This document shows, piece by piece, positions 1 through 64,000 of a stretch of DNA of 64,000 nucleotides (the stretch's first letter is position 1; each line of letters begins with the position of its first letter). The stretch comes from a virus. The translations under genes and the position numbers were made by a program. The notes beneath the pieces were generated by a model. That model did no database searches and was not told the origin of the DNA. It worked only from the letters and a program-made list of their open reading frames with translations. Where the stretch lies: positions 54,180-118,179 of IMG/VR virus record IMGVR_UViG_3300031616_000001; one strand, written 5' to 3'.

Positions 1-1035
1 GACAACAACAAGCACTTCTTCGAGCACATGGACTTCATCACGCCGAACCTGCTGCGCGTGCTGAAGCCCGGCCGCATCGCGGCGATCCACGTGAAGGATC
101 GCATCGTGCCCAAGGGCATGACCGGCCTCGGCTTTCAGACGGCCTACCGATTCCACAGCAAGGTTGCCGACCACTACGAGAAGCACGGCTTCGCCTACCT
201 CGGCATGAAGACGATCGTCACCGACGTCGTGCGCGAGAACAACCAGACCTATCGCCTGGGTTGGACGGAGCAGTGCAAGGACGGCACGAAGATGGGCGTC
301 GGCATGCCCGAGTACCTGCTGCTGTTCCGCAAGCCCGTGACGGACACCGCCGACGGCTACGCCGATACGCCGGTGGTCAAAGCCAAGCCGCTGTGCCTCG
401 ACGGCGACGACGACGTGCCGTTTGACCGCGATCTTCCGATCAAGCCGAACAGCGGCTACTCGCGATCGCGGTGGCAGATCGATGCCCACGGCTTCACGCG
501 GTCATCGGGTGACGGTCTGCTGCTGCCAGAGGACCTGGCCGGCATGACGCACGCCGAGATGTTCCAGCTGTTCAAACGGCGATCGCTCGAGACCGTCTAC
601 AACTTCGAGAACCACGTGCGACTCTGCGAGCACCTCGAAGCCGCCGGCAAGCTGCCGGTGACCTTCATGTTGCTGCAGCCGCAGAGCTGGAGCGATGAGG
701 TGTGGACCGACATCACGCGGATGCTCACGCTCAACGGCGCGCAGTCCGCGAAGGGCAAGGAGATGCATCTTTGCCCGATGCAGTTCGATCTCGCCGATCG
801 CGCGATCGAGCAATGGTCCATGCCTGGCGAGGTGGTGTTCGATCCATTCGCCGGCCTCGGAACCGTCCCGTACCGCGCCGTCCAGAAGGGCCGCTTCGGC
901 CTGGGCTGCGAACTGAGCCCGTCGTACTACCTCGACAGCCACACCTACTGCCGCGCGGCCGAGCTCGAGCTGAGCATGCCGAGCCTCTTCGATGCCGAAG
1001 AGATCGGCGAGACAGCCGACTCTGCCGCGTCTTGA
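1..1035 (+). CDS. DNA methyltransferase (N4-cytosine/N6-adenine type), 5' truncated
   Basis: The reading frame is open from base 1, so the start and probably the catalytic (N/D/S)PPY motif lie left of the window. Near the C-terminus is FDPFAGLGT, the SAM-binding motif I of amino-methyltransferases. It follows the variable region, the order expected for a beta-class enzyme in which catalytic motif IV precedes motif I. The family transfers a methyl group from SAM to adenine N6 or cytosine N4. In a phage this would most likely protect its DNA from host restriction or mark it for regulation. No cognate restriction nuclease is adjacent. The methyltransferase call is strong; base and sequence specificity are unknown. 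Confidence 0.85.
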   Translation, partial: DNNKHFFEHMDFITPNLLRVLKPGRIAAIHVKDRIVPKGMTGLGFQTAYRFHSKVADHYEKHGFAYLGMKTIVTDVVRENNQTYRLGWTEQCKDGTKMGVGMPEYLLLFRKPVTDTADGYADTPVVKAKPLCLDGDDDVPFDRDLPIKPNSGYSRSRWQIDAHGFTRSSGDGLLLPEDLAGMTHAEMFQLFKRRSLETVYNFENHVRLCEHLEAAGKLPVTFMLLQPQSWSDEVWTDITRMLTLNGAQSAKGKEMHLCPMQFDLADRAIEQWSMPGEVVFDPFAGLGTVPYRAVQKGRFGLGCELSPSYYLDSHTYCRAAELELSMPSLFDAEEIGETADSAAS

Positions 1036-1049
1036 GGCTTAGTAATACT

Positions 1050-1304
1050 ATGTCGCCGCCACCCATCACCTACCCGTCTGGGTTATTCACGGAGCTCATG
1101 CGCAGGCACGCGTGGCCCCCCGGCTTCGAGTCGCAGATCCAGATCCAGACGTTGAGCGACGTCGACCGCCGCGAGTCGGCGGCGCGCGGCCGCGAGACGC
1201 AGCTGTCCAACGGCTACACCGGCACCGTGTTCGGCATGAGCAGAAGCGCCGACGCTCAGGCCGCGGTGTCGAGGCCAAGGTTCAACGCGAGGTTGAGCCG
1301 ATGA
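1050..1304 (+). CDS. Small hypothetical protein (84 aa)
   Basis: ATG at 1050, 14 bases after the methyltransferase stop. The stop TGA (1302-1304) overlaps the ATG of the HNH gene as ATGA, the coupling used throughout this operon. The protein begins MSPPPITYPSGLF, is rich in Arg and Ser, and has a Gln/Ile stretch (QIQIQTL). No family was recognised. The coupling is the main support for a real gene. Confidence 0.5.
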   Translation: MSPPPITYPSGLFTELMRRHAWPPGFESQIQIQTLSDVDRRESAARGRETQLSNGYTGTVFGMSRSADAQAAVSRPRFNARLSR

Positions 1305-1987
1305 CAAAGCTCACCTACTCAGAACAGCTGAAGCATCCAAAGTGGCAACGCAAGCGTCTCGAGATCCTTGAGGCAGCTGACTGGAAATGCATACGCTGCA
1401 GTTCAGCGGAAAAGACGCTTCATGTTCATCACCGGCAGTACATCGCTGGCAGGTTGCCGTGGGAGTATGCCGCCGACGATTTGCTCGCGCTTTGCGAGGA
1501 CTGCCATGCGGGAGAGCATGGGAAAGAGTCGATTCCGAATCGCCGCGCAGTGACTCGTCGAGATCGAGCCCTCTGGCTGGGAATCGAGGTTGCTGATCCA
1601 CGTGCTGTTCTCAGTCAAGTCGACTGGGAATTCCTGTGCAGGTTGCCGCCTCCGTACGGTTTCGCGTTTGTCCAGATCGACATTATTCAGCGAGGATTGG
1701 GCCCGCTGTCCAAGATTGAACTCTTGGCTGAGATGAGGAAGAAACGTCCTCAAATTTCAGATGAGCCTGCTGTCCCGAATGTCCTCGACGTCGTTCAAGG
1801 CCTCATACAGGTACAGCCAGGGGTCGACGTCGGTCGCGATCTGGCGCTCGCCGTGAAATGGCTCATGCGGGACGAGGTTAACGATCAACTCCGAGCATTG
1901 ATCTCCGTTGGCGAGACAGCGAGGGGCGGTGAGCTGAGAGACCTCGTTGCTCGCCAGCGCCTTCTGAACCAGGAGTTGGCGCCGTGA
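1301..1987 (+). CDS. HNH endonuclease domain protein
   Basis: ATG at 1301, overlapping the upstream stop. Residues about 30-75 form a Cys-type HNH fold: CIRC, then LHVHHRQY (catalytic His pair), then CEDCHAGEH. Pairs of Cys surround the His core as in zinc-supported HNH nucleases. The remaining 150 residues are not recognised and could be a DNA-binding or regulatory part. It sits in an early operon rather than beside the terminase, so a packaging role is unlikely. Homing, recombination or host DNA degradation are possible. The stop overlaps the next GTG start. Confidence 0.8.
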   Translation: MTKLTYSEQLKHPKWQRKRLEILEAADWKCIRCSSAEKTLHVHHRQYIAGRLPWEYAADDLLALCEDCHAGEHGKESIPNRRAVTRRDRALWLGIEVADPRAVLSQVDWEFLCRLPPPYGFAFVQIDIIQRGLGPLSKIELLAEMRKKRPQISDEPAVPNVLDVVQGLIQVQPGVDVGRDLALAVKWLMRDEVNDQLRALISVGETARGGELRDLVARQRLLNQELAP

Positions 1988-2976
1988 GCAAGACGGTCGA
2001 GACCTGGATGCCCTGGTACATCGACAAGTACCTCGGTGACACGACCAACCTGACGACCGAGCAGCACGGCGCGTACTGCCTTCTGCTGATGAGTATGTGG
2101 AAGAAGCAAGGGCTCCTGCCAAACGACGACAAGCAACTCGCGCCGATAGCAAAGCTGTCATTGGGAAAGTGGCGCTCGTACCGACCAGTGCTCATCCAGT
2201 TCTTTCGAGTGTCCGAAGACGGCAGATTCATCAGTCAGAAGCGCGTCAGCAAGGAGTTGACTCGGGCGCTTGCGATCTCAGATGAGCGGTCTAAGGCGGG
2301 CAAGGAGGGTGCAGCCAGGAAGCGCGTGATTCAGGAAGAGAGGTCAGCATTTGAACTAGCAAACGGTATAGCAACCGCGGTAGCAAATGCTTCAGCAAAT
2401 GCTAAGCAAAACGCAACACCTATACCGAAGACACCTTCGCTTCGCTCAGGTTCCGAAGCTATCGCTTCGGTTGCTGTGACAGCTGCGCCGTCACCGCCGA
2501 AGCGTCGAAAGGCAAAGGCTGAAGTCGACCCTGAACCTCCGACAAACGCCACGTGGGAGGCCTATAGCGAGGCATACCGCAGGCGGTATCGCATCGCCCC
2601 ATTGCGAAATGGCAAGGTCAACAAGCTATTGCTGAACTTCCTGGGGCTCGTGCCAGCCGAACATGGGCCTGCAATCGCTGCGTTCTACGTCGGACACCAG
2701 CAGAACCTCTATGTCAACGCGAAGCATGCGGTGGAGCTTCTATTCCGCGACGCAGAGCGGCTGTACGCCGATTGGATGACAAACAGCGCGGCGGGCGTGC
2801 AGCAAATTCACGGCACCGAGACGGCCAACCATCGCCAGCTGCGCGAGATGCACGCGGCCCTCAGTGGCAATCGAGTCGCGTCGGCAACCGCTCCGGCCCC
2901 CCCAGCGCAGCGCTCGATTGATCTCAAACAAGCGCAGGAGGTGCTTGATGTCATCCCTACCGATCTACTCCGTTGA
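1984..2976 (+). CDS. DUF1376 (YdaU-like) phage replication-region protein
   Basis: GTG start overlapping the HNH stop (GTGA). The first about 90 residues match the DUF1376 pattern: WMPWYIDKYLGDT, then LTTEQHGAYCLLLM, then a winged-helix-like segment ending in a Lys/Arg-rich stretch. DUF1376 proteins sit at the position of replication initiators in lambdoid prophages. A Ser/Ala-rich linker (about 115-185) leads to a C-terminal domain with YSEAYRRRY. The likely role is origin binding or primosome assembly, inferred from family context. No helicase loader is obvious next to it. Confidence 0.75.
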   Translation: MSKTVETWMPWYIDKYLGDTTNLTTEQHGAYCLLLMSMWKKQGLLPNDDKQLAPIAKLSLGKWRSYRPVLIQFFRVSEDGRFISQKRVSKELTRALAISDERSKAGKEGAARKRVIQEERSAFELANGIATAVANASANAKQNATPIPKTPSLRSGSEAIASVAVTAAPSPPKRRKAKAEVDPEPPTNATWEAYSEAYRRRYRIAPLRNGKVNKLLLNFLGLVPAEHGPAIAAFYVGHQQNLYVNAKHAVELLFRDAERLYADWMTNSAAGVQQIHGTETANHRQLREMHAALSGNRVASATAPAPPAQRSIDLKQAQEVLDVIPTDLLR

Positions 2977-3478
2977 GGAGATCATGTCGCGTCTGAGCGT
3001 GGCCTACGGCAGTGCTTGGGCACAGATGTGGCTCGGCCTTGACCCAGCCGAAGTGAAGGCGCAGTGGGCGGATGCGCTCGGCCCGTACCTCAACAAGCCC
3101 GAGAAAATCCATCACGCGTTGGCCCACTTGCCAGTCGACAGGCCACCGAACTCGCTTCAGTTCAAGGTCATCTGCATGAACGCGCCGGAGACGGAACCGG
3201 ATCCGGTTCCGCAGTTGCCCGGGATGCCGGAGCGCAAGGCAGACATCTCACGGCTGCGCGCGGCGTTCCTGCGCTTCAAGGAACTCCGCAAAGAGATGCT
3301 GAAGAAGCCCAAGGAGTGGGCGTACCGGCTTCAGGAGCGCGAGCGGCGCGGCGAGCGGCTGACAGCCTTCGAGCAGCAGGCCTGGCGCGATACGCTGGCC
3401 AAGGTCGAAGACAAGCACGTCGGTGGTCATCACACGCCGATCGCCAACGAAGACCTGCCGCCAGGGATGCGGCGATGA
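2948..3478 (+). CDS. Hypothetical early protein (176 aa)
   Basis: Start chosen at ATG 2948 because AGGAGG (2936-2941) lies six bases upstream. This overlaps the end of the DUF1376 gene by 29 bases. The protein begins MSSLPIYSVEEIMSRL and has a Trp-rich N-terminal helix (AWAQMWLGLDP), a Pro-rich middle and a charged helical C-terminus (LRKEMLKKPKEWAYRLQERE). Its place right after the replication-type gene suggests a partner in replication, but no family was recognised. Confidence 0.65.
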   Translation: MSSLPIYSVEEIMSRLSVAYGSAWAQMWLGLDPAEVKAQWADALGPYLNKPEKIHHALAHLPVDRPPNSLQFKVICMNAPETEPDPVPQLPGMPERKADISRLRAAFLRFKELRKEMLKKPKEWAYRLQERERRGERLTAFEQQAWRDTLAKVEDKHVGGHHTPIANEDLPPGMRR

Positions 3479-3747
3479 GCTACGAAGCCTGGGGCGAACC
3501 CGATGGCCGCCCGTACCCGACGGCGGCGGCGAGGCGCATCCGCGTGCGCGTCGAAGAGGGCGACTTCCGAGGATTCAACGGCCGCACGCCGTGCGCACCC
3601 GACGAGCCGACGCGACAGTGTTCGATCTGCGCGCGGCACCGGCCGGCCCTGGCGCGCGTCGTCGATCGCGACACCGTGCTGATCGACGCCACGACGGTGA
3701 CGCCGCCCGGGCTGCGCTGCCCAATGTTTGCACGGCGCGACCAATGA
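3475..3747 (+). CDS. Small hypothetical protein with Cys pairs (90 aa)
   Basis: ATG at 3475 overlaps the upstream stop as ATGA, and its own stop overlaps the next ATG in the same way. It contains CSICARH and a later RCPMF, which together could bind one zinc ion. Arg-rich and basic. No family recognised; probably a small DNA- or protein-binding factor of the early operon. Confidence 0.6.
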   Translation: MSYEAWGEPDGRPYPTAAARRIRVRVEEGDFRGFNGRTPCAPDEPTRQCSICARHRPALARVVDRDTVLIDATTVTPPGLRCPMFARRDQ

Positions 3748-3941
3748 GCCCGGAACAGATGGACCACATCCGCCAGGCGGCGCGCGACATCCTCGATGCC
3801 GCCGAGTTCGGCTGGTGGTATGCCGGCGGTCAGATCGATGCACACAAAGTGGCATGGGCGCAGTGGATCCTGTGGCACGCCCCCAAAGTCTGGCCGGAGC
3901 TGATCACGGCGAACGAGTGCTTCACGGAGATCGTGCTGTGA
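3744..3941 (+). CDS. Small hypothetical protein (65 aa)
   Basis: Coupled at both ends: ATGA with the upstream gene and GTGA with the downstream one. The protein begins MSPEQMDHIRQAARDIL, is Trp-rich (FGWWYAGG, WAQWILWHAP) and probably helical. No recognised family. Continuous coupling and consistent codon use argue that it is translated. Confidence 0.6.
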   Translation: MSPEQMDHIRQAARDILDAAEFGWWYAGGQIDAHKVAWAQWILWHAPKVWPELITANECFTEIVL

Positions 3942-4444
3942 GCAGCGGCCTGCACGCGCATTCGCGCGAACTCAAGTACGCCGTCCAGGGCCCGGGGCTG
4001 AGCTGCGAGGGCCGGTTGTGCAGCCGCTGCCACAGGCCGTCGCGCAGCACCGGCGGCGGAACCATCGACGGGCGCTGGTACTGCGCGAAGTGCAAACCAA
4101 AGAGAGGCAACGACATGGCGAAGACGAGCGACTGGACAACCCGAGTGCACGAGCACCTCTTGAAGACCAGGACGGGCATGACGCCGGCGATGGTCATCAC
4201 GATGTTCGGCAAGCCGCCGGGTACGAGCGCCGCCGGCAAGGTGCTGAGCGCGGCGTCGCAGCACGGATGGTTTCGCCGCGAACAGCGCGAAGCCGAGGGC
4301 GACACCGTGCGTGTCACGACGCCCATCTATTTCGCCGTCGACCGCGCGAATGCCACGCCGACGCGCCGCGGGCCGGAGCCCGAGAGCTACTTCTACGGGG
4401 TCAAGCGCGTGCGGTCAGTCTTCGAACTCTGGAGCACGCTATGA
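3938..4444 (+). CDS. Zinc-finger / winged-helix-like hypothetical protein
   Basis: GTG start overlapping the previous stop, 168 aa. Residues about 28-56 hold two Cys pairs (CSRCHRPS, then WYCAKCKP) typical of a treble-clef or ribbon zinc finger. The rest begins MAKTSDWTTRVHEHLL at an internal ATG (4114), preceded by its own AGAGG site. The frame may therefore make both the full protein and a 110-residue form. The C-terminal part (TPAMVITMFGK, then AASQHGWFRRE) resembles a winged helix. It resembles the N-terminal region of the next gene, suggesting related DNA-binding modules. Confidence 0.6.
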   Translation: MSSGLHAHSRELKYAVQGPGLSCEGRLCSRCHRPSRSTGGGTIDGRWYCAKCKPKRGNDMAKTSDWTTRVHEHLLKTRTGMTPAMVITMFGKPPGTSAAGKVLSAASQHGWFRREQREAEGDTVRVTTPIYFAVDRANATPTRRGPEPESYFYGVKRVRSVFELWSTL

Positions 4445-5088
4445 CGCACACGCCACGACCGGGAAGCATTGGCGAGCGGTCCATCAAGTATCTCGGCGAA
4501 CACGGCCGGCAGACGATGCGCGATCTCGCCGACGGCATCGACGCCGAGCTCGGCTCGATGAGCGCATCGCTGAATCTCTGCTTGCAGCACGGCTTGCTTG
4601 TCCGCGAAGAAGCCGACGGCAAGATCTTCATCGGCGTACCCAAGCCGCCGGCCGTCGTCGCGTCGATTATGCGGCCGAACGGCGTCGAGGTCGGTAATCG
4701 GAAGGCTGAACCTCGCGACGGCGTTGCTGTCGCGGAGGAAGCCGAGTCTGCGGAGGCGATCGTCGTGAGCAACGGCCACTATCAGAATGGCGTTCGCGAA
4801 GAATCGTTTGTCGTCGACGACAAGAGGACCGTGACGGTCCGCCGGCCCGACGAGTCGGCAGCGGATTCCTCGACCGAGACGCCGACGTCGATCATCGAAG
4901 AGCTCGCGCCGAGCAGGCCGATGCGCGTCGATGCGCCGGCGCCGCGTCACTTCGCCGTCGGCATCTTCACCGATGGCCGCTTTGTCATCGAAGTCGGCGA
5001 TCGCGGCGAGACGCTGACCCGCGATGAAACCGAAACGCTGTGGAAGTTCGTGCACGGCATCGAAAGGCCATTCGATGAACAGGCCTGA
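4441..5088 (+). CDS. Putative winged-helix DNA-binding protein (215 aa)
   Basis: ATGA-coupled to the previous gene. Residues 1-65 look like a winged helix (IKYLGEHGRQTMRDLADGI, then LCLQHGLLVREE, then KIFIGVP). A long acidic linker follows, then a C-terminal segment with FAVGIFTDGRFVIEVGD. No exact family recognised. The layout suits an early regulator binding DNA through the N-terminus. The preceding gene has a similar helix-wing pattern. Confidence 0.6.
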   Translation: MTHTPRPGSIGERSIKYLGEHGRQTMRDLADGIDAELGSMSASLNLCLQHGLLVREEADGKIFIGVPKPPAVVASIMRPNGVEVGNRKAEPRDGVAVAEEAESAEAIVVSNGHYQNGVREESFVVDDKRTVTVRRPDESAADSSTETPTSIIEELAPSRPMRVDAPAPRHFAVGIFTDGRFVIEVGDRGETLTRDETETLWKFVHGIERPFDEQA

Positions 5089-5272
5089 CTCGTCGCTGGA
5101 TCTCGTGCTGGCCGTCTCCTTGTGCATCGGCGTCTGCCTGATCGCCGTGATCCTTGGGCTCGTCGCTACCGGTCTGATGCTCGCCGTCGCCGCGCTCGTC
5201 CTGTGGATAGTGCGCATGGCCTGGTTCCTCGTGACCGTGCTGTGGGAGATGTGGGGAATCTGGCCGTGGTAA
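5075..5272 (+). CDS. Small membrane protein (65 aa)
   Basis: ATG at 5075 inside the end of the previous gene. Nearly the whole protein is hydrophobic, with two membrane segments (about 9-35 and 37-60) ending in WEMWGIWPW. No holin-specific signature, and it lies far from any lysis gene, so holin function is not claimed. It is probably an early inner-membrane protein. Confidence 0.6.
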   Translation: MNRPDSSLDLVLAVSLCIGVCLIAVILGLVATGLMLAVAALVLWIVRMAWFLVTVLWEMWGIWPW

Positions 5273-5751
5273 TGCCGATTGCGTTCCGCATCCTGGGGCA
5301 GCCATGCTCAAAGGCGAACTCGCGGCAGATCGTGACGATCGGCGGCAAGCCGAAGTCGATCAAGTCGAAGGAGGCTCTGGCGTATGAGTCCGATGCACTG
5401 CGGCAAATTCCGACATGGGCGCGTCAAATGATCGACGTCCCGGTTCGAGTGACGCTGCGAATTTTCTACGCCTCTGAGCTTCCAGATCTCGATGAATCGA
5501 TCGTGCTGGACGTCATGCAGGCGCGCTACAAGAAGTATGGAGAGAAGCGCGTTCTGATCCAGTCCGGTGTCTATGTCAACGATCGTCTCGTCCGCGAGAA
5601 GCATGTCTTCCATGGCGTGGACAGATCGAATCCACGAGCCGAGATCAGCGTCGAACCGCTTCATCCGGTGCAAGCCGACATGCTTGCACCGGACATCGGA
5701 ACGATGCTGAACCCAATCAGCGACGAGCACCCCGATGGCCTCCCGTTCTGA
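5272..5751 (+). CDS. RusA-like Holliday junction resolvase
   Basis: ATG 5272 overlaps the upstream TAA by one base; an in-frame GTG at 5266 is an alternative start. The 159-residue protein has the RusA layout: N-terminal FRILGQPCSKAN, then the acidic centre DLDESIVLDVMQ, then GVYVNDRLVREK with the late Asp and Lys. RusA enzymes cut Holliday junctions symmetrically with magnesium and are common in phage replication operons. The usual PDxDN core appears as PDLDES, so one residue departs from consensus. Confidence 0.75.
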   Translation: MPIAFRILGQPCSKANSRQIVTIGGKPKSIKSKEALAYESDALRQIPTWARQMIDVPVRVTLRIFYASELPDLDESIVLDVMQARYKKYGEKRVLIQSGVYVNDRLVREKHVFHGVDRSNPRAEISVEPLHPVQADMLAPDIGTMLNPISDEHPDGLPF

Positions 5752-5962
5752 GCACGCCAATCTCATGGCCTGGCAATGCAATCAGCAGCTGGGCTGTCTC
5801 CAAATGCATGCCGCTGTTCGTGCGCGGAACATGACGGCTGGCGGCGCGGCGGAGATCTATCAGACCATGGTCGAGATCCCGCTGCTCGTCACCATGCGCG
5901 TCTTCGCGCTGTCGTGCGGCGACGCCGTCAATGAGATGCCAGACACACCGGAGGCTGCGTGA
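5735..5962 (+). CDS. Hypothetical protein (75 aa)
   Basis: ATG at 5735, overlapping the rusA-like gene by 17 bases; the stop overlaps the next GTG. Begins MASRSEHANLMAWQCNQQ. Mixed composition, three Cys, no membrane segment. No recognised family. Tight packing between two coupled genes supports expression. Confidence 0.5.
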   Translation: MASRSEHANLMAWQCNQQLGCLQMHAAVRARNMTAGGAAEIYQTMVEIPLLVTMRVFALSCGDAVNEMPDTPEAA

Positions 5963-6483
5963 TCGAATTCCCGAAGGATCTGATCCTCCGCAACATCGGC
6001 GGCAGCGACGATGCGCTGGCCGTGTCGATTCAAGACGAGATGAATCGCCGCATTGGCGGTGAACTGAAGATTGACATGGGATTCGCAGCTGTCTCGAACG
6101 GTGCGGCGAGCACGTCGACCGCGCGGATCCCGACGGTGGCCAGCATGAAGAAGACGTTGGCCGAGATCGACGAGTTCTTCAGCCGCGCCGCGTCGCCAGC
6201 CCCTCAGATGCTGGCGCCGCCGCCGATGTCGCAAGCCGAAATCGGCCAGCTGATCGGTGTGCGCATGCACATCATGTCAGAGGCCATGCTGCCGCGTGAT
6301 CCGGTGCGCGTGCACAAACGTCAGCGCTGGGATCGCTCCGGCAAGTACCACCTGCGCATCCAGAAGAAATGGAACAAGCGCTTCGGTGTCGTCGTTCGCG
6401 AAGTCGCCTATGTCAGCGACGCCGGAAAGACTCTTTACATCACACAGGCGGCGTTCGATCGCCTGCAGAAGGAACTCGCCTGA
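5959..6483 (+). CDS. Hypothetical protein (174 aa)
   Basis: GTG start at 5959 overlapping the previous stop. The middle has a helix (MKKTLAEIDEFFSRA) and a Pro/Met-rich linker. The C-terminal third is basic (RWDRSGKYHLRIQKKWNKRFG, shown as two pieces: RWDRSGKYHLRI and QKKWNKRFG) and ends in a probable beta-helix unit (EVAYVSDAGKTLYIT). No family recognised. The basic surface could suit nucleic acid binding. Confidence 0.55.
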   Translation: MIEFPKDLILRNIGGSDDALAVSIQDEMNRRIGGELKIDMGFAAVSNGAASTSTARIPTVASMKKTLAEIDEFFSRAASPAPQMLAPPPMSQAEIGQLIGVRMHIMSEAMLPRDPVRVHKRQRWDRSGKYHLRIQKKWNKRFGVVVREVAYVSDAGKTLYITQAAFDRLQKELA

Positions 6484-6737
6484 TGGACTCGACGACGACA
6501 TATCCAACGGTGGCCGCCGTGATAGCCGCCGACTTCGAGACGTTGAGCGGGTGGGCCGACAAGCTGCCGCCGCCGCAGACCGACGTGGAACGCACGGTAG
6601 TGCGCCGCATCAAGGCGCGACAACACGAGATGGCTTCGAGCGAGTTGCGCAGGAAAGCACCTGACATTGCCGACACGATCAACTCGGTCTCCGACATGGT
6701 CGAGAAGCTGACAGGCAAGAAGTTCCCGAGGTTCTGA
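6483..6737 (+). CDS. Hypothetical protein (84 aa)
   Basis: ATG shares one base with the previous stop (TGATG). Predominantly helical with two amphipathic stretches (IAADFETLSGWADKL; INSVSDMVEKLTGKK), consistent with a small helical protein. No recognised family. Confidence 0.55.
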   Translation: MDSTTTYPTVAAVIAADFETLSGWADKLPPPQTDVERTVVRRIKARQHEMASSELRRKAPDIADTINSVSDMVEKLTGKKFPRF

Positions 6738-6739
6738 TC

Positions 6740-6922
6740 ATGAGCATCAAGGAAGTTGTGCGGATGGAGATTGCGATTGCCTTCTGGGCGTGCGTGATCT
6801 GCTCGACCGTCTGGTCCACCCAGTTTGGCGTCAACCCCATCGCCGCGTTCTGGTGCCCAGCGTGGATGGTCGCGGCCGCGGTCCTCGCTGTGTCTCGAGT
6901 CATTGTGGCATTCATGAAATGA
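6740..6922 (+). CDS. Small membrane protein (60 aa)
   Basis: ATG two bases after the previous stop. After a charged N-terminus (MSIKEVVRMEI) come two hydrophobic segments (about 10-30 and 36-57) with Trp/Cys (FWACVICSTVW). It ends in MKSPP's overlapping start as ATGA. Probably an inner-membrane protein; function unknown. Confidence 0.55.
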   Translation: MSIKEVVRMEIAIAFWACVICSTVWSTQFGVNPIAAFWCPAWMVAAAVLAVSRVIVAFMK

Positions 6923-7239
6923 AATCGCCGCCGCAGTACGAAGACCCGGACGCCGCGACGTCGATCGCGCTGTTCAAGGCGCGCACGCCGCAGGCCAACG
7001 CAGATGGCTCGTTGATGGGAGGCGCGCGCATCCTCAATTTTCAGACGGGATGGGCGATGCCGGTGTTGGTCGTCAACGCCTCGTCGTCGCACTGGTTCCG
7101 GCGTCTCGGCAACGACTGGGCGGAAGCGCTCTGCGGGATCCAGGCGCCGCTCGAGCTGGTCCACGGACCTGGCAACTACCCGCGCTGCGGCAACTGCATC
7201 AAGACGATGTCGCGGCTGATCCGACAGGGTGCGATGTGA
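6919..7239 (+). CDS. Hypothetical protein (106 aa)
   Basis: Coupled by ATGA upstream and GTGA downstream. The C-terminus carries a Cys pair, PRCGNCIK, that could be half of a zinc site or a redox motif. The middle is hydrophobic-aromatic (FQTGWAMPVLVV, SSSHWFRRLGNDW). No family recognised. Confidence 0.55.
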   Translation: MKSPPQYEDPDAATSIALFKARTPQANADGSLMGGARILNFQTGWAMPVLVVNASSSHWFRRLGNDWAEALCGIQAPLELVHGPGNYPRCGNCIKTMSRLIRQGAM

Positions 7240-7523
7240 GCCGCAACAACAGCCCGATCCCGACGGCCGATCGCCAGGACTTCCTCGCCGCGATGACAGC
7301 TATCGACGCGGAATGCGAAGGCCTTGCCGAAAGCTACTGGCTGATGCTCGATGCCGCCGAGGAGTTCATGGTGTCCCGACGCTACCAGCGCGGCGATCCG
7401 CTGGCGGCCTTGAAGCAGTACCGACGAATGAAGGCAGAAGCTTTAGCCAACGCCGAGAGATTCCCTGGCGTCGACATCGACGCCGTTCACCGCAACCAAA
7501 GACCGAAGACGAAAGGATCCTGA
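7236..7523 (+). CDS. Hypothetical protein (95 aa)
   Basis: GTG start overlapping the previous stop. Helical, with acidic and aromatic segments (AIDAECEGLAESYWLML, then RRYQRGDPLAALKQY). No family recognised. It precedes the acyl carrier protein gene by two bases, so they are probably co-translated, but no functional link is visible. Confidence 0.5.
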   Translation: MSRNNSPIPTADRQDFLAAMTAIDAECEGLAESYWLMLDAAEEFMVSRRYQRGDPLAALKQYRRMKAEALANAERFPGVDIDAVHRNQRPKTKGS

Positions 7524-7525
7524 CC

Positions 7526-7774
7526 ATGGAAACAACGGAAGACCGCGTGAAGCGCATCGTGAGCCATCACCTCGGCGTGCCCGCTGAGACGCTCAACGCC
7601 GCCGCCGACATCGTGAAGGATCTCGGCGCCGAGTCCTTAGACCGCGTCGAGATCGTGATGTGCGTCGAAGACGAGTTCGGCATCGAGATCTCCGACGAGG
7701 ACGCCGAGCCGTTCCGGTCGATCGCCGACATCTGCGCACATGTCGACAAGCACAAGTCGGCCGCCGCGGTCTGA
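7526..7774 (+). CDS. acpP: Acyl carrier protein
   Basis: 82 residues, the usual ACP length. It opens with METTEDRVKRIVSHHLG and has the phosphopantetheine motif as GAESLDRVEIV, in which Ser in (D/E)SLD is the attachment site (about residue 39). A typical acidic helix IV follows (EDEFGIEISDEDAE). ACPs carry growing acyl chains for fatty acid or related synthesis once a host transferase adds 4'-phosphopantetheine. No acyltransferase is nearby. A phage copy might redirect host lipid synthesis or serve as a protein cofactor, which is inference. The family call is very secure. Confidence 0.92.
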   Translation: METTEDRVKRIVSHHLGVPAETLNAAADIVKDLGAESLDRVEIVMCVEDEFGIEISDEDAEPFRSIADICAHVDKHKSAAAV

Positions 7775-7785
7775 CTGGACCTGCC

Positions 7786-7935
7786 ATGACCTTGATCGTA
7801 TGTCCTCGAGGTCGCGGCAAGTGGAACCACATTCGCTTGGTGATCGACGGGCCGTTTGATCTTTTCACGTTCGCGGTCGGAGAGAAGCTAGATCTCGGCG
7901 GCAGATGCTTTTGGATTATTGAGGTGCTCAATTGA
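7786..7935 (+). CDS. Small hypothetical protein (49 aa)
   Basis: ATG at 7786, 11 bases after the ACP stop. Begins MTLIVCPRGRGKW and is likely a small beta protein (IRLVIDGPFDLFTFAVGEK). The stop overlaps the TTG start of the homing endonuclease (TTGA). No family recognised. Confidence 0.45.
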   Translation: MTLIVCPRGRGKWNHIRLVIDGPFDLFTFAVGEKLDLGGRCFWIIEVLN

Positions 7936-8474
7936 TTGATTCGCGTGATCTGCCAGAAGAGTGGCGACCGATTGCTGGATTAGAAGGCTTCTATTCCGTT
8001 AGCAGTTGGGGACGGGTTCGCGCCGAGTGCCGACAAGTGTCGGGAAAGCTAGGAAGCATTCGAACCCTGCCACAACGCATCATGGCTACGTCTTCTATTG
8101 ACAGCAGTGGCTATCCGCACCTCAGCTTGTCCAGAGACCGGAAGAGGGTATTTCGGAAGGTTCACATCCTTGTCGCGCATGCCTTCAATGGACCGCGGCC
8201 GACAGGACTCCAGGTCGCGCACAACGATGGAATTCCGGTCCATGCGCATGCTTCGAATCTTCGATACGACACGCCGGTTGGCAATCAAGCAGATCGTCTC
8301 ATCCATGGAACCGCACCCCATGGCAACGCTACGAATCGTGCGAGGCTAGAAGCGGCACAGATAGAGGCGATCCGCAGAGACCCGCGATCAGAGCGAAAGA
8401 TCGCAGCGGAACTGGGCGTAAACCACAGCACGATTGGTGCAGTGAAGAGGGGGACATCATGGTTCTACATCTGA
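7932..8474 (+). CDS. Homing endonuclease, NUMOD4-HNH type
   Basis: TTG start overlapping the previous stop, 180 aa. The N-terminus is a NUMOD4 DNA-binding motif (EEWRPIAGLEGFYSVSSWGRV). The HNH-like nuclease core follows (VHILVAHAFNGPRP, then VAHNDGIPVHAHASNLRYDT). The C-terminus is a helix-turn-helix (ERKIAAELGVNHSTIGAVKRG). This is the common free-standing phage homing endonuclease design, which cuts a homologous site and copies itself by repair. The gene is more AT-rich and less tightly packed than its neighbours, consistent with recent insertion into the operon. Confidence 0.88.
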   Translation: MIDSRDLPEEWRPIAGLEGFYSVSSWGRVRAECRQVSGKLGSIRTLPQRIMATSSIDSSGYPHLSLSRDRKRVFRKVHILVAHAFNGPRPTGLQVAHNDGIPVHAHASNLRYDTPVGNQADRLIHGTAPHGNATNRARLEAAQIEAIRRDPRSERKIAAELGVNHSTIGAVKRGTSWFYI

Positions 8475-8914
8475 AAGCTGCTGCCATCGCTAGTCCGACA
8501 TTGTTGAAGCGCACAGTGCGCCCAATGGAACATAGGCGTGTTGCTCTTCGAGCCTTCACTGCACTTGCCGAAATCTGCAATGGAACGGCGAGAACGGAAG
8601 AGATCATTGATCTATGCGATTCGATCAATGTTGTCGAAGCGCTTGTGACCATTGGCAAGTGCGACGATGATTCGGCTCCCGAGCACATTCTCAAAGCGAT
8701 GGACGGCGTCCGCGTGGCGGTCAAGTGTCCGTCCGGAATGATGCGCATGGGTCAGGCTTCGACGTTCTCGATGCGTCACATCGTGACCCTGCATGACTTG
8801 GCTGTGGGCCGGCTAAGTCAGGGCACATTGTTCGAGGCATGGCAACTGGTGATGGACAAGATCGCCGATCCAGCGGCCAACGAATCTACTGGTCTCTTCG
8901 TGGTCCACGCGTGA
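8459..8914 (+). CDS. Hypothetical protein (151 aa)
   Basis: ATG at 8459, overlapping the end of the homing endonuclease gene. Helical, with segments ALRAFTALAEICNG and IIDLCDSINVVEALV and a C-terminal helix GTLFEAWQLVMDKIA. No family recognised. The stop overlaps a GTG start downstream. Confidence 0.55.
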   Translation: MVLHLKAAAIASPTLLKRTVRPMEHRRVALRAFTALAEICNGTARTEEIIDLCDSINVVEALVTIGKCDDDSAPEHILKAMDGVRVAVKCPSGMMRMGQASTFSMRHIVTLHDLAVGRLSQGTLFEAWQLVMDKIADPAANESTGLFVVHA

Positions 8915-9153
8915 CGTGCGCGCATTGCATCGCTGCTTCCGCGGATCCTCACCACGGGCGGTCGAACGCCGGATGCCGGGGCTGCCAAGCGCGGCGCCTC
9001 GCACTGTCTCCGCATGCATTCGCCGCGCTGGCCGGCGCGCCGGAGCAGCTGCAGGCGGACATCGCGGAGATCTGGGGGGACGACTACAAGGCGGGCCGCG
9101 CCGAGGTTTGGAAGTGGATCGAGTTGATGCGCCAGAAACCGGGTAGCGGATAG
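8911..9153 (+). CDS. Small Cys-pair protein (80 aa)
   Basis: GTG 8911 is preferred over an upstream ATG at 8839 because it couples to the previous stop (GTGA) and starts at the conserved-looking part. Two Cys pairs (TCAHC, then GCRGCQARR) about 18 residues apart form a likely zinc ribbon. A helical tail (DDYKAGRAEVWKWIELMRQ) follows. Probably a small nucleic-acid-binding protein. It is the last gene before a strong hairpin. Confidence 0.6.
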   Translation: MTCAHCIAASADPHHGRSNAGCRGCQARRLALSPHAFAALAGAPEQLQADIAEIWGDDYKAGRAEVWKWIELMRQKPGSG

Positions 9154-9157
9154 CGAA

Positions 9158-9190
9158 GCGCCCCGCGACAGATGAACTGTCGCAGGGCGC
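9158..9190 (+). terminator. Strong hairpin after the early operon
   Basis: GCGCCCCGCGACAG (9158-9171) pairs with CTGTCGCAGGGCGC (9177-9190), 13 pairs around one C-A mismatch and a five-base loop. It lacks a clear T-run, so it may be a factor-dependent or partial terminator, an mRNA-stabilising hairpin, or an antitermination site. It separates the early operon from the next gene. Confidence 0.55.
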
Positions 9191-9242
9191 TGGTCTGACG
9201 TGAAAAGCGAGGTGAGATGCGCATTCTACGTTGGAGACAAAG

Positions 9243-9881
9243 ATGAACCTCGGCGACAACACAGACCCGGTCTTCAAGACCGTGGGGCAGGCCTTGTACT
9301 TGGCATACGTGATGGAGGTGACTCCGGCGTCGACGCCGAGCCCGACGGAGACGCTCATCAGAGACTTGATGAAGCAGCGCTACGGCGAGGCGCCGGTGCC
9401 GCAGGCCGAGCGCAGCATCAACATGGGTGGCATGAACCCGCAGGAACTGCGCGCGCAATGCGCGCTGATCCGCGCGAGCGTTGCCGATCACCTAGCCGGC
9501 CAGGAGCGCGACACGATCTGCTCGCGCTTCGGCCACCAGATGACGCGAGCCGTGGGCGTGCGCAATCTTCGCGATCACTACGGCAGCCTGTGCAACACCC
9601 AGCACCAGGAAGCCGTGCTCGGATTGATCTGGGCGATATACGCGCCCGGGATTCGGCAGTTCCCCGGTGAGAATCCGCGCGCCTTCAATCTGCGGCGCAA
9701 GAAGCGCGAGAACGAATGGTCGGTACGTGGCATGGAGCGCGTCTACGGCATCGGCCGAAGCGTACTGCGGCGCGATCAGGACATGCTGCGCAAGCTGCTT
9801 AACGCCGTCGAGATGCAGGCGCAGTCGAAGCTGGAGGACCTGTTCACGCGGACCGGACTGATCGGCGATCCCAACGCTTAG
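9243..9881 (+). CDS. Hypothetical regulator-like protein (212 aa)
   Basis: ATG 9243 is chosen because GGAG (9233-9236) sits six bases ahead; a TTG at 9231 overlaps that site and is unlikely. The protein has a helical N-terminus (FKTVGQALYLAYVMEV), a central RNLRDHYGS/CNTQHQEAVLG segment, and a C-terminal helix-turn-helix-like region (NEWSVRGMERVYGIGRSVLRR) followed by an amphipathic helix. Position and basic C-terminus suggest a late-gene activator or antiterminator of the Q type. That is inference; no family signature was recognised. Confidence 0.6.
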   Translation: MNLGDNTDPVFKTVGQALYLAYVMEVTPASTPSPTETLIRDLMKQRYGEAPVPQAERSINMGGMNPQELRAQCALIRASVADHLAGQERDTICSRFGHQMTRAVGVRNLRDHYGSLCNTQHQEAVLGLIWAIYAPGIRQFPGENPRAFNLRRKKRENEWSVRGMERVYGIGRSVLRRDQDMLRKLLNAVEMQAQSKLEDLFTRTGLIGDPNA

Positions 9882-9909
9882 CGTGCGCAAAAGAAAACAT
9901 TAGCAATGC

Positions 9910-9939
9910 TTGACTCGTGCGCTCCTGTTGTGGTGCAAT
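9910..9939 (+). promoter_or_regulatory. Putative sigma70 promoter for the RNA array
   Basis: TTGACT (9910-9915) and TGCAAT (9934-9939) are spaced by 18 bases. The predicted start, about 6-8 bases downstream, coincides with the 5' edge of RNA unit 1 (9944). The nine-base motif AGCAATGCT (9902-9910) abuts the -35 box and recurs at two other putative promoters in the window. Confidence 0.6.
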
Positions 9940-9943
9940 TCGC

Positions 9944-10074
9944 TTCCCGATCAATGACGTGCTTTACATGTAGCTCATCTGGTAGAGCAAAAGCCTAAAA
10001 AGCTTTGGGTAGCTGGTTCGATTCCAGTCGTCGCCGCGCAAGCGGTGGTCAAACGCACATCGACTCATCGGGAA
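9944..10074 (+). ncRNA. Y-RNA-like RNA, unit 1 (tRNA-like core)
   Basis: Outer stem TTCCCGAT (9944-9951) with ATCGGGAA (10067-10074), 8 perfect pairs. Internal loop CAAT against GACTC (10062-10066). Inner stem GACGTGC (9956-9962) with GCACATC (10055-10061), one mismatch. Then the family motif TACATG (9965-9970). The core is tRNA-like: a D-arm with GG in the loop (9973-9988), an anticodon-like arm with seven-base loop CTAAAAA (9990-10006), and a T-arm with loop TTCGATT (10012-10028). A GCAA-capped hairpin (10032-10047) follows where an acceptor would be. The bases in front of the D-arm do not pair with those after the T-arm, so this is not an ordinary tRNA. Ends in a T-rich tail. Probable Ro60 ligand by context. 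Confidence 0.8.
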
Positions 10075-10106
10075 CTGAATTTCAACGCCAGCGGAGGACC
10101 TTGAAC

Positions 10107-10283
10107 ATGCTGCACTACGCCGTCGTCTTTCTCGTCGTCGCGCTCATCTCCGCGATGTTCGGCTTTGCCGGCATCGCAGGCACGGCGGCCCTCGTCGCAA
10201 AGGGGCTGTTCGTCGTGTTCGCGGTTCTCGCGCTCGTGGCGTTTCTCATGGGCCTGCTCGCAGCAGACCGAGACAAGAGTTAA
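10107..10283 (+). CDS. DUF1328 small inner-membrane protein (YtjA-like)
   Basis: ATG 10107 follows GGAGG (10093-10097) with a nine-base spacer. The 58-residue protein ([19 protein letters not shown] and onward) is two hydrophobic helices with the Gly-rich [18 protein letters not shown] pattern of DUF1328, a small membrane protein family widespread in proteobacteria. Its function is unknown in cells too. It lies between RNA units 1 and 2, so it was either inserted into the array or is part of the module. Confidence 0.75.
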
Positions 10284-10288
10284 AGAGT

Positions 10289-10361
10289 TTCCTGACACGG
10301 CCGGGCATACACGACCTTGCAAAGACCGTCCCGAAAGGGATTGCTCGGCGACTCTCAGGAA
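10289..10361 (+). ncRNA. Y-RNA-like RNA, unit 2 (short core)
   Basis: Same plan as unit 1. Outer stem TTCCTGA (10289-10295) with TCAGGAA (10355-10361). Internal loop CACG against GACTC (10350-10354). Inner stem GCCGGGCA (10300-10307) with TGCTCGGC (10342-10349), one G-T pair. Then TACACG (10308-10313). The core is only 34 bases and holds a hairpin capped by a GAAA tetraloop (TCCC/GGGA, 10329-10340) with no tRNA-like arms. The tail TCTAGTTTT (to 10370) matches the other units. It begins five bases after the DUF1328 stop. Confidence 0.75.
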
Positions 10362-10379
10362 TCTAGTTTTGAAGGGTTC

Positions 10380-10469
10380 GTGGCCACTGATCGGCCTACA
10401 TGCTTTTGGCGCACGGAAGCGGGCCGCCTAGCGCGGTAGCGCACGAACGAAAGCCGATCGACTCGCCAC
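10380..10469 (+). ncRNA. Y-RNA-like RNA, unit 3
   Basis: Outer stem GTGGC (10380-10384) with GCCAC (10465-10469). Internal loop CACT against GACTC (10460-10464). Inner stem GATCGGC (10389-10395) with GCCGATC (10453-10459), all perfect. Motif TACATG at 10397-10402. The core has a D-arm-like hairpin with GGTA loop (GCGC/GCGC, 10431-10442) but no recognisable T-arm. Tail ACAGTTTTC (10470-10478) abuts unit 4, so the two units are directly tandem. Confidence 0.75.
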
Positions 10470-10478
10470 ACAGTTTTC

Positions 10479-10600
10479 GTGACTACTGGAATGGCTACAC
10501 GCCTTTTAAGCGGGTTGTCGCAAGTTCGAATCTTGCCGTTCGGTGAAAGCTGAACGTAGCTCAGCGGTAGAGCACCTAAATATCCATTCCGACTCGTCAC
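10479..10600 (+). ncRNA. Y-RNA-like RNA, unit 4 (circularly permuted tRNA-like core)
   Basis: Outer stem GTGAC (10479-10483) with GTCAC (10596-10600). Internal loop TACT against GACTC (10591-10595). Inner stem GGAATGG (10488-10494) with CCATTCC (10584-10590). Motif TACACG (10496-10501). The core is a tRNA in permuted order: anticodon-like arm with loop CTTTTAA (10503-10509), then T-arm GCAAG/CTTGC with loop TTCGAAT (10520-10536). Next comes acceptor 3' strand CGTTCGG (10537-10543), a six-base loop, acceptor 5' strand CTGAACG (10550-10556, seven pairs with one G-T), and last the D-arm GCTC/GAGC (10559-10573). The natural ends lie between D and anticodon arms, where the Ro60-type stem joins. 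Tail ACATAGTTTTC. Confidence 0.85.
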
Positions 10601-10616
10601 ACATAGTTTTCAGAGT

Positions 10617-10752
10617 TGCCGCGCACTGTATCTGCATACACGCATCAGAGGAATAGCTCAGCTGGTTAGAGCATCGGGGTCAACCCCGAGGTCGTCGGTT
10701 CGAACCCGACTTCCCCTACCAACCGCAAGGACAGCAGATCGATTTCGCGGCA
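10617..10752 (+). ncRNA. Y-RNA-like RNA, unit 5 (contains a whole tRNA-like module)
   Basis: Outer stem TGCCGCG (10617-10623) with CGCGGCA (10746-10752). Internal loop CACT against GATTT (10741-10745; the other units have GACTC). Inner stem G-ATCTGC (10628-10635, one bulged T) with GCAGATC (10734-10740). Motif TACACG (10637-10642). The core holds a complete, non-permuted tRNA-like module with an encoded CCA. Tail TCAATTTTT. The rsr start codon follows 27 bases after the outer stem, so the array and rsr may share a transcript. Confidence 0.75.
10647..10721 (+). tRNA. tRNA-like gene with encoded CCA and six-base anticodon loop
   Basis: Acceptor AGAGGAA/TTCCCCT (one A-C mismatch at pair 3), D-arm GCTC/GAGC with GG in the loop, T-arm GTCGG/CCGAC with loop TTCGAAC, discriminator A and CCA (10719-10721). 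The anticodon arm is abnormal: five pairs TCGGG/CCCGA leave only a six-base loop, GTCAAC. No standard anticodon position can be assigned. It is therefore more likely a tRNA mimic or a damaged tRNA than a decoder. It is nested inside RNA unit 5. Confidence 0.6.
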
Positions 10753-10779
10753 TCAATTTTTCGACAGAGGAGAGCACAC

Positions 10780-12246
10780 ATGGAATCTGGACTCACGCGC
10801 AACCGCGTCATCAGCGAACTCACCCGCAGCCCGCACGGCGACCTCGCGCAGTACGCGCCGATTGGCCTGCAGGCGGCCGCTGAGGATCCGAACTTCTTTG
10901 CTCACCTCGTCGCCTGGAACGCCCGCAAGGGCCAGATCCGCGACGCCAAGGTCGCGCTTCCCGTGCTTGCGCTGACGGCTGCCGCGCTGCGGGATGACGT
11001 CGAGCTGCGCGACAACGCGATCGCGCACATCGTCAGCCTGGATCCGCGCAACCTCGTGCGCGCCGTGCGCTTTGCGAAGTCGCAGCCCGTGCAGGAGCGT
11101 CGCCGCGTCTCGCGCGCCGTCGAGCAGTACCTGCGCGAGCGCGAAGCCAACCCCGGCCGCTTCGAGCGCGCCGCGCTGCAGCACCGCGCCTCCATGAAGG
11201 AACTCTACGCGCTGCTGCACATCAAGCCCGGCGAGTACGCGCAGAAGGTGCTCTTTGACGGCGCAAAGGTCGGCGTGTTCGCCGACGTCACACGCCTCAA
11301 GGACCTGGATCCCACGGAAGCCGCGGGCTTGATCATGCGCAAGCGCATCCCGTTCCTGACGGCGATGGGCGCGCTCGGCGTGAAGTCGAAGGACCCGGCC
11401 GTCGTGCAGGCGCTGATCGCCGCCATGACGCCGACGGAACTCGTGACGAACGCGAAGATGCTCGAGCGCCTCGGCGTGAAGACCGACCCAGCGCTACGCG
11501 CTGCCTTCGATGCTGGCCTGATGAAGGCGGCCGACTCCGGCGCGTCCACGCTGAAGACCACGCGCGCCGCTGACGCCATCGGCGGGTCGACGGGCGAGAA
11601 GCTTCGCGGCGTGCAGGAGAAACAGATCGACAAGATCGCCGTCGAAGGCGACTGGTTGATCCTGGCCGACAAGTCGCCTTCGATGCGTGATTCCCTGGAT
11701 GTCGGCCGCAAGATCGCCGACGTGCTCGCGCGCGCCGCGAAGGGCGACGTGCACCTCGTGTGGTTCGACTCGGGGCCGACGTACTTCAACGTCACCGGCA
11801 AAACGTACGACGAGATCATGGAGCTGACGAAGCGCATCACCGTGAGCGGTGGCACGGACATCGGCATTGGCCTCGAATACGCGCTCGAGAAGAAGCTCAT
11901 CGTCGACGGCATTGCAGTCGTCTCGGACGGCGGCGACGGCCGTGCCGGTGGCTTCAGCCGGGCGTATCAGAAGTACAGCGACTTCGCCGGCAAGGACGTG
12001 CCGGTGTACTTCTACAAGCTCGCCGGCGACCCCGACACGTTCACGGATCGCGTGGTGGCCGATGGGATCTCCATGCAGGCCTTCGACCTGCGTGGCGGCG
12101 TGGACTTCTACTCACTGCCTGCTGTCGTGACCACGATGCGCACCAATCGCTTCGGGCTGGCCGAGGAGATCCTCGAGATGCCGCTGCTGCGACTGGCCGA
12201 CGTGCTGCGCAGCAATGTGGTTGCCGCAGAGTTGGTGGCGGCCTGA
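10780..12246 (+). CDS. rsr: Ro60/TROVE domain protein (Rsr)
   Basis: ATG 10780 with AGGAG (10767-10771) upstream; 488 aa. The first about 270 residues are helical repeats with TROVE-like segments (RNRVISELTRSPHG, FFAHLVAWNARKGQIRDAK, ALQHRASMKELYALLHIKP). About 290-440 is a von Willebrand A fold with an intact metal site: DKSPS near residue 297, SGGTDIG near 356 and VSDGGDG near 380. Ro60 proteins form a ring that binds misfolded RNA ends and, on the outside, Y RNAs. Bacterial Rsr works with nucleases such as PNPase in RNA decay and stress survival. The five structured RNAs directly upstream are the obvious partners. Confidence 0.92.
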   Translation: MESGLTRNRVISELTRSPHGDLAQYAPIGLQAAAEDPNFFAHLVAWNARKGQIRDAKVALPVLALTAAALRDDVELRDNAIAHIVSLDPRNLVRAVRFAKSQPVQERRRVSRAVEQYLREREANPGRFERAALQHRASMKELYALLHIKPGEYAQKVLFDGAKVGVFADVTRLKDLDPTEAAGLIMRKRIPFLTAMGALGVKSKDPAVVQALIAAMTPTELVTNAKMLERLGVKTDPALRAAFDAGLMKAADSGASTLKTTRAADAIGGSTGEKLRGVQEKQIDKIAVEGDWLILADKSPSMRDSLDVGRKIADVLARAAKGDVHLVWFDSGPTYFNVTGKTYDEIMELTKRITVSGGTDIGIGLEYALEKKLIVDGIAVVSDGGDGRAGGFSRAYQKYSDFAGKDVPVYFYKLAGDPDTFTDRVVADGISMQAFDLRGGVDFYSLPAVVTTMRTNRFGLAEEILEMPLLRLADVLRSNVVAAELVAA

Positions 12247-12311
12247 TGCCGATGACGGGTCAACTCAGCGACCCGCAGAAGATGCGCGAGTTCATCAACG
12301 GCTTCAACTGA
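12246..12311 (+). CDS. Possible 21-residue peptide coupled to rsr
   Basis: ATG overlaps the rsr stop (TGATG) and runs to TGA 12309-12311. The peptide MPMTGQLSDPQKMREFINGFN has no recognised family. Its only support is translational coupling, so it may equally be non-coding. Confidence 0.3.
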   Translation: MPMTGQLSDPQKMREFINGFN

Positions 12312-12336
12312 AGCTGCAACCAGAGAGGAAAGAGGA

Positions 12337-12639
12337 ATGTATCTGCAGCAACTCAAGAATCTAAACGTCGAGCGCATCGACGTCGACGAGGCGATCGCGA
12401 TGGCTACCTGGGCGCGTGCGTCGGCGAACGGCTACGACCACTACGGTGTGACGCCGCCGGCCTGGTTGACCGCCGCGATCGAGACGCTCGACGCCGAGAT
12501 CAACCGCCGCCGCCGCGACATCCTGGTCGCACGCAAGCGTGAGATCGAGGCGAACCTGACGCAGCTCCGCACCCGCGAGGAACGGCGTCACGACGCCGAG
12601 GCCGAGCTGGCGCGTCTCAACGATGCCCTCGGCAAGTAA
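12337..12639 (+). CDS. Hypothetical coiled-coil protein (100 aa)
   Basis: ATG 12337 follows GAGAGGAAAGAGG, a good ribosome site. The N-terminal half (VDEAIAMATWARASANGYD) may be a small domain. From about residue 45 it is a charged helix (LDAEINRRRRDILVARKRE, then ERRHDAEAELARLND), a likely coiled coil. No family recognised. It sits between rsr and the RlaP-like gene, so a role in the RNA module is possible. Confidence 0.6.
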   Translation: MYLQQLKNLNVERIDVDEAIAMATWARASANGYDHYGVTPPAWLTAAIETLDAEINRRRRDILVARKREIEANLTQLRTREERRHDAEAELARLNDALGK

Positions 12640-12778
12640 GCCAAAACAGGCCACCCCGAAAGAGGTGGCCTGTTTGCATTGCGCCTATCGCTGGCTGCCG
12701 CGCATCACCGGCCGGCAAGCCAAGTGCCCGCAGTGCCAGTCGCGCAAGTGGGACCAGAAGCCGAAGGCAAAACGATGA
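12623..12778 (+). CDS. Small zinc-ribbon protein (51 aa)
   Basis: ATG 12623 lies inside the end of the previous gene, and the TGA (12776-12778) overlaps the ATG of the RlaP-like gene as ATGA. The protein has two Cys pairs, VACLHCAYRW and AKCPQCQSRKW, 18 residues apart, followed by a Lys-rich tail (KPKAKR). This is a classical zinc ribbon. Coupling to the nucleotidyltransferase suggests it is an RNA-binding accessory or a regulator of it. Confidence 0.65.
   Translation: MPSASKPKQATPKEVACLHCAYRWLPRITGRQAKCPQCQSRKWDQKPKAKR
12644..12675 (+). terminator. Bidirectional hairpin
   Basis: AAACAGGCCACC (12644-12655) pairs perfectly with GGTGGCCTGTTT (12664-12675) around the loop CCGAAAGA. It starts five bases after the stop of the coiled-coil gene and has a short T-run, so it could attenuate transcription. 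It lies within the small zinc-ribbon frame, so partial read-through into the nucleotidyltransferase is expected. Confidence 0.6.
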
Positions 12779-13530
12779 AGACCACCATCCTCGAAGCCGT
12801 TGTTGGCTCGACGGTTCACGGTACCGCGGTGAACGATGGTCTCGAGGACCTTGACCTCATGGCCGTCGTCGTCGAAGACCAGAAGACCTTTGCAGGCTTC
12901 AATGCAGCCGACACGTGGGTCAGCCGAACCAAGCCGGTTGGCGTGCGCTCCGAGGCTGGCGATGTGGATCATGTGGCGTATGGTCTGCGCAAGTACCTGA
13001 GCCTGGCACTCAAGGGAAACCCGTCGATCCTGCTTGCGCTCTTCGTGCCCGGAGAGCACGTGCGGGAGATCACACTGTACGGCCACGCCTTGCGCGCGCT
13101 GGCGCCACAGATCGTCAGCAAACAGGCCTACATGCCATTCCGAGGCTACATGCGTCAGCAGCATGAGCGCCTTCTGGGACTTCGCGGCCAGCGCAACATC
13201 ACCCGTCCCGAGCTGGTCGACAAGTACGGCTATGACACGAAGTATGCCGGCCACGTTGTGCGGCTCGGGCTGCAAGGCGAAGAGTTGCTGCAGACTGGCA
13301 GGATCTCGCTACCCATGCGCGACGCCGATCGCCAGCTCGTGCTCAAGGTGCGAACTGGCGGCTTCTCGCTTGCCGAGGCATCGACGCAGATCATCGACGC
13401 TGAGCGGCGGCTGGATGCTGCCTATGCGGCGTCGACATTGCCAGATCGGCCGAACTCGGAATTGGTCGAGCGCTGGATGCTGAAAACCTACCTGCAGCAC
13501 TGGTCGGAAGAATGGAGGATAGGCGGATGA
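12775..13530 (+). CDS. DNA polymerase beta-type nucleotidyltransferase, RlaP-like RNA repair family
   Basis: ATG 12775 overlaps the zinc-ribbon stop; 251 aa. The N-terminus has the nucleotidyltransferase signature: VGSTVHG (residues 10-16), then DLDLM (26-30) with the two catalytic Asp, and a later Asp in VDHVAYG. The C-terminal half (SKQAYMPFRGYMRQQHERL, YGYDTKYAGHVVRL) is the helical domain typical of RlaP-type proteins. That family is linked to RNA repair gene sets with Ro60 and RNA ligases. It probably adds nucleotides to or seals damaged RNA ends. No RtcB ligase is visible. Proximity to rsr supports one module. Confidence 0.8.
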   Translation: MKTTILEAVVGSTVHGTAVNDGLEDLDLMAVVVEDQKTFAGFNAADTWVSRTKPVGVRSEAGDVDHVAYGLRKYLSLALKGNPSILLALFVPGEHVREITLYGHALRALAPQIVSKQAYMPFRGYMRQQHERLLGLRGQRNITRPELVDKYGYDTKYAGHVVRLGLQGEELLQTGRISLPMRDADRQLVLKVRTGGFSLAEASTQIIDAERRLDAAYAASTLPDRPNSELVERWMLKTYLQHWSEEWRIGG

Positions 13531-13814
13531 CCTTCGAGCGCCACCGCTTCATGACCAACGCCGACGACTTCAGGCCCGTCAAGTTTCCGCCTCCCGGTCC
13601 CTACTGGTGCAGCGGCTACCGCTTCGACGACGACGAGCCACGGAACAATCACGCTATCGTCATCGCGATCCTGCCGAAGGACGAGCCGCTCGCCACATGG
13701 TGGCCTGACGCCGAAGACGTCGAGACCACCGAAATCGACGTCATCACATTCACCGAACGCTTCCCGCGGCCCACATGGTGGCAGCCGCAACTCACCGTGG
13801 TGCCTCCGACATGA
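13527..13814 (+). CDS. Hypothetical protein (95 aa)
   Basis: ATGA-coupled to the nucleotidyltransferase gene and to the next gene. Begins MTFERHRFMTNADDF. Rich in Pro and Trp (PPPGPYWCSGYRFDDDE, PRPTWWQPQLTVVPPT). No family recognised. Being coupled to the RNA repair gene it may belong to that module. Confidence 0.55.
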   Translation: MTFERHRFMTNADDFRPVKFPPPGPYWCSGYRFDDDEPRNNHAIVIAILPKDEPLATWWPDAEDVETTEIDVITFTERFPRPTWWQPQLTVVPPT

Positions 13815-14146
13815 GCGTCAGCCTTGCCTGCATCTTCGCGAAGTGGGAGCACTTCCCAGGTCGCGTCCTCGGCTACGAACGTCTCAGCCTGACCTATCAG
13901 GACTACGACCTGTTCGATCGGATCAAGGCAGAAGCCACGCCGATCGACGGCATGCTCATGTCGTACGAGGACGAAGGCATCAAGGATCGATCTGACGACC
14001 CCTACGGGACGCCGTTGACCTTCTTGACTGCCCACCGCTTGGCCAAGCATTTCGATGGCATTGGCATGGAAGCGTGGGATATGGCTGTGCTGGCGTTCGT
14101 GAAGGCGCTGCCGCCATCGACGCGCGTTGTGCTGTGGTGGTCATGA
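13811..14146 (+). CDS. Hypothetical protein (111 aa)
   Basis: ATGA-coupled at both ends. Acidic, with segments RLSLTYQDYDLFDRIKAEA and GTPLTFLTAHRLAKHFDGI. The C-terminus MAVLAFVKALPPSTRVVLWW looks like a small alpha/beta fold. No family recognised. Confidence 0.55.
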   Translation: MSVSLACIFAKWEHFPGRVLGYERLSLTYQDYDLFDRIKAEATPIDGMLMSYEDEGIKDRSDDPYGTPLTFLTAHRLAKHFDGIGMEAWDMAVLAFVKALPPSTRVVLWWS

Positions 14147-14331
14147 ACTCACGCGACGTCAGCAACCAGGATCTGGTCGGCGTGATGCGCGCGCAGGCGT
14201 GGGAGCGCGCCAAGGGCGAACTGCGGTCGATCCTCGCCGCCTATTTCGATGATCGCAATCGCTTCGACGCCATGGACAAACTGGTCTCGAAATTCGTGAT
14301 AGAGGTCGAAGAAAACGGCCTGGCCGAATGA
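14143..14331 (+). CDS. Small hypothetical protein (62 aa)
   Basis: ATGA-coupled upstream. Entirely helical (LVGVMRAQAWERAKGELRSI, then FDAMDKLVSKFVIEVEENG). No family recognised. Similar helical small proteins are common in phage early operons. Confidence 0.5.
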   Translation: MNSRDVSNQDLVGVMRAQAWERAKGELRSILAAYFDDRNRFDAMDKLVSKFVIEVEENGLAE

Positions 14332-14343
14332 AGGTCTGACCCC

Positions 14344-14757
14344 ATGGATCATTTTGGAATCGGCGCTGCCGTCCGCGCCATGATGCAGATCTACCAGCAC
14401 TCCGCCAGGAGGAGCGGCCGCACGACGTCGCTCGTCGAGAGCGTGAAGGATGGTGATCGGATCGTCTTCTCGGATCGACGCGAGGCCGTGCGCGTGAGGC
14501 GACTATGCGCTGAACGCAAGGCAAGCGTGGAATGCATCGTCATCGATCCACATCATCCGGAGAATCTGTTCGGAAATCACGGGACCTCCGAAGGCCGGAC
14601 GATCTTCGATCACACATGGGTCGAGCAGTTCTACCTGGCGGCGATCGAGCGAGCGCAGGCGGACATCGACCACCTCGAGCGTGAGACATCCGGCTATGGC
14701 GCGGCGCATCGCGAGACGCGCCGGTGTGCTGAAGAACTAATGCGATGGAGACCGTGA
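14344..14757 (+). CDS. Hypothetical protein (137 aa), P-loop-like N-terminus
   Basis: ATG 14344. Residues 20-70 (ARRSGRTTSLVESVKDGD, then RIVFSDRREAVRVRRLC, then VECIVIDP) resemble the start of a P-loop NTPase with a degenerate Walker A (RSGRTTSL), but no Walker B was found. The last 21 residues recur, with 16 identities, in a broken fragment at 17618-17689 beyond the integron cassettes. It marks the left side of a possible insertion. Confidence 0.55.
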   Translation: MDHFGIGAAVRAMMQIYQHSARRSGRTTSLVESVKDGDRIVFSDRREAVRVRRLCAERKASVECIVIDPHHPENLFGNHGTSEGRTIFDHTWVEQFYLAAIERAQADIDHLERETSGYGAAHRETRRCAEELMRWRP

Positions 14758-14759
14758 TC

Positions 14760-15308
14760 ATGGGACTTAACGTACACGCATACCGGCAGATCAGGAAGCT
14801 GGACGTGCTCTTCGATGCCGACGGGCAGCCCGTGGATCCACTGACACGAGCGCCGGTGGAAGGCGACTACTTCCGAGCGACTGTGAACAGCGACTTCCCG
14901 AGTCAGGCTGAAGGCGTCGAACATCGCGGCGTCTATGCCTTTGCCGACGAAGACCACTTTTGGTCTGGAGGCTATGGGCACTACGGGAGGTGGCGGGAGA
15001 CGCTCGCGAAGTTAGCCGGCTACACGGCGGTTCTACATGAGCGCGTTCCGGGCTTCAAGCCGTCGGAAGTGATGAGCCATACGGTCGGGGCATTTGAGGT
15101 CGAAGACGGCCCGTTCCATGAACTCGTGTGCTTCAGCGACTGTGAAGGCTGTATCGGCACCGTCGTCTCCGCCGAGCTGGCGCGTGACTTCGCCGAATGG
15201 GATGACCGCGCGAAGGCAACGGGCGATGCGTGGTTCTACGAGAAGTACGCCGAGTGGCGGCGCTGCTTTGAGATGGCCGCTGACGGCGGAGCCGTTACGT
15301 TTGGCTGA
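14760..15308 (+). CDS. Hypothetical protein (182 aa)
   Basis: ATG 14760 is preferred to 14745 because the conserved-looking part begins MGLNVHAYRQIRKLDVLF. Contains HRGVYAFADEDHFWSGGYG and ELVCFSDCEGCIGTVVSAEL, with three Cys close together. I recall similar unnamed proteins in beta- and gammaproteobacteria, but no function. It may be the first gene of the acquired cassette-rich segment. Confidence 0.6.
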   Translation: MGLNVHAYRQIRKLDVLFDADGQPVDPLTRAPVEGDYFRATVNSDFPSQAEGVEHRGVYAFADEDHFWSGGYGHYGRWRETLAKLAGYTAVLHERVPGFKPSEVMSHTVGAFEVEDGPFHELVCFSDCEGCIGTVVSAELARDFAEWDDRAKATGDAWFYEKYAEWRRCFEMAADGGAVTFG

Positions 15309-15346
15309 GCGTTGGCGGCGCCGCCGCAAGGCATAAGGAAGGAACG

Positions 15347-15664
15347 ATGAGCTTGTTCCAGTGTGGTCACTGCGGGTGCTGCGAGAATACGGCTTTGGCC
15401 TCCCAAGGCTGCGACGGCTACGCGGAGAGCTTCTTTGACTGGACAGACTTCGAGGACCGCCGTGGGAAGCAGCTTTGCAGCGTATGCGCGCCCACGAAGT
15501 ACAGCGACGGCACGCCCACCGAGTTCGGGTTTTGGCACGGCCGCTTTGATCGCGTGTTTCTGCCGATGGGAGTGTTCCGCACGGCCAAAAACGGCAACCT
15601 GGAGCATACCGAGACAGGTGATCAAGAATTTCGGAAGTACGCCTTGACTGCAGTTAAGGGTTAG
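15347..15664 (+). CDS. Cys-rich protein, CbrC/zinc-ribbon-like (105 aa)
   Basis: ATG 15347 with GGAAGGA upstream. N-terminus FQCGHCGCCENTAL and a later LCSVCAPTKY give at least two Cys pairs for zinc. The stop codon lies in GGGTTAGCC, the same junction geometry as the cassette gene ending at 16841. This gene may therefore be a cassette with a decayed attC site; a hairpin (CTCCAA 15672-15677 with TTGGAG 15691-15696) follows. Function unknown. Confidence 0.6.
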   Translation: MSLFQCGHCGCCENTALASQGCDGYAESFFDWTDFEDRRGKQLCSVCAPTKYSDGTPTEFGFWHGRFDRVFLPMGVFRTAKNGNLEHTETGDQEFRKYALTAVKG

Positions 15665-15706
15665 CCGGACCCTCCAAACGCCGGCGCATGTTGGAGTTAA
15701 AACCCA

Positions 15707-15853
15707 ATGGAAACCGAAGTCACCAAGGCAATCAAAGATTTGGCCGAGAAGGCTGCGGCCGCGCAAGCGCACGAAGCCATGCACTATTCGCAGGCGGCGC
15801 TGAACTTGGCTCATGTTCTGCAGGTCAAGAAAGAAATCGATATGACGAAGTAG
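15707..15853 (+). CDS. Small helical protein (48 aa)
   Basis: ATG 15707. A single charged helix (KAIKDLAEKAAAAQAHEAMH, then QAALNLAHVLQVKKEID) likely forming a coiled coil. No family recognised. Codon use and a purely helical pattern favour a real small protein. Confidence 0.5.
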   Translation: METEVTKAIKDLAEKAAAAQAHEAMHYSQAALNLAHVLQVKKEIDMTK

Positions 15854-15903
15854 GCGTAGCAGCCGGCACGCAGGTACTGGTGCCGGCGAGAAAGGACACA
15901 GAC

Positions 15904-16176
15904 ATGACGATGCATATCCGAGTCGACGCATGGGTCGACGAGCACTCCGGCAAGTACGACAACGGCCGCATCGCATGCGGTCTCGAAACGCTCCCGGAAG
16001 GCGACACGGCGGTATTCGAAGCCGACTCCTATGCCTATCACGTCGCCGACTGCCAGCAATGCAACCCCGGTGGTCCCGAGCCCTATGGCACACCGATCTC
16101 GCAACTGAGTGGCCGACCCGGGCACCCTGGGTTCGAGGCGTTCCGCGAGATCGCCGCAAGCTGGGGCCATGAATGA
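15904..16176 (+). CDS. Hypothetical protein (90 aa)
   Basis: ATG 15904 after GAGAAAGGACAC. Contains a Cys pair CQQCNPGG and beta-like strands (MHIRVDAWVDEHSG, IACGLETLPEGDTAVFEAD). Its stop overlaps the next ATG (ATGA). The two genes appear to share the integron cassette that ends in attC 1. Confidence 0.5.
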   Translation: MTMHIRVDAWVDEHSGKYDNGRIACGLETLPEGDTAVFEADSYAYHVADCQQCNPGGPEPYGTPISQLSGRPGHPGFEAFREIAASWGHE

Positions 16177-16370
16177 GCTACTGGCAAACATTGCTGCTGA
16201 TGTACCCGATATGCGTTGTCGGATACCGGACTGGGTCGTGGACCTACTGGCGTCTTAGGTCCGGAAAGAACAGCGCATCGGCGCCAACCTGGGGCGAGGC
16301 GTTCAGTGCAAGCTGGTACAGCGCAACAGGTGGCGCGATCGCCATGCTTTTGTATCGGCCAGACGCCTAA
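16173..16370 (+). CDS. Integron cassette membrane protein (65 aa)
   Basis: ATGA-coupled to the previous gene. Two hydrophobic segments (WQTLLLMYPICVVGYRTG; SWYSATGGAIAMLLY) suggest a small membrane protein. Its stop codon TAA lies inside GCCTAAC, the R'' box of attC 1, which is typical of integron cassette genes. Function unknown. Confidence 0.65.
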   Translation: MSYWQTLLLMYPICVVGYRTGSWTYWRLRSGKNSASAPTWGEAFSASWYSATGGAIAMLLYRPDA

Positions 16371-16423
16371 CGTTTTAGTTCAGCGGCTGCCGAAGGCAGT
16401 CCGCTGGAACGAAGGGTTAGGCG
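16364..16423 (+). other. Integron attC recombination site 1
   Basis: R'' CGCCTAAC (16364-16371) and R' GTTAGGCG (16416-16423) are perfect inverted boxes. Inside, GTTCAGCGG (16378-16386) pairs with CCGCTGGAAC (16401-16410), leaving one extrahelical G. The tip is CTGCC-GAA-GGCAG. This is the canonical imperfect palindrome recognised as single-stranded DNA by integron integrases. Confidence 0.93.
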
Positions 16424-16451
16424 CCTGGTTGAGAAGCGAAAGGACCGACGA

Positions 16452-16841
16452 ATGCTGAACATGCTGAAAGACCCAGCGAAGCGCGCCGAGTGGGTGTACG
16501 GCCAGCAGATGGCCACGTGCCCAGCCTGCGGCAGCTACAACATGAAGCCGCAAATGCCGATCAAGCTGGACGTGGCCGGCGACGACACAGTGCCACAACT
16601 TGTGGGCAAATGGGCGCGTGCCACGAAGGCCGGCGCCACGCCGCTGGAAGGCCCGGCCTACTACTGCTGCTGGGACTGCTCCCACAAGGGGCCGGCAGTG
16701 GACTGCACCGGGCGCACCAGCGAGGATGCCCGCCAGGACCGCGCACTGAACGCGGAGATGAAGCGACTGTGGAACGCGCAGACGCCTAACGTGAAGGTAA
16801 GCGGCGACCCGAAGGGGCGTCCGCCTTCACCGTTGGGTTAG
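16452..16841 (+). CDS. Integron cassette protein with two zinc-type Cys pairs (129 aa)
   Basis: ATG 16452. Contains CPACGSYNMKPQ and YYCCWDCSHKGP, a likely zinc-binding pair. The frame runs through the whole of attC 2: the last 20 residues (from QTPNVKVSG) are encoded by the recombination site and the stop TAG is in GTTAGGC. In other arrangements the protein would end differently, so the true C-terminus depends on cassette order. Function unknown. Confidence 0.65.
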   Translation: MLNMLKDPAKRAEWVYGQQMATCPACGSYNMKPQMPIKLDVAGDDTVPQLVGKWARATKAGATPLEGPAYYCCWDCSHKGPAVDCTGRTSEDARQDRALNAEMKRLWNAQTPNVKVSGDPKGRPPSPLG

Positions 16842-16843
16842 GC
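16784..16843 (+). other. Integron attC recombination site 2
   Basis: R'' GCCTAAC (16784-16790) and R' GTTAGGC (16837-16843). The inner arms GTGAAG with CTTCAC and GCGG with CCGC flank a short unpaired GTAA, and the tip contains CCC-GAAG-GGG. It lies 420 bases after attC 1, a usual cassette length. Confidence 0.92.
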
Positions 16844-16866
16844 GCGTGGAACGAAGGCAGAGGACT

Positions 16867-17061
16867 ATGAGCAAGCGAAAACTCAAGAAGGCGATTTTGG
16901 CGGAGGCTCTGGCTGTGTACCGCACGACAGACTTCGGCTGCCGCAGCTTCACGGTAGACGTGACAAACGGGCAATTGGTCTATGTGCATCTGCCGCGTGA
17001 GTACCGGCCGATTGAGACGCTGATGCACCTATGCGCTCAATTGAATGGCGACAGACCGTGA
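16867..17061 (+). CDS. Integron cassette protein (64 aa)
   Basis: ATG 16867, 23 bases after attC 2. Basic N-terminus (MSKRKLKKAILAEALAVY), then beta strands (FTVDVTNGQLVYVHLP) and a helix (PIETLMHLCAQLNG). No family recognised. Unusually for a cassette, about 125 bases separate its stop from the next attC; that gap holds a structured RNA. Confidence 0.6.
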   Translation: MSKRKLKKAILAEALAVYRTTDFGCRSFTVDVTNGQLVYVHLPREYRPIETLMHLCAQLNGDRP

Positions 17062-17071
17062 AGCGTCAAGA

Positions 17072-17181
17072 CTGCTGCACTAGCTCAGAAAGCCGCGAGC
17101 CGAAGTACAAGGCGGACGACAGGCAGAGCAGCCGGTTTCTAACCGGAAGGCCCGAGCAGACAGGCTCGCTCGGTGCAGCAG
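17072..17181 (+). ncRNA. Cassette-borne structured RNA with tRNA-like arms
   Basis: CTGCTGCAC (17072-17080) pairs perfectly with GTGCAGCAG (17173-17181), closing a 110-base element. Inside are TAGCTC (17081) pairing with GAGC (17126-17129) like a D-stem, CCGG-TTTCTAA-CCGG (17132-17146) like an anticodon arm, and CGAGC/GCTCG (17153-17168) where a T-arm would be. It has no T-loop sequence, and the D-region carries about 40 extra bases. It resembles a remodelled tRNA rather than a functional one. Function unknown. Confidence 0.5.
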
Positions 17182-17188
17182 TGTTGAC

Positions 17189-17245
17189 GCCTAACGTTTG
17201 AGATAAGCGGACTGTACTCAGGTCCGCTTGATCGAAGGGTTAGGC
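17189..17245 (+). other. Integron attC recombination site 3
   Basis: R'' GCCTAAC (17189-17195) and R' GTTAGGC (17239-17245). The inner arms GATAAGCGGAC and GTCCGCTTGATC pair with one extra base, and the tip is TGTACTCAG. Same architecture as attC 1 and 2. Confidence 0.93.
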
Positions 17246-17269
17246 GTGGTGAACAGAGAGGAAAGAACG

Positions 17270-17530
17270 ATGAAGTGGGAAGACATCAGCTCGCACAGCC
17301 AAGGCGACAAAGAGCGAGTGCCGAACGCATGGCAATTGGATTGCGCAGGAATTCGCTTGCGAGTGCATCGGCACATCTACCATGAGCCAACGGATTGGCT
17401 GCTCAGCGGGGCGCCATGGTTCGATAGGCACAAGCTTGCTTCTCTTGGCGCTGAGGATGCGATGCGTGAGGCGGAGCAATCTTTGCTTAAAAAGATCGCG
17501 GCCGCAAACGCCGCATTGCATGACGCCTAA
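17270..17530 (+). CDS. Integron cassette protein (86 aa)
   Basis: ATG 17270 after AGAGGAAAGAACG. Contains WQLDCAGIRLRVHRHIYHEP, then WLLSGAPWFDRHKLAS and a helical C-terminus. No family recognised. The stop TAA falls in GCCTAAC of the fourth, truncated attC, as for the first cassette. Confidence 0.65.
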   Translation: MKWEDISSHSQGDKERVPNAWQLDCAGIRLRVHRHIYHEPTDWLLSGAPWFDRHKLASLGAEDAMREAEQSLLKKIAAANAALHDA

Positions 17531-17547
17531 CGTTGTTATAGACAACA
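17525..17547 (+). other. Truncated attC (right border of the cassette array)
   Basis: GCCTAAC (17525-17531) is followed by CG and a short hairpin (GTTGT/ACAAC), but no matching GTTAGGC box is found in the next 100 bases. The last cassette has lost the right part of its attC, so this is where the acquired DNA joins the older sequence. Confidence 0.6.
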
Positions 17548-17617
17548 CGTGATGTGTTCGCACGAGTTTTGCGTCACCCAAGAATCGAGCACTGGCGCGG
17601 CGCTGCGGGGTGGCGTG

Positions 17618-17689
17618 ATGCATAACTTTGGCGCCACTCACCGCGAGACACGCCGGCGAGCCGAAGAGCTGGTGCGCTGGCGACCTTGA
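17618..17689 (+). pseudogene. 3' remnant of a gene related to 14344-14757
   Basis: Encodes MHNFGATHRETRRRAEELVR and then WRP and stop. The last 21 residues match the end of the protein at 14344-14757 in 16 positions, including HRETRR and AEEL. Upstream sequence does not match. It is the stump of a paralog or of a duplicated end, cut by the cassette segment. Confidence 0.6.
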
Positions 17690-17710
17690 TTCACCGGGCC
17701 GCGCAGTATC

Positions 17711-18148
17711 TCAGCGCTTCGCCGCGATGATCTTGTCGACCTCGGGCGCTGCGGTGACCTGGTCGACGAGCTCGACAGTGGCGAGGCCGGCCCACGCCGG
17801 TCCGCCCATCGACGTCCGCACGTAGATCTTCTCGCCGCTGCGCACGACGACGTCGAGCGTGGCGACACCCGAGTACATCGTGCTCGGCGCCGACACCACG
17901 TGCGGGCCCGGCGCGGCCTTGGCGGCGAACCACTCACCTGGTACTGACTTGCCGACGCGCAGGCCGTCGACGAGCAGCTCCGGTCGCTGGCCGTGGCCGA
18001 ACAACGAGTACATCGGCCGGTAGAAGACGATGGTGCCGGCGCGCGGATCCTGGTCGGCTGGGTTCGGTGGTAGCGGCGCCATCGCGCAGCCGGCGGCGAT
18101 CAGCAATGGCAGCAGCGCGAGTGCGCGCAACACTTTGGTTCTGTTCAT
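17711..18148 (-). CDS. Lipoprotein, DUF2846-like
   Basis: Starts at ATG 18148 (minus). Signal peptide LRALALLPLLIAAGC with a lipobox (IAAGC) at residues 17-21, then a 125-residue beta-rich domain with TIVFYRPMYSLFGHGQRPEL and IYVRTSMGGPAWAG. This fits the DUF2846 lipoproteins found in proteobacteria and their prophages. Exported and anchored to a membrane, it might alter the cell surface or block superinfection, which is inference. It is convergent with the cassette array. Confidence 0.75.
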   Translation of the reverse strand: MNRTKVLRALALLPLLIAAGCAMAPLPPNPADQDPRAGTIVFYRPMYSLFGHGQRPELLVDGLRVGKSVPGEWFAAKAAPGPHVVSAPSTMYSGVATLDVVVRSGEKIYVRTSMGGPAWAGLATVELVDQVTAAPEVDKIIAAKR

Positions 18149-18370
18149 GACGTGGGGCCTCCAACTCGTAGGATGCCTCGGACGTCGCGCCGCGGCAACT
18201 GCCGACATGCACGCCACCGTGAAAAACGGTACATTCCGGCCCCATGGAACGACGAGTGAAACCTCAATCCTGCCCTTGAACAAGGTGCGGCGAGCGGTCT
18301 GATCCCCGCGGGTACAAAGTTTCGCCGCCACTCGCAACGATTCCGCGCGGTGCTTGCGCATGGCATCGCT

Positions 18371-18408
18371 CCAACGGCCTCGAGGTGCAAACGCCTCGAG
18401 GCCGTTGG
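18371..18408. terminator. 15-bp perfect inverted repeat
   Basis: CCAACGGCCTCGAGG (18371-18385) and CCTCGAGGCCGTTGG (18394-18408) flank the eight-base loop TGCAAACG. No T-run on either side, so it may be a terminator of another type, a protein operator or a cruciform. Confidence 0.5.
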
Positions 18409-18576
18409 TCATTCTGAGCTTGCCAACGCATCGACACCTGGTGGAAAATCGAGCCTTCCCGGGATAAACCTAGCCCCCTAGGCGCCGCGCACCCTCGACG
18501 GCATTCATGTCCTGGCTGTAAAGGCAGCAGAGGCCTCATACACCCAAGCGCGCAGCGCAACGGGTGTCTGGCGACG

Positions 18577-18594
18577 GCGGGGCTTCGGCCCCGC
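18577..18594 (-). terminator. Hairpin with TTCG/CGAA tetraloop downstream of the leftward operon
   Basis: GCGGGGC (18577-18583), TTCG, GCCCCGC (18588-18594). It lies 25 bases past the stop of the last leftward gene (18619) and is a reasonable end for that operon, although the T-run is poor. Confidence 0.5.
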
Positions 18595-18618
18595 TCAAGC
18601 CTTGCACTTGAAGCGCGA

Positions 18619-19110
18619 CTACTCATCCGAGGCACAGGAACTTCCCCCGCCGGGGGACACCTCGCCATCGGGTCGCGGTTGCCACGGGATCTCGCCGAAC
18701 TGCTTGCACTTGTCGCACGGCCGACGGAAAAACGGCGTCTCGTTGCCCTGCGGATACCAACGCGCTCGGGGCCGCATGTTGCGCGCGTTGTTCACCGGCT
18801 TGTGCCCGCACAGCGAGACACCGGTGCCGGCGTCGACCAGGTGCACCAGGTGGCCGCCGGCGGCGCGCGCCAGGTATGTCTCGCCGCGGCCGGTGCGGGC
18901 TTGCTCGATGGACTCGTCGGCCGCGGCTTCGCGCGCCTCGCGATCGCGGATCGATTGGCGGCCGTCACGGATCATCGCGAACAGCCGCAGCTCGCGCTTG
19001 CCGTCTTCGGTGTCAGCGAAGCAGTCGTAGTGCGCCCGGGCTCGCGTATGCCACGGCTGGCCAGGCTCAATCGGCAGGTTGCAAAGCGGGCAGATATCGA
19101 CGTCATTCAT
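18619..19110 (-). CDS. Zinc-binding hypothetical protein (163 aa)
   Basis: ATG 19110 is chosen because it overlaps the upstream stop and precedes MNDVDICPLCNLPIEPG, an obvious domain start. CPLC with HYDC forms one zinc site, and LCGHK with RRPCDKCKQFG forms another near the C-terminus. The middle is a charged helix (ESIEQARTGRGETY). Last gene of the leftward operon. No family recognised. Confidence 0.65.
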   Translation of the reverse strand: MNDVDICPLCNLPIEPGQPWHTRARAHYDCFADTEDGKRELRLFAMIRDGRQSIRDREAREAAADESIEQARTGRGETYLARAAGGHLVHLVDAGTGVSLCGHKPVNNARNMRPRARWYPQGNETPFFRRPCDKCKQFGEIPWQPRPDGEVSPGGGSSCASDE

Positions 19111-19540
19111 CTGTCTGATCGCCGCCATATATGCGATCGAGAAACGCCTCGGCTTCTGCTGCATCCTGCGCCCTGCGGAGTCGCGCGCGCCGGCCGAGGA
19201 ACGGCAGAATGCGATGCCACCAGCGGTGCTCGAGGCGGTCGATCATCTCGTCGAGCGCCGCCGCCATCGACGGCGCTTGCTCTACGAGGCGTGCCGCGAG
19301 CCTGCGCGCTGATTCGTCGGATTGCGTAGCCGGTGGGTCAGGCAACTCCTCCATCACCCAGATCTGCGCGCCGTACTCGCTGCGGCGGCCGCTGTCGACG
19401 TAGCGGATCGGGAAGTAGCGGCCGGCGATCTCCATGGGCACGACGACGGCCTGCGCGCGCACGGTGTTCACGCGCATGCGGCCGGCGGCCGGACCACCCT
19501 CGAAGACGATCGTCGGGCTTGCAGCGGGGAGCCTGGCCAT
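19103..19540 (-). CDS. Hypothetical protein (145 aa) with an internal dispersed repeat
   Basis: ATG 19540 follows directly on a copy of the 19-bp dispersed repeat, with no clear ribosome site. A second, slightly diverged copy (19319-19338) lies inside the gene and encodes DPPATQSDE. The C-terminal half is helical and basic (RLVEQAPSMAAALDEMIDRL, WWHRILPFLGRRARLRRAQD). Function unknown. Confidence 0.6.
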   Translation of the reverse strand: MARLPAASPTIVFEGGPAAGRMRVNTVRAQAVVVPMEIAGRYFPIRYVDSGRRSEYGAQIWVMEELPDPPATQSDESARRLAARLVEQAPSMAAALDEMIDRLEHRWWHRILPFLGRRARLRRAQDAAEAEAFLDRIYGGDQTDE

Positions 19541-19542
19541 AG

Positions 19543-19911
19543 TCAGGAATGCGTAGGCAGGGGAGTCGACATCAGATCCGCTTCGACGAGCTCGAACAAG
19601 CCGGCCAGTTCGGCGATGCTCAGCGCATCGACCCGCGCTGCCAGCTCAGTCGAGTCGTCGAGGGCATCAACGAGCACGCGGCAGATCTGCACCAGGTCTG
19701 TCAGGCCAAGAGCACCGAGGCTGTAGGCCGTCCGCAGGCGTTGCCATTCGCCGTCGCTGAATTCAGCGCGCAGGTCGTGTTGATAGCTCTTCATCAGCTG
19801 CAGGTAGCGGTCGACGATCTGATTGATGCGCCCGCTTGCGCCCTCGCCGCCGCGCATCGCGCTCATCGTGCGCTCGGTCAGGTAGAGCGAAACGGATTTG
19901 GACTTGGCCAT
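19543..19911 (-). CDS. Ribbon-helix-helix-like DNA-binding protein (122 aa)
   Basis: ATG 19911 with GAGGAG upstream. N-terminus KSKSVSLYLTERTMSAMRGG has the strand-helix pattern of an RHH protein, followed by helix INQIVDRYLQLMKSY and a helical remainder. The last six residues and the stop (PLPTHS) are encoded by a dispersed repeat. It is a candidate regulator of the leftward operon or a binder of the repeats; that link is speculative. Confidence 0.65.
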   Translation of the reverse strand: MAKSKSVSLYLTERTMSAMRGGEGASGRINQIVDRYLQLMKSYQHDLRAEFSDGEWQRLRTAYSLGALGLTDLVQICRVLVDALDDSTELAARVDALSIAELAGLFELVEADLMSTPLPTHS

Positions 19912-19950
19912 GTTGTTCTCCTCGGGAATGCGTAGCAGGGGGGTAGCCTA

Positions 19951-20793
19951 TCAAGGATGAGGATCCGGAGGCGCGGGGCGTTCCATCAGATCGTCCGGAT
20001 GCTTGCCGTAGAGCCTGGCGATGGGCTCGCGCAGATCGCGCCGCAGTTCGTCGACGAGCCGCTGCAGGACCTTGACTCGTGCTGCGTCGGCGCTGATCGC
20101 ACGGCCCTCCATCTCGGCGGCGGCCTCGTAGGCCTCGTCGTCGACATAGGGAAGCTCTCCATACCCGCTGAGGCTATAGCCGATGAGCTGCGCGAACTGC
20201 TGGCGATCGGCGTTGCTGAACTCGAGGCAGGCGATCGCGTTGAGGTCCATACCGCGTGGCTTCGCCCAATCGAGCAGCATGCGCACGATAGCGTTGCCTT
20301 GAAAGCGTGTCTTGCCGTCGACGTCGACGAGCGGCTGAATGGGTTGCGGCAATTGCATGTCGGCCTCCTGAGTTGCGGATTGCGTAGCCGGGGGTACCGC
20401 TTGAGATTGCGTAGCCGGGGGTGGCGCCTTCAGCGCGACCATGCCGTGGCCGGCAAGCGAACGCGCCGTCTGGCGGTCCAATGCCTCGCCGAAAGCGGTG
20501 CGCGGCGTCAGCACCTCCCACATGCCGAGCGCGCCGCCAAGGCCGATCAGCGTCAAAGCCGCGCCCTGATCGCCGAGCCACGCGCCGAGCTCGATGTAGG
20601 TGAGCTCGAGGCCGCAAAACACGTCGAGAATCTCGTGGAACTCGCCTTCGTGCTTGTCCACGAGCGAGCGCAGCGCAGCGGCATCCGCGGTCGGCTTCGC
20701 CTTGACGCCGAAGAAGATCACGTCGACGGCGCCGGCTTCGTTAGGCACACATTGCTCGGCATGCGCGGCGATGTACTCGGACAGCGTGCTCAT
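19951..20793 (-). CDS. Probable in-frame fusion of two hypothetical proteins (280 aa)
   Basis: Start ATG 20793. Residues 1-122 (from MSTLSEYIAAHAEQ) form one unit. Two dispersed repeats then encode PPATQSQ and PPATQSA, and a second unit begins at an internal ATG (20358, MQLPQPIQPLVDVDGKTRF). That internal ATG has its own AGGAGG site six bases upstream. The two were probably separate genes whose boundary lost its stop when the repeats entered. Both the fusion and the second part alone may be made. No family recognised for either. Confidence 0.6.
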   Translation of the reverse strand: MSTLSEYIAAHAEQCVPNEAGAVDVIFFGVKAKPTADAAALRSLVDKHEGEFHEILDVFCGLELTYIELGAWLGDQGAALTLIGLGGALGMWEVLTPRTAFGEALDRQTARSLAGHGMVALKAPPPATQSQAVPPATQSATQEADMQLPQPIQPLVDVDGKTRFQGNAIVRMLLDWAKPRGMDLNAIACLEFSNADRQQFAQLIGYSLSGYGELPYVDDEAYEAAAEMEGRAISADAARVKVLQRLVDELRRDLREPIARLYGKHPDDLMERPAPPDPHP

Positions 20794-21002
20794 GATGTTC
20801 TCCCGGTGGCTTTGGCGATGGCGGCGTCGATGTAGTCGAGTGCAGCGTTGATCTGGCGAGCACGCTTGCGCTCTTCGGCGTCGCGGTACGTTCTGAGGTC
20901 GTCGGCAATCGTGGCCATTTCGTTCCTGACGAGTGACAGCCCGTCGCGCTCGGTCTTGTTCGGTTTGCGCAGTCGCGGCCCCGGCGTGTGCACCGCGCTC
21001 AT
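20790..21002 (-). CDS. Small basic protein (70 aa)
   Basis: ATG 21002. Begins MSAVHTPGPRLRKPNKTERD, then a helical part with RDAEERKRARQINAALDYI and a C-terminal IAKATGRTS. The last 8 residues resemble the end of the protein at 21112-21537 (VIAKATGTAS), pointing to a shared origin. Stop overlaps the next start. Unknown function. Confidence 0.55.
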   Translation of the reverse strand: MSAVHTPGPRLRKPNKTERDGLSLVRNEMATIADDLRTYRDAEERKRARQINAALDYIDAAIAKATGRTS

Positions 21003-21115
21003 TGCTGACCCCACTTCGCATAGACGAACAAGGCGGCGACGCCGGCGCCGATGGCAGTGAGAACGCCGACGCAGAACCCGAACCAGAACTGCGCTTCGAA
21101 GGTCAGCGCGCTCAT
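20999..21115 (-). CDS. Small single-span membrane protein (38 aa)
   Basis: ATG 21115; MSALTFEAQFWFGFCVGVLT begins the hydrophobic span, ending in FVYAKWGQQ. One membrane segment. Coupled to the genes on both sides, which supports translation. Function unknown. Confidence 0.5.
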   Translation of the reverse strand: MSALTFEAQFWFGFCVGVLTAIGAGVAALFVYAKWGQQ

Positions 21116-21537
21116 GAGGCGGTCCCGGTGGCCTTTGCGATGACGGCCAGCGCTTGCTCTGCGGCGTGTGCATGCTGCATTGGCTGTTGGGCCTCGGCGC
21201 ATGCGGTCAGCGCTTCCAGCATCTCGGCGATCAGCTCGTCGCGGTCGTCGAATGGCGTGAGCTCATGTGTCGGAACGGTCTGCTTGTAGATTCTGATTTC
21301 ACGCATCCCATCGCGCGCTGCAATGACGATCGGCAGGTCAAGCGCAATCGTTGCCATCAGCGCCCGGTCTTCGACACCGAGGCTGTACACCGTGCCGGTA
21401 ACGCGTTTACCGTCATAGTCGCGATGACGAACGTGCTGACCAATGTGCAGATTCAATGCGACTCCGGCGTTCTGGGCTACGAGACAGAAACCCTCGCATT
21501 CGACGCACTGACGACCGGGCGTGTGCTGCGCGCTCAC
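21112..21537 (-). CDS. Hypothetical plasmid/ICE-type protein (141 aa)
   Basis: GTG start at 21537 overlapping the upstream stop. Contains HIGQHVRHRDYDGKRVTGTV, a small beta-barrel-like unit, and a helical C-terminus (ELIAEMLEALTACAEAQQPM). I have an impression of similar proteins on proteobacterial conjugative elements, but no named family. Confidence 0.55.
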   Translation of the reverse strand: MSAQHTPGRQCVECEGFCLVAQNAGVALNLHIGQHVRHRDYDGKRVTGTVYSLGVEDRALMATIALDLPIVIAARDGMREIRIYKQTVPTHELTPFDDRDELIAEMLEALTACAEAQQPMQHAHAAEQALAVIAKATGTAS

Positions 21538-22013
21538 GGCGTTACCACCTGGGATTGCGTAGCGGGGGCTGCAGGTGCCGGCGAGACAGCGGCTTTCGTC
21601 ACGTTGATGACGACGATGAGGCTGCGGCCATGCTTCATCTTGACCCGGTCTTCCTTGCTGCCGGCATACTCGCGTTCGATCTCGCGGAAGCCGAGTTCGA
21701 CGAGCGCCGCGTGCAGTTTGTCGTCGCACGTGCAGATCGCCGGCATGATGCGCAGCGTCTTGCCGTGGTCCCACGTGCTCATGTCGCGTCTGGCCAGCCG
21801 CACACCGAGGTCGTGCAGCGGCCGCAGGAAGGGGTCGAGCAGCGCGAGCTTTGCGCGGAGCGACTTGATCTCGGCGAGGCGCCGGGCGTGCAGATAATCG
21901 GCGTGCGCGGCCGAAATCTCTTCGAGCGTGCGCGGTGCGCGGCCGTTGAACTTCAGGTGGTTGTCCCACTGGTCGAGCAGTTGGAACGGCGCGGCGGGTG
22001 TGGTGGTCTGCAT
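21534..22013 (-). CDS. Hypothetical protein (159 aa) ending in a dispersed repeat
   Basis: ATG 22013 with AGGAGA upstream, itself preceded by two tandem dispersed repeats. Helical N-terminus (LLDQWDNHLKFNGRAPRTLE), then TWDHGKTLRIMPAICTCDDK, and a strand LIVVINVTK. The C-terminal APATQSQVVTP is encoded by another repeat (21552-21568). Function unknown. Confidence 0.6.
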   Translation of the reverse strand: MQTTTPAAPFQLLDQWDNHLKFNGRAPRTLEEISAAHADYLHARRLAEIKSLRAKLALLDPFLRPLHDLGVRLARRDMSTWDHGKTLRIMPAICTCDDKLHAALVELGFREIEREYAGSKEDRVKMKHGRSLIVVINVTKAAVSPAPAAPATQSQVVTP

Positions 22014-22082
22014 GGTCTGATCTCCTGTTTTGGGATTGCGTAGGCAAGGGGGTGCGGGCTTGCGAATGCGTAGGCGGGGGGG

Positions 22083-24653
22083 TCAGGTCGAGGCGGCCTC
22101 GCTGCAGGTCTGCGGCGCCGAGTCCGCGGCCGCGAAGTACCGCGCGGCGCCGGCATCGATCACGGCGACCATCGCCGCGCGTTCGTCGCCGCGGACGGCG
22201 GCCAGGTCGCGCAACCGGCTCACAGCGGCGCGATACGCGGCCGTCAGCGCGCCGCCGTCGGATTCCGTGGCCAGGGCACCGCCGCACGTCTCCAGGCGCT
22301 CAGCGGCCCGCATGATCTCCTCGCGGGTTACGGTTCCGTCCGCCCAGGCCTCGCACTTGCGCAACTGGTTGTGCGTGATCGCCGCCACTTGATCTGACGA
22401 CAGCACCGGGCTGCGCGGCTGCATGCCGTCGAGCGCATCGGCCGGCATCGAGGTCTTGCCCTGGTCGTCGCGGTGCGCGAGGATCAATTCGCCGCCTTGG
22501 ATCAGCAGCAGGCCGACGCCCGGGTGTGCCTCCATGTACGCATTCGCGGCGTCGACCTCGGCTTCCGGGAAGCGCGCGACAGCACGGAACCAGCGGCCGC
22601 ACGTGGCGACGTAATCGGGAGCGGCGGCGACGCTGACCGATTCGCCGGGCGGGGGTGCGTCCTTCGCTGGCGCTTCGAGCACGACCAGCACCGTATGCAC
22701 ACCGGTGCCAGAGGTCTCGAACGTGCCGGACGGCAGCGCCTCGATGCTGCTGCCGAGGCGCTCGACCAGCGCGCGAAAGTCTCGGGTCTTCCGATCGGAT
22801 CTGAAGCTAACACCGGCCGACATGATCGCGACCAAGCGACCGCCCGGCGCCAGGAACTGCAACGCGTGGTTCACGTGGTCGACGTCTGCGCCCTTGGCGA
22901 AGGGCGGGTTCATCAGGATCGCGTGAAAGTGGCTGCCGAGGGTCGCGATCGAGCACGCCAGGAAGTCACCGACCGCGAGCCGATCGACGCGCGAGCGCAC
23001 GCCATCCGCCAAGGCGTGATTGATCTCCACGGCCGTGATGTGCTTCGCGTGGCCCTCGGCGAGGATCGCGTCGACGAGTCGGCCAGTGCCTGCGCTCGGT
23101 TCGAGCACGTAGTCGCCCTGCGTGATGTTGGCAAGCTCCACCATGCGGACCGCCAGCTCGGGCGGCGTCGGGAATAACTGCGGCGCGCTGACCACCTTAA
23201 CGCCGGCCTTCAAGCTGTCGCGCATGGCTTGGAACTGATCGCGCTGTGAGTCCGTAGCCAGGGGGGCGGATTGCGTAGGTACGTGGGGCAGGGCGGCCGG
23301 CTCGATCTGGCGCTCGAACTTCGCCGGCTCGGCGGGGGCCTTCGGCTCGCTGTTCCACGGCCCGCGCGCGCGCCCCTTCGGCAGTGCGCCCGGCGCCGCT
23401 GGCGTGGATTCCTTCGCATCGGTCAGGAACACCGGAACGCGCTTCCAGCCGCCCGCGCTGCTGCACGCGGTGCGGTGCCGATGCTCGACCGCTTCGGGCG
23501 TGGCTTTGATCTTGTCCACGAAATAGGAATCGCTGCACCGGGTCGCGCGCTTCCATTCCTCCGCGGTCATTTCCTTGCAGTCGTCTGTGCGATAGTTGCA
23601 CAGCGGTGCCAGCTTGGACACGGCCGCCACCTTGGCCACTTCTTCCGGCTCAGGCGCGCGGTAATCCTTGACCTCCTCGATGCCGCGCACGTTGACATAG
23701 CGCGCCGTGGTCGTGAGGCTCACAACCTTGCCGCCGCTCTTGTTGATGCGCAGGACCACGCACCACTCGGCGCCGATCAGCACACGCCCGCCAATCTGGA
23801 TGTCGAATTGCTCCGCCGCGATCCCGCCGGAGTCCCCCAGCATCGCGCGCTCGTACTCCAGGCGGTTGCCGATGTGATCGAGCCAGCGGCGCGCGTGCGC
23901 GATCATGGCTTCGCACTGCACCAGCGATTCACGCCAAGCGGTGTCACCGTGCATGCGGCCGGCGCTCAGTTCCGAATAGATGCCATACGAGCCGACCGAG
24001 ATTCGACCGGCGAAAAACGTCGCCACTGCGGTCTGTTTGTCCCACTCGTAGCGCGGGATTTTCTGCCACGTGCGCGCCGCCGCCTCGTGATCATCAACGG
24101 TCTTCTGTTGCTTGCGCTGGTCTGACTCCAAGCCCTTGATGCGACGATGGCGCACGCCCGGGTCTTCCTTGTACTTGGCATGGCGCAGCGCACCGGCCGC
24201 GCGTGCCTTCCAGTAGGCCGAGGTCTCGAACGCCTTCACGGCCTTGCGCATGCCGTTCTCGATGCGCTCGGCATCCTTGCGCGCGTGCCGCTCGGAATGG
24301 TGGCCGACGAGGATCGGCTGGCCCAGCGGGATACCGTCCGTGATCTTGCGCACGTGCTCGGCCAAGTAGACCGCCTCGGCGCCGCGCTTGTCTTCATACT
24401 CCCCGAAGCGCTCCGCGCGTTCTTCCGCGCGGTCCATCAGCGAACGGTCGTCGTCCTCGATCTCGGCGGCCAGCTCGATGCAAAGATCGGCGCGGCCCGG
24501 CGTCCACATCGGCGCAATGAATTGCTCTTGCTTCGGGGCCCAGGCAAAGCCTGCGGCCTTGACACGGGCGTAGGTGTCGGCGTCCAGGCGAGCCGATGCG
24601 GTCAACCGCAATTTGTTGTCGTCGGGCGAATACGTGGCGGTATAGGTGGTCAT
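22083..24653 (-). CDS. DUF3560 protein fused to a SAM methyltransferase (856 aa)
   Basis: ATG 24653 with AAGGAG in a conserved leader. Residues 1-250 match DUF3560 (SPDDNKLRLTASARLD, GFAWAPKQEQFIAPMWTPGR, HHSERHARKDAERI). Around 500-640 is a class I methyltransferase: FPTPPELAVRMVELA, motif I LEPSAGTG (near 518) and catalytic NPPF (near 581), an N6-adenine-type site. The last 200 residues are not recognised. DUF3560 proteins are typical of conjugative plasmids and ICEs, where the methyltransferase may shield entering DNA from restriction. Two diverged dispersed repeats lie inside. Confidence 0.8.
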   Translation of the reverse strand: MTTYTATYSPDDNKLRLTASARLDADTYARVKAAGFAWAPKQEQFIAPMWTPGRADLCIELAAEIEDDDRSLMDRAEERAERFGEYEDKRGAEAVYLAEHVRKITDGIPLGQPILVGHHSERHARKDAERIENGMRKAVKAFETSAYWKARAAGALRHAKYKEDPGVRHRRIKGLESDQRKQQKTVDDHEAAARTWQKIPRYEWDKQTAVATFFAGRISVGSYGIYSELSAGRMHGDTAWRESLVQCEAMIAHARRWLDHIGNRLEYERAMLGDSGGIAAEQFDIQIGGRVLIGAEWCVVLRINKSGGKVVSLTTTARYVNVRGIEEVKDYRAPEPEEVAKVAAVSKLAPLCNYRTDDCKEMTAEEWKRATRCSDSYFVDKIKATPEAVEHRHRTACSSAGGWKRVPVFLTDAKESTPAAPGALPKGRARGPWNSEPKAPAEPAKFERQIEPAALPHVPTQSAPLATDSQRDQFQAMRDSLKAGVKVVSAPQLFPTPPELAVRMVELANITQGDYVLEPSAGTGRLVDAILAEGHAKHITAVEINHALADGVRSRVDRLAVGDFLACSIATLGSHFHAILMNPPFAKGADVDHVNHALQFLAPGGRLVAIMSAGVSFRSDRKTRDFRALVERLGSSIEALPSGTFETSGTGVHTVLVVLEAPAKDAPPPGESVSVAAAPDYVATCGRWFRAVARFPEAEVDAANAYMEAHPGVGLLLIQGGELILAHRDDQGKTSMPADALDGMQPRSPVLSSDQVAAITHNQLRKCEAWADGTVTREEIMRAAERLETCGGALATESDGGALTAAYRAAVSRLRDLAAVRGDERAAMVAVIDAGAARYFAAADSAPQTCSEAAST

Positions 24654-24702
24654 GGTGAGGCTCCTTGATGCTGCGCCCGTTGGTGGGCGTGATGGGTTTG
24701 GA
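24654..24702 (-). promoter_or_regulatory. Hairpin leader, copy 1
   Basis: On the minus strand CCAAACCCATCACGC leads into a stem (CGCCC/GGGCG) and then GCAGCATCAAGGAG, which includes the ribosome site of the DUF3560 gene. The same layout recurs at 26044-26096 and 29544-29592. A 5' UTR control element is likely; a promoter role is also possible. Confidence 0.6.
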
Positions 24703-24744
24703 GTGCGTAGGCAGGGGGTGTGCAGGAATGCGTAGCCAGGGGTT

Positions 24745-26043
24745 TCAGACCGCGCGGTTCTTGTTGCGCTCGTGGCTGGCCCATTCGAGCAACTTCGTGC
24801 CGAACTGCATGGCTTGGCCGGGTTGCGTCAGATCGAAGTCGATGTCGTTGTCGGCGTGGCCGATGGGCAGTTCGTCGTGCAGCTTGGCGCCGGTGTCCGC
24901 GATGACCTCTGCCACTTGCTGCTCAGAGTCCGCGCGCACCCAATACACCCGGTCGTCGGTGTCGTCGGTGCCGCCGTCGAATCCCGCGGCCGTAACTTCC
25001 CAGACGTGCGAGCGCGGCGCGTGCTTCGCGTCGAAGGCCTTCACCAGCCCCGGCAGTGCGGCGTGGTCGGTGCGCTCGATGTCTTCGACGTGGTTGCCGT
25101 CGGCATCGTGAATCGCAAACGTGCAGGGGATCGGCTCGGCGTCGGCCAGGGCGCGGCCGTCGATGCGCGCATCGCTCAGCGTCGTGCACTCCGCTACGGT
25201 TTGCTCGCCGTCGATCATCACGTAGAACGGGCCGCGGGGGCGTGCGCCGGCCGCGAGCCGCGCCAGGGCATAGGCATGCACCGGCGAGCCGACGGCAGCC
25301 ATGCGGGTGACGTAGGCGTGGGCGTCGTCGTCGCTGGCGAATCGGTTCTGTTCGTCGTCGCGCTGCAGGTCGCGGTCGTCGTTGAACAGCGCCCAGCCCT
25401 CGGCCTGACCCAGCGCGCCGAGTGCGGCGGCGAGTTCCTTCGCGCATTCCTCCCAGCGGTCCCAGCGCTCGCAGTAGTCGCGCAGCCATTCGCGATGGAT
25501 GCTGTTCTGCAGCACGTCGGAAACGTGCTGGTCGTCTTCGAGTTCTGCCAGCAGCTCATCAGCGCTCTTGAAGGGCAGGCCGTGCGCCTCGCAATACGCT
25601 TCGAGTTCGTCGCAGAGCGCGGCCTCGCTCGGCAGCTCGGGCGCGACCTCTGAGCGGTCGCCGATCACCGCACGCACGGCGGCGAGCAGCACCGGCACGC
25701 CATCCTGTGTGTCGTCGTCTTCGAACCCGGCAATGAAGGCCTCGCAGCGCTGCAGCAGCGGGATTGCCAGCGCGACCGGCGCGGCCTCGTCGTTCTCGTC
25801 GCTGGTGTACGTGGGAATCGTCGCGTTCGCGAAGAACTGTTCGGCCGCGCTGAGCCATGCGCCTTGCTCGTCGGTGCAGGTCGGACCCGTCTCGATGTCG
25901 CCCACCTGCGGCGCACGCGTGAACCAGCGCGCGGACATGCCCAGGTCCGGCCGGTCGTCGGCTTCGCCTTCGTGCACGGCATAGCCGGCGGCCTGCAGCA
26001 GTTGAATCAGGCGGTCTGCGATGTCGGATCGATTGGTGCTCAT
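24745..26043 (-). CDS. Large acidic hypothetical protein (432 aa)
   Basis: ATG 26043 with AAGGAG in leader copy 2. Very acidic, with repeated Asp/Glu runs (FEDDDTQDG, LEDDQHVSD, FDGGTDDTDDRVYW) and a strand-rich C-terminus (FYVMIDGEQTVAECTTL, SHVWEVTAAGF). Strong acidity suggests a DNA mimic or anti-defence role as one option, but no family was recognised. Conserved leader and neighbours suggest a plasmid-type origin. Confidence 0.65.
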   Translation of the reverse strand: MSTNRSDIADRLIQLLQAAGYAVHEGEADDRPDLGMSARWFTRAPQVGDIETGPTCTDEQGAWLSAAEQFFANATIPTYTSDENDEAAPVALAIPLLQRCEAFIAGFEDDDTQDGVPVLLAAVRAVIGDRSEVAPELPSEAALCDELEAYCEAHGLPFKSADELLAELEDDQHVSDVLQNSIHREWLRDYCERWDRWEECAKELAAALGALGQAEGWALFNDDRDLQRDDEQNRFASDDDAHAYVTRMAAVGSPVHAYALARLAAGARPRGPFYVMIDGEQTVAECTTLSDARIDGRALADAEPIPCTFAIHDADGNHVEDIERTDHAALPGLVKAFDAKHAPRSHVWEVTAAGFDGGTDDTDDRVYWVRADSEQQVAEVIADTGAKLHDELPIGHADNDIDFDLTQPGQAMQFGTKLLEWASHERNKNRAV

Positions 26044-26096
26044 GAGTGGTTCTCCTTGATGCTTCGCGCTCGTCGCGCGTGATGGGTTTGGAAACT
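26044..26096 (-). promoter_or_regulatory. Hairpin leader, copy 2
   Basis: Minus strand CCAAACCCATCACGC, stem CGCGC/GCGCG with loop GACGA, then AAGCATCAAGGAG. The flanks are identical to copy 1 over 15 and 10 bases while the stem sequences differ but still pair, which is covariation supporting an RNA hairpin. Confidence 0.65.
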
Positions 26097-26115
26097 GGAA
26101 TGCGTAGTCGGAGGG

Positions 26116-26262
26116 CTACTGACGGTCGATCCAGTCTTCGCGGCGTTCGTCGTGCGTCAGCGCTTCGGCGCGTTTGCGGTCGGCGCGAATCGATCGCGCA
26201 ACCGCGATGCCGGCCCAGAGAATGGCCGCAGCAGCGGCGCCGATCACGAGGTATTCAGTCAT
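26116..26262 (-). CDS. Small membrane protein (48 aa)
   Basis: ATG 26262 overlaps the upstream stop. MTEYLVIGAAAAAILWAGIA is a single membrane span, followed by a charged tail RADRKRAEALTHDERRED. Function unknown. Confidence 0.55.
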   Translation of the reverse strand: MTEYLVIGAAAAAILWAGIAVARSIRADRKRAEALTHDERREDWIDRQ

Positions 26263-26720
26263 CAGTCTTCCTTGGGTTGTGCCGTGGTGGCGGCGTTGAG
26301 ATTGCGTAGGCAGGGGTAGGGCAGCGCGGATTCTGGGGCAGCCGGCGTGTGCTTGGTGCGCGGCGCTGGCACGGCGCGATTGAGGAACGCGCGCGCCTCT
26401 CGGAACGCGCGACGATGCGCGCGCCCGCGTTTCGCGCATGCCTTGGCGCCCTCGTGCTCGCCATCCTTGCGATTGCGCTCGGCGGTGTACTCCTGTTCAT
26501 CTGCGGCGCAGTCGGCAGCATCGATCAACGCCGACAGAAGCGCGACCGGCACGATCACATTGACCGGCCCGCCGCTCACGTAGCGGATACCGGAGCGGAT
26601 GCTTTCGTCGTCGTTGAACGTATCGAGCAGATGCAGCGCGGCGCCTTCGCCGGTCTCGTCGGCTTCGGCCTGCGTCTTGGCCTTGATGGTCAGTTCGAGA
26701 ATCGTGCGGAAGTTGGGCAT
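26262..26720 (-). CDS. Hypothetical protein (152 aa)
   Basis: ATG 26720 with CAGGAGGA upstream, just after two tandem dispersed repeats. N-terminal half MPNFRTILELTIKAKTQAEA and IRYVSGGPVNVIVPVALLSA looks alpha/beta; the C-terminal half is basic (AKRGRAHRRAFREARAFLNR). A dispersed repeat near the end encodes LPYPCLRNLN in a different frame from the usual PTQS. Function unknown. Confidence 0.6.
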   Translation of the reverse strand: MPNFRTILELTIKAKTQAEADETGEGAALHLLDTFNDDESIRSGIRYVSGGPVNVIVPVALLSALIDAADCAADEQEYTAERNRKDGEHEGAKACAKRGRAHRRAFREARAFLNRAVPAPRTKHTPAAPESALPYPCLRNLNAATTAQPKED

Positions 26721-26772
26721 GGGTTCCTCCTGTGAATGCGTAGCGGGGGGCGCGGAATGCGTAGCCAGGGGC

Positions 26773-27228
26773 TCAGGCCTTGGCCCGTTGCGTGCGGCGA
26801 TAGCGACGGAGTTCGCGCAGCGCATCGGCGACGTATGCGCGCGAGCGCTCCACGTTGATTGCAAGGCACCATTTCGGAAACTCGCGGCACTTGCGGTCGG
26901 CGTAAACCTTGATCGTCGCGTTCGGGAAGTCGTAGCTTTTGAGCATGGCCCTCTCCTCGGTTTCGTTGACAGCGGCCGGCGCGTCGAGCGTGCAGGCTTG
27001 AATCGCGGCAATCACTCGGGCGCGCCGATGGTGCGGCGGGTAGCGCGCCTCGATGCGCTCGCACCAGTCCAGCGGCGTGACGCGCTCGCCGGGTTCGATC
27101 AGGAACGCGAACACGTCACAGGCATGGCGGAACGTCTTCAGCACGTGCGGCGGAATGCTGGCCGCGGGTTGCATGGGAACCTGCAGGCCGCCGCGATGCG
27201 TACGCATGATCCAGACCGCCGTGCTCAC
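26773..27228 (-). CDS. Hypothetical protein (151 aa), possible internal start
   Basis: GTG 27228 overlaps the upstream stop. An internal ATG (MLKSYDFPNATIKVYADRKC) with GAGGAGAGGGCC upstream could start a 57-residue product. N-terminal part IPPHVLKTFRHACDVFAFLI and VTPLDWCERIEARYPPHHRR looks helical and basic. Function unknown. Confidence 0.55.
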   Translation of the reverse strand: MSTAVWIMRTHRGGLQVPMQPAASIPPHVLKTFRHACDVFAFLIEPGERVTPLDWCERIEARYPPHHRRARVIAAIQACTLDAPAAVNETEERAMLKSYDFPNATIKVYADRKCREFPKWCLAINVERSRAYVADALRELRRYRRTQRAKA

Positions 27229-29543
27229 CGCGCACCCCCGGCGCGGAGCACGTACACCGGCGCGAAGCGCGCGGGAATGCGTAGGCGGGGATCACCGGGC
27301 GGAATGCGTAGGCGGGGGGCAGCCGACACCGCGGCGCGTGCGCGCTCGCGCAGGGCTTCGCGGTCGAAGTCGGCCAGGGCATCGGGGCCCAGCTCGGAGA
27401 CCTCGAGGCCGTCGAGATTCGGAAGCGCCTCGGGTTCCGGCGTCGCGGTTCCAATTTCCCGGGCAGGGGATACGGAAACGCGAAGCCACTCGGACCAGTT
27501 ATCGGCGCCGAACACCTCTTTGGCTGCTACGTCGGCGGCAGGCTGCGAGGGCTCGGATTGCGTAGGCAGGGGGATGGCTTCCGCATTGGATTGCGTAGCC
27601 GGGGGGCGCGACTCGCGCGCATGCTCCGCCAGGGCATCGGCCAGGGCTCGCGCTTCATCTGCGGCATCGGCGCGCAGGTCTGCGGCGCGGCCGTGCTGAG
27701 CGATGCGCTGCAGGTGCGCCAGGACGGCCGGAGCGGCGGACAGATTGCCGGCCCGCGCTTCCGCGATGGCTGACCCGCGGCCGGAGTCCGGAGCCCATAC
27801 CATGGAAGCGCGCGCCAGCGTCGCCGCCGCGGATTTCATCTGCGCGACCGCGACGGTATGCGCGAACTCGGCGGGGGATACGTGGTGCACTGTCACTGCA
27901 GGTGCGGCCACCGGCCGGGATTGCGTAGGCAGGGGGGTGAGAGTCTCGGCGGCCAGCTCGCGCAAGACTTCCGCGCGCCGATGGTTGCCGATCGAATCCG
28001 CGGCATTGGCGCGCGTCGCGAACCGCTTCGCCGCGCGATCTGCCAGGATTGCCCGCGCGACGCTGGCGCGGAGTGCATTGGCCGCGTCGCTGCGGTACTC
28101 GGCGAAAGCGCGGAAGGTCTGCAGCGGGTCGGCCGCATCTGTAGGCGTCGCGGTTTCGAACCGTCCGAGTAGCGCGCGGGCCCGGGTGAACGTCTGGCAG
28201 TGCACGCGATAGACCGCGCCGGCCATGGCGGGCGCATTGCAGCGCGCGCGCGCCGGCCCGCAGTCCATGCGCGCGGATTCGCGCAGCGCGGCGCCGGGAT
28301 GGCCGCGGAAGGCTTCCGGAAGCGGTTCCGCCCAGACGCGCGCCGCATAGTCTGAGAATTGAGCCGATACGGCGCGCATGCCGCGCGCGGCGGCCATGGC
28401 GCGCAGCTCGGCGAATCCGGCTTCACTGTCGGCGCCAGTCAAGCCCGGGCCGGCGCACTCGAAAAACCGGGATTCGATGCGCTGCGAATCGGTGCCGATC
28501 AGATGGAGTTCGAACCGATACCGCGGCGCGTCGGCATTGGCGGCCGTGGGCGCGTCCGGCGCGGATTGCGCGGCCACGATATCGGCCGGCGCGCTGGCGT
28601 GCACTGGCGCCGCGGTTTCGTCGCTGGCGTCGGCATCGGCGGCCATGTAGTGAGCCAGCGCGGCGGATTGATCGAATGCGGCCAAACCGGCCACCGCGCG
28701 CGCCACGCGCTCGCGGAACGCGTCTTCGGCCATCTTCGATTCGATCCATGCCAGGGCCAAGGAATGTGACTTGAAACCGTCGGCCGGCGCGCCAGTCTTG
28801 ACGGTATCGACGCCAAGGCCCGACGGCGTGTGCATCACGTGGAACTTCCCGCCGTCGATAGAGCGTGCCAGGGTGAACGCATGGCCGCCGATCTCGACTG
28901 ATTCGGCGGCCATGTAGGGCCGAGGGCCGGCTCCGGACGAAACGCCAAAGTACAGCGCGCCGCGACTCGCGGCCAGCTGCAGCGCGCCGGCATAGTCGCG
29001 GGCTTCCCACATGGCACGCGCGGCCACGTGCGGCGCCGACGCGGCCGGCTTCGAAGGCTTCGCCGCGCGCCGCGCTTTGCCATCAAACGCGCCGCGGTTC
29101 GCGTGGACCTTGTCAGCCAGGACGAGAAGCGCGCCGCGCAGATTCGCGACCGTCAGGGAACCGCGCGCGCCGTCCGGCGTGCCGTAGGCGAATGTCGCCC
29201 GCGCGTTATCGCGTGCGGCCAGGAACGGCCCGGGCTTCTCGGGATGCGTCAGCATGCGCGGCCATTTGCTGGCCGGCCCTTCGGTTTCGATCTCGATCGA
29301 TGCCGCGCCGAGCACTGGCATGTAGAAGACCGCGCCGGTTTCATGTTCGGCAGGAACAGTGAACGGATACAGCCCGGGCGCGTAGCGGTCCGGGAATTCG
29401 CATTCCGGAGCGAACTCGGGCGCCAGCTCTGCAGCGGCGCGAATCGCGGCGCACAGTGCAGCGGCGCCGCTGTAGCGCGTCGCCGCGTATGCCAGGGTGG
29501 CGGAGGTGTTCGCGCTGCGCGCGGGGGTGAAAGTGGTTGTCAT
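27225..29543 (-). CDS. Large Ala-rich hypothetical protein (772 aa)
   Basis: ATG 29543 in leader copy 3. Very Ala-rich throughout. N-terminal part has beta-like segments (GLYPFTVPAEHETGAVFYMP, AASIEIETEGPAS), and the central part WIESKMAEDAFRERVARAVA is helical. Five dispersed repeats lie in the last third: three encode PLPTQS/PPATQS and the last two encode PRLRIP near the C-terminus. Resembles large uncharacterised plasmid-borne proteins; function unknown. Confidence 0.65.
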   Translation of the reverse strand: MTTTFTPARSANTSATLAYAATRYSGAAALCAAIRAAAELAPEFAPECEFPDRYAPGLYPFTVPAEHETGAVFYMPVLGAASIEIETEGPASKWPRMLTHPEKPGPFLAARDNARATFAYGTPDGARGSLTVANLRGALLVLADKVHANRGAFDGKARRAAKPSKPAASAPHVAARAMWEARDYAGALQLAASRGALYFGVSSGAGPRPYMAAESVEIGGHAFTLARSIDGGKFHVMHTPSGLGVDTVKTGAPADGFKSHSLALAWIESKMAEDAFRERVARAVAGLAAFDQSAALAHYMAADADASDETAAPVHASAPADIVAAQSAPDAPTAANADAPRYRFELHLIGTDSQRIESRFFECAGPGLTGADSEAGFAELRAMAAARGMRAVSAQFSDYAARVWAEPLPEAFRGHPGAALRESARMDCGPARARCNAPAMAGAVYRVHCQTFTRARALLGRFETATPTDAADPLQTFRAFAEYRSDAANALRASVARAILADRAAKRFATRANAADSIGNHRRAEVLRELAAETLTPLPTQSRPVAAPAVTVHHVSPAEFAHTVAVAQMKSAAATLARASMVWAPDSGRGSAIAEARAGNLSAAPAVLAHLQRIAQHGRAADLRADAADEARALADALAEHARESRPPATQSNAEAIPLPTQSEPSQPAADVAAKEVFGADNWSEWLRVSVSPAREIGTATPEPEALPNLDGLEVSELGPDALADFDREALRERARAAVSAAPRLRIPPGDPRLRIPARFAPVYVLRAGGAR

Positions 29544-29592
29544 GGCTTCGAATCCTTGAAGGCTTCGCGCGGTGCGCGCGTGCAGGGTTTAG
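29544..29592 (-). promoter_or_regulatory. Hairpin leader, copy 3
   Basis: Minus strand CTAAACCCTGCACGC, stem GCGCG/CGCGC around CACC, then GAAGCCTTCAAGGA. More diverged than copies 1 and 2 but the same order of elements and the same distance to the start codon. Confidence 0.55.
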
Positions 29593-29676
29593 GGTTCCGG
29601 GATAGTGCTTTCGCACTGGCAAGCGCGGCGCGCCATGCTTGCCAGTGCGGCCGGCGCGTGGCCGGCCGGCGCGCGT

Positions 29677-30000
29677 CTAGTGCCGACTCCATGTCGCGCC
29701 GCTGTCGTGCGAGTGCAAGCCCGAGGCAATCGCACGCGGGTCCATGCGGTTCCCGGACAGCGCTTCCGCGCGGAGCAGGGCGCGCCGCACTTCCGGCGTG
29801 TGCGAAACCGCGCGGTACGCGCAGAGGTCCGAAACCCCTTCGCGGTCGGCGTCAAGCCATCCCGCGAACGAAACCGAGCCGGCGCGGCCGATAACCACTT
29901 TCACGGCGCCGGCCCCGATGGCCGCGACAAGCTTTTCGAGCGCGGTGCGCTGGCGCGCCTTTGCGGCCGGCGTCAGATTTGTCTGTGTAATGCATGGCAT
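29677..30000 (-). CDS. Hypothetical protein (107 aa)
   Basis: ATG 30000. Begins MPCITQTNLTPAAKARQRTA, then AAIGAGAVKVVIGRAGSVSF and a His-containing C-terminus (ASGLHSHDSGATWSRH). Small alpha/beta protein; no family recognised. Confidence 0.55.
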   Translation of the reverse strand: MPCITQTNLTPAAKARQRTALEKLVAAIGAGAVKVVIGRAGSVSFAGWLDADREGVSDLCAYRAVSHTPEVRRALLRAEALSGNRMDPRAIASGLHSHDSGATWSRH

Positions 30001-30010
30001 GGCCGGCCCC

Positions 30011-30871
30011 TCAGATTTCAAGCGCGGCCTGCGGCGCGTAGACGGGAACGGGGAACCATGCCACGGCCGGCGGCGTCTCGAAGTCAATCGAGGGAACCGG
30101 GCCGACTTCCACGGCCGGCGCATCATCCGTGGGCGCGAGATCGATGGCCGGCGCGAAGATGTCAACCGGCGCGGCATCCGCGGCCGGCACGCTGTCCACG
30201 TCGAGCACGGCAAACCGCGCGGCTTTCAAGGCTTCGAGCTGCAGCCCCTGCACGACACTTGCCGCGGTTTCCCCGGAGCGCTCGACGCGGCGAACAATGT
30301 CGCGCGCCACGCTACGCACTTCGGCAATCGCTGCACTCACGGCCGCCGCGGTGTCGGTCGACAGCATGCCCGACAGTTCGCGGGCTTTGTTCGCGGCTTC
30401 GCGAATCGCGGCCGGGTCTGCGTTCCGCACGCCGCGCTCCATGGCTTCGATAAGGTCGCGCACCTCGGACCCGATGGCCGCCGCGGCTTCCGTATCACTG
30501 TCGGCGATGCGGCCGGCAATCACGAACACGTCGAGACGCGAGAAGCGCGCGCCGCGGTTGAATTCGTCAGCCACGCGGCGCGCTTCCGCGATGCCGTCAG
30601 AAAGTGCGGATTCATTGGACGACGGGCAGAGAAGCCCGAAAGTCGAGGCACAGCAGGTCCGCAGGATCGCGGTACGCGCGAGGCCGCGCGCTCTCACTGC
30701 GGAGTCGTGCTCCGCGGCGTCGGCGATCTCGCGGCGCGTGCGCCACTCCGCCACGCGTGCCTCGCCCTGCAGGTGATCGGATTCGATGGTCTCGGTTTGA
30801 TACGAGACGCCGCCGCGGATAGTGGTTTTGAGGGAGACGAGAAGCCCGGGGCGGATGATTGAAGTTTGCAT
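30011..30871 (-). CDS. Hypothetical protein (286 aa)
   Basis: ATG 30871 with AAGGAA upstream. N-terminus MQTSIIRPGLLVSLKTTIRG with VSYQTETIESDHLQGEARVA, then a long helical region (IAEVRSVARDIVRRVERSGE) and an acidic Pro-rich tail. The N-terminal pattern recalls proteins coupled to Ycf46-type AAA ATPases on mobile elements, which would fit the next gene, but this is from memory and uncertain. Confidence 0.6.
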   Translation of the reverse strand: MQTSIIRPGLLVSLKTTIRGGVSYQTETIESDHLQGEARVAEWRTRREIADAAEHDSAVRARGLARTAILRTCCASTFGLLCPSSNESALSDGIAEARRVADEFNRGARFSRLDVFVIAGRIADSDTEAAAAIGSEVRDLIEAMERGVRNADPAAIREAANKARELSGMLSTDTAAAVSAAIAEVRSVARDIVRRVERSGETAASVVQGLQLEALKAARFAVLDVDSVPAADAAPVDIFAPAIDLAPTDDAPAVEVGPVPSIDFETPPAVAWFPVPVYAPQAALEI

Positions 30872-30902
30872 GATCGAATTCCTTCCGTAGTGGTGTCAGG
30901 GA

Positions 30903-32468
30903 TCAAAGGTCCAGCGTGCGGCGACCATCGGCGCCCGGCACGACTTCCGGCGCGCTTGCCATCCTGGCCCGGCCGTTTGCCCATTGGCGCAGCGCTGCGA
31001 TACGCTCCGCCGCGGTTCGCACTATCGGCACGGTCGCGCCGGCCGCGCTCAACAGGTCAGCGGTTTGCAGCGGCCGCGCGCCGTCAGCGAATGCCGTAAA
31101 CATGGCGTCAGGCACGAGCGCGGCCAGCTCGGCGCCAGTGAATTCCGCGGTCGCAGCTGCCACGGCCGCCGCGTCGATGGCATCGGCGTCGCGGCCGTGT
31201 TCGCGGAGCGCGGTCTGCACGATGGCCGCGCGTTCCGTCGGCGTCGGCACGTCGACGAAAAACACTTCGTCAAACCGACCTTTGCGCATGAGCTCCGGCG
31301 GAAGCTTCGAAACGTCATTCGCAGTCGCGACGACGAACACCGACCCGGCGCGATCCTGCATCCATTGCAGAACCGCGCCCAGCGCGTCCGCACTCACGCC
31401 GCCGTCCGCCGCGCCCTGCGTGGCGCCCCCCATGGCTTTCTCGATCTCGTCAAGCCAGAGGACGCACGGCGCGACCGTCTCGGCGACTTTCAGGGCTTTG
31501 CGGATGTTGCCTTCGGACTCGCCGACCCACTTGGAGCGGAGCGCGCCCATGTCGAGGCGCAGCAGCGGCATACTCCAAGCCGCTGCGATTGCCTTTGCAC
31601 TGAGCGACTTTCCGCAGCCCGGAACACCGACGAGCAAAACCCCCTTGGGAGCGCTCAGGCCATAGGCGCGCGCGGCCGGCGTGAACGCGGCGCGGCGCTG
31701 CGTCAGCCAGGATTTGAGGTTTTCCAGTCCGCCGACCCCGTCGAGGCCAGATGCCAGGGGATCGAACCATTCAAGCACGCGTTCACGGGCAATCACGCGC
31801 CGTTTCTCTTGCGCTACCGTGGCCGGGTCAATCCGGCGCGTGGCGATGATGGAGCGCGCAAACGTGCTTTGCGCCTCTTCGGCCGACAGTCCGACGGCCG
31901 CATCAATTGCCGCGTCTCGCGTGCCGTCCGGCGCGGCCGTGGCGCGCATCTCGTCGGGAAGCGCTGCAATTGCCGCGTCAAGGATTTGCCCGACTTCGTC
32001 GCGGTCTGGCAAGGGGACATCAATCACGATTGCATGCCCCTGCAGTTCCGGCGGAACCTCTGCCGAAGGCGTCACGACGACGACGGCGCGCGCGGAGTCG
32101 CGAGCGGCAAGCGGAAGCGAGCGGCAAAGCGAGCGGAGCGCACGGGTTACCGTGGGATCGCGAAGCCACGCCGGCAGATCGCGGAGCACGTAGACGGAAC
32201 GCGAGCGCGAATCGCGCACGGCGGCCAGGGCTTGCGCCGGGTCGGTCGCGCGTGAGTCAATGTCGCCGCCCCCGACAATCTGCGTGATCCCGTTCGCGCA
32301 GTCCCACGCAATCGGCGCATATCCGGCCGATGCGGCGGCGTCGATCACGAGACGTTCGGCGCGTGCCTCTTCGCGCGTCACGAGCCAGATAAGCGGGTTG
32401 CGTGCGCGCAGTAGCGCGGCGATGTCGGCTGCGCAGCGCGCGCCGGCGGTCTGGGTCTGGGTTGTCAT
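30903..32468 (-). CDS. AAA ATPase, Ycf46-like
   Basis: ATG 32468; 521 aa. Residues 1-200 form a degenerate ATPase-like domain (IAALLRARNPLIWLVTREEA is the typical opening). The active AAA domain follows: Walker A GVPGCGKS near 280, Walker B VLWLDEIEKAM near 339, sensor ATAND, and arginine-finger region RKGRFDEVFFVDVP. The layout matches Ycf46-type ATPases of chloroplasts, bacteria and large phages. Function is poorly known; a remodelling chaperone is the family expectation. Second gene of the leftward operon. Confidence 0.85.
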   Translation of the reverse strand: MTTQTQTAGARCAADIAALLRARNPLIWLVTREEARAERLVIDAAASAGYAPIAWDCANGITQIVGGGDIDSRATDPAQALAAVRDSRSRSVYVLRDLPAWLRDPTVTRALRSLCRSLPLAARDSARAVVVVTPSAEVPPELQGHAIVIDVPLPDRDEVGQILDAAIAALPDEMRATAAPDGTRDAAIDAAVGLSAEEAQSTFARSIIATRRIDPATVAQEKRRVIARERVLEWFDPLASGLDGVGGLENLKSWLTQRRAAFTPAARAYGLSAPKGVLLVGVPGCGKSLSAKAIAAAWSMPLLRLDMGALRSKWVGESEGNIRKALKVAETVAPCVLWLDEIEKAMGGATQGAADGGVSADALGAVLQWMQDRAGSVFVVATANDVSKLPPELMRKGRFDEVFFVDVPTPTERAAIVQTALREHGRDADAIDAAAVAAATAEFTGAELAALVPDAMFTAFADGARPLQTADLLSAAGATVPIVRTAAERIAALRQWANGRARMASAPEVVPGADGRRTLDL

Positions 32469-32471
32469 GAC

Positions 32472-32732
32472 TCAGGCCCCCAACATCAGGAACAGGGAAG
32501 CCGCGCCGGCCACACCCAGCGCCACCGAGAACAGGACCGCGGCCAGGGTGTTACCCGACTGGGCCCGGGCCGGCGCGTTCCGCGGCGCGGCGCGCTTGCT
32601 GTCGCGGCGCTCGAGCACGCGGCGCCAGTCGTCGCGCTCCGATTGCAGGGCCATGGAGCGGGCTTGCTGCTGAATGGCAAGCACTGCCTGCTGTTCGTTG
32701 AAATAGACCTCGGTGCGAATGGTGCGTGACAT
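32472..32732 (-). CDS. Membrane-anchored coiled-coil protein (86 aa)
   Basis: ATG 32732 preceded by CAGGAG. Charged helix (EQQAVLAIQQQARSMALQSE, RDDWRRVLERRDSKR), then one C-terminal membrane span (TLAAVLFSVALGVAGAASLF). First gene of the leftward operon, four bases from the AAA ATPase. It may tether that ATPase to the membrane, inferred from adjacency. Confidence 0.6.
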   Translation of the reverse strand: MSRTIRTEVYFNEQQAVLAIQQQARSMALQSERDDWRRVLERRDSKRAAPRNAPARAQSGNTLAAVLFSVALGVAGAASLFLMLGA

Positions 32733-32826
32733 TTTTAGAACTCCTGCGGGCTTTGCAGTGCATGCCGCTTTGGATCACCCGGAACCGCCGGGCCGCTGCA
32801 CTAGTTGTCGGTTAGCGCATGAATGA

Positions 32827-32854
32827 ACTATAGCAGCGCAAAGGCGAAACGCAA
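32827..32854 (-). promoter_or_regulatory. Putative promoter of the leftward operon
   Basis: On the minus strand TTGCGT (32849-32854) and TATAGT (32827-32832) are 16 bases apart, and TGC before TATAGT gives an extended -10. The motif CTTTAGCATTGCT (32854-32866) abuts the -35 box and recurs in the promoter at 48335-48362. It lies about 95 bases upstream of the first leftward start codon. Confidence 0.65.
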
Positions 32855-32866
32855 GCAATGCTAAAG

Positions 32867-33474
32867 TTAAAACGTGAAATAGTTGCGCGTTCCCCTGCAT
32901 CTGAATGGGAGTGCAAGCGCGCTGCTGTCCTACAGACAATGGCGCCGATCGACCCAGATACAGTACATTTCCGCTATTGTCTGCAGCTAGTCGCCACTCA
33001 GGCACTGCAGTAGGCAAGCCCGCTGCGACCGGTTCCGGTTCGCGCAGCCCCCACTAGATTGACCCTCGCAAGCGCGCCCACTCGGCGCGCTGCACTGCCA
33101 TGCGCGCCGCTCCCTGGTCCGATCAGATCGGAGCGCGCTGGCCGCTTTCCCCTGCAGCTCTGCCCGTGTGTCTCACGCAGCAGCGCGCGCACGCCATGCG
33201 CTGACCCCCGCAACGACCGACCGTGCCGACCATCGCGAACCGATGGCCGCGCGTCGGGTTGCGCTCGTCCGCCATGCAAAGCGCGTCGCTTCGTTTCATA
33301 TGGGCCGGAACGGCATGGGGGCCGGGTCGGATTGGTCCGAGTGGCGCCAGCTCAGGACCCGGGGGGGTGGGTTCGGAACTGCGCGGGCCCGGGCGAAAAC
33401 ACCGGTCGTGCCGAGTCAGACGCATCGCGTCAGTTGCGAAGGTATTTTTTGCAGGGGGTCGAAGGGGTCGCCAG
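32867..33474. other. About 600-base gap between leftward operon and late genes
   Basis: A GC-rich divergent region with no credible gene. It contains G-runs near 33360 and a T-run (33444-33449) just before the HNH gene. In HK97-type phages the cos site lies next to the HNH/terminase genes, so the packaging site may be here, but no cohesive-end sequence can be recognised by eye. A late promoter should also be here; none was convincing. Confidence 0.4.
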
Positions 33475-33819
33475 ATGGTTTGGAATCGAGGCACCGCCGA
33501 ATCGCGCGGCTATGGACCGGCATGGCGCAAGTTGCGCGTGAGGATCCTGAAGCGGGACGGCTTCGTTTGCCAGTGCTCAGATTGCAAATCGGCGTTTCTG
33601 GTGACCGAGGCAACCGAGGTTGATCACGTCCTGAGCAAAGCCAAATGGCTGAAGAGATTCGGCAATCTGGTCGGCGTTGACGACCCAACCAACCTCCAGG
33701 CCATCAATCGCGACTGCCACAAGCGCAAGACCGCGATCGAGATGGGCCTGCGACTCAAAGGTGGATGCGACGTGACCGGCTGGCCACAAGGCATCGACCA
33801 CCCGTGGAATGTGAAGTGA
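33475..33819 (+). CDS. HNH endonuclease of the packaging module
   Basis: ATG 33475; 114 aa. Compact Cys-type HNH: RDGFVCQCSDCK, then TEVDHVLSKAKW, then NLQAINRDCHKRKT. This is the small HNH protein that lies beside terminase in many HK97-like phages, where it takes part in cos cleavage with the terminase. Directly upstream of TerS, six bases away. Confidence 0.88.
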   Translation: MVWNRGTAESRGYGPAWRKLRVRILKRDGFVCQCSDCKSAFLVTEATEVDHVLSKAKWLKRFGNLVGVDDPTNLQAINRDCHKRKTAIEMGLRLKGGCDVTGWPQGIDHPWNVK

Positions 33820-33825
33820 CATCGA

Positions 33826-34311
33826 ATGGCGAATCCTCGAAAGCCCACTGACCTGAAGTTGGTCGCGGGCACGACGCGGAAGGATCGATCCAATCCCACC
33901 GAGCCGAAACCAGACAAGGTAGCGCCGGTATGCCCGGCGCATATGAGCGACGAGTGCAAGGTGTACTGGGGTCGCGTCTGCGTCGAGTTGGAAATGATGG
34001 GCGTGCTCACGCGAGCCGACGGTATCGCGCTCGAGCAACTGGTCTACCTGTACCAGGAGAGCGTCACCCTCAAGGGCATCCTGGCCAAGGAAGGTCGCAC
34101 GTACCAGGTCAAGGCGACGAACGGCGAAGTCGTGTGGAAGAAGCACCCGGCGGCCGACATGCTCAAGGACATCCTCGTGGAGTTGCGTCACAGCCGCTCC
34201 GAGTTCGGCTTGAGCCCCGCATCCCGCACCAAGGTGCACACGGTCCCGACCGGTGGCAACAAGAACCCCGCGGAAGCCCCGAAGCAGCCCGCCTCGGCCT
34301 ACCTTACCTGA
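33826..34311 (+). CDS. terS: Terminase small subunit (P27 family)
   Basis: ATG 33826; 161 aa. Opens MANPRKPTDLKLVAGTTRKD, the typical P27 start, then PVCPAHMSDECKVYWGRVCV and the helical centre ADGIALEQLVYLYQESVTLK. It binds the packaging site and loads the large subunit. The C-terminus (LSPASRTKVHTVP) is also typical. Overlaps the large subunit gene by 59 bases. Confidence 0.88.
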   Translation: MANPRKPTDLKLVAGTTRKDRSNPTEPKPDKVAPVCPAHMSDECKVYWGRVCVELEMMGVLTRADGIALEQLVYLYQESVTLKGILAKEGRTYQVKATNGEVVWKKHPAADMLKDILVELRHSRSEFGLSPASRTKVHTVPTGGNKNPAEAPKQPASAYLT

Positions 34312-36055
34312 CCCGGTCACGGCGTACGCGCTCTCCGTCGTCAACGGCGAGACGCTCGCCGGGCCGAATGTCAGAGGAGCCTGCCGGCGCCATCTCGCGG
34401 ATCTGAAGGAGGGCAAGGCGCGCGGGCTCCGGTTCGACCTGGTTTTGGTCAACCGCGCGATCGGCTTCTTCCGCGATGTCTTGCGCCTGAACGGCGGCGA
34501 ACACGAGGGCCGGCCGTTCCACCTCGAACCGTGGCAAGCCTTCATCGTCGGCAGCCTCTTTGGCTGGCTTGGATCCGACGGCTTCCGCAGATTCCGCACC
34601 GCCTACATCGAGATCGGCAAGGGCAACGGCAAGTCGCCGCTGTGCGCCGGCATCGGCCTGTACTGCCTGTGCGCGGACAACGAGCCGCGAGCCGAGGTGT
34701 ACGCGGCGGCGACGAAGAAGGACCAGGCAATGATCCTGTTCCGTGACGCCGTCGCGATGGTGAACCAGTCGCCCGAGCTTCACGCGAAGATCGCGCAGAC
34801 CGGCGGCCAGAACCCATGGAATCTGAGCTACGGCGGCAGCTTCTTTCGTGCCATCAGCTCCGACGACGGTCAGTCCGGGCCGCGGCCGCATTGCTCGCTG
34901 ATCGACGAGGTGCACGAGCACACCAACTCCGGCGTCGTTGACATGCTCGGCTTGGGCCAGAAGGGGCGCCGGCAGCCACTGACGGTAGAGATCACGAACA
35001 GCGGGTTCGACCGCACCTCGATCTGCTTCCAGCATCACGAGTACAGCGGCCGCGTCACCTCCGGCATGGAGGAAAACGACGAGTGGTTCGCGTACGTCTG
35101 CGGGCTGGACGAGGGCGACGATCCGATGAAGGACGAGTCGTGCTGGCCGAAGGCCAACCCGAACCTCGGCGTCTCGGTCACGCTCAAGTACCTGCGCAAG
35201 GAGGTGCGCGAAGCCATCGGCATGCCGGCCAAGGCATCGATCGTCAAGCGCCTCAACTTCTGCGTTTGGGTCGACGCCGAGAATCCGTGGATCGAGGGTC
35301 CGCTGTGGATGGCGTGCGAGGACAAGTTCGACGCGATCTCAGAGTTGCAGCAATGCAGCGAGGTCGTCGGTGCTCTCGACCTTTCGGGCACGCGAGATCT
35401 GACGGCATTGGCCTTGGCAGGTCTCGTCGAGACCGTCATCACCTGCGTGGTCGAGTTCTGGACGCCGAAGGACACGCTGATCGAGCGCGCGCGCACCGAT
35501 CGCGTTCCCTACGACTCGTGGGTCGAGGACGGCTACATGACGGCGACGCCAGGTCGCAACGTCGACTATGGTTTCGTCGCCCAGCGCCTCAGCGAGCTCC
35601 AGGTCATCTTGCCGTCGTTCCGCAGGCTGTGCTTCGACCCGTACCGGATCAAGTACCTCGAGAAGGAGCTCGATGAGCTCGGCATCGAGATTGAGCTGAT
35701 CCCGCACGGGCAGGGCTACTACAAGGCGCACGACAAGCCGTCGGAAGATCAGAAGAAGGCCAAGGCCGGCGACAAGCCGCGGCCCAACATGTGGATGCCG
35801 CGGTCGATCGAGCTGCTCGAGAAGGCCATCCCGGAGAAGCGCTTCCGCGTTCAGCGCAACCCGTGCCTGACCTGGAATAGCGCGTCGGCCGTGCTGGAGG
35901 CCGACTCGAAAAACAATCGCATCTTCTCGAAGCGCAAGTCGCGAGGCCGCATCGACGGACTCGTGGCAGCCGCGATGGCCACGGGACTTCTTCACGAAGA
36001 CGCGCCGCCACCGAAGAAGCGCGAGTTCCAGCTGTTCACGCTGGGCGGGCGATAG
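34253..36055 (+). CDS. terL: Terminase large subunit (HK97 type)
   Basis: GTG 34253; 600 aa. ATPase: FHLEPWQAFIVGSLFGW, Walker A-like IEIGKGNGKS and Walker B CSLIDEVHEH. Nuclease: ALDLSGTRDLTALALAG supplies the first metal-binding Asp and RGRIDGLVAAAMATG the last. Full length for Terminase_1 enzymes. It pumps DNA into the procapsid and cuts it. Confidence 0.93.
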   Translation: MATRTPRKPRSSPPRPTLPDPVTAYALSVVNGETLAGPNVRGACRRHLADLKEGKARGLRFDLVLVNRAIGFFRDVLRLNGGEHEGRPFHLEPWQAFIVGSLFGWLGSDGFRRFRTAYIEIGKGNGKSPLCAGIGLYCLCADNEPRAEVYAAATKKDQAMILFRDAVAMVNQSPELHAKIAQTGGQNPWNLSYGGSFFRAISSDDGQSGPRPHCSLIDEVHEHTNSGVVDMLGLGQKGRRQPLTVEITNSGFDRTSICFQHHEYSGRVTSGMEENDEWFAYVCGLDEGDDPMKDESCWPKANPNLGVSVTLKYLRKEVREAIGMPAKASIVKRLNFCVWVDAENPWIEGPLWMACEDKFDAISELQQCSEVVGALDLSGTRDLTALALAGLVETVITCVVEFWTPKDTLIERARTDRVPYDSWVEDGYMTATPGRNVDYGFVAQRLSELQVILPSFRRLCFDPYRIKYLEKELDELGIEIELIPHGQGYYKAHDKPSEDQKKAKAGDKPRPNMWMPRSIELLEKAIPEKRFRVQRNPCLTWNSASAVLEADSKNNRIFSKRKSRGRIDGLVAAAMATGLLHEDAPPPKKREFQLFTLGGR

Positions 36056-36096
36056 CGCACTGACGCCGCCGAGACGAAGACACCAACCTCATACGA

Positions 36097-36118
36097 ACCC
36101 GCCCTCGAGGCGGGTTTT
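36097..36118 (+). terminator. Intrinsic terminator after terL
   Basis: ACCCGCC (36097-36103), loop CTCGA, GGCGGGT (36109-36115), then TTT. It lies between terL and the protease start, which follows 18 bases later. Confidence 0.75.
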
Positions 36119-36135
36119 GCATTTCTGGAGCTCAC

Positions 36136-38154
36136 ATGCCCCAAAGCACCCGTTCCAACCCGACGCGGGCGTACTCGACGTTCGACATCAAGTCGATCAG
36201 CGAGGACAAGCGAATCATCACCGGCATCGCGTCGACGCCGTCGGTCGATCGCATGGACGACATCGTCGAGCCGATGGGCGCGCAGTTCAAGCTGCCGCTG
36301 CCCCTGCTCTGGCAGCACGACTCGCATTGCCCGGTCGGTCAGGTCATCGCCGCCAAGGCCACGAAGGCCGGCATCGAAGTGACTTGCCAGTTTGCGCAAG
36401 TCGACGAACCGCCGAGCCTGAAGGACGACCTCGACCGCGCGTGGGCGCAGGTCAAGGCAAAGCTGGTCCGCGGCTTCTCCATCGGCTTCAGTGCCCTCGA
36501 GTCGATCGACATCGAAGGCACCTGGGGCCGTCGCTTCACGAAGTGGGACTGGCTCGAGCTGAGCGCCGTGACGATTCCGGCCAACGCCGACTGTTCCATT
36601 CAAACCATCAAGTCCGTCGACACGGAAACGCGGGCCGCGCTTGGCCTCACGCGAAAGGGTGTCGTTCGTCTTGCAGACCCTCCCGGCGCTTCGGGAAAGA
36701 CCAGTGCACAGCCCGCCTCAAGCGGGCTTTTTGTTGCCTCAACCACTCCCGAAGGAAAGCTCACCATGAAGACCCTCGCTGAACGTATTGCCGAGTTCAA
36801 GGCCCGCAAGGCCGAGAACCTCAAGGCCCTCCAAGTCATCGTCGACAAGACCCTCGAGTCCGGCGAAACGCTGGATGCCGAGACCAAGCAGAAGCAGGCC
36901 GATCTCCGCGCGGAGAACACGACCATCGACGAGCACGTCACGATGCTCGAGCAGCACGAGAAGGACATGCTGGCCACCGCCACGGAAGTGACGCCGGCGA
37001 ACACCACGCCGCGCGGCACCAGCGTCGACCGCCCGGGCGCCGTCGTCGTGGCCGTCAAGTCGAACCTGCCGAAGGGCATCGGCTTCGCGCGCATCGCGCA
37101 GGCCATCCTGCACTCCAAGGGCAACATCGGCCAAGCCGCGGAAATCGCCAAGCGCTGGTCCGACGCGCCGGAGATCTCGCGCGTGCTGCACGCCATGTCG
37201 AGCGCCGGCTCCACCAACCTGAAGGCTGCCGTTGCCGTCGGCGACAGCAACACCTCGGGTTGGGCGAGCCAACTCGTCTACTACAACGACCTGGCGAGCG
37301 AGTTCTACGGCCTGCTGTACCCGAAGACCATCATCGGTCGCATCCCCGGCCTGCGTCGCATCCCGTTCAACGTCCGCATCGGTGGTACCTCGTCGGGCTC
37401 GAGCTCGGCGTGGGTCGGCGAGAACAACCCCATCCCGGCCAGCGCGCTGGCGTTCACCTCGGTGACGCTGGGACACGCGAAGGCCGCCAGCCTGGTGGTG
37501 TTCACGCGTGAACTCGCGACGATGTCGAATCCGCAGGCCGAAATGGTCGTGCGCGACGACATGCTGTCGACGATGACGAAGTTCGCCGACGAGCAGTTCA
37601 TCAACCCCGCGGTGGCGGCCAGCGCGAACGTCAGCCCGGCGTCCATCACCAACGGTGCGACGGCGGTCGCCTCTGCCGGCAACTCGGTGGCGAACATCTA
37701 CACCGACGTGTCGACCATCAAGAAGCTGTTCACCGCGGCCAACCTGGACATGGACGACCTGGTCTGGGTGATGCGTCCGGACGTTGCGCTGGACCTGCAG
37801 ATGAAGCGCACGTCGCAGGACCTGCCGATCTTCCCGGACATCACGATGGACGGTGGTCGCTGGTTCGGTCTGCCGGTGGTGACGTCGAACTCGGTACCGA
37901 CCTCGGTGTCGGGCGGCTCGATCATCGCGCTGGTCAAGGCCAGCGAGGTGTACTTCGCCGATGACGGCGGCATGACCATGGACTACACGCAAGAGGCGTC
38001 GGTCCAGATGCTGACCAACCCGGCGACTGGCGCGCAGTCGCTGGTGTCGCTGTTCCAGAACGATCTCGTTGGCCTGCGCGCCATCCGCGAGATGAACTGG
38101 CAGCGTCGCCGTGCGGCGGGCGTCGCGTACATCGACGGCGTTTCGTACGCCTGA
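36136..38154 (+). CDS. Prohead protease-major capsid protein fusion (HK97 type)
   Basis: ATG 36136; 672 aa in one frame. Residues 1-160 are the prohead protease: TGIASTPSVDRMDDIVEP, catalytic His61 in WQHDS and Ser115 in RGFSIGFS. An internal ATG (36766, codon 211, MKTLAERIAEFKARK) with AAGGAA upstream starts the capsid part: delta domain coiled coil to about 300, then the HK97 fold (WVGENNPIPASALAFTSVTL, GLPVVTSNSVPTSVSGGS, RRAAGVAYIDGVSYA). The protease would normally cut the delta domain away. A terminator hairpin lies in the linker. Both the fusion and free capsid protein may be made. Confidence 0.9.
   Translation: MPQSTRSNPTRAYSTFDIKSISEDKRIITGIASTPSVDRMDDIVEPMGAQFKLPLPLLWQHDSHCPVGQVIAAKATKAGIEVTCQFAQVDEPPSLKDDLDRAWAQVKAKLVRGFSIGFSALESIDIEGTWGRRFTKWDWLELSAVTIPANADCSIQTIKSVDTETRAALGLTRKGVVRLADPPGASGKTSAQPASSGLFVASTTPEGKLTMKTLAERIAEFKARKAENLKALQVIVDKTLESGETLDAETKQKQADLRAENTTIDEHVTMLEQHEKDMLATATEVTPANTTPRGTSVDRPGAVVVAVKSNLPKGIGFARIAQAILHSKGNIGQAAEIAKRWSDAPEISRVLHAMSSAGSTNLKAAVAVGDSNTSGWASQLVYYNDLASEFYGLLYPKTIIGRIPGLRRIPFNVRIGGTSSGSSSAWVGENNPIPASALAFTSVTLGHAKAASLVVFTRELATMSNPQAEMVVRDDMLSTMTKFADEQFINPAVAASANVSPASITNGATAVASAGNSVANIYTDVSTIKKLFTAANLDMDDLVWVMRPDVALDLQMKRTSQDLPIFPDITMDGGRWFGLPVVTSNSVPTSVSGGSIIALVKASEVYFADDGGMTMDYTQEASVQMLTNPATGAQSLVSLFQNDLVGLRAIREMNWQRRRAAGVAYIDGVSYA
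36710..36732 (+). terminator. Terminator-like hairpin inside the protease-capsid frame
   Basis: AGCCCGC (36710-36716), loop CTCAA, GCGGGCT (36722-36728), ending in five Ts (36728-36732). It has a good intrinsic terminator form yet lies within an uninterrupted reading frame. It looks like an ancestral gene boundary read through. Confidence 0.65.
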
Positions 38155-38161
38155 TCCTGAC

Positions 38162-38225
38162 TGAGGCGGTCCATCCGGACCGCCTCAACGCGTCGAAATC
38201 GAAGAGCCGCCCCCGGGCGGCTTTT
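38162..38225 (+). terminator. Two hairpins after the capsid gene
   Basis: First TGAGGCGGTCC/GGACCGCCTCA (38162-38187, 11 pairs, loop ATCC), then AGCCGCC...GGCGGCT with TTTT (38205-38225). The second is an intrinsic terminator that would give the capsid gene a separate, more abundant transcript. Confidence 0.75.
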
Positions 38226-38258
38226 CCGTTTCTGCGCTAGCGCGACGAAGGATCCCAG

Positions 38259-38513
38259 ATGAGCATTCGAATGATCTCGATCGGCTCGCACCGCTACGCC
38301 GGTGTCTGGCTCAAGGCGGGTGACCAATTCACGGTTGCCAACGAGCGCGACGCCAAAGAACTGATTCGCCAGGGCTTCGCGCAGCGCGGCAAGTCAGTTA
38401 CCGCCCAGACGTACGACACGCGTGTCCTCACCGCGTCGACCGCCGCGCCCGCGGCTTCCGGCGACGCGCAGGCGAAGCGCGGGTACCGGCATCGCAACTC
38501 GACGGCGCGATGA
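38259..38513 (+). CDS. Small head-region protein (84 aa)
   Basis: ATG 38259. Pattern HRYAGVWLKAGDQFTVANER, DAKELIRQGFAQRG resembles the small proteins that follow the capsid gene in many phages. Basic C-terminus. Probably a minor head protein; assignment is by position. Confidence 0.55.
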   Translation: MSIRMISIGSHRYAGVWLKAGDQFTVANERDAKELIRQGFAQRGKSVTAQTYDTRVLTASTAAPAASGDAQAKRGYRHRNSTAR

Positions 38514-38728
38514 ACAAGGTCGAGACGGTCGAATTCGGCGGCGCCGCCAAGCCGGATGCCTCGGGCGTCGTGGTCCTTGTCGCGCTCGCACTTCTCGTCA
38601 TTGGCGTCGCGATGGCAGTCGTTGGCGTCGACATGCTCTTCGGCCGCGGCTGGGCGTTGCTGACCGCGGCTCCGCTCCCGATCCTCCTGGCAGTCATTCT
38701 CTTCAACGGGGTGAAGCGTGGCCGCTAG
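38510..38728 (+). CDS. Small membrane protein (72 aa)
   Basis: ATGA-coupled to the previous gene. Two membrane spans (VVVLVALALLVIGVAMAVVG; LLTAAPLPILLAVILFNG). The end overlaps the portal start by 11 bases. A membrane protein between capsid and portal genes is unusual; the role is unknown. Confidence 0.55.
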   Translation: MNKVETVEFGGAAKPDASGVVVLVALALLVIGVAMAVVGVDMLFGRGWALLTAAPLPILLAVILFNGVKRGR

Positions 38729-40448
38729 AAACTCCCTGTTCAGCGCGCTCGCGCGCGGCCTCTCGTCGATCAGCAAGGCCGTCGTCCCAGTCACGCGGCC
38801 GCCGGCGAGCTCCGTCAGCCAGAGCCCCAGCTGGTGGGGCAGCATCCGCGAGTCGTTCGCCGGCGCCTGGCAGCAGAACGCCATCGTTGCCGATCCGCAC
38901 CACACGCTGCTCGCGTTCTCCGCGGTCTACTCCTGCGTGACGCTGATCGCTGCCGACATCAGCAAGCTCCGCATCAAGCTCGTCGCCTTCGACAAGGGCG
39001 TGTGGACGGAAACGCAGAACGGGGCCTTCAGCCCGGTGCTGCGCAAGCCCAACAACTATCAGACGCGCATCCAGTTCATCAGCCAGTGGGTGCAATCCAA
39101 GCTGATCTACGGCAATGCGTACGTCCTGAAAGAGCGCGACGCGCGCGGCATCGTCGTCGCCATGTACTGCCTGGACCCGCGGCTGGTAAAAGCGCTGGTC
39201 ACCGACAACGGCGAGGTTTTCTACGACGTCGGCACCGACCGCCTGCTGGGCCGCATCACGTCGTTCACCGTGCCGGCCAGCGAGATCATCCACGACCGCG
39301 CGGTGTGCTTCTTCCACCCGCTGGTCGGCATCGGCCCGCTGTACGCCTGCGGTATCAGTGCGACCCAAGGCAATCGCATCCAGCAGAACTCGGCGCGGTT
39401 CTTCGAGAACATGAGCCGTCCGTCGGGGATGCTGACGGCGCCGGAAACCATCAGCGATGAAGTCGCACTGCGGCTGAAGGCGGAGTTCGAAGCCAACTTC
39501 AGCGGCGCCAATATTGGCCGCCTGCTCGTCGCCGGCGACGGTCTCAAGTACGAGGCGATGACGATTCCCGCAGAGCAGGCGCAACTCATCGAGCAGCTGC
39601 GGTGGACCGTCGAAGACGTGGCGCGCTGCTTCCACGTGCCGCTGCACAAGATCGCCAGCGACACCGGCGTCAAGTTCAACAACATGGCGGCGATGAATCA
39701 GGACTACTACAGCCAGACGCTGCAGGAGCTGATCGAAGGCATCGAGTTGCTGCTCGACGAAGGCCTGGGCTTGACCGGTGGTCCGCAAGTGCTCGGCGTT
39801 GAGCTCGACCTCGAGGGCCTGCTGCGCATGGATCCCGTGCAGCGCGCTCAGCGCAACGAGAGCGCGATGAATGCCGGCTACATGGCGCCAGACGAAGCCC
39901 GCGCGTCGGAGAACCTGCCGCCGGTTGCCGGTGGTGCCGGCAAAGAGCCCTTCATGCAGCAGCAGAAGTTCCCGTTGTCGGTGCTCATCCAGCAGGCAGC
40001 TCCTGGCAGCACGCCAGCACCGGCGCCGGCAACAGATCCGGTCCCAGATCCGAATGCCGCCGCAGCCGCAGCCGCGGCCGCGCAGGCCGCGAAGTCGGTC
40101 GACGACCTGCAGCAGGCTGTGACGGCAACCATGGACCGCGTGTCGGCCAGCGTCGCAGAGATCATGACGCGCGCCGCCGAGACTGCGGCCGAGCAAGCGG
40201 CGCGGGCCGCCGCGCGCGTCGCTGAGCTCGAGACAGCAGCCGAGCGTCGCCATGCCGATCAACTCGCGATCCTCGCCCGCGTCGAGGACGAGATCGAGAG
40301 TGAGCGGAAGGCGCTGATCGAAGAGCGTGCGCGCGTCGCCGACGAGAAGCGGGTCGCCGCCGCGTCGGCAGATCTCCATGAGGTCGATGCCGAGGATCTC
40401 GCACAGGCACTGATCGCGAAGTTCACCGAGGCGGCGCGTGAGCAATGA
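38718..40448 (+). CDS. Portal protein (HK97 family) with C-terminal coiled coil
   Basis: GTG 38718; 576 aa. HK97-type portal core: VADPHHTLLAFSAVYSCVTL, LIYGNAYVLKERDARGIV, VAGDGLKYEAMTIPAEQAQL, FHVPLHKIASDTGVKFNNMA. Typical portals are about 400-450 residues. Here about 150 extra residues follow: a Pro/Ala linker (STPAPAPATDPVPDPN) and a long charged coiled coil (AARVAELETAAERRHADQLA). Forms the 12-subunit DNA entry ring. It lies after the capsid gene, the reverse of the usual order. Confidence 0.9.
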   Translation: MAARNSLFSALARGLSSISKAVVPVTRPPASSVSQSPSWWGSIRESFAGAWQQNAIVADPHHTLLAFSAVYSCVTLIAADISKLRIKLVAFDKGVWTETQNGAFSPVLRKPNNYQTRIQFISQWVQSKLIYGNAYVLKERDARGIVVAMYCLDPRLVKALVTDNGEVFYDVGTDRLLGRITSFTVPASEIIHDRAVCFFHPLVGIGPLYACGISATQGNRIQQNSARFFENMSRPSGMLTAPETISDEVALRLKAEFEANFSGANIGRLLVAGDGLKYEAMTIPAEQAQLIEQLRWTVEDVARCFHVPLHKIASDTGVKFNNMAAMNQDYYSQTLQELIEGIELLLDEGLGLTGGPQVLGVELDLEGLLRMDPVQRAQRNESAMNAGYMAPDEARASENLPPVAGGAGKEPFMQQQKFPLSVLIQQAAPGSTPAPAPATDPVPDPNAAAAAAAAAQAAKSVDDLQQAVTATMDRVSASVAEIMTRAAETAAEQAARAAARVAELETAAERRHADQLAILARVEDEIESERKALIEERARVADEKRVAAASADLHEVDAEDLAQALIAKFTEAAREQ

Positions 40449-41178
40449 AGACGGTGATGCGCGCGACCGAGTAGTCCGTCATGGCCGCGATGGCCGTGAC
40501 GGTCGCGACGGGAAGGATGGCGAGCCGGGACCGCTGGGTGATACCGGTCCGCGAGGGAAAGATGGCTGCGACGGCAAGAGTGTCACGCCCGAAGATCTGC
40601 GACCGATGGTGCAGGCGCTCGTCGAGCGCATCGTCGCCGATACGCCAGCGGATCTGCAGAAAGACAACGGCGACCTGCTCGCGCAGATCCGGGACCTCGT
40701 GGCTGCCGCGGTGGCGCGGATCGAAATGCCGCCCGGGCCGAAGGGCGACGACGGCGCCAAAGGCGAACACGGCGAACGCGGCCCGCGTGGTTTCAAGGGC
40801 GAGCGCGGCGACAACGGCGAGCGCGGACCGACGGGCCCCATGGGGCCTATGCCGCAGCACGAATGGGACCGCACAAGGATTCGATTCGAAGAGTCGCCCG
40901 GTGTCTGGGGCGACTGGGTCGACCTTCGCGGCCCGCGTGGGCTATCCGGTGGCGGTGGCGGCGGTTCTGCACCGGCCGAACCTACGGCGCCGCCGTTCGA
41001 TCTCGACTCACTCGGCTTGGCAGATCCGCTGGTCACGCCCGAAGAGACCATCGTCAAACAGAACGGCGTGTGGCTTCGCATGCGATGGGACGACTTCCTC
41101 GCGCTCGTCGGCGCTCCGCCGCCAACAGGACAGAGGTATGCCGATGACTATGCCGATCAATACACCGTTTACGAGTAG
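40438..41178 (+). CDS. Collagen-like virion protein 1 (246 aa)
   Basis: GTG 40438 overlaps the portal end. Two blocks of Gly-X-Y repeats (GRDGRDGRDGKDGEPGPLGD and a second from PPGPKGDDGAKGEH) separated by a helical trimer-type segment (DLRPMVQALVERIVADTP). The C-terminus has a Gly-rich hinge and DLDSLGLADPLVTPEETIV. Phage collagen-like proteins form trimeric fibres. Likely a tail fibre or spike connector. Confidence 0.8.
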   Translation: MSNEDGDARDRVVRHGRDGRDGRDGKDGEPGPLGDTGPRGKDGCDGKSVTPEDLRPMVQALVERIVADTPADLQKDNGDLLAQIRDLVAAAVARIEMPPGPKGDDGAKGEHGERGPRGFKGERGDNGERGPTGPMGPMPQHEWDRTRIRFEESPGVWGDWVDLRGPRGLSGGGGGGSAPAEPTAPPFDLDSLGLADPLVTPEETIVKQNGVWLRMRWDDFLALVGAPPPTGQRYADDYADQYTVYE

Positions 41179-41181
41179 CGC

Positions 41182-44100
41182 ATGACGGGTATCACCTATC
41201 GCTCAGATCAGACGCGCAACCTCAGCGCGTCGGAGGTCGACGGCAACTTTCTGCAGCTGACGCAGAACAAGGTCGAGACTTCGGTCTACAGCGCGCTCGC
41301 GGCTGCCGTGCTCGGCCTGGCCGCGATCAGCGCGATCGCCGCCGGCACGACAGATCTGACGGCCGGCACGCTGTCATTCGGAAATTCCAACGGCGTGACC
41401 TTCGGGCTCAACGGCGCCACGCTGACGGCCTCGGTGCGCACCGACTACCTCACCACGGCCGCGCTCAGCGGCCATTCGCACGGCAACCCGACGCTCGCCC
41501 TCACGAACCTCAGCGGCAGCACGGCGTCAAACAGCGCGGGCCTCACGCTGTCGCTATCGGCGGCCGCGCCCGGCGCCGGCGCGGGGATCTCGGCGGCCGG
41601 CTCGTCGCAGAGCAACGGCACGATCGTCTTCTCGAACAGCAATGGGCTGTCGTTCGGCATGAACGGCAGCACTGTCACCGGATCGCACAACGGCCTCACC
41701 ACCGCCGCGCAGTCGAACCACTCGCACGGCAACCCTACCCTGGCGCTGACGAACCTCAGCGGATCGACGGCTTCAAACAGCGCCGGCCTGACGATCAGCT
41801 TGTCGGCGGCGCCGCCAGACGGCATCGGGATATCGGCCGCCGCCGGCTCACAGACGGCCTCGAGCGGCACGATCAATTTCGCGAACTCGAATGGCCTGAC
41901 GTTCGGGATGTCCGGCAGCTCGCAGATCACTGGCAGCTACACGGTTCCCGAGACATCGGCCTTCCTGACGACGGCCGCATTGTCGAATCACAGCCACGGC
42001 AACCCGACGTTGGCGCTCACGAACCTGTCGGGATCGACGGCCAGCAATTCGGCGGGCCTGACGCTGAGTCTCAGCGCGGCCGCGCCGGCGGCCGGCGTGG
42101 CCATCTCGGCGGCCGGATCCTCGGTCAGCGCCGGCACGCTGGTCTTCTCGAACAGCAACGGCATCTCGTTCGGATTGAGCGCGTCGACGATCACGGCGAG
42201 CTACACCGTCCCCAACACGGCGGGCCTGTTGTCGGCGATCAACCTGTCAGCCGGTACCACCTCGCAGAACGTCTCGGCGCTGACGTTCGAAAATGCCAAT
42301 GGCCTCAGCTTCGGCCTCGCGGGTTCGGTGGTCACCGCCAGCTATTCGGTACCCAGCCAGACCGGGCTCGTGCCGTACACCGGCGCCACCGCCGATCTGA
42401 ACCTCGGCGCGCACTGGCTGAGCCAGGTGCGCGGGCTCGCCTTCGATGTCGGCGACCTGACGGCTCCGGCCCACGCCGAAGGCCAGCTCGGCTACGACCT
42501 CAAGAACTTGTGCATGACGCTGGACATGTACGGTGGCGCGCGGCTGCAGATTGGGCAAGAGCTCTACATCATTGTTTACAACGATTCGGGTTCCGACATC
42601 GGCGACGGCCAGGTCGTCTATCAGAATGCGTCGGCGCGAATCGAATACGTGTCCGGCAAGTTCGGCGACTACCCGACCGTCCGCTTGGCGCAGGCAAACT
42701 CGGTTCTGACGTCAGACGCACTCGGCGTCTCGACCACGTTGATCCCGAACGGCGGCTTTGGCTTCGTGACGGCATTCGGCCTGGTCAACACGCTCGACAC
42801 GTCGGCATGGGCTGCCGGCGACCAGCTCTATCTGTCGGAAGCCACGCCGGGCGAGATGACCAACGTGTCGCCGACGACGCCGAACCGGTCGGTGCTCATC
42901 GCCCGCGTGATCCGCTCGCACGCCACGGCCGGCAACATCATGCTCGGCCTGCAGCAGTTCGCGAACTTCGCGGACCACCTTGATGTCGCCATCGCGTCGC
43001 CGTCGAACGGTGACGTCGTCCAGTACAACGGAGCGGTTTCGAAGTGGGAGAACATGGCCCTGCCGGCCGTGTCGGCGATCAACATCAGCGCCGGGTCCAC
43101 ATCGAACAACGCCAGCGCCTTCGTATTCTCGAACGGCAACAACATCAGCTTCGGGCTGAACGGCTCGACGATCACGGCCTCAGCGGCGCAATCGGTGCAG
43201 ACGCAGTCGAACGTCCAAGGCATCAGCGCTGGCACGCAGGTCGCGCGCACCGGAGACATCGTCTTCGCGAACTCGAATGGCATGACGTTCGGGCTGAGTG
43301 GCAGCAGCCAACTGACGGCGAGCTACTCGGTGCCGTCCACTGCCGGCCTGCTGTCGGCCATCAATCTCAGCGCGGGCACGACGTCACAGAACTTGTCGGC
43401 CCTGACGTTCTCCAACCAAAACGGCGTGACCTTCGGCTTGGCGGGCTCGGTGATCACGGCCAGCATCGCCGCCGTGGCCGGCGCGCAGACCGGTATCAGC
43501 GGCATCGCGAATAGCGAGACGACGTTCTCCAGCGGCACCGTCGGGTTCTCGGAGCTCGGCGCGATCACGATCCGCAGCACGACTGGCAACCAGCTGCAGT
43601 TCAGCGTGGCGCCGCAGAGCAACCAGGCGATCGGCCTCTACGCGTCGTCGCAGACGTTCGGGCAGTCCTCCAGCAGCGGCTTCGATGCGCGCAGCCTGAG
43701 TTTCGTCGGCTCCGGCGGCATCTCGATCGGGCTTAGCGCTGGCTCGATCCTGATCAGCGGCCTGACAACGGCAGCCCAGACCAACCAGAGCGTCGGCCTG
43801 TATGCGACCGGCAACACGACGCAGAACAGCTCGACGACGCTTGACGCGAGGTCGCTGTCGTTCAACGGCCTCGGCGCCGCCACGGTTGGCTTCAGCAACG
43901 GCTCGATCCAGATCAGTGCGCCGGTGCAGACCGCGCAGACGCAGAGCAACGTCCAGGGAATCATCGTCTCGAACACGACGTACCGCACAGGCGACGTCTC
44001 GTTCAGCAACGCCAACGGCATCAGTTTCGGATCGAGCGCCGGCCAGGCGATCACGGCGAGCTATACCGTTCCCGGCGCGACGGTCTTCAGCAATTCGAAC

Positions 44101-46695
44101 AACGTCACCTTCGGGTTGAACGGTTCGACCGTGACAGCCACGGCCAGCTTCGCGCAGAGCGCACAGACCATAGGCTTGTACGGGTCTTCGCAAACGTACG
44201 GCCAGTCGTCGAGTTCAACGGTCGACGCGCGCAGCCTCAGCATCGTGGGGTCGGGCGGCGTCTCCGTGGGCATGTCGGCAGGATCCCTGCTGATCAGCGG
44301 TCAGACAACGGCTGCTCAAACGGCGCAGTCGATCGGCCTGTATGCGTCATCGCAGACCTTTGGCCAGAGCTCCAGCTCAACGATTGACGCCAGAAGCCTG
44401 AGCGTTGTCGGCTCCGGCGGCGTGTCGATTGGAATGAGCGCCGGTTCCCTGCTCATCTCCGGCCAGACGACCGTCGCGCAAAGCGTTCAGACGCAGAGCA
44501 CGGTCGCGATCAACGGGTCCACCGGCGCCATCAGCTTCGCGAACTCGAACGGCATCACGTTCGGCTTCAACGCGAGCACCGTGACGGCCAGTCACAACGG
44601 CCTCACGAGCCAGACTGTCCAGACGCAGTCGAACGTGCAGGGCATCAGCGCCGGCACGCAGGTCGGACGCACGGGCGATATCGTCTTCAGCAACTCCAAC
44701 GGGATCTCCTTCGGGTTGTCGGGGTCGAACACGCTGACGGCGAGCTACACGGTGCCAGGCGCGACGGTGTTCTCGAACTCGAACAACGTGAGCTTCGGGC
44801 TCAACGGTTCGACGGTGACGGCCACCGCGACGTTTGCCCAGACCGCGCAGACCATGGGACTCTACGGGTCCTCTCAGACGTATGGGCAGAGTTCGTCGAG
44901 CACCATCGACGCCCGCAGTTTGAGCGTGGTCGGATCTGGTGGCGTCTCGGTCGGCATGAGCGCGGGATCGTTGCTGATCAGCGGCCAGACCACGGTCGCA
45001 CAGTCAGCGCAGACGCAATCCAACGTCCAGGGGATCGTGGTTTCCAACACCACGTACCGGACCGGCGACGTCTCGTTCTCGAACCTGAACGGCATCAGCT
45101 TCGGCTCGAACGGCGCCAACGTCGTCACCGCCTCGTACACGGTACCGACGCAGTCGGCGCAGACGATCGGCCTGTACGCCTCGAGCCAGACCGTCGGGCA
45201 GAGCTCGTCGAGTACGGTCGACGCGAGATCGCTGACCATCGTCGGCATGGGCGGCGTGTCGGCAGGGATGTCGGCGGGCTCGCTGATCATCAGCGGCGGC
45301 GCGGCTGGCGCGGGCGGCGTGGCGATGTCGGCGGGCACGCAGTCGGTGAGCACTGGCACGATGGTGTTCTCGAACTCGAACGGCGTCACCTTCGGGATGT
45401 CCGGCTCGAGCCAGATCACGGCCAGCCACAACGGCTTGACGACGCAATCAAACCAGGTCGTCAGCGCATTCGCGGCATCGAACACCACGCAGAGCACGGC
45501 GGGCACGTTCAACGCATCGTCGATGATCATCGCCGGCGCCGGTGTCGTATCGGTCGGCGTGAGCAATGGATCGATCGTGATCAGCGCGCCAGCTGCTGCG
45601 GCGTCACCGGTCAACTTCAGTGCGGGTACCACGTCGGGAAATCTCGGGTCGGTTGTCTTCAGCAATGCCAACGGTGTGTCCTTCGGCCTCAATGGGTCAA
45701 CGGTGACGGCCAGCGCGGCTGGCGGCGGCATCGGACTCGGCAACAGCCAGACCACCTACACGTCCGGCAATGCGATCATGAGCGTGGTCGGCGGAGCGAT
45801 GACCATCGCATCGACGACAGGGCAGAGCTTCAATTTCTCGGTTCCGCAGACATCGTCGCTGGTCGGTGCATCGGGGATTCTGGTCAGCACAAACGGCAGC
45901 ACGATCAGCATCTATCAGCCGCTCGTCAGCTACTTCGCGAACGGCTTGCCATACCTGATGAACAGCCAGACGCAGACGGTCCAGCAAAGCACCTCTGTCA
46001 TGTTCCCGATGCAGGTGCGAGAGGCATTCTCGGCGGGCTACATGCGCATGGCGCACACCGTAAGCCTGGCATCCACGTCATTCGCATCGACCGCCAATAG
46101 CGCGTACAGCTACAACCAGCAAGAGACCCACAACGTCGTTCTCTACAGTCTGGGGACCGGCGCGAGTTCGATGAGCTTGCGGTCATTCTCATCGAGTTCC
46201 GTCAGTTTCCGGTACTCGATCAATGTCAGCCAGAACACGACGAACAACATCAGCGTCACTCATGGCCTCACATACCCAGTGAGCAACGGTACATCCTCGC
46301 TGAGCTTCAGCTATGCGGCGACGAACAGCACGATGCAGGTCAGCACGACGCACATGACTGCGTTGAGCGGGATGAAGTTGTGGGACACACAATTCGCGGC
46401 ATCCGTTCCGACAGGCCGCTTGTTCATGGCCTACGGGCAGTCCACGACGCAGACGACGCAAGGCACGGCGGCATTGAGCGCTTGCCGGATTCTGCACAGT
46501 CAAATCGGCATGTCGCAACCGAACAATACATTGGGCTTTTTTGGCTCCGCGAACAACGCATCGATCCAATTCCAACAGGGCATCGGCTCATTCTCTGTCG
46601 CCGGCGGCGGCACAAGCGCCAGCCTAAACCTGTCGCAGGTCAGCTCGTCGGCATCGCACGTTGTCCCATACATCCAGTTCGTGAACCAAGCTTAA
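41182..46695 (+). CDS. Giant repetitive fibre protein (1837 aa)
   Basis: ATG 41182, four bases after the collagen-like gene. It holds 16 copies of a repeat of type FSNSNGVSFGLNGSTVTAS and about seven copies of a second type with DARSLSFVGSGGISIG and SAGSLLISG. The two are interleaved with ISAGTTSQN-type segments, all Ser/Gly/Thr-rich and beta-strand-like. A different domain near 400-600 (YDLKNLCMTLDMYGGARLQI, IVYNDSGSDIGDGQVVYQ) and a unique C-terminus follow. Looks like a long beta-solenoid or trimeric fibre for host recognition. Repeat number could vary by recombination. Confidence 0.8.
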   Translation: MTGITYRSDQTRNLSASEVDGNFLQLTQNKVETSVYSALAAAVLGLAAISAIAAGTTDLTAGTLSFGNSNGVTFGLNGATLTASVRTDYLTTAALSGHSHGNPTLALTNLSGSTASNSAGLTLSLSAAAPGAGAGISAAGSSQSNGTIVFSNSNGLSFGMNGSTVTGSHNGLTTAAQSNHSHGNPTLALTNLSGSTASNSAGLTISLSAAPPDGIGISAAAGSQTASSGTINFANSNGLTFGMSGSSQITGSYTVPETSAFLTTAALSNHSHGNPTLALTNLSGSTASNSAGLTLSLSAAAPAAGVAISAAGSSVSAGTLVFSNSNGISFGLSASTITASYTVPNTAGLLSAINLSAGTTSQNVSALTFENANGLSFGLAGSVVTASYSVPSQTGLVPYTGATADLNLGAHWLSQVRGLAFDVGDLTAPAHAEGQLGYDLKNLCMTLDMYGGARLQIGQELYIIVYNDSGSDIGDGQVVYQNASARIEYVSGKFGDYPTVRLAQANSVLTSDALGVSTTLIPNGGFGFVTAFGLVNTLDTSAWAAGDQLYLSEATPGEMTNVSPTTPNRSVLIARVIRSHATAGNIMLGLQQFANFADHLDVAIASPSNGDVVQYNGAVSKWENMALPAVSAINISAGSTSNNASAFVFSNGNNISFGLNGSTITASAAQSVQTQSNVQGISAGTQVARTGDIVFANSNGMTFGLSGSSQLTASYSVPSTAGLLSAINLSAGTTSQNLSALTFSNQNGVTFGLAGSVITASIAAVAGAQTGISGIANSETTFSSGTVGFSELGAITIRSTTGNQLQFSVAPQSNQAIGLYASSQTFGQSSSSGFDARSLSFVGSGGISIGLSAGSILISGLTTAAQTNQSVGLYATGNTTQNSSTTLDARSLSFNGLGAATVGFSNGSIQISAPVQTAQTQSNVQGIIVSNTTYRTGDVSFSNANGISFGSSAGQAITASYTVPGATVFSNSNNVTFGLNGSTVTATASFAQSAQTIGLYGSSQTYGQSSSSTVDARSLSIVGSGGVSVGMSAGSLLISGQTTAAQTAQSIGLYASSQTFGQSSSSTIDARSLSVVGSGGVSIGMSAGSLLISGQTTVAQSVQTQSTVAINGSTGAISFANSNGITFGFNASTVTASHNGLTSQTVQTQSNVQGISAGTQVGRTGDIVFSNSNGISFGLSGSNTLTASYTVPGATVFSNSNNVSFGLNGSTVTATATFAQTAQTMGLYGSSQTYGQSSSSTIDARSLSVVGSGGVSVGMSAGSLLISGQTTVAQSAQTQSNVQGIVVSNTTYRTGDVSFSNLNGISFGSNGANVVTASYTVPTQSAQTIGLYASSQTVGQSSSSTVDARSLTIVGMGGVSAGMSAGSLIISGGAAGAGGVAMSAGTQSVSTGTMVFSNSNGVTFGMSGSSQITASHNGLTTQSNQVVSAFAASNTTQSTAGTFNASSMIIAGAGVVSVGVSNGSIVISAPAAAASPVNFSAGTTSGNLGSVVFSNANGVSFGLNGSTVTASAAGGGIGLGNSQTTYTSGNAIMSVVGGAMTIASTTGQSFNFSVPQTSSLVGASGILVSTNGSTISIYQPLVSYFANGLPYLMNSQTQTVQQSTSVMFPMQVREAFSAGYMRMAHTVSLASTSFASTANSAYSYNQQETHNVVLYSLGTGASSMSLRSFSSSSVSFRYSINVSQNTTNNISVTHGLTYPVSNGTSSLSFSYAATNSTMQVSTTHMTALSGMKLWDTQFAASVPTGRLFMAYGQSTTQTTQGTAALSACRILHSQIGMSQPNNTLGFFGSANNASIQFQQGIGSFSVAGGGTSASLNLSQVSSSASHVVPYIQFVNQA

Positions 46696-46705
46696 GCCAG
46701 CAGCC

Positions 46706-48313
46706 ATGGCGACGTCACTACCACAAAGCGCGCACCTCATCGCGCAATGGTCGGCAGACTCGCTCACTCCGCAGACCGACAACACCGACGTCACTGCAAC
46801 ATGGACGGATAGCGTCAACGGGTACGGCGCCACCTGGTCTACAACAGGTCAAGGCGGCCGCCCATCGGTAGCCCCGAAGTACCGCACCAACACGACGGGT
46901 GGGAAGCCGTCAGTGCGATTCCAGGCCTCTGGCAATGGCTCGAGCATGTTGATGGGCCGACCGGCGACGGTTGTCGCCGCGCTGAATGCGCAGGCCGTGA
47001 CGACCTTCGTCGTCTACAAGACGATCACGCCATCCGGCAACGGCGGCTGCTTGGTCGACTTGGGTATCGACGACACCGGCAACTTCATGCTGGCGGACGG
47101 CAACCAAGTCGGCAGCTTCGCCGACAGCTTCATGAAGGTGCCGAACACCGCGCAGTCGGCGTTCTCTACCTTGGCGACGTCTATCGGGTCGTACACGAAT
47201 GGCACGGGCACGTTCCCGCTCGAGCGGTGGCATGTCGACGGTGGTTGCGTCGGCCACGCCAGTTCGGCATCTGCCGGCCCGGGCGCGACAGTGTCGCTTT
47301 GCATCGGCGCGAACGCGAACAACGGCGCGTTCATCAACTGCGAAGCCGACATCTACGAGATCCTGTTCTGGGACCAAGCGCTCACGCCGACCGAGGTCAT
47401 GCAGGCGCACATGTGGGCCTGCGAGAAGTACGGTCAGTCCTATCCGTGGGCATCGCGTGATCACATGCTGGTCTTCGACGGCGATTCGATCACGATGGGT
47501 CTCGGCGGCTCCAGCCCAGCCGACTCGTATCCATACAAGGTCGCGCAGACGCTGGGCCTGTCGTTCGGCCAGTGGACGAACCTGGGGATCGGTGGCGACA
47601 CGATCACCGAGATGGACACGCGTGCGCCAGCTGGTGTCGACGACGTCTACGCGCTGATCGGCAAGCCCGTCAAGCTGGCGGCATTCGAGTGGTACAACCA
47701 GCGCGCTGCCAGCCCGACGCCGCGAAACAACTCGCTGACGTACCTGTCGAATCGGCGGTCATCGACGGTGAAGGTGTGCTTCGGCACGTCGACCGACACG
47801 AGTGCGACGACCGACACGGATCGCGCGGACTACAACACCTACTTCGACGCAAATAACACGTCGGCGACGATGGACGCCTACGTGGCGATCCACGCCGACG
47901 CGAACATCGGCGTCGAGACGGCGGCGGCGAACTTCCCCGGCAACTTTGCCGACGGAGTCCATCTGTCGGCGGCCGGCTATACGATCCTCGCCGGTCTGAT
48001 GGTCACGGGTGTGAACGCCCTGGTCTTTGCCCCGACGATCAACACGCAGCCGGCGAATCTGTCCGTCTACGAGAACGCTCTCGCGAACTTCACGATCGCC
48101 GCCACGGCGAGCTCGGGGACGAACAGCTACCAGTGGAAGAAGAACGGCGTGAACGTCGGCACCGACAGCACGACGCTGTCGTTCACAGCCGCCCTTTCTG
48201 ACAACGCTGCGCTGATCACATGCGACGTCACCGACGACAACGGCACAGTGACGAGCTCCACGGCAACGCTGACAGTCATACCGTCTTCGATCGTGGCATG
48301 GATGGTCGCGTGA
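46706..48313 (+). CDS. SGNH/GDSL hydrolase with lectin-like and Ig-like domains
   Basis: ATG 46706; 535 aa. Residues 1-240 resemble a concanavalin-like (LamG) fold ending ADIYEILFWDQALTPTEVMQ. About 250-435 is an SGNH hydrolase: FDGDSITMG with the catalytic Ser in block I, NLGIGGDTI as block II and DGVHLSAAGY with the Asp/His pair near 415. The last 90 residues are Ig-like (PTINTQPANLSVYENA, SYQWKKNGVNVGTDSTTL). Probably a virion esterase removing acetyl groups from surface polysaccharide. Confidence 0.82.
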   Translation: MATSLPQSAHLIAQWSADSLTPQTDNTDVTATWTDSVNGYGATWSTTGQGGRPSVAPKYRTNTTGGKPSVRFQASGNGSSMLMGRPATVVAALNAQAVTTFVVYKTITPSGNGGCLVDLGIDDTGNFMLADGNQVGSFADSFMKVPNTAQSAFSTLATSIGSYTNGTGTFPLERWHVDGGCVGHASSASAGPGATVSLCIGANANNGAFINCEADIYEILFWDQALTPTEVMQAHMWACEKYGQSYPWASRDHMLVFDGDSITMGLGGSSPADSYPYKVAQTLGLSFGQWTNLGIGGDTITEMDTRAPAGVDDVYALIGKPVKLAAFEWYNQRAASPTPRNNSLTYLSNRRSSTVKVCFGTSTDTSATTDTDRADYNTYFDANNTSATMDAYVAIHADANIGVETAAANFPGNFADGVHLSAAGYTILAGLMVTGVNALVFAPTINTQPANLSVYENALANFTIAATASSGTNSYQWKKNGVNVGTDSTTLSFTAALSDNAALITCDVTDDNGTVTSSTATLTVIPSSIVAWMVA

Positions 48314-48334
48314 TGCCGCGAAGGTCGATCAGGA

Positions 48335-48362
48335 TGGACAGCGACTTTAGCATTGCTAGAAT
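48335..48362 (+). promoter_or_regulatory. Putative sigma70 promoter before the glycosylation genes
   Basis: TGGACA (48335-48340), 16-base spacer, TAGAAT (48357-48362) with an extended TGC. The spacer contains CTTTAGCATTGCT (48345-48357), identical over 13 bases to the motif at the leftward-operon promoter (32854-32866). Confidence 0.65.
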
Positions 48363-48398
48363 CTGCGCGAACGTCACCGAATCACAGGAGCTACCAGC

Positions 48399-49133
48399 TT
48401 GAGTCCGCAGATTGTTTTGCCCGACTATGGCCGGCACAACGCCGACATCGAGGCCACGATCAAACGTGTCGACGATTCCTCGGCGTGGAAGAAACTCGAC
48501 ACGATCATGCTGATTCCAGCCGGCAAGTCGGTGCCGCTGAAGACGGCGTTGAGTTGGTTGAACATGTACGCGCCGCCGAACAACCAGTTCTTCCGGCTGC
48601 CCGCCGCGGCGAGCATCAACATGGAGGTCGGCGAGGCCTTCAGCCATTTGATCGAGCAGATCCTCGCGCATCCGCAACTCTCGCTGTTCAAGTACATCCT
48701 GACCTGCGAGCACGACAACATCGTGCCGCCAGACGGCTTGATCAAACTGCAGCAGCGGATGGAGGCCAACCCGGACTTCGACTGCATCAGCGGCCTGTAC
48801 TACACCAAGGGCGACGGTGGCATGCCGCAGATCTGGGGCGACCCGCGCGACCCTGTGAACAACTTCCGGCCGCAGCCGCCGCGCACCGGCGAGCTCGTTG
48901 AGTGCTGCGGTACCGGCATGGGGTTCGCGCTGTGGCGGCTCGAGATGTTCAAGGATGCAGACCTGCGCCGGCCCTGGTTCAAGACGCAGACCGAAGGCGG
49001 CGTGAGCACGCAGGACTTGTACTTCTGGGCCGACGCTCGCAAGAACGGCTATCGCTGTGGCGTTGATTGCTCGGTCCTTGTTGGACATTACGACATGGAC
49101 GGCAAGTTCGGTCCTGAAGACTACACCTGGTGA
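48399..49133 (+). CDS. Glycosyltransferase, GT2-like
   Basis: TTG 48399 with AGGAG (48386-48390) upstream; 244 aa. GT-A style: LDTIMLIPAGKSVPLKTALS, then FKYILTCEHDNIVPPDGLIK with a metal-binding HDN near residue 106, and VECCGTGMGFALWRLEMF. A similar type occurs in other phages with sugar-modifying genes. Donor and acceptor are unknown. Confidence 0.75.
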   Translation: MSPQIVLPDYGRHNADIEATIKRVDDSSAWKKLDTIMLIPAGKSVPLKTALSWLNMYAPPNNQFFRLPAAASINMEVGEAFSHLIEQILAHPQLSLFKYILTCEHDNIVPPDGLIKLQQRMEANPDFDCISGLYYTKGDGGMPQIWGDPRDPVNNFRPQPPRTGELVECCGTGMGFALWRLEMFKDADLRRPWFKTQTEGGVSTQDLYFWADARKNGYRCGVDCSVLVGHYDMDGKFGPEDYTW

Positions 49134-49146
49134 TCTCGGAGAAACG

Positions 49147-49812
49147 ATGAAGAACAAGGCCGCGCGAGCCCCTGAACTGCAACCTATCGGAGCAGTGGTT
49201 GTCATACCGCTGCGCCTTGACTTCGGCTGCGGCCGAACGAAGTTGGATGGTTGGGAAGGCATCGACTCCATCGACTTCGGCCAGAAGCATGTTCTGAACA
49301 TCGCCGAGCAGAGCAAGGCCTGGTACCGGCAGAACCACGAATTCATGACAGGCGATCGCGAGACGCCACCCGATGTGCCGCGCTACCTGGCGTGGCCTTT
49401 CGCTGATGGCAGCGTCGACGAGGTTCGCTCCTCGCACTTCGTCGAGCATCTCACCGGCGAGCAACGCGTGTTCTTCTTCAGCGAGCTGTACCGCGTGATG
49501 AAGGTCGGCGCCACCGCGCAGATCGTCACGCCGAACTGGTCGCACTCCTGCGCCTACGGTGATCCGACGCACCAGTGGCCGCCGATGAGCAGCTGGTTCA
49601 CGCTCTACCTCAATGAGCAATGGCGCGCCGTGAATGCGCCACACGCCGGTTTCGCGTGCGACTTCGACTGGGGCATCGCCGGCGGCTGGGATGCATCGAT
49701 CGAGATGCGCAACGCCGAGACCAAGGCGGTGATGATGGACAAGAACACCAACTGCTTCCGGGACCTGATAGCGACGCTTACCAAGCGGCCGCCGAGCGCG
49801 CCAGCGCCTTGA
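49147..49812 (+). CDS. SAM-dependent methyltransferase 1
   Basis: ATG 49147 after GGAGAAACG; 221 aa. Motif I RLDFGCGRTKLDGWEGIDS, acidic YLAWPFADGSVDEVRSSHFV, and post-II HLTGEQRVFFFSELYRVMKV: the layout of type 11 methyltransferases found in glycan gene sets. Probably methylates a sugar or lipid-linked glycan. Confidence 0.8.
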   Translation: MKNKAARAPELQPIGAVVVIPLRLDFGCGRTKLDGWEGIDSIDFGQKHVLNIAEQSKAWYRQNHEFMTGDRETPPDVPRYLAWPFADGSVDEVRSSHFVEHLTGEQRVFFFSELYRVMKVGATAQIVTPNWSHSCAYGDPTHQWPPMSSWFTLYLNEQWRAVNAPHAGFACDFDWGIAGGWDASIEMRNAETKAVMMDKNTNCFRDLIATLTKRPPSAPAP

Positions 49813-49831
49813 TCCGGAACGACCAACACCA

Positions 49832-49854
49832 GGCCCGCTACACGCGGGCCTTTT
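49832..49854 (+). terminator. Intrinsic terminator
   Basis: GGCCCGC (49832-49838), loop TACAC, GCGGGCC (49844-49850), TTTT. It lies between the methyltransferase and the second collagen-like gene, 16 bases before its start. Confidence 0.8.
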
Positions 49855-49870
49855 CAATTCAGGACCACGC

Positions 49871-51985
49871 ATGACGAGCAAAGTCTCAGAATTTGCTGAC
49901 GCGCTCTTCGTGGCCGTCAAGGGCTATTGCTCGTCGGAGTTCAAGCGCCTGTTCGAGCCGGCGATCGCCCCGCTGAAGGATCAGATCAGCGCCATCCCGG
50001 CCGGCCGCGACGGCAAAGACGCGGATCTCGAGCTCGTACGCACGGCTGCCGCCGATGCCGCGCGCCAGGCGGTCGCCGAACTGCCGCCGGCCAAGGACGG
50101 TGTAGATGGTCGCAGCGCCGACCCAGAAGAGGTTTCCACTCTCGTGCAGGAGACAGTGGCGAAAGCCATCGCGCTGATCCCCGTGCCGAAAGACGGCCGC
50201 GACGCTTCGATCGAAGACGTCACGTCAGTTGTCGACGCAGCGCTGTCCAAGGCAGTCGAAAGTCTGCCGCTCCCGAAGGACGGCCGCGACGCTGAGCCCG
50301 TCGCCCCCGAGGTGGTGCGCGCGATGGTTGCGGAAGCCATCGCCAAACTGCCGGCGCCAAAGGATGGGGTCGACGGCAAGAGTGCTGATCCCGTTGAAGT
50401 TGAAGCCGCGGTGCGCAAGGCCATCGATGAGTTGCCGCCGGCGAAGGACGGCGCCGACGGCAAGGACGCCGACGCCGAGGCCATCACGCAGGCCGTGCTC
50501 GCCAAGATCGCAGCGTTTCTTGACGGCATCCCGGCGCCGGTCAACGGCAAAGACGGCCGTGACGGCGTCGACGGCGCCAGCGTCGATTCCGCGGTAGTCG
50601 CACGGCTCGTCTCCGAAGAGGTGAAGCGCGCCGTCGACGCGCTACCGGCGCCGAAGGACGGCGTCGACGGCAAGGATGGCGTGGCCGGTGCCGACGGGCC
50701 GTCGACGGAAGAGATCGCAGGTCTGGTGCGGTCGGCAGTCGCGACGATCCCGCCGCCGAAGGACGGTGTCGACGGCAAGGACGCGAGTCCCGAGCAGATC
50801 TCGGAAGCCGTGGCCAAGGCCGTGGCGCTGATCCCGGTTCCGAAGGACGGCCGCGATGGCGTCGACGGGCAGTCGGTCGACCGCCAGGTCGTGCGCGGCA
50901 TGGTCGACGATGAGGTCGCGAAGTCGGTCGCCGCGCTACCGCCGGCAAAGGACGGCGTCGACGGTAAGAGCATCGATCCCGTCGAGCTCGAAACGCTGGT
51001 CGTGGCGAAGGTGAAGGCGGTTGTCGCTGATCTGCCGAAGCCTGAAAACGGCGTCGATGGGCGCGATGCCGACCCTGAAGTGCTTCGACAGATGGTGTCC
51101 GACGCCGTGGCCGAGATCCCGAAGCCGGCGGATGGCCGCGACGGGAAGGATGGCCTGGACGGCAAGTCCGTCGATCGCGATGAAGTAGTCGAACTCGTGC
51201 GCGCGGCCACGGCGGGCGTGCCTGAGCTGGTCGAGTCGGTTGTCGAGACGGCGGTCGCGAAGATCCCGGCTGCGAAGGATGGCCGCGACGGCGTTGACGG
51301 CAAGAGCGTCGACGAGCAAACCATCGCCAGGCTGCTTGGCGACCTCGTGGCCAAGGCCATGGAGGCCATGCCGAAACCGCGTGACGGCCGCGATGCCGAT
51401 CCCGAGTCGATCCACAAAGCCATCGAGGCCGCGATCAACTCGATCCCTCTGCCAGTTGACGGCCGCGACGGTCGTGATGGCAAGGTCGGCGATCCCGGTC
51501 GCGACGCGCTGCAGATCGAGGTCCTGCCGGCCGTCGATGTCACGCGCAGCTATCCGCGCGCCACGTATGCGAATTACCGCGGCGGCGTGGTGCGCTCGGT
51601 GCGCACGACCGACCCCGTCACCGACTCGATCGAGGCCGCCGGTTGGGTCGTGCACGTCGACGGCGAGGCCGACTTCGAGATCGAGCAGGTCAATGAGCGA
51701 TCGTTCGCTTTCAAGCGCACGTTCACCAGTGGCCGCGTGGTTGAGAAACGCGTGAGCATCCCCGCACAGATCTACCGCGGCGTCTACGACGAGAACCGCG
51801 TTGGTGGCTACGAAAAGGGCGACACCGCGACATGGGCAGGGTCGCTCTGGCATTGCAATGAACCCACGGGCGAGAAGCCCGGTGTCGGCGGCAACTGGAC
51901 GCTTGCCGCCAAGCGCGGCCGCGATGGTGCCGACGGCGTCGCGCCGCGCGCCGGCCCGCCGCCGACGGTCAAGTTGCCGAAGTGA
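49871..51985 (+). CDS. Collagen-like virion protein 2, modular (704 aa)
   Basis: ATG 49871. About a dozen units of roughly 45 residues, each with a short collagen piece (KDGVDGKSADP type) plus a helical piece (LVRSAVATIPPP type). The C-terminal 150 residues include YRGVYDENRVGGYEKGDTAT and WAGSLWHCNEPTGEKPG, like a carbohydrate-binding (chitin-binding type) module. Likely a trimeric tail fibre with a sugar-binding tip. Confidence 0.78.
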   Translation: MTSKVSEFADALFVAVKGYCSSEFKRLFEPAIAPLKDQISAIPAGRDGKDADLELVRTAAADAARQAVAELPPAKDGVDGRSADPEEVSTLVQETVAKAIALIPVPKDGRDASIEDVTSVVDAALSKAVESLPLPKDGRDAEPVAPEVVRAMVAEAIAKLPAPKDGVDGKSADPVEVEAAVRKAIDELPPAKDGADGKDADAEAITQAVLAKIAAFLDGIPAPVNGKDGRDGVDGASVDSAVVARLVSEEVKRAVDALPAPKDGVDGKDGVAGADGPSTEEIAGLVRSAVATIPPPKDGVDGKDASPEQISEAVAKAVALIPVPKDGRDGVDGQSVDRQVVRGMVDDEVAKSVAALPPAKDGVDGKSIDPVELETLVVAKVKAVVADLPKPENGVDGRDADPEVLRQMVSDAVAEIPKPADGRDGKDGLDGKSVDRDEVVELVRAATAGVPELVESVVETAVAKIPAAKDGRDGVDGKSVDEQTIARLLGDLVAKAMEAMPKPRDGRDADPESIHKAIEAAINSIPLPVDGRDGRDGKVGDPGRDALQIEVLPAVDVTRSYPRATYANYRGGVVRSVRTTDPVTDSIEAAGWVVHVDGEADFEIEQVNERSFAFKRTFTSGRVVEKRVSIPAQIYRGVYDENRVGGYEKGDTATWAGSLWHCNEPTGEKPGVGGNWTLAAKRGRDGADGVAPRAGPPPTVKLPK

Positions 51986-52623
51986 GCGCGGTACTGGAGC
52001 GGCCAGTCGTGCGCTGGGATGGCATCCGATGGGATGACGCGACCGTCGTGATCCTGGCCAGCGGGCCCAGCTTGACCGAGGCGCAGTGCGCAGCGGTGAA
52101 GGCTTGGCGTGATGCCGGCGAAGCACGGCGCGTCATCGCGATCAACACGACGTTCCGGCGCGCGCCGTGGGCTGACGTGCTGTACGCCTGCGACGCGCAG
52201 TGGTGGATCGCGTTTCGCAAGGAAGTCGATATGGCGTTCGCCGGCGAGCGGTGGACGCAAGATGAGTTGGCCGTCGTGTACGGCGTGCGGCGCATCGCGA
52301 GCGTGCGCGGCAAAGGATTGAGCCGGACGCCAGGCGTCATCCATCAGGGCGGCAACAGCGGGTACCAGGCGATCAACCTCGCGTGGCAGGCCGGCGCCGC
52401 GCGGATCCTGCTACTCGGCTTCGACATGCAGGGCACGCACTGGCATGGCCGCTATGGGAACGGCCTGGCCAACACCGCTGCTCACTTGTTCGAGCAATGG
52501 CTGGTCGAGTTCAAACCGCTCGCCGCCGATCTCAAGACCGAAGGCATCGACGTCGTGAACTGCACGCCGGGCGGCCGGTTGGAATGTTTCCCGCGCGCCG
52601 CGCTTTCCGAGGAATTGACTTGA
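51982..52623 (+). CDS. DUF115-like / glycan-associated protein (213 aa)
   Basis: GTG 51982 overlaps the previous stop. Contains VVILASGPSLTEAQCAAVKA, the GPSL signature of DUF115-like (6-hydroxymethylpterin pyrophosphokinase-like fold) proteins, then RVIAINTTFRRAPWADVLYA and ILLLGFDMQGTHWHGRYG. These proteins are frequent in glycosylation gene sets. Exact activity unknown. Confidence 0.65.
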   Translation: MSAVLERPVVRWDGIRWDDATVVILASGPSLTEAQCAAVKAWRDAGEARRVIAINTTFRRAPWADVLYACDAQWWIAFRKEVDMAFAGERWTQDELAVVYGVRRIASVRGKGLSRTPGVIHQGGNSGYQAINLAWQAGAARILLLGFDMQGTHWHGRYGNGLANTAAHLFEQWLVEFKPLAADLKTEGIDVVNCTPGGRLECFPRAALSEELT

Positions 52624-53414
52624 TCGCAGTGAACACCATCCGCGCGGAGCCTCACTATCGGCGCGCGGCATTCGACGCCGGCCTCGAGAAGGTCGGCTAC
52701 CAACTTAGGAACGGCGGGGATCCGCAGAACCGCGACGACGTGATCCTGCTGTGGAACCTGCACGGCGCCAACGAGCAGCGGGCTCGCGAGTGGGAAGCCA
52801 AAGGCGGAACCGTGCTGGTCTGCGAGAACGGCTACATCGGGCGTGACGCGGCTGGTCAGCAGCTCTACGCGATCGCCGTGCACGGCCACAACGGCAGCGG
52901 CTGGTTTCCGGTTGGTGCCGAAGATCGGTTCGAAACCCTCGGCATCCAGCTCGCGCCGTGGCGCGCCGGCGGCGCCGGCATCCTGATCTGCGGACAGCGA
53001 GGCATCGGCTCGCGCCAGATGGCCAGCCCGGCGCAGTGGGAGGACAAGACGCTGCGGCGATTCAAGGAGCAGAAGCTCACCGGTGTCCGTATCCGGCGGC
53101 ACCCCGGCAAGAACGCAACGGCGACGCCGCTCGAGCAGGACCTCGCCGATGCCGGTCTCTGCGTCATCTGGAGTTCGGCCTCCGGCGTGAAGGCGCTGAC
53201 GATGGGCATCCCCGTCGTCTACTGCGCGCCGCACTGGATCTGCGCCGGCGCGGCTGGCCACAGCATCGGCACGATCCACGAACCCGTGTGTGACGACGCG
53301 CGCCGGCTCGCGGCCCTGCGGCGCATGGCGCATGCGCAGTGGCGCGTTGCCGAGATAGAGCAGGGCGAACCCTTCCGGCGGATCCTCGACAGCATCGGGA
53401 GCGCTACGTGGTGA
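52620..53414 (+). CDS. Phage glycosyltransferase-like protein A (264 aa)
   Basis: TTG 52620 overlaps the previous stop. Contains LGIQLAPWRAGGAGILICGQ, VRIRRHPGKNATATPLEQDL and CVIWSSASGVKALTMGIPVV. The last resembles the C-terminal nucleotide-sugar-binding half of GT-B enzymes. It is paralogous to the next gene. Confidence 0.6.
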   Translation: MIAVNTIRAEPHYRRAAFDAGLEKVGYQLRNGGDPQNRDDVILLWNLHGANEQRAREWEAKGGTVLVCENGYIGRDAAGQQLYAIAVHGHNGSGWFPVGAEDRFETLGIQLAPWRAGGAGILICGQRGIGSRQMASPAQWEDKTLRRFKEQKLTGVRIRRHPGKNATATPLEQDLADAGLCVIWSSASGVKALTMGIPVVYCAPHWICAGAAGHSIGTIHEPVCDDARRLAALRRMAHAQWRVAEIEQGEPFRRILDSIGSATW

Positions 53415-54154
53415 ACGTGACCGCCTACCCATGTGCTGGCAAGCGGAAGTCCTTCGAGATCTGCCTGGCCTTCGTCAGAGGCTGCGGCGGCCAGATCGGC
53501 ACGACGCTGCGCGACGGCGCCGCGGCTTTCTATGGCGTCGACGAGTCGAACGTCGACGTGTGGCGCGCGGTGCGCGCGCGCGGCTCCGACTACTACTACA
53601 TCGACAACTCCTATTTCGATTCCGCGCGGCAGCAGCATTTCCGCGTGACGAAGAACAGGCTGCAGCACCCCGGCATCGGTGTCAGCGATGGCTCGCGGTT
53701 CCGCGCGCTCGGCATCAGTCTCGCGCCGTGGCGCGCCGGCGGTGCGCACATCGTCGTCTGCCCGCAGTCGAACGCGTTCATGCGGACAGCTGCCGGCTAC
53801 GACGGCGACTGGACGCAGAAGACGCTGGCGCGCCTCAAGGCACAGACGACGCGGGAGATCCGCGTGCGCGAGTGGTCGGCGAACAAGGGCGCACTCGCTG
53901 CAACCCTGCAGCAGGACCTGGCCGGCGCGCACGCGCTGGTCACATGGTCGTCAGCGGCGGCCGTCTCGGCTGTCGTGTCGGGGGTCCCGGTGATCGTCGA
54001 GGCCAACGACTGCGCGGCGCGATTCATGGGCGGCACCGACATCGAGGCGCTGCCGACACCGGAGCGCGAAAACTGGGTCGGCACGCTCGCCGACAACGAA
54101 TGGTCACTGGACGAAATGTCAAAGGGGAAAGCATGGCTGAAGCTGCAAAAGTGA
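53411..54154 (+). CDS. Phage glycosyltransferase-like protein B (247 aa)
   Basis: GTG 53411 overlaps the previous stop. Aligns with its neighbour at LGISLAPWRAGGAHIVVCPQ and ALVTWSSAAAVSAVVSGVPV, but the N-terminal part differs (YYYIDNSYFDSARQQHFRV). A tandem duplication with divergence, suggesting two related sugars or acceptors. Confidence 0.6.
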   Translation: MNVTAYPCAGKRKSFEICLAFVRGCGGQIGTTLRDGAAAFYGVDESNVDVWRAVRARGSDYYYIDNSYFDSARQQHFRVTKNRLQHPGIGVSDGSRFRALGISLAPWRAGGAHIVVCPQSNAFMRTAAGYDGDWTQKTLARLKAQTTREIRVREWSANKGALAATLQQDLAGAHALVTWSSAAAVSAVVSGVPVIVEANDCAARFMGGTDIEALPTPERENWVGTLADNEWSLDEMSKGKAWLKLQK

Positions 54155-55074
54155 AGGACCTGAAGGGTTGGTTCACCGGATTGGGCCGCGATGGCGACCG
54201 TTCGCTGGAGCAGCAGATGACGGGGCTCGAGGCCTTGGTCGCCGAGGTCCCCGGCAAGACCGTGCTCGATGCCGGCTGCGCCGAGGGCCTCATCGCCCTC
54301 GAGCTCGCCGCCGTCGGCGCCAAGGCGTGCATCGGTCTGGAGATCGTCGGCAAGTTCGTGGCCATCGGCGAGCGACTCGCCGGCGAGCGCGAGTTGCCAT
54401 GCGAGTTCATCGTCGCCAACCTGAACCAGTACGACCTGAGCGACAAGCCGCAGGTAGACATCGTGCTGATGCTGGCCATCCTGCACAAGCTGCGCGACCC
54501 GTCGGCCGTCTGCGCCGCGCTCGCCGCGCTGGCGCGCGACCTCTGCGTGATCCGCCTGCCGCCTTCGGGCATGCGCATCCTGGACCTTCGATCCGGCATG
54601 CGGCCGCACCACATCGACCAGGTGATGACCGACGCCGGATTCGCTCTGGAGTCCGTGGTCGCCGGTCCGTACGACGAATGGCTCGGCTACTTCCGCCGCG
54701 TTCAGGCCGACAAGCCGGTCGAGCTCGAATCGGAACCCGTCGAGACGATCGCATCGACGTCCATGACGAATGTCGTCATCGGTGAGACGAACGTCGAGGT
54801 TTCCGACACGAAAGCGCCATCCCATGCAACGGAAGGCGAAGTCCATGCAACAAGCGAGGCCGGCGATGCGTCGAACGCACCTGCCGATGCATCCGGAACC
54901 TCATCGGTCGAAGATGCTCAGGCCGTCGCCGAAGGCGGCGCTGCCGAGATCGTTGACGCGGCCAAGCCGGACGACAAGCTCGAGAATGTGGCGGTGATGG
55001 CCACGGATTCCGCCGACGCAACTGGAGCGCGGCGCCGCCGCAATCGCGGCGGATCGAAGGGCTCCGGGGAGTAG
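54133..55074 (+). CDS. SAM-dependent methyltransferase 2 with disordered tail
   Basis: ATG 54133, overlapping the previous gene; 313 aa. Residues 30-200: motif I TVLDAGCAEGLIALELAAVG and IVLMLAILHKLRDPSAVCAA. The last 100 residues are low-complexity Ala/Glu/Asp/Ser ending in a basic RRRRNRGGSKGSGE, so the enzyme probably has a flexible tail. Confidence 0.75.
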   Translation: MAEAAKVKDLKGWFTGLGRDGDRSLEQQMTGLEALVAEVPGKTVLDAGCAEGLIALELAAVGAKACIGLEIVGKFVAIGERLAGERELPCEFIVANLNQYDLSDKPQVDIVLMLAILHKLRDPSAVCAALAALARDLCVIRLPPSGMRILDLRSGMRPHHIDQVMTDAGFALESVVAGPYDEWLGYFRRVQADKPVELESEPVETIASTSMTNVVIGETNVEVSDTKAPSHATEGEVHATSEAGDASNAPADASGTSSVEDAQAVAEGGAAEIVDAAKPDDKLENVAVMATDSADATGARRRRNRGGSKGSGE

Positions 55075-55098
55075 ATCATCGGTGCCGGTGATTGGCTG

Positions 55099-55818
55099 AT
55101 GGCCACTGCTCAGGCCAGGCAGCTGCACGAGTCGAACGGCCGGCCGGTGTTGATCGTGGGCCGCTTCAATCGGCCGCAGTGGCACGAGGTCTTCGAGAAC
55201 AACCCGCGCATCGTGCGCATGCCAACCAGTGGCGCACAGCGCCTGGCGAATGGCAGCGGTATGCGGCCGTACATCGTAAGCAAGACCGCGACGCGATGGA
55301 CGTGGAAGCACTGGGACATTGCACCCGGCGAGATCTACCTCACGGACGCCGAGAAGCAGTTCGGCATCGCGCACGGCGGCCGTGTCCTGATCGAACCCAA
55401 CACCAAGGTCGACGGTTCGAACAAGGCATGGATCGCTGAGCGCTGGCAGGAGCTCGTCGACCGCGGAGGCGACTTCGTCCAGGTCGGCCCGGCCGGCACC
55501 TGGGCTTTGCGCGGCGTCGAGTTCGTCGAGACCAAGACATTCAGGCTGGCCTGCGCGGTGCTGGCGGCGAGCCGGGCATTCGTTGGCACCGAGGGCGGCC
55601 TGCATCACGCGGCCGCCGCGCTCGGCGTGCCGGCGGTGGTGCTCTACAGCGAATTCATCTCGCCGGAGATCACGGGCTATGCCGGCCATCGCAACCTGCG
55701 CCACGCCGGCGAGGCCTGCGGCTCGCGTGTGCCGTGCGCTGGCTGCCGCGCGTCAATGGAAAAGATCACTGTGGACGAAGTGTCCGAGAACCTGGAGCAG
55801 ATCCTTGAAGTACGTTGA
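55099..55818 (+). CDS. Glycosyltransferase family 9-like
   Basis: ATG 55099; 239 aa. Contains FVGTEGGLHHAAAALGVPAV, which matches the heptosyltransferase donor-binding motif, and GRVLIEPNTKVDGSNKAWIA. Family 9 enzymes transfer heptose in LPS core synthesis. A phage form could alter host LPS or a virion glycan. Short compared with about 320-350 residues, so the N-terminal half is reduced. Confidence 0.75.
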   Translation: MATAQARQLHESNGRPVLIVGRFNRPQWHEVFENNPRIVRMPTSGAQRLANGSGMRPYIVSKTATRWTWKHWDIAPGEIYLTDAEKQFGIAHGGRVLIEPNTKVDGSNKAWIAERWQELVDRGGDFVQVGPAGTWALRGVEFVETKTFRLACAVLAASRAFVGTEGGLHHAAAALGVPAVVLYSEFISPEITGYAGHRNLRHAGEACGSRVPCAGCRASMEKITVDEVSENLEQILEVR

Positions 55819-56455
55819 CTCGTGGTGGTTTCCGGACGGCGAGAGCCACCTTCCTGGATGGATGGCGAACCCGAAGGTACGCATGGCCTTGAACGGTCGG
55901 CCAGCCTACCAAGGCGGGAAGCAGAAGGCTGCCATGGAGGTTTGCACGCAGTTCCGCACGGCGGTTGATGTCGGCGGTCACGTCGGCCTGTGGAGCTTCA
56001 ACCTCGCGCACGCCTTCGACCAGGTGCATGCCTTCGAGCCTGTCGCCGTGCATCGCGAGTGCTTCACGCGCAACACCGAGGGCCTGGCCAACATCGAGCT
56101 CCACGACTGCGCGCTCGGCGATCGCTACGGCAGCGTGAAGATCCGAACCGAGCCAACGAGCAGCGGCGATTCGCGCGTCGACGGTGCCGGCGACATCCCG
56201 ATGCACACGCTGGACAGCTTCCACCTCGAGAACGTCGATCTGGTCAAGATCGACTGCGAGGGCTTCGAGCTGTTCGTGCTGCGCGGTGCCGAGGAGCTGC
56301 TGGCGCGCCAGAAACCAGTCGTCATCGTCGAGCAGAAGCCCGGCCACGCCGTGAAGTTCGGCCTCGGCGATCGCGATGCGCTGCCGTACCTCGAGTCGCT
56401 CGGCTACCGCCTGGCGCGCGAGATGGCGGGCGACCTGATCATGGTGCCGGCATGA
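55805..56455 (+). CDS. FkbM family methyltransferase
   Basis: TTG 55805 overlapping the previous end; 216 aa. TAVDVGGHVGLWSFNLAHAF with HAFEPVAVHRECFTRN, and VDLVKIDCEGFELFVLRGAE are FkbM signatures. The family O-methylates sugars and polyketides. The TTG start is inferred from coupling. Confidence 0.85.
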   Translation: MKYVDSWWFPDGESHLPGWMANPKVRMALNGRPAYQGGKQKAAMEVCTQFRTAVDVGGHVGLWSFNLAHAFDQVHAFEPVAVHRECFTRNTEGLANIELHDCALGDRYGSVKIRTEPTSSGDSRVDGAGDIPMHTLDSFHLENVDLVKIDCEGFELFVLRGAEELLARQKPVVIVEQKPGHAVKFGLGDRDALPYLESLGYRLAREMAGDLIMVPA

Positions 56456-56610
56456 GATTCAAGCGGCGGGCGAAAGCGCAGGATCCGTGGAATCGATGGT
56501 TCGCGTGGCATCCCGTCTTCTGCGAGTTCGACAAGTGCTGGGTTTGGCTTGAGATGGTCGACCGTTGCTGGGACAACGATCTCGAGCGCTGGCAATACGA
56601 GACCGACTGA
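56452..56610 (+). CDS. Small Trp-rich protein (52 aa)
   Basis: ATGA-coupled upstream; the stop shares a base with the next ATG. Rich in Trp (WNRWFAWHPVFCEFDKCWVW). No family recognised. Coupling supports a real gene. Confidence 0.5.
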   Translation: MRFKRRAKAQDPWNRWFAWHPVFCEFDKCWVWLEMVDRCWDNDLERWQYETD

Positions 56611-57293
56611 TGAAGGTCTACATCGGTCACGACACCCGCGAGCAACCGGCCGTCGACGTGGCGTTGCGCACGCTCCTGAAGGTCAGCGGCATCGAAGCCG
56701 AACTGCTGTGCGCTGACCGGCTGCGCGACGCCGGCATGCTGTCGCGCATCAGCGATCACCGCGGCGGCCAGTCGTACGACCTGGTGAGCAACGCACCGAA
56801 ATCGACGTCGTTCGCTGTCTCGCGCTTCCTGACGCCACTGCTCTGCCAGGGCGGCTGGGCACTGTTCGCCGACTGCGACGTCGTGTTCGCCCGCGACCCG
56901 CACGAGATGCTGGCAGAGATCGAGCCCGGCAAGGCGGTCTACGTGGTCAAGCATGAGTACCTGCCGGCCGGCGACACCAAGATGGTCGACCAGGTGCAGA
57001 CGGTCTACCCACGCAAGAACTGGTCGAGCGTGATGCTGTTCGACGTCGACCATCCGGCAAACCGCCGGCTCTCGCTGCACGACATCAACACCCGGCCGGG
57101 CCGCGACCTGCACCGGATGTACTGGCTCAACGACCACGAGATCGGTGAGTTGGACCCGGCCTGGAACTGGCTCGTCGACTGCCAGGCGCGGCCGGCGAAT
57201 CTCGGCATCGCCCATATGACTCTCGGCGGCCCCTGGCTGCCCGGTTGGCAGGGCGGCTCATTCGATGCCGAGTGGCAGAAGGAAGCACCATGA
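56610..57293 (+). CDS. Glycosyltransferase family 8-like
   Basis: ATG 56610; 227 aa. Start MKVYIGHDTREQPAVDVALR is typical of phage-type GT8 proteins, and the metal-binding DxD is DCD at residues 88-90 (WALFADCDVVFARDP). Also SSVMLFDVDHPANRRLSLHD. Transfers a hexose from a nucleotide sugar. Its end overlaps the head-tail connector gene. Confidence 0.8.
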   Translation: MKVYIGHDTREQPAVDVALRTLLKVSGIEAELLCADRLRDAGMLSRISDHRGGQSYDLVSNAPKSTSFAVSRFLTPLLCQGGWALFADCDVVFARDPHEMLAEIEPGKAVYVVKHEYLPAGDTKMVDQVQTVYPRKNWSSVMLFDVDHPANRRLSLHDINTRPGRDLHRMYWLNDHEIGELDPAWNWLVDCQARPANLGIAHMTLGGPWLPGWQGGSFDAEWQKEAP

Positions 57294-57895
57294 AGATCAT
57301 CGCGCCCGCAACCGCTGAGCCGATCTCGCTCGAGCTCGCGCGCCGGCAGTGTCGGGTCGATGCAGAAGGCAGCCCGCCGGTGCACATCGACGACGACCTG
57401 ATCATGATGTACGTCAGCGCGGCGCGCGAGTGGTGCGAGATGTACTTGGGCACGAACATCGCGCCCGCAACCGCCGAGATTCGCCTGTCCGCGTTCCCGA
57501 CCGCCGAGATCACACTGGAGTCGGGCCCGGTGCTCGGCGTGCTGCAAATCACCTATCTGGACGTCGACAGCGCCGAGCAACTGGTACCGGACACCGTCTA
57601 CGAGCTCGACTCGACTGGCCAGGTCGCGGTGATTCGCCTGCGCGCCGACCAGAGCTGGCCGGACACCGATGCCAGCAACAACAACGTCAGCATCCAGTAT
57701 TCGATCGGCTACTCGCTGCCGGGAACGAGCCCGCAAGACGCGCCGCTGCCGAAGTCGATTCAGATCGCCATCCTGCTGCTGACGTCGCATCTCTACAAGC
57801 ATCGCGACAGCACCACAGAGGTCGCGCTGGCGGAGATCCCGATGGGCGTGAAGTTCTTCCTGTTTCCGTTCCGCCTCAAGTTGGGGTTCGCGTGA
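57290..57895 (+). CDS. Head-tail connector protein (gp6-like)
   Basis: ATGA-coupled; 201 aa. AEPISLELARRQCRVDAEGS, DDLIMMYVSAAREWCEMYLG and a C-terminal LPKSIQIAILLLTSHLYKHR match the HK97 gp6/phiE125 family. It sits beneath the portal as the adaptor ring. Here it is separated from the portal by about 17 kb of fibre and glycan genes. Confidence 0.88.
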   Translation: MKIIAPATAEPISLELARRQCRVDAEGSPPVHIDDDLIMMYVSAAREWCEMYLGTNIAPATAEIRLSAFPTAEITLESGPVLGVLQITYLDVDSAEQLVPDTVYELDSTGQVAVIRLRADQSWPDTDASNNNVSIQYSIGYSLPGTSPQDAPLPKSIQIAILLLTSHLYKHRDSTTEVALAEIPMGVKFFLFPFRLKLGFA

Positions 57896-58242
57896 CAGTC
57901 GCCGGCGATCTCACCGAGCGCATCTACCTGCAGCAGCGTGATCCCGCGGTAGGCGCGCTGCGTGAGCAGGCAAAGAGCTGGGTCATGTTCACGCCGAACG
58001 GCATCTGGTCGTCACGGCCGTTCGCACCGCGCGGCCGCGAGTTCTTCGCCGGCGGCCAGGAGCAGGCCGAGGCGACGCTGGCCTTCCGGATCCGGTACCG
58101 GACCGACGTGACGACGAAGATGCGCCTGCTGCACAACGGGCAGCCATACGACATCACCGTGATCAATCCGGTGCGCGGCGGCAAGGAGTTTGTCGATCTC
58201 ATCTGCAAGGCCGGCGTGCGCGACGGACGGGTGACGTCGTGA
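57892..58242 (+). CDS. Head-tail adaptor / stopper protein
   Basis: GTG 57892, coupled; 116 aa. DLTERIYLQQRDPAVGALRE, GREFFAGGQEQAEATLAFRI and PYDITVINPVRGGKEFVDLI match SPP1 gp16-type head-closure proteins. Follows the connector as in typical phages. Confidence 0.85.
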   Translation: MTVAGDLTERIYLQQRDPAVGALREQAKSWVMFTPNGIWSSRPFAPRGREFFAGGQEQAEATLAFRIRYRTDVTTKMRLLHNGQPYDITVINPVRGGKEFVDLICKAGVRDGRVTS

Positions 58243-58733
58243 CGAAGCTCTACGACGTCGTCGTCAAAGGCCTCGACAGCGCGCGTGCGCGGCTGCTGAG
58301 CATGGCGCCGACCATCCGCCGCAAGTTCGCGCGCAAGGCACTGCGCAAGGGCGCCGAGCTCGTCAAGAAGTTGGCGGCCTCGCCGAGTGTCGTGCCGGTG
58401 CTCGGTCGCCCCATCTACCGGCGCGGCGTGATGATCCGCAAGCCCGGCACGCTGCGCGATGCCATCCAGATTCGCAACAGCAAGGACACGAACAGGACCG
58501 GCGACGTTGGCGTGTTCGTGAACGTGAAGCCAGCCAAGGGCGGCGACCGCGGCAAATACAGCCCGAACGACCCCTACTATTGGCGCTGGGTGATGTTCCG
58601 CACAAAGACGAATCAAAACCCACGTCCATTTCTCCAAATCGGCGCTACACAACTTGAAGGTCCTGCACTCGCAGAGATTGAGAAGTCTCTCGCGCAAGAC
58701 CTGCCGACACTCAATCAAGGAACGTTGTTCTGA
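58239..58733 (+). CDS. HK97 gp10-like tail component
   Basis: GTG 58239, coupled; 164 aa. RRKFARKALRKGAELVKKLA, GTLRDAIQIRNSK and a late RPFLQIGATQ match the gp10 family involved in head-tail joining. Confidence 0.85.
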   Translation: MTKLYDVVVKGLDSARARLLSMAPTIRRKFARKALRKGAELVKKLAASPSVVPVLGRPIYRRGVMIRKPGTLRDAIQIRNSKDTNRTGDVGVFVNVKPAKGGDRGKYSPNDPYYWRWVMFRTKTNQNPRPFLQIGATQLEGPALAEIEKSLAQDLPTLNQGTLF

Positions 58734-58738
58734 AGCAA

Positions 58739-59386
58739 ATGAAGCGCTGCGGCATCTACCTGATCACGCACATCCTTACTGGCCGCACCTACGTTGGTCA
58801 GAGTAGCGACATCGCTCGGAGATGGCGTGAACACGCAACAGGGCATGTCAGTAGCAAGGGGCACCTTAGTGCTGCGATTGCGAAGCATGGGTGGCCAGCG
58901 TTTGAGACGCGAGTAATCGAGCAGTGCAAGCGCGGTGCGCTGAATGAGGCCGAGCGACGATGGATCGCGCATCTGAACACGCAGCACCCACACGGCTACA
59001 ACCTATCAAGTGGGGGCGGTCAAGGAACCGTCGTATCTGAGGTGACGAGAGCGAAGATGTCGGCGTCGAAAAAAGGCGTACCGAAGTCCGCAGAGTGGCG
59101 CGCGAAGATGTCAGAGCGCCAGCGCAATCCGGAGAACATCGCACGCATGACGGCACTGGCACGCAATCAGAGCGCCGAGACCCGCTCGAGGATATCGGCG
59201 GCGAACAGCGGCAGAGTTCGCTCCACTGAAGTCAGGCAGCGAATATCCGCGACGAAGCGAGCACAGAACGCGGCGCTGCCGAAACGCGTCACGAGTGCCG
59301 AGGTGAAGGCAAAAATGTCCGTCTCTGCGAAAGCATGGCGTGAACTCAAACGCGTGGCCATGGCCAGCGAAAACCAAGGAGTCTGA
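58739..59386 (+). CDS. GIY-YIG homing endonuclease with NUMOD3 repeats
   Basis: ATG 58739; 215 aa. Catalytic fold GIYLITHILTGRTYVGQSSD, REHATGHVS and a Glu in NEAERRWIAHLN. The C-terminus carries NUMOD3-like DNA-binding repeats (SASKKGVPKSAEWRAKMSER, SAANSGRVRSTEVRQRISAT). Inserted between two conserved tail genes; its composition is visibly less GC-rich than theirs. Confidence 0.93.
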   Translation: MKRCGIYLITHILTGRTYVGQSSDIARRWREHATGHVSSKGHLSAAIAKHGWPAFETRVIEQCKRGALNEAERRWIAHLNTQHPHGYNLSSGGGQGTVVSEVTRAKMSASKKGVPKSAEWRAKMSERQRNPENIARMTALARNQSAETRSRISAANSGRVRSTEVRQRISATKRAQNAALPKRVTSAEVKAKMSVSAKAWRELKRVAMASENQGV

Positions 59387-59387
59387 C

Positions 59388-59756
59388 GTGGCAGGCTGGG
59401 ACCAAATCATGGCGGCGCTCAGCGGCAGCCCGCTGCCGACATCGGCAGGCGACAAGATCCGCGTCGACCAGGCGAACGATGCCGACAGCTATCCGTTTGT
59501 GGTTGGCCACAGCGTGTCCACGGAGCGCGCGCGCGGCCTTGACGGCACGCTGCTCTACGTGAAAGAGACGTTCCATCTCGAGTGCTGGGGAGAGACGCGC
59601 GAGCTCGCCAACGTGTTGGAGACCGAGGTCGTCGATGCGCTCATCGCCGCCGGCCTCTATACCGACCCGAACGGCCCCGATGGCTTCGATCCGACCCTCG
59701 ACGTGCGCTGCGTGGACCTTTTCGTTCCGACGTGGATCACGCCGGAAATTCCCTGA
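59388..59756 (+). CDS. Tail completion/terminator protein (DUF3168-like)
   Basis: GTG 59388 with AAGGAG (59375-59380) ahead; 122 aa. ADSYPFVVGHSVSTERARGL, KETFHLECWGETRELANVLE and VRCVDLFVPTWITP fit DUF3168-type tail terminators in size and position. Confidence 0.7.
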   Translation: MAGWDQIMAALSGSPLPTSAGDKIRVDQANDADSYPFVVGHSVSTERARGLDGTLLYVKETFHLECWGETRELANVLETEVVDALIAAGLYTDPNGPDGFDPTLDVRCVDLFVPTWITPEIP

Positions 59757-59762
59757 CTGGAA

Positions 59763-60077
59763 ATGACGATGCGATATGCCACCGACAGAAGCGACCCGGG
59801 GTATGCGAACTACCGGCGGGCGATGCCGTGCCGTGTGTACCTTGACGGCGTCGAGATCAAGCACTGCTTCATGGCAGACGAAGAGGCCGGAGAGATCCAC
59901 GCTGGCTGCCAGGACGCTGCCGGCAAGCTCTTCCTCGACCCGGTGCTCGGCAAGGTCAAAACGCAGACGCTGCGCGGCCACGTTCGCGTTGTCGCCGGCG
60001 ATGGCTCCGTCGCCGCAAAGCAGCCGGCCTGGATGCCGGCCAACAAACCCGGGCGGACCCATCCGCCCATGAACTGA
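59763..60077 (+). CDS. Hypothetical tail-region protein (104 aa)
   Basis: ATG 59763. CRVYLDGVEIKHCFMADEEA, AAGKLFLDPVLGKVKTQTLR and a Pro-rich C-terminus (KPGRTHPPMN). Small beta protein. Between the tail terminator and the tail tube genes, so probably a minor tail protein or chaperone; no family recognised. Confidence 0.6.
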   Translation: MTMRYATDRSDPGYANYRRAMPCRVYLDGVEIKHCFMADEEAGEIHAGCQDAAGKLFLDPVLGKVKTQTLRGHVRVVAGDGSVAAKQPAWMPANKPGRTHPPMN

Positions 60078-60259
60078 CTTCCTTCCCCGCCTCGTGCCCA
60101 GCAGTTGCCGACTAGCTTGCTGTTCTGACGTCAGTCAATGGCCTTGGGGAATATCCAGCGGAGTGGTGAGAGAACCGCCGCATGCAGCGACGCGAGTGAA
60201 CGTGCTGATCCCACCTCCGGGGATCAAGCGGCGGGCGCTGCAACCATCGAATTCATCAG

Positions 60260-60336
60260 CGCGGAGTAGAGCAGCACGGTAGCTCGCAAGGCTCATAACC
60301 TTGAGGTCGAACGTTCAAATCGTTCCTCCGCACCCA
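60260..60336 (+). tRNA. tRNA-fMet(CAT), initiator type
   Basis: Acceptor CGCGGAG (60260-60266) with CTCCGCA (60326-60332), with the C1-A72 mismatch that marks bacterial initiator tRNAs. D-arm GAGC...GCTC, anticodon arm CAAGG-CTCATAA-CCTTG (CAT), T-arm GAACG/CGTTC with loop TTCAAAT, and encoded CCA (60334-60336). The usual three G-C pairs of the initiator anticodon stem are reduced to two. It lies within the late operon. Confidence 0.87.
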
Positions 60337-60346
60337 TCCCCAGCAG

Positions 60347-60367
60347 GCCGCCTTCGGGCGGCTTTTT
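60347..60367 (+). terminator. Intrinsic terminator after the tRNA
   Basis: GCCGCC (60347-60352), TTCG, GGCGGC (60357-60362), TTTTT. Perfect form. It separates the tRNA from the tail tube gene. Confidence 0.85.
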
Positions 60368-60425
60368 CGTTTCCGAAACCCGCCGGCCATGTGCCGGCTT
60401 TCCTACGTCTTGAAAGGCGAATGTC

Positions 60426-61088
60426 ATGAGCAATGAAATCATCCTTGGCGCCGGCGTTCGCGTCGAAATCGGCTCGACCGAAGGTGCGCCGGTGACCATC
60501 ACGGGCGTCGATCTGGCGAACCCGTCGGTTGCGCACGCCGCCAGCCACGGTCTCGCGATCGGCAGCGCTGGCTACTTCGACGAAGTCGTCGGCATGGACC
60601 CGCTCGATGGGCAAGCCGCACGCGTCGGTTCCGCGGGCTCGCCGACGGCAGACGCCTTCGGCCTCGAGGACATCGACACCACGCAGTACCCGGACTTCGT
60701 CTCCGGAGTCTTCGTGCCGATCACCGCATGGTCGACGCTCTCGCAGTCGACGCAGTACCAGCTGGGCGGCGGCGCCGGCAAGACGGAAGACGTCGGCACG
60801 CTGATCGACACCACGGAGAAGCTGCTGACCATCAAGAACGCTGCCGAGACCGTGACGATCGACATCCGTTCGCTCAAGGTCGACAACGCGGCGCTCGCGA
60901 AGATCCGGCAGGTCGCGCGTCAACTCGGCTTCCTGGTGTTCCGCATCACGCTGCCCGGCGGCGCGCAGCGCCTGTTCCGTGGTCAGCCGTCGATCCCCGG
61001 CGAGTCCGTGCAGCAAGGTGCCACCGGCACCGGCCAGCTGAGCGTGACCATCCGCGGTCGCGTCGTGTACCTGGGTGAGACCGCCTGA
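60426..61088 (+). CDS. Major tail tube protein
   Basis: ATG 60426 after AAAGGCG; 220 aa. GVRVEIGSTEGAPVTITGVD, AITAWSTLSQ-type strands and VSVTIRGRVVYLGE-like end (QLSVTIRGRVVYLGETA) fit siphovirus tail tube proteins. Its stop overlaps the next ATG, and the tail chaperones and tape measure follow, the standard order. Confidence 0.85.
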   Translation: MSNEIILGAGVRVEIGSTEGAPVTITGVDLANPSVAHAASHGLAIGSAGYFDEVVGMDPLDGQAARVGSAGSPTADAFGLEDIDTTQYPDFVSGVFVPITAWSTLSQSTQYQLGGGAGKTEDVGTLIDTTEKLLTIKNAAETVTIDIRSLKVDNAALAKIRQVARQLGFLVFRITLPGGAQRLFRGQPSIPGESVQQGATGTGQLSVTIRGRVVYLGETA

Positions 61089-61474
61089 TGAGCGGCGCCA
61101 AGGACCTGCTCGCGAAGCTGCGCCGCAGCCGCGAGTTCAAGTGCGACCTCGGCAACGGCCTCTCGGTCACCTGCATGCGTCCATCGGAGAGCGAAGTGGC
61201 TCGGATGACGAAGCCGGTGGCCGGGGAGGCCGACAAGTACACCATCCACGTCGAAGACGAGCACGTGCGCGATTGCGTGGTCGGCTGGGATGGATTCTCC
61301 GAGGCCGCGATTCTCGGCGCGGCAGTCGGCTCGTCCGATCCAATCGAGTTCGACCGCGATCTGTGGGCGGAGCTCGCCGGCGACCGGCGCATGTGGTTCT
61401 ACACGGTGGCCGGGAAGATGCTCGAGGCCATCGTCGCCCACAACGAACAGCGGGCCGCAGCTGCAAAAAACTGA
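61088..61474 (+). CDS. Tail assembly chaperone (gpG-like)
   Basis: ATG 61088; 128 aa ending just after the slippery site. AKLRRSREFKCDLGNGLSVT, VVGWDGFSEAAILGAAVGSS and WFYTVAGKMLEAIVAHN match the gpG type. Coats the tape measure before tube assembly. Confidence 0.85.
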   Translation: MSGAKDLLAKLRRSREFKCDLGNGLSVTCMRPSESEVARMTKPVAGEADKYTIHVEDEHVRDCVVGWDGFSEAAILGAAVGSSDPIEFDRDLWAELAGDRRMWFYTVAGKMLEAIVAHNEQRAAAAKN

Positions 61475-61719
61475 AGGCCCGGCTTGACGTTCAAGCCGGG
61501 GTCATCTTCGACGGCGCGCAGCCGCAGTTCATCGCCGACGACGACTTCGCGCTCATCGCGTGGAACCTCCTCGTCGACGGCATGGGCGGCATCAACTGGG
61601 CCGGCTTCGAGCTCGTGGCGGCCAAGCTGGGCATCGAGGACCTCGATGCCCTCATGGATCGTCTGCTGATCATCAAGACACACAAGGGACCAGATGAACT
61701 CAAACCGCCTTCCGCGTGA
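61088..61719 (+). CDS. Frameshift product of tail chaperone (gpGT-like)
   Basis: Made by a -1 shift at 61465-61471, so bases 61088-61471 are read in frame 0 and 61471-61719 in the -1 frame. The added segment starts KKLKARLDVQAGVIFDG and includes WNLLVDGMGGINWAGFELVA, with a conserved Trp-Gly pattern. It has no start codon of its own. This arrangement is conserved among long-tailed phages. Confidence 0.85.
61465..61471 (+). other. Slippery heptamer A AAA AAC
   Basis: In frame 0 it reads GCA AAA AAC TGA, so the shift occurs right before the gpG stop. A AAA AAC is a standard -1 frameshift sequence. No strong downstream hairpin is obvious. Confidence 0.85.
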
Positions 61720-61737
61720 TGGCAGCGAGAGCATGAC

Positions 61738-64000
61738 GTGAGTCTCGCCAGTCTTACCGTCGACCTGACGCTTGGCCTCGCCAAGTTCGAAGGCGACAGC
61801 GGCAAAGCCGCGCAGATCATCACGCGCGACTCCGAGAAGATGTCGCGTGCTGCACGCACCGTCGAAGCCGCGCTCCAGAAGCAAGCCGACCAGGCCGGCC
61901 GTACGCAGGGCGAGTACCTCGCGTTGCAGGCGGCGCAGGCCGGCCTCGGCGAGAGCGCGCAGCGGCTGGTCGCGATCATCGAGCGCAGCGGATCCGTCAG
62001 CGCAACCGCGGGGGGCTCTGCGGCTGCCGGCTTTGCCGCGGCTTCCGCGGCCGCCGATGCGTCGGTCAGCAAGCAGCGCGCGCTCAACGCCGAGCTCGTG
62101 CAGAGCATCCTGCAGGTCAACGCGGCCTACGAGGCACGGCGCACGGCGATCGCCGCGCAGGGATCGTCGGGTGCCATCAACACCGACCAGCTGAAATCGC
62201 AACTCGGCGGCCTCAAGGCGGCGCGCGACGACGCCATCGCGCAGCTGAAGACGGCGGCCGCGCAGAAGCAGGCCGAGAACGATCTCGCCGCCACGGCCGC
62301 CGCCGCGGCCGAGGTGCGCCGCACGGCAGCGCAGAAGATCATCGACGCGCAGAACGGCCTGACGGCGTCATATCGCGCGCAACTCGCGGCGCTGCGCGAG
62401 CTCCGCGATGCTGGCAGCATCACGCCGGCCCAGTTCAAACAAGCCGGTACCGACCTGGTTGCCAAGCAGCCGGCCACGCAGCAACGCGCGCAGGAGGAGG
62501 CCGCCGCTAAGGCTGTGGCTGATGCCGAGGACGAGGCGGCCAATCGGCGCATCGCCGCGTTCTCCAAGTTGCGTGACGCCGTCAGCAAGTCGGTCTACAA
62601 ATCCCAAGTCGAACAGCAGGAAGCGGCAAAGGCGACGGCCGCAGCCGACGAGGCATCGGTAGCGCGTCGCATCGCCGCCTTCGAGAAGCTGCGGGCCACC
62701 GTAGCTGAACTGACCTTCAAGCAGTCGCGCAGCGGCGCGGCCGCCGAAAGCCAGACGTCCGCCAAGGCAGCGGTATCGACGATCTCCGAGTCGTCGACGG
62801 CGACGGCGGCCGCGCAGTCGCGCGTCTACGCGGCTTTCCTGGTTGCTCAAGCCGCGGCCGTCGACCAGGTCGCGCAGGCCGAAGCCCGCGAGGCCGAGAT
62901 CTCGAAGTCAGTGGCACAGGCCAGCGAGTCGGCGCGCAGCGCACAGCTCGCGCAGTACCAGACGAAGACGGCGTTCATCGCCGCCGTGAACGAAGAAGCG
63001 GCCGCACTGTTCCGCACCCGCGAGGCGCAGCGCCAACTCGATGCCGAGCGCGCCGGCGTCAGCTCCCAGCAGGCGGCGCAACTCGCGAAGTTCGCCGAAG
63101 ACCGCCAGTTCACGTCAGGCATCTACAAGCAGATCGACGCGCAGCAGCAGCTGGCCGACCAGTTCGGCAAGACCGCTGTGCAGATCCTGCGCGAGGAGGC
63201 CGCGCAGCGCGGCCTGACGAACACGACGGCGAGCGCGATCGGCCGCCTCGAGGCGCTGGCCGCCGCCAACAACGCGGCAGCCGAGGCTGCCACCCGTCGC
63301 AAGGCGGCCGATGCGTTTGTCGCCAGCACGAACAGTCTGGGCGCGCAGATCAACACCGACGGCACGCAGAAGTCGCGCTCGGAACTGCTGGCGCTGCAGG
63401 CCGCGGAGCTCGGCGTCACCGAACAGACGAAGGCAGCGATCGACAAGCTCGCCTTGCTGGACGGCAGGACGGGCCAACTCGGCAAGAACGTCTTCGCAAC
63501 GCGGAACCAGCTGCTGACACTGAAGTACACGCTGTCCGACGTGGTCGCGTCTGCCGCATCCGGCATCTCACCGCTGACCATCCTGCTGCAACAAGGCGGA
63601 CAGGTCGCGCAGATCGAAGGTGGCGTCGGCGGGCTGTTCAAGACGGTGACCTCGCTGATCACGCCATTCCGCCTGGCTGTCGGCGCGTCGGCGGCGGCCA
63701 TCGCCGGTCTGGGCTACGTGTTCTACGAGGGCTCGAAGCAGAGCAAGGTATTCGCCGACTCGATCACGCTGACCGGCGGCTACGCCGGCAAGACCGAGGG
63801 GCAATTCAACCAGCTGGCGAAGAACGTCGCCGCCAGCGGCCAGGTCACGATCGCTGCGGCGCGCGAGTTCGGCCAGGCGCTGATCAGTACCGGCCAGGTC
63901 GGCCCGCAGGTGCTCGAGTCGGCCACGGCAGCCGCGGCAAAGTACGGCGAGGCCACGGGCAAGAGCGCCAAGGAGGTCGCGGCGGACTACGCCGGCATGG
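61738..64000 (+). CDS. Tail tape measure protein, 3' truncated
   Basis: GTG 61738; open to the end of the window (754 codons seen). Start SLASLTVDLTLGLAKFEGDS is typical of TMP_2-type tape measures. A long Ala/Gln/Glu-rich coiled coil follows (AEAREAEISKSVAQASESAR), then the conserved hydrophobic part YTLSDVVASAASGISPLTIL with LLQQGGQVAQIEGG near 600. Sets tail length and passes into the cell during DNA injection. Confidence 0.92.
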   Translation, partial: MSLASLTVDLTLGLAKFEGDSGKAAQIITRDSEKMSRAARTVEAALQKQADQAGRTQGEYLALQAAQAGLGESAQRLVAIIERSGSVSATAGGSAAAGFAAASAAADASVSKQRALNAELVQSILQVNAAYEARRTAIAAQGSSGAINTDQLKSQLGGLKAARDDAIAQLKTAAAQKQAENDLAATAAAAAEVRRTAAQKIIDAQNGLTASYRAQLAALRELRDAGSITPAQFKQAGTDLVAKQPATQQRAQEEAAAKAVADAEDEAANRRIAAFSKLRDAVSKSVYKSQVEQQEAAKATAAADEASVARRIAAFEKLRATVAELTFKQSRSGAAAESQTSAKAAVSTISESSTATAAAQSRVYAAFLVAQAAAVDQVAQAEAREAEISKSVAQASESARSAQLAQYQTKTAFIAAVNEEAAALFRTREAQRQLDAERAGVSSQQAAQLAKFAEDRQFTSGIYKQIDAQQQLADQFGKTAVQILREEAAQRGLTNTTASAIGRLEALAAANNAAAEAATRRKAADAFVASTNSLGAQINTDGTQKSRSELLALQAAELGVTEQTKAAIDKLALLDGRTGQLGKNVFATRNQLLTLKYTLSDVVASAASGISPLTILLQQGGQVAQIEGGVGGLFKTVTSLITPFRLAVGASAAAIAGLGYVFYEGSKQSKVFADSITLTGGYAGKTEGQFNQLAKNVAASGQVTIAAAREFGQALISTGQVGPQVLESATAAAAKYGEATGKSAKEVAADYAGM

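What the first reader, a model, noticed from the sequence alone, without database searches (positions are those of the whole stretch)
16173..17547. Integron gene cassettes inside a phage genome, without a visible integrase
Three complete attC sites with perfect R boxes and extrahelical bases, spaced about 400 bases apart, plus a truncated fourth at the right border. Cassette gene stops fall in the attC boxes, as is typical. Such clusters without integron integrase are known on chromosomes, but cassettes in a phage late/early junction are unusual. Phages could move cassettes between cells.
Basis: partly seen in the sequence, partly recalled or inferred. Interest (0 to 1): 0.88.

Follow-up and report, generated by a model that had tools for sequence, protein, structure and literature searches.

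The report
Integron gene cassettes in a phage
A complete 118-kb environmental phage genome carries a short array of genuine integron gene cassettes without the enzyme that moves them, and one of these cassettes is a virus-specific gene shared, with cassette-sized edges, by otherwise unrelated phages, so phages seem to use the bacterial cassette system to swap their own genes.

Summary
Confirmed. Window 16365-17245 holds three true attC sites. A covariance model built only from other phages' attC scores them 73.9, 48.1 and 69.7 bits (E 3e-19, 1e-11, 5e-18), and attC1 is 88% identical to the attC of the aacA34 resistance cassette. The fourth site (17525-17572) is a decayed attC. The contig has a 127-bp exact terminal repeat and so looks like a complete circular 118-kb tailed-phage genome. 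It has a phage-type integrase but no integron integrase, so the locus is a CALIN in a phage. That kind is already described (Qi et al. 2023). What is new is the context. In 19 other IMG/VR contigs (14 found by one attC subtype, 5 through the cassette-2 gene), arrays reach about 15 attC, and none has intI. Three contigs sharing tail or other genes with this phage carry attC at other places. Cassette 2 (a Zn-ribbon-like protein under purifying selection) recurs in five unrelated phage contigs, and similarity stops at the cassette edges. Its family occurs in 12 viral loci against one in 84,980 prokaryote genomes, and also exists as an ordinary phage gene without attC. Best explanation: host IntI, acting in trans, inserts and exchanges cassettes in phage genomes; some are phage genes. 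Insertion itself was not observed.

The parts
16365..16422 (+). attC1 (R'' GCCTAAC ... R' GTTAGGC), end of cassette 1
   Evidence: Held-out covariance model 73.9 bits, E 3.1e-19; 88% identical to attC of aacA34 on plasmids; motif scan
16784..16843 (+). attC2, end of cassette 2
   Evidence: 48.1 bits, E 1.2e-11; motif scan
17189..17245 (+). attC3, end of cassette 3
   Evidence: 69.7 bits, E 5.2e-18; 92% identical over 66 nt to the attC of phage contig G014
17525..17572 (+). attC4, decayed: intact R'' (GCCTAAC), degenerate R' (GTTTTGC); outer pairing TGACGC/GCGTCA kept
   Evidence: 11.4 bits, E 0.73 over the contig, so about 0.001 for this place; fold; R' search
16173..16370 (+). cassette 1 gene, 65 aa; ATGA overlap with the upstream 90-aa ORF; stop TAA inside R'' of attC1
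   Evidence: ORF; no relative found
16417..16837 (+). cassette 2 from G|TT to G|TT (421 bp); gene 16452-16841, conserved part 16452-16781 (110 aa, CxxC...CxxC)
   Evidence: Relatives in 12 viral loci against 1 in 84,980 genomes; similarity confined to the cassette; dN/dS below 0.32 in all pairs tested
16838..17239 (+). cassette 3 (402 bp): ORF 16867-17061 (64 aa) followed by a strongly folded non-coding stretch 17057-17196
   Evidence: fold z -4.7; no Rfam match
17240..17566 (+). cassette 4 (327 bp): ORF 17270-17530 (86 aa), stop inside R'' of attC4
   Evidence: one distant relative (39% aa) on an Azonexus plasmid
15660..15666 (+). candidate left border, GTTAGCC, directly at the stop codon of the 105-aa phage gene; the same R' variant is found in a decayed attC of another phage (L018)
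   Evidence: weak, several similar motifs within 1 kb
15347..15664 (+). phage gene left of the array (phrog_11861); natural length, so not interrupted by the array
   Evidence: phrog_11861 E 9e-41; 70% identical relative of equal length in L075
17613..17690 (+). fragment repeating the 3' end of the phage gene at 14344-14757, right of the array
   Evidence: alignment score 74 against 32 for the best of 100 shuffles

Best explanation
The locus is a CALIN (cluster of attC sites lacking an integron integrase) in the complete genome of a probably temperate tailed phage. Shown: true attC sites, no integron integrase, a phage genome, cassette-sized sharing between phages, and gene families that occur both as cassettes and as plain phage genes. 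Inferred: the integron integrase of the host cell (chromosomal or plasmid) acts in trans on the folded attC bottom strands during infection or lysogeny. It inserts, removes and swaps cassettes in the phage genome, and phage transcription running into the array expresses them. Cassette 2 carries a phage gene, so the cassette form gives phages a way to exchange their own accessory genes with other phages that share a host.
For: attC validated by a held-out model and by resistance-cassette attC. No intI in the complete genome or in 19 other IMG/VR contigs, most carrying attC sites. Cassette 2 is 64-88% identical in DNA between this phage and five phage contigs (G001-G005) from its G|TT edge through the gene, and falls to the shuffled level (about 0.48) outside; whole-contig BLASTN finds nothing else in common. 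A second whole cassette is shared by G006 and G008 (85% over 380 nt; 91% aa). Related contigs G010, G014 and G018 have attC at other places, so acquisition repeats. Arrays run with the flanking genes in nine of ten cases examined. The cassette-2 family is viral (12 viral loci, one in 84,980 genomes) and sits without adjoining attC in L022-L024 and L029-L031. A DHHA1-domain gene is a cassette in G010 but a plain gene in this phage, 72% aa, 37 kb from any attC. dN/dS 0.05-0.32 shows selection on the protein. Five of six phage attC tested by Qi et al. recombine with IntI1 (PMC9892861).
Against: No insertion, excision or empty site was seen. The left border is undefined, and the right attC is decayed, so this array may be immobile now. 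The host is unknown and so is its integron. Cassettes 1, 3 and 4 have no relatives in phages that I could find, so they may be ordinary bacterial cassettes. The tree of the cassette-2 family cannot say which form came first.
Confidence: 0.72

Rival explanations
1. The array is a piece of a bacterial integron array picked up by homologous or illegitimate recombination. It is passive baggage, and IntI has never acted on the phage genome.
For: Undefined left border, decayed right attC, and a repeated gene end at 17613-17690 that points to ordinary recombination near the array. Qi et al. raise such routes for their phages (PMC9892861).
Against: Cassette 2 is shared with other phages from G|TT to the next attC and no further, which is the product expected of site-specific exchange. 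Its family is almost absent from 84,980 genomes. Related phage contigs carry attC at other places.
Confidence: 0.25
2. The array is an assembly chimera of a bacterial integron with a phage.
For: It is a metagenome contig and no reads could be mapped here.
Against: Genome circle closed by a 127-bp overlap; G+C content even across the region; the same cassette gene in other phage contigs that have terminase genes; another apparently complete phage, G008 (35.8 kb, 123-bp terminal repeat), with about 15 attC.
Confidence: 0.03
3. The hairpins are transcription terminators or other structures, not recombination sites.
For: attC hairpins can terminate transcription weakly, as cited in PMC9892861.
Against: Conserved R boxes, strand asymmetry, the bulged base, covariation and near-identity to resistance-cassette attC.
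Confidence: 0.03

Closest known systems
CALINs in virulent and temperate phages (Qi et al. 2023, PMC9892861: 17 CALINs among 10,705 phage genomes)
   Same: attC arrays without intI in phage genomes; small genes of unknown function; cassettes in one orientation, as in TJE1 and PH101
   Different: Qi et al. do not, in the main text read here, report cassettes shared between unrelated phages, cassette genes found also as plain phage genes, or a virus-specific cassette family; the window phage comes from an uncultured-virus collection
Sedentary chromosomal integrons and CALINs of bacteria
   Same: attC structure, G|TT edges, small open reading frames that end in attC
   Different: no integrase or attI here; the carrier is a phage; cassette 2 is a viral gene family almost absent from bacterial genomes
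Class 1 integron cassettes (aacA34, dfrB2, aadA15, cmlA6)
   Same: attC1 is 88% identical to the aacA34 attC, and one covariance model covers both sets
   Different: no resistance gene, no sul1 or qacE segment, no intI1
Phage-plasmids with class 1 integrons (Pfeifer et al. 2022, as cited in PMC9892861)
   Same: cassettes in a phage genome
   Different: those carry resistance integrons; here only short cassettes of unknown function

Membership tests
CALIN | at least two attC sites in a cluster | tested here: met
   three at E 1.2e-11 or better, plus one decayed
CALIN | no integron integrase nearby | tested here: met
   whole genome searched; best match 24.4 bits against a cut-off of 265, on the phage-type integrase
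attC site | R''/R' boxes RYYYAAC/GTTRRRY and imperfect pairing with an extrahelical base on one strand | tested here: met
   for attC1-3; not met in R' of attC4
attC site | recombined by IntI | not testable with these tools
   needs an attC x attI assay; five of six other phage attC were active with IntI1 (PMC9892861)
Complete integron | intI gene plus attI site | tested here: not met
   no intI in the genome
Gene cassette (unit from G|TT to G|TT that moves as one) | similarity between carriers confined to the cassette | tested here: met
   cassette 2 in six phage contigs; cassettes 1, 3 and 4 had no relatives to test
Phage genome | terminase, portal, head and tail genes on the same complete contig | tested here: met

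The most novel reading that the evidence does not exclude
Phages that share integron-bearing hosts keep a common pool of their own accessory genes in cassette form. Phage genes become cassettes, are swapped between unrelated phages by host integron integrases, and settle again as ordinary phage genes when their attC decays.
Probability: 0.45. Interest if true: 0.82.

Novelty: new member of a known kind. Interest (0 to 1): 0.6.

Why it matters
Phage genomes are mosaics, and the usual explanation is homologous or illegitimate recombination. Exchange of genes between unrelated phages with edges at G|TT would add a site-specific route that borrows a bacterial system. It would also give integrons a viral gene source and could help explain why many cassette genes have no known function. 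Phages with about 15 attC and apparently complete genomes make the idea testable in the laboratory.

Tried and rejected
1) Array inserted inside the 105-aa gene, cutting it short: rejected, because a relative has the same length. 2) attC4 cut by the right border: its R' side is present but mutated. 3) Phage's own tyrosine recombinase as an integron integrase: rejected by score. 4) Cassettes as known defence genes: no PADLOC match. 5) Direction of conversion (phage gene to cassette or the reverse): the tree is unresolved apart from attC-less L026 and L031 lying outside the other 11 sequences. 6) Relatives of cassettes 1, 3 and 4 in viral contigs: none; cassettes 1 and 3 were sought as one joined query, so sensitivity was lower. 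7) A relative of cassette 4 on an Azonexus plasmid is not in an attC array by the model. 8) The folded stretch of cassette 3 matched no Rfam family, plasmid or phage record.

Full report
Setting. The window is bases 54,180-118,179 of an IMG/VR virus record of 118,179 bases. The first and last 127 bases of the record are identical, the usual sign of a closed circle, and the tape-measure reading frame continues across the join. I therefore take it as a complete genome of 118,052 bases. It has small and large terminase subunits, a major head protein with protease, a portal and tail proteins. One tyrosine recombinase of phage type (phrog_1, E 2e-54) at record 17.1-18.5 kb suggests a temperate phage.

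The observation. Three attC sites stand at 16365-16422, 16784-16843 and 17189-17245. A strict search of the whole contig finds exactly these, against 0.05 per shuffled contig. For an independent test I built a covariance model from 19 attC of other phage contigs. The alignment folds into the attC shape, with 7 pairs changed on both sides and a one-base bulge. The window sites were not in the training set and score 73.9, 48.1 and 69.7 bits on the correct strand; the next place in the contig that is not one of these sites has E = 0.08. The model also recovers the attC of a class 1 resistance integron on a Pseudomonas plasmid, and attC1 is 88% identical to the aacA34 attC by plain BLAST. The fourth site keeps R'' and the outer stem, but its R' box is GTTTTGC. 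It scores 11.4 bits, about one chance in a thousand for that place, and is best called decayed.

Integrase. The integron-integrase model finds only the phage-type recombinase, at 24-35 bits against a cut-off of 265. With the genome complete, the absence is real. The same search over 19 other IMG/VR contigs, most of them carrying attC sites, finds none.

Borders and orientation. The array ends a rightward gene cluster (10.8-17.5 kb) and meets a leftward one (17.7-32.7 kb); the terminase genes begin at 33.8 kb. On the left the phage gene at 15347-15664 is of natural length compared with a relative, so the border lies to its right. GTTAGCC at 15660, on its stop codon, is a candidate but weak. On the right the end of the phage gene at 14344-14757 is repeated at 17613-17690 at about 75% identity, a trace of ordinary recombination.

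Not a single case. One narrow attC pattern over IMG/VR gave 14 contigs. Scored with the model, arrays reach about 15 attC in G007 (two arrays in opposite orientation) and G008, about 11 in G010 and 9 in G006. Many are plainly phages by terminase or tail genes, and G008 has its own 123-bp terminal repeat. G010, G014 and G018 share tail or other genes with the window phage and carry attC in other positions. Nine of ten arrays examined run with the flanking phage genes.

Cassettes as the unit of exchange. Cassette 2 encodes a 110-aa core with two CxxC pairs. Relatives at 60-86% identity lie in 12 viral loci, but in only one of 84,980 prokaryote genomes, a MAG contig where the gene has no attC. 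In six phage contigs (this one and G001-G005) the gene is in cassette form or a relic of it, with the same leader after R' and the same R'' after the gene. DNA identity to the window copy is 64-88% inside the cassette (the lowest leader comparison between two other contigs is 0.52) and falls to the level of shuffled sequence on both sides; BLASTN finds nothing else in common between the window phage and those contigs. In L022-L024 and L029-L031 the same family sits among phage genes without attC next to it. dN/dS of 0.05-0.32 shows that the protein is kept by selection. Other cases: a whole cassette shared by G006 and G008 (85% DNA over 380 nt; 91% aa), and a DHHA1-domain gene that is a cassette in G010 and a plain gene in the window phage (72% aa, 37 kb from any attC).

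How it most likely works. Shown: sites, genome, absence of intI, cassette-sized sharing, both states of the same genes. Inferred: the host's integron integrase recombines the folded bottom strands of attC in the phage genome, in trans, during infection or lysogeny; transcription from the phage then runs through the array. That step is supported by published assays on other phage attC, five of six active with IntI1 (PMC9892861), not by an experiment on these. Cassettes 1, 3 and 4 have no relatives I could find in phages, so the array may mix bacterial and phage cassettes.

Known or new. CALINs in phages were reported in 2023 (PMC9892861; 17 among 10,705 genomes), so this locus is a new member of a known kind. 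The virus-specific cassette family, the cassette-sized exchange between unrelated phages and the passage of genes between cassette and plain form are not in the main text of that paper as read here, and six searches of the held library showed no other paper on the subject. Preprints and most subscription journals were not searchable.

Noticed in passing
window 10476-13530: A Y RNA-like match (YrlA, 40.9 bits, E 1.9e-7, below the curated cut-off of 69) lies between two tRNA matches (9968-10031, 10647-10718) and just before a VWA-domain protein (10780-12246), followed by an RlaP-type RNA-repair nucleotidyltransferase. It looks like a Ro60/Y-RNA and RNA-repair module in a phage; Ro60 identity was not shown.
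   Followed up: partly
window 17057-17196: Non-coding part of cassette 3 folds much better than shuffles (z -4.7, 0 of 200) into a long stem with three arms that resembles an extended tRNA cloverleaf (AGCUC...GAGC arm, CCGGUUUCUAACCGG arm); no Rfam, plasmid or phage relative.
   Followed up: partly
window 14679-14757 and 17613-17690: The 3' end of the phage gene at 14344-14757 is repeated at about 75% identity to the right of the array.
   Followed up: partly
L053 (G007:19901-33691): One phage contig carries two attC arrays in opposite orientation, about 6 and 11 sites, each running with its neighbouring genes.
   Followed up: partly
L022:4387-4992 and L026:5495-6333: Two neighbouring genes in each locus are both relatives of cassette genes in other phages, but no attC is found beside them: possible former arrays that lost their attC sites.
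   Followed up: partly
L054/L055 (G008): An apparently complete 35.8-kb phage (123-bp terminal repeat) with about 15 attC running across the record's ends.
   Followed up: partly
window 18371-18408: Perfect 15-bp inverted repeat (CCAACGGCCTCGAGG) with an 8-nt loop between the two facing gene clusters, possibly a terminator.
   Followed up: no

What the first reader, a model, noticed from the sequence alone, without database searches (positions are those of the whole stretch)
48399..57293. Glycosylation and methylation gene set placed inside the morphogenesis operon
Five glycosyltransferase-like proteins (GT2-, GT9-, GT8-like and a tandem pair), a DUF115-like protein and three methyltransferases (one FkbM) lie between the portal/fibre genes and the head-tail connector. 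Portal and connector genes, usually close together, are over 17 kb apart. With the collagen-like fibre in their midst, these genes may decorate virion fibres with methylated sugars, or remodel the host surface.
Basis: partly seen in the sequence, partly recalled or inferred. Interest (0 to 1): 0.74.

Follow-up and report, generated by a model that had tools for sequence, protein, structure and literature searches.

The report
Mobile phage sugar-building gene cassette
Between its head genes and its head-to-tail connector genes, this uncultured phage carries a run of sugar-transferring and methyl-transferring enzymes; seven of them recur in the same order in unrelated phages, so they probably build one methylated sugar chain, most likely on the virus particle itself, though nobody has shown the target.

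Summary
Between portal (38718-40448) and head-tail adaptor Ad1 (57290-57895) lie six proteins with glycosyltransferase folds or motifs, three methyltransferases and a collagen-like fibre. The DUF115 protein is itself glycosyltransferase-like: its model best matches the Maf flagellin glycosyltransferase (Z 16.2). The tandem pair has the fold of retaining beta-Kdo transferases (KpsC/WbbB, Z 12.6), but the catalytic Asp is replaced by Gly in the first copy.

Seven genes (D-E-F-G-H-I-J, 51982-57293) form a unit. A scan with E alone found 68 phage loci; DEFGHIJ is the commonest order. The unit occurs in at least three unrelated backbones: siphophages (mostly between head and connector genes), giant Caulobacter phages (after tail proteins) and podovirus-like phages (after replication genes). 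It is therefore a mobile pathway, not tied to morphogenesis. The A-B pair (48399-49812) is a separate addition.

Best explanation (0.55): it assembles an O-methylated glycan on a virion protein. Collagen fibres are not the evident target; no enrichment was found. Host-surface change stays open. DNA modification is unlikely. Precedents: Corndog, Che8, D3/P1 PmgO.

The parts
38718..40448 (+). Portal protein (upstream landmark)
   Evidence: PF04860, 267 bits
40438..41178 (+). Collagen-like protein 1, adjoining the portal
   Evidence: 22 GxxGxxG matches; translation
41182..46695 (+). 1837-aa Ser/Thr/Asn-rich repeat fibre; candidate glycan acceptor
   Evidence: S+T 28.7%, K 0.3%; FGLxGSxxTAS-type repeats
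46706..48313 (+). GDSL-esterase-like protein with Ig-like domain
   Evidence: PF13472 and Ig_3, both below cut-off; PHROG 3995 tail protein
48335..48362 (+). Promoter-like site ahead of A (weak evidence)
   Evidence: TGGACA-16-TAGAAT; number found is no more than in shuffles; not found in L190
48399..49133 (+). A: GT2-like glycosyltransferase
   Evidence: PF00535 15.4 bits, below cut-off; relatives L190 and L187, 69% and 58% identical
49147..49812 (+). B: SAM-dependent methyltransferase
   Evidence: PF08241 just over cut-off; PHROG 6636
49831..49851 (+). Terminator-like hairpin between B and C (weak evidence)
   Evidence: 8-bp stem, 7 G-C pairs, TTTC tail; total number of such sites is within shuffles; not conserved in L190
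49871..51985 (+). C: collagen-like fibre whose C-terminal domain is fused to the portal in some relatives
   Evidence: PHROG 1289/2271; fused ORFs in L078 and L083
51982..52623 (+). D: DUF115/PmgO family, Maf/GT42-like fold, putative glycosyltransferase
   Evidence: PHROG 4603, 158 bits; AlphaFold pLDDT 93.1; VIA Z 16.2 to Maf 5mu5, 12.4 to CstII
52620..53414 (+). E: KpsC/WbbB-fold glycosyltransferase, first of the tandem pair
   Evidence: AlphaFold pLDDT 94.6; Foldseek E 6.5e-7 to KpsC; VIA Z 12.6; RRHP present, nucleophile Asp absent
53411..54154 (+). F: paralogue of E with altered HP motif
   Evidence: Alignments A1 and A3
54133..55074 (+). G: SAM-dependent methyltransferase with long C-terminal tail
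   Evidence: PF13649 37.6 bits over cut-off; start revised
55099..55818 (+). H: GT9 (heptosyltransferase-type) glycosyltransferase
   Evidence: PF01075 33.9 bits over cut-off; TIGR02193 E 9e-8, below cut-off
55805..56455 (+). I: FkbM-family methyltransferase (start uncertain, 55805 or 55862)
   Evidence: PF05050 60 bits, TIGR01444 85.3 bits, both over cut-off; start codons
56610..57293 (+). J: GT8-like glycosyltransferase (start at 56565 or 56610)
   Evidence: PHROG 28018, 145 bits; 3 of 7 family members match PF01501
57290..57895 (+). Head-tail adaptor Ad1 (downstream landmark, overlaps J by 4 bases)
   Evidence: PHROG 442/40, PF05135 over cut-off; junction

Best explanation
Genes D to J are a horizontally mobile, co-inherited pathway that builds a short O-methylated glycan from the host's nucleotide sugars and attaches it to a phage virion protein in the cytoplasm before or during assembly. 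Shown: the gene content, the conserved order across unrelated phages, the predicted folds of D and E, the family membership of G, H and I, and the lack of clear membrane segments. Inferred: D (Maf-like) or J starts the chain on protein Ser/Thr; E/F, H and J extend it; I, G and (from the separate A-B pair) B cap it by methylation. The acceptor is unknown: head, connector or tail proteins and the Ser/Thr-rich 1837-aa fibre are the leading candidates. The likely benefit is shielding or altered adsorption; the enzymes are expected to be dispensable in the laboratory.
For: Among 68 loci found with E alone, 49 of 53 with at least 3 kb upstream carry D, and of 45 with at least 6 kb downstream 41 carry J and 43 a second E/F gene; DEFGHIJ is the commonest order string, 14 loci. 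Pairwise identities of the seven proteins rise and fall together (Spearman 0.43-0.80 over 18 gene sets, a few of them near-duplicates). CcrColossus has D-E-F-J-MT-GT9 directly after tail proteins. C/D, D/E, E/F and J/Ad1 overlap by 4 bases. In 19 of 30 loci with at least 7 kb on both sides, head genes lie upstream. D homologues are P1 PmgO, P7 HdmB and D3 orf7, mostly in morphogenesis regions; PmgO, PmgP and PmgQ of P1 are nonessential (PMC10695390), as a modification would be. D's best structural match is the flagellin glycosyltransferase Maf. Precedent: Corndog GT/O-methyltransferase genes between portal and protease (PMC4351075); glycans on capsid and tail tube of mycobacteriophages, read here only as cited in PMC12619734 and PMC11256854.
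Against: No virion glycan was observed. Six podovirus-like loci keep the cassette away from recognised structural genes, in those looked at behind DNA polymerase and helicase genes. No association with the collagen gene and no Ser/Thr-rich C-terminal tails on capsid or portal of cassette carriers. KpsC and heptosyltransferases, the nearest characterised relatives of E and H, normally act on lipid-linked acceptors.
Confidence: 0.55

Rival explanations
1. The enzymes remodel the host surface: they add Kdo/heptose-type and methylated sugars to LPS or another glycolipid on the cytoplasmic face, blocking superinfection or preventing progeny from sticking to debris.
For: E has the fold of LPS/capsule beta-Kdo transferases and H belongs to the heptosyltransferase family, both normally acting on lipid-linked acceptors; in podovirus-like phages the cassette follows replication genes, compatible with action before assembly.
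Against: No clear membrane protein or flippase in the cassette; in the window it is coupled to the collagen-like and connector genes; D resembles a protein glycosyltransferase more than a lipid one.
Confidence: 0.25
2. The enzymes glycosylate modified bases in the phage DNA.
For: Phage glycosyltransferases that hypermodify DNA are known; in podovirus-like phages the cassette follows DNA polymerase and helicase; the own genome has a C5-cytosine methylase.
Against: No TET/JBP oxygenase and no thymidylate synthase/hydroxymethylase family gene in the own 118-kb record, so no hydroxylated base to carry a sugar was found; FkbM, GT9 and Maf-like folds fit protein or glycan acceptors better.
Confidence: 0.06
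3. The collagen-like fibre C is the specific acceptor, by analogy with collagen hydroxylysine glycosylation (a narrower form of the best explanation).
For: C lies directly upstream of D, overlaps it by 4 bases, and the same collagen-D neighbourhood recurs in many siphophage loci.
Against: No enrichment of D with the collagen gene; no 2OG-Fe(II) hydroxylase of PF13640 in the own record; D3, S20 and other carriers have MCP, not a collagen gene, near D; S+T only 8.4%.
Confidence: 0.1

Closest known systems
Mycobacteriophage Corndog (cluster O) GT/O-methyltransferase genes gp35-gp38 (PMC4351075)
   Same: Glycosyl- and methyltransferase genes between portal and other head genes; the authors propose capsid modification
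   Different: Three GTs and one MT; tblastn with A, E and J found no mycobacteriophage relatives; the Corndog genes lie between portal and protease
Mycobacteriophage virion glycosylation (Che8 and relatives; Freeman 2023, as cited in PMC11256854 and PMC12619734)
   Same: Phage-encoded glycosyltransferases; glycans shown on capsid and tail tube
   Different: Different host group; GT genes near the genome end in Maravista; here no virion chemistry is known
Caulobacter phage CcrColossus gp126-gp131
   Same: Related D, E, F, J, a methyltransferase and GT9, directly after tail proteins
   Different: Giant phage with another backbone; order D-E-F-J-MT-GT9; no function assigned
Phage P1 PmgO, P7 HdmB, D3 orf7, PAJU2 ORF010
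   Same: Same family as D, mostly in morphogenesis regions
   Different: Small sets, about 30-40% identity to D; P1 pmgO, pmgP and pmgQ are dispensable (PMC10695390)
Maf flagellin glycosyltransferase (PDB 5mu5)
   Same: D model superimposes on its central domain, Z 16.2, 2.6 A over 173 residues
   Different: D is 213 aa, without the flanking regions of the 632-residue Maf chain; 14% identity; donor and acceptor unknown
Retaining beta-Kdo transferases KpsC (GT107), WbbB (GT99), KrkA (GT140)
   Same: Fold of E (Z 12.6), RRHP motif, invariant Trp45/Glu69 with the same 24-residue spacing as KpsC Trp42/Glu66, and Gln126 of QXXXD
   Different: The nucleophile Asp is Gly130, invariant in the eight aligned orthologues

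Membership tests
Retaining beta-Kdo glycosyltransferases (GT99/GT107/GT140), for E | Overall fold | tested here: met
   Foldseek E 6.5e-7, prob 1.00; VIA Z 12.6 over 227 residues against 8.3 for the next unrelated group
Retaining beta-Kdo glycosyltransferases (GT99/GT107/GT140), for E | QXXXD motif with Asp nucleophile (PMC10148158, PMC12887879) | tested here: not met
   QRGIG in E and all eight aligned orthologues; a more distant member in L045 reads QVPTD
Retaining beta-Kdo glycosyltransferases (GT99/GT107/GT140), for E | (K/R)XHP motif for CMP | tested here: met
   RRHP in E, His161/Pro162 invariant in orthologues; lost in F
Retaining beta-Kdo glycosyltransferases (GT99/GT107/GT140), for E | Use of CMP-Kdo | not testable with these tools
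   Needs enzymology
Maf / DUF115 (PF01973), for D | Fold of the Maf central domain | tested here: met
   VIA Z 16.2 to 5mu5
Maf / DUF115 (PF01973), for D | Pfam model over its gathering score | tested here: not met
   23.1 bits against a cut-off of 34.6; strong match to PHROG 4603 instead. D is therefore called Maf-like, not a Maf
Maf / DUF115 (PF01973), for D | Transfer of a nonulosonate to protein Ser/Thr | not testable with these tools
   Needs enzymology
GT9 heptosyltransferase family, for H | PF01075 over cut-off | tested here: met
   33.9 bits against 22
FkbM methyltransferases, for I | PF05050 and TIGR01444 over cut-off | tested here: met
   60 against 22.7 bits; 85.3 against 37.7 bits
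GT8, for J | PF01501 match | tested here: inconclusive
   Window J has none; 3 of 7 family members do, best E 4.9e-9
GT2, for A | PF00535 over cut-off | tested here: inconclusive
   15.4 against 23.3 bits; its relative is annotated 'has synthase'
Phage virion-glycosylation loci (Corndog/Che8 kind) | GT and MT genes among head genes | tested here: met
   Gene map
Phage virion-glycosylation loci (Corndog/Che8 kind) | Glycan covalently on virion protein | not testable with these tools
   Needs mass spectrometry
DNA-hypermodification loci | Enzyme making a hydroxylated acceptor base (TET/JBP, hydroxymethylase) | tested here: not met
   No PF12851 or PF00303 match at E <= 1 in the own record
Membrane-bound O-antigen conversion cassettes (GtrABC type; features from general knowledge) | Multi-span membrane GT and flippase | tested here: not met
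   Highest 19-residue hydropathy of A, B and D-J is 0.80-1.74, G highest, with no multi-span protein evident; a crude test

The most novel reading that the evidence does not exclude
Phages of several unrelated lineages share a pathway that builds an LPS-inner-core-like glycan, with Kdo- or other nonulosonate- and heptose-type residues capped by methyl groups and drawn from the host's CMP-sugar and ADP-heptose pools, on a virion protein; and E is a KpsC-fold transferase that works without the Asp nucleophile, hence by a different mechanism (for example single-step inversion). In keeping, one relative (L015) carries a gene between H and I with a weak, below-cut-off match to Kdo hydroxylase.
Probability: 0.18. 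Interest if true: 0.8.

Novelty: new variant of a known kind. Interest (0 to 1): 0.55.

Why it matters
From what could be read here, virion glycosylation in phages has been demonstrated mainly in mycobacteriophages. A seven-gene, order-conserved cassette that moves between siphophages, podovirus-like phages and giant Caulobacter phages suggests that phages of Gram-negative hosts have their own, widely shared glycan pathway. It gives concrete genes (E/F, without a Pfam match or a functional PHROG name) and culturable carriers (CcrColossus; D-type genes in D3 and P1) in which the puzzle of 'morphogenetic' glycosyltransferase-like genes can be tested. The missing nucleophile in E is a direct question for glycosyltransferase mechanism.

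Tried and rejected
Megablast of the region against phage records: no match. Ser/Thr-rich C-terminal tails of capsid, tail tube or portal as a mark of cassette carriers: no difference for capsid and portal; too few tail tubes without the cassette. Co-occurrence of D with the collagen gene: none. Collagen hydroxylation (PF13640) and DNA hypermodification enzymes (PF12851, PF00303): not found in the own record. A-B as a promoter/terminator-flanked 'moron': suggestive sites at 48335 and 49831, but numbers are within shuffles and nothing similar was found in L190, so not claimed. E/F in bacterial genomes: 87 pattern hits, none confirmed; only one degenerate pattern was usable, so bacterial homologues are not excluded. 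A first alignment of E/F was too divergent to search with. The key paper on virion glycosylation (PMC10527164) is not in the library; it is known here only through citing papers.
Full report
What was checked. The window is the end of a 118-kb IMG/VR record. Its tape-measure gene begins at the window's end and its remainder stands at the start of the record, so the record appears to be a circularly permuted genome. The morphogenesis run is TerL, protease-capsid fusion, portal, collagen-like protein, 1837-aa fibre, GDSL/Ig protein, the sugar and methyl genes, then Ad1, Hc1, neck, tail tube and tape measure.

Anatomy. GC3 frame plots give ten genes between 48399 and 57293: A GT2-like; B methyltransferase; C collagen-like fibre; D DUF115-like; E and F a tandem pair; G methyltransferase; H GT9; I FkbM; J GT8-like. 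C/D, D/E, E/F and J/Ad1 overlap by exactly 4 bases, so D-E-F follow on from the fibre and J leads into the connector. A and B stand apart: they have gaps on both sides and are missing next to the cassette in L105. L190 repeats the whole arrangement from fibre and GDSL through A, B, C and D-J to tape measure. A pair like A-B also lies in the region after the capsid gene in uncultured podoviruses from Manatee Spring.

Folds. D (AlphaFold pLDDT 93.1) superimposes on the Maf flagellin glycosyltransferase with Z 16.2 and on CstII sialyltransferase with Z 12.4. It also resembles an archaeal HPPK (Z 12.1), so the fold alone does not prove glycosyl transfer. E (pLDDT 94.6) matches only the retaining beta-Kdo transferases clearly: Z 12.6, against 8.3 for the next group. 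Their defining motifs are QXXXD, whose Asp is the nucleophile, and (K/R)XHP, which binds CMP (PMC10148158, PMC12887879). E keeps RRHP, the Gln, a Trp and the Glu that aligns with KpsC's general base Glu66, but has Gly where the nucleophile should be, in all eight aligned orthologues. E is therefore not filed as a Kdo transferase. F has also lost the HP motif.

The unit. A viral-contig scan with E-type sequences alone gave 68 loci with E. Of 53 with at least 3 kb upstream, 49 carry D; of 45 with at least 6 kb downstream, 41 carry J and 43 a second E/F gene. The commonest order is D-E-F-G-H-I-J (14 loci), then D-E-E-J (9). Identities of the seven proteins between gene sets are correlated. Several loci are near-duplicates, so these counts are not independent events.

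Where it sits. Of 30 loci with at least 7 kb on both sides, 19 have head genes upstream and 11 form a clean head / cassette / connector slot. Two of the others are Caulobacter giant phages; in the related CcrColossus the cassette follows tail proteins. Six are podovirus-like: where scanned, DNA polymerase and helicase lie upstream, and endolysin and DNA-ejection genes on the other strand downstream. Seven such records scanned for the window's TerL gave no match, although fragments may lack the gene. Portal-only sampling shows D is accessory: 15 of 44 relatives with enough flank.

Target. The common factor is not the collagen gene, not a capsid tail sequence, and not DNA-base hydroxylation. The most Ser/Thr-rich neighbour is the 1837-aa fibre (28.7%), but L105 shows no such fibre in the sequence available. 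Published work favours virion proteins in general: Corndog carries GT and O-methyltransferase genes in the head operon, and their products were found in infected cells but not in purified virions (PMC4351075); mycobacteriophage capsid and tail tube carry glycans (cited in PMC12619734); glycoproteins were detected in XacN1 (PMC5852040). In P1 the D homologue PmgO and its neighbours PmgP and PmgQ are dispensable (PMC10695390).

Conclusion. The unit is a mobile glycan pathway; modification of the virion is the best-supported role, host-surface change the main rival. It is a new variant of a known kind, with one mechanistic surprise in E. The acceptor, the sugars and the purpose are inferred, not shown.

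Noticed in passing
L101:2578-3162 (own record, next to the tape-measure gene): A further GT2-family protein (PF00535 over cut-off) directly follows the tape-measure gene, so the phage's sugar genes are not confined to the reported cluster.
   Followed up: partly
window 61738-63999 and L101:1-2574: Tape-measure gene split across the record's ends: the record appears circularly permuted.
   Followed up: partly
window 58739-59386: GIY-YIG homing endonuclease between neck and tail genes; also present in L105.
   Followed up: partly
L015:9997-10734: Extra gene between H and I with a weak, below-cut-off match to Kdo hydroxylase (E 0.0029).
   Followed up: no
L078:1361-3466 and L083:9977-12091: Portal ORFs that also match the collagen-like protein C, suggesting C is a portal-associated fibre.
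   Followed up: partly
L034 and L037: D, J, H, G and F homologues lie between capsid and portal genes, a rearranged cassette.
   Followed up: partly
L015:4931-5416, L015:6207-6746, L202:6362-6901: Proteins that look like homing endonucleases lie within or near the cassette in relatives; judged by eye from translations only.
   Followed up: no
window 41182-46695: Very large fibre with many FGLxGSxxTAS-type repeats and almost no lysine; a homologue follows the portal and collagen-like genes in L050.
   Followed up: partly
window 60260-60336: A tRNA-Met(CAT) gene within the tail gene run.
   Followed up: no
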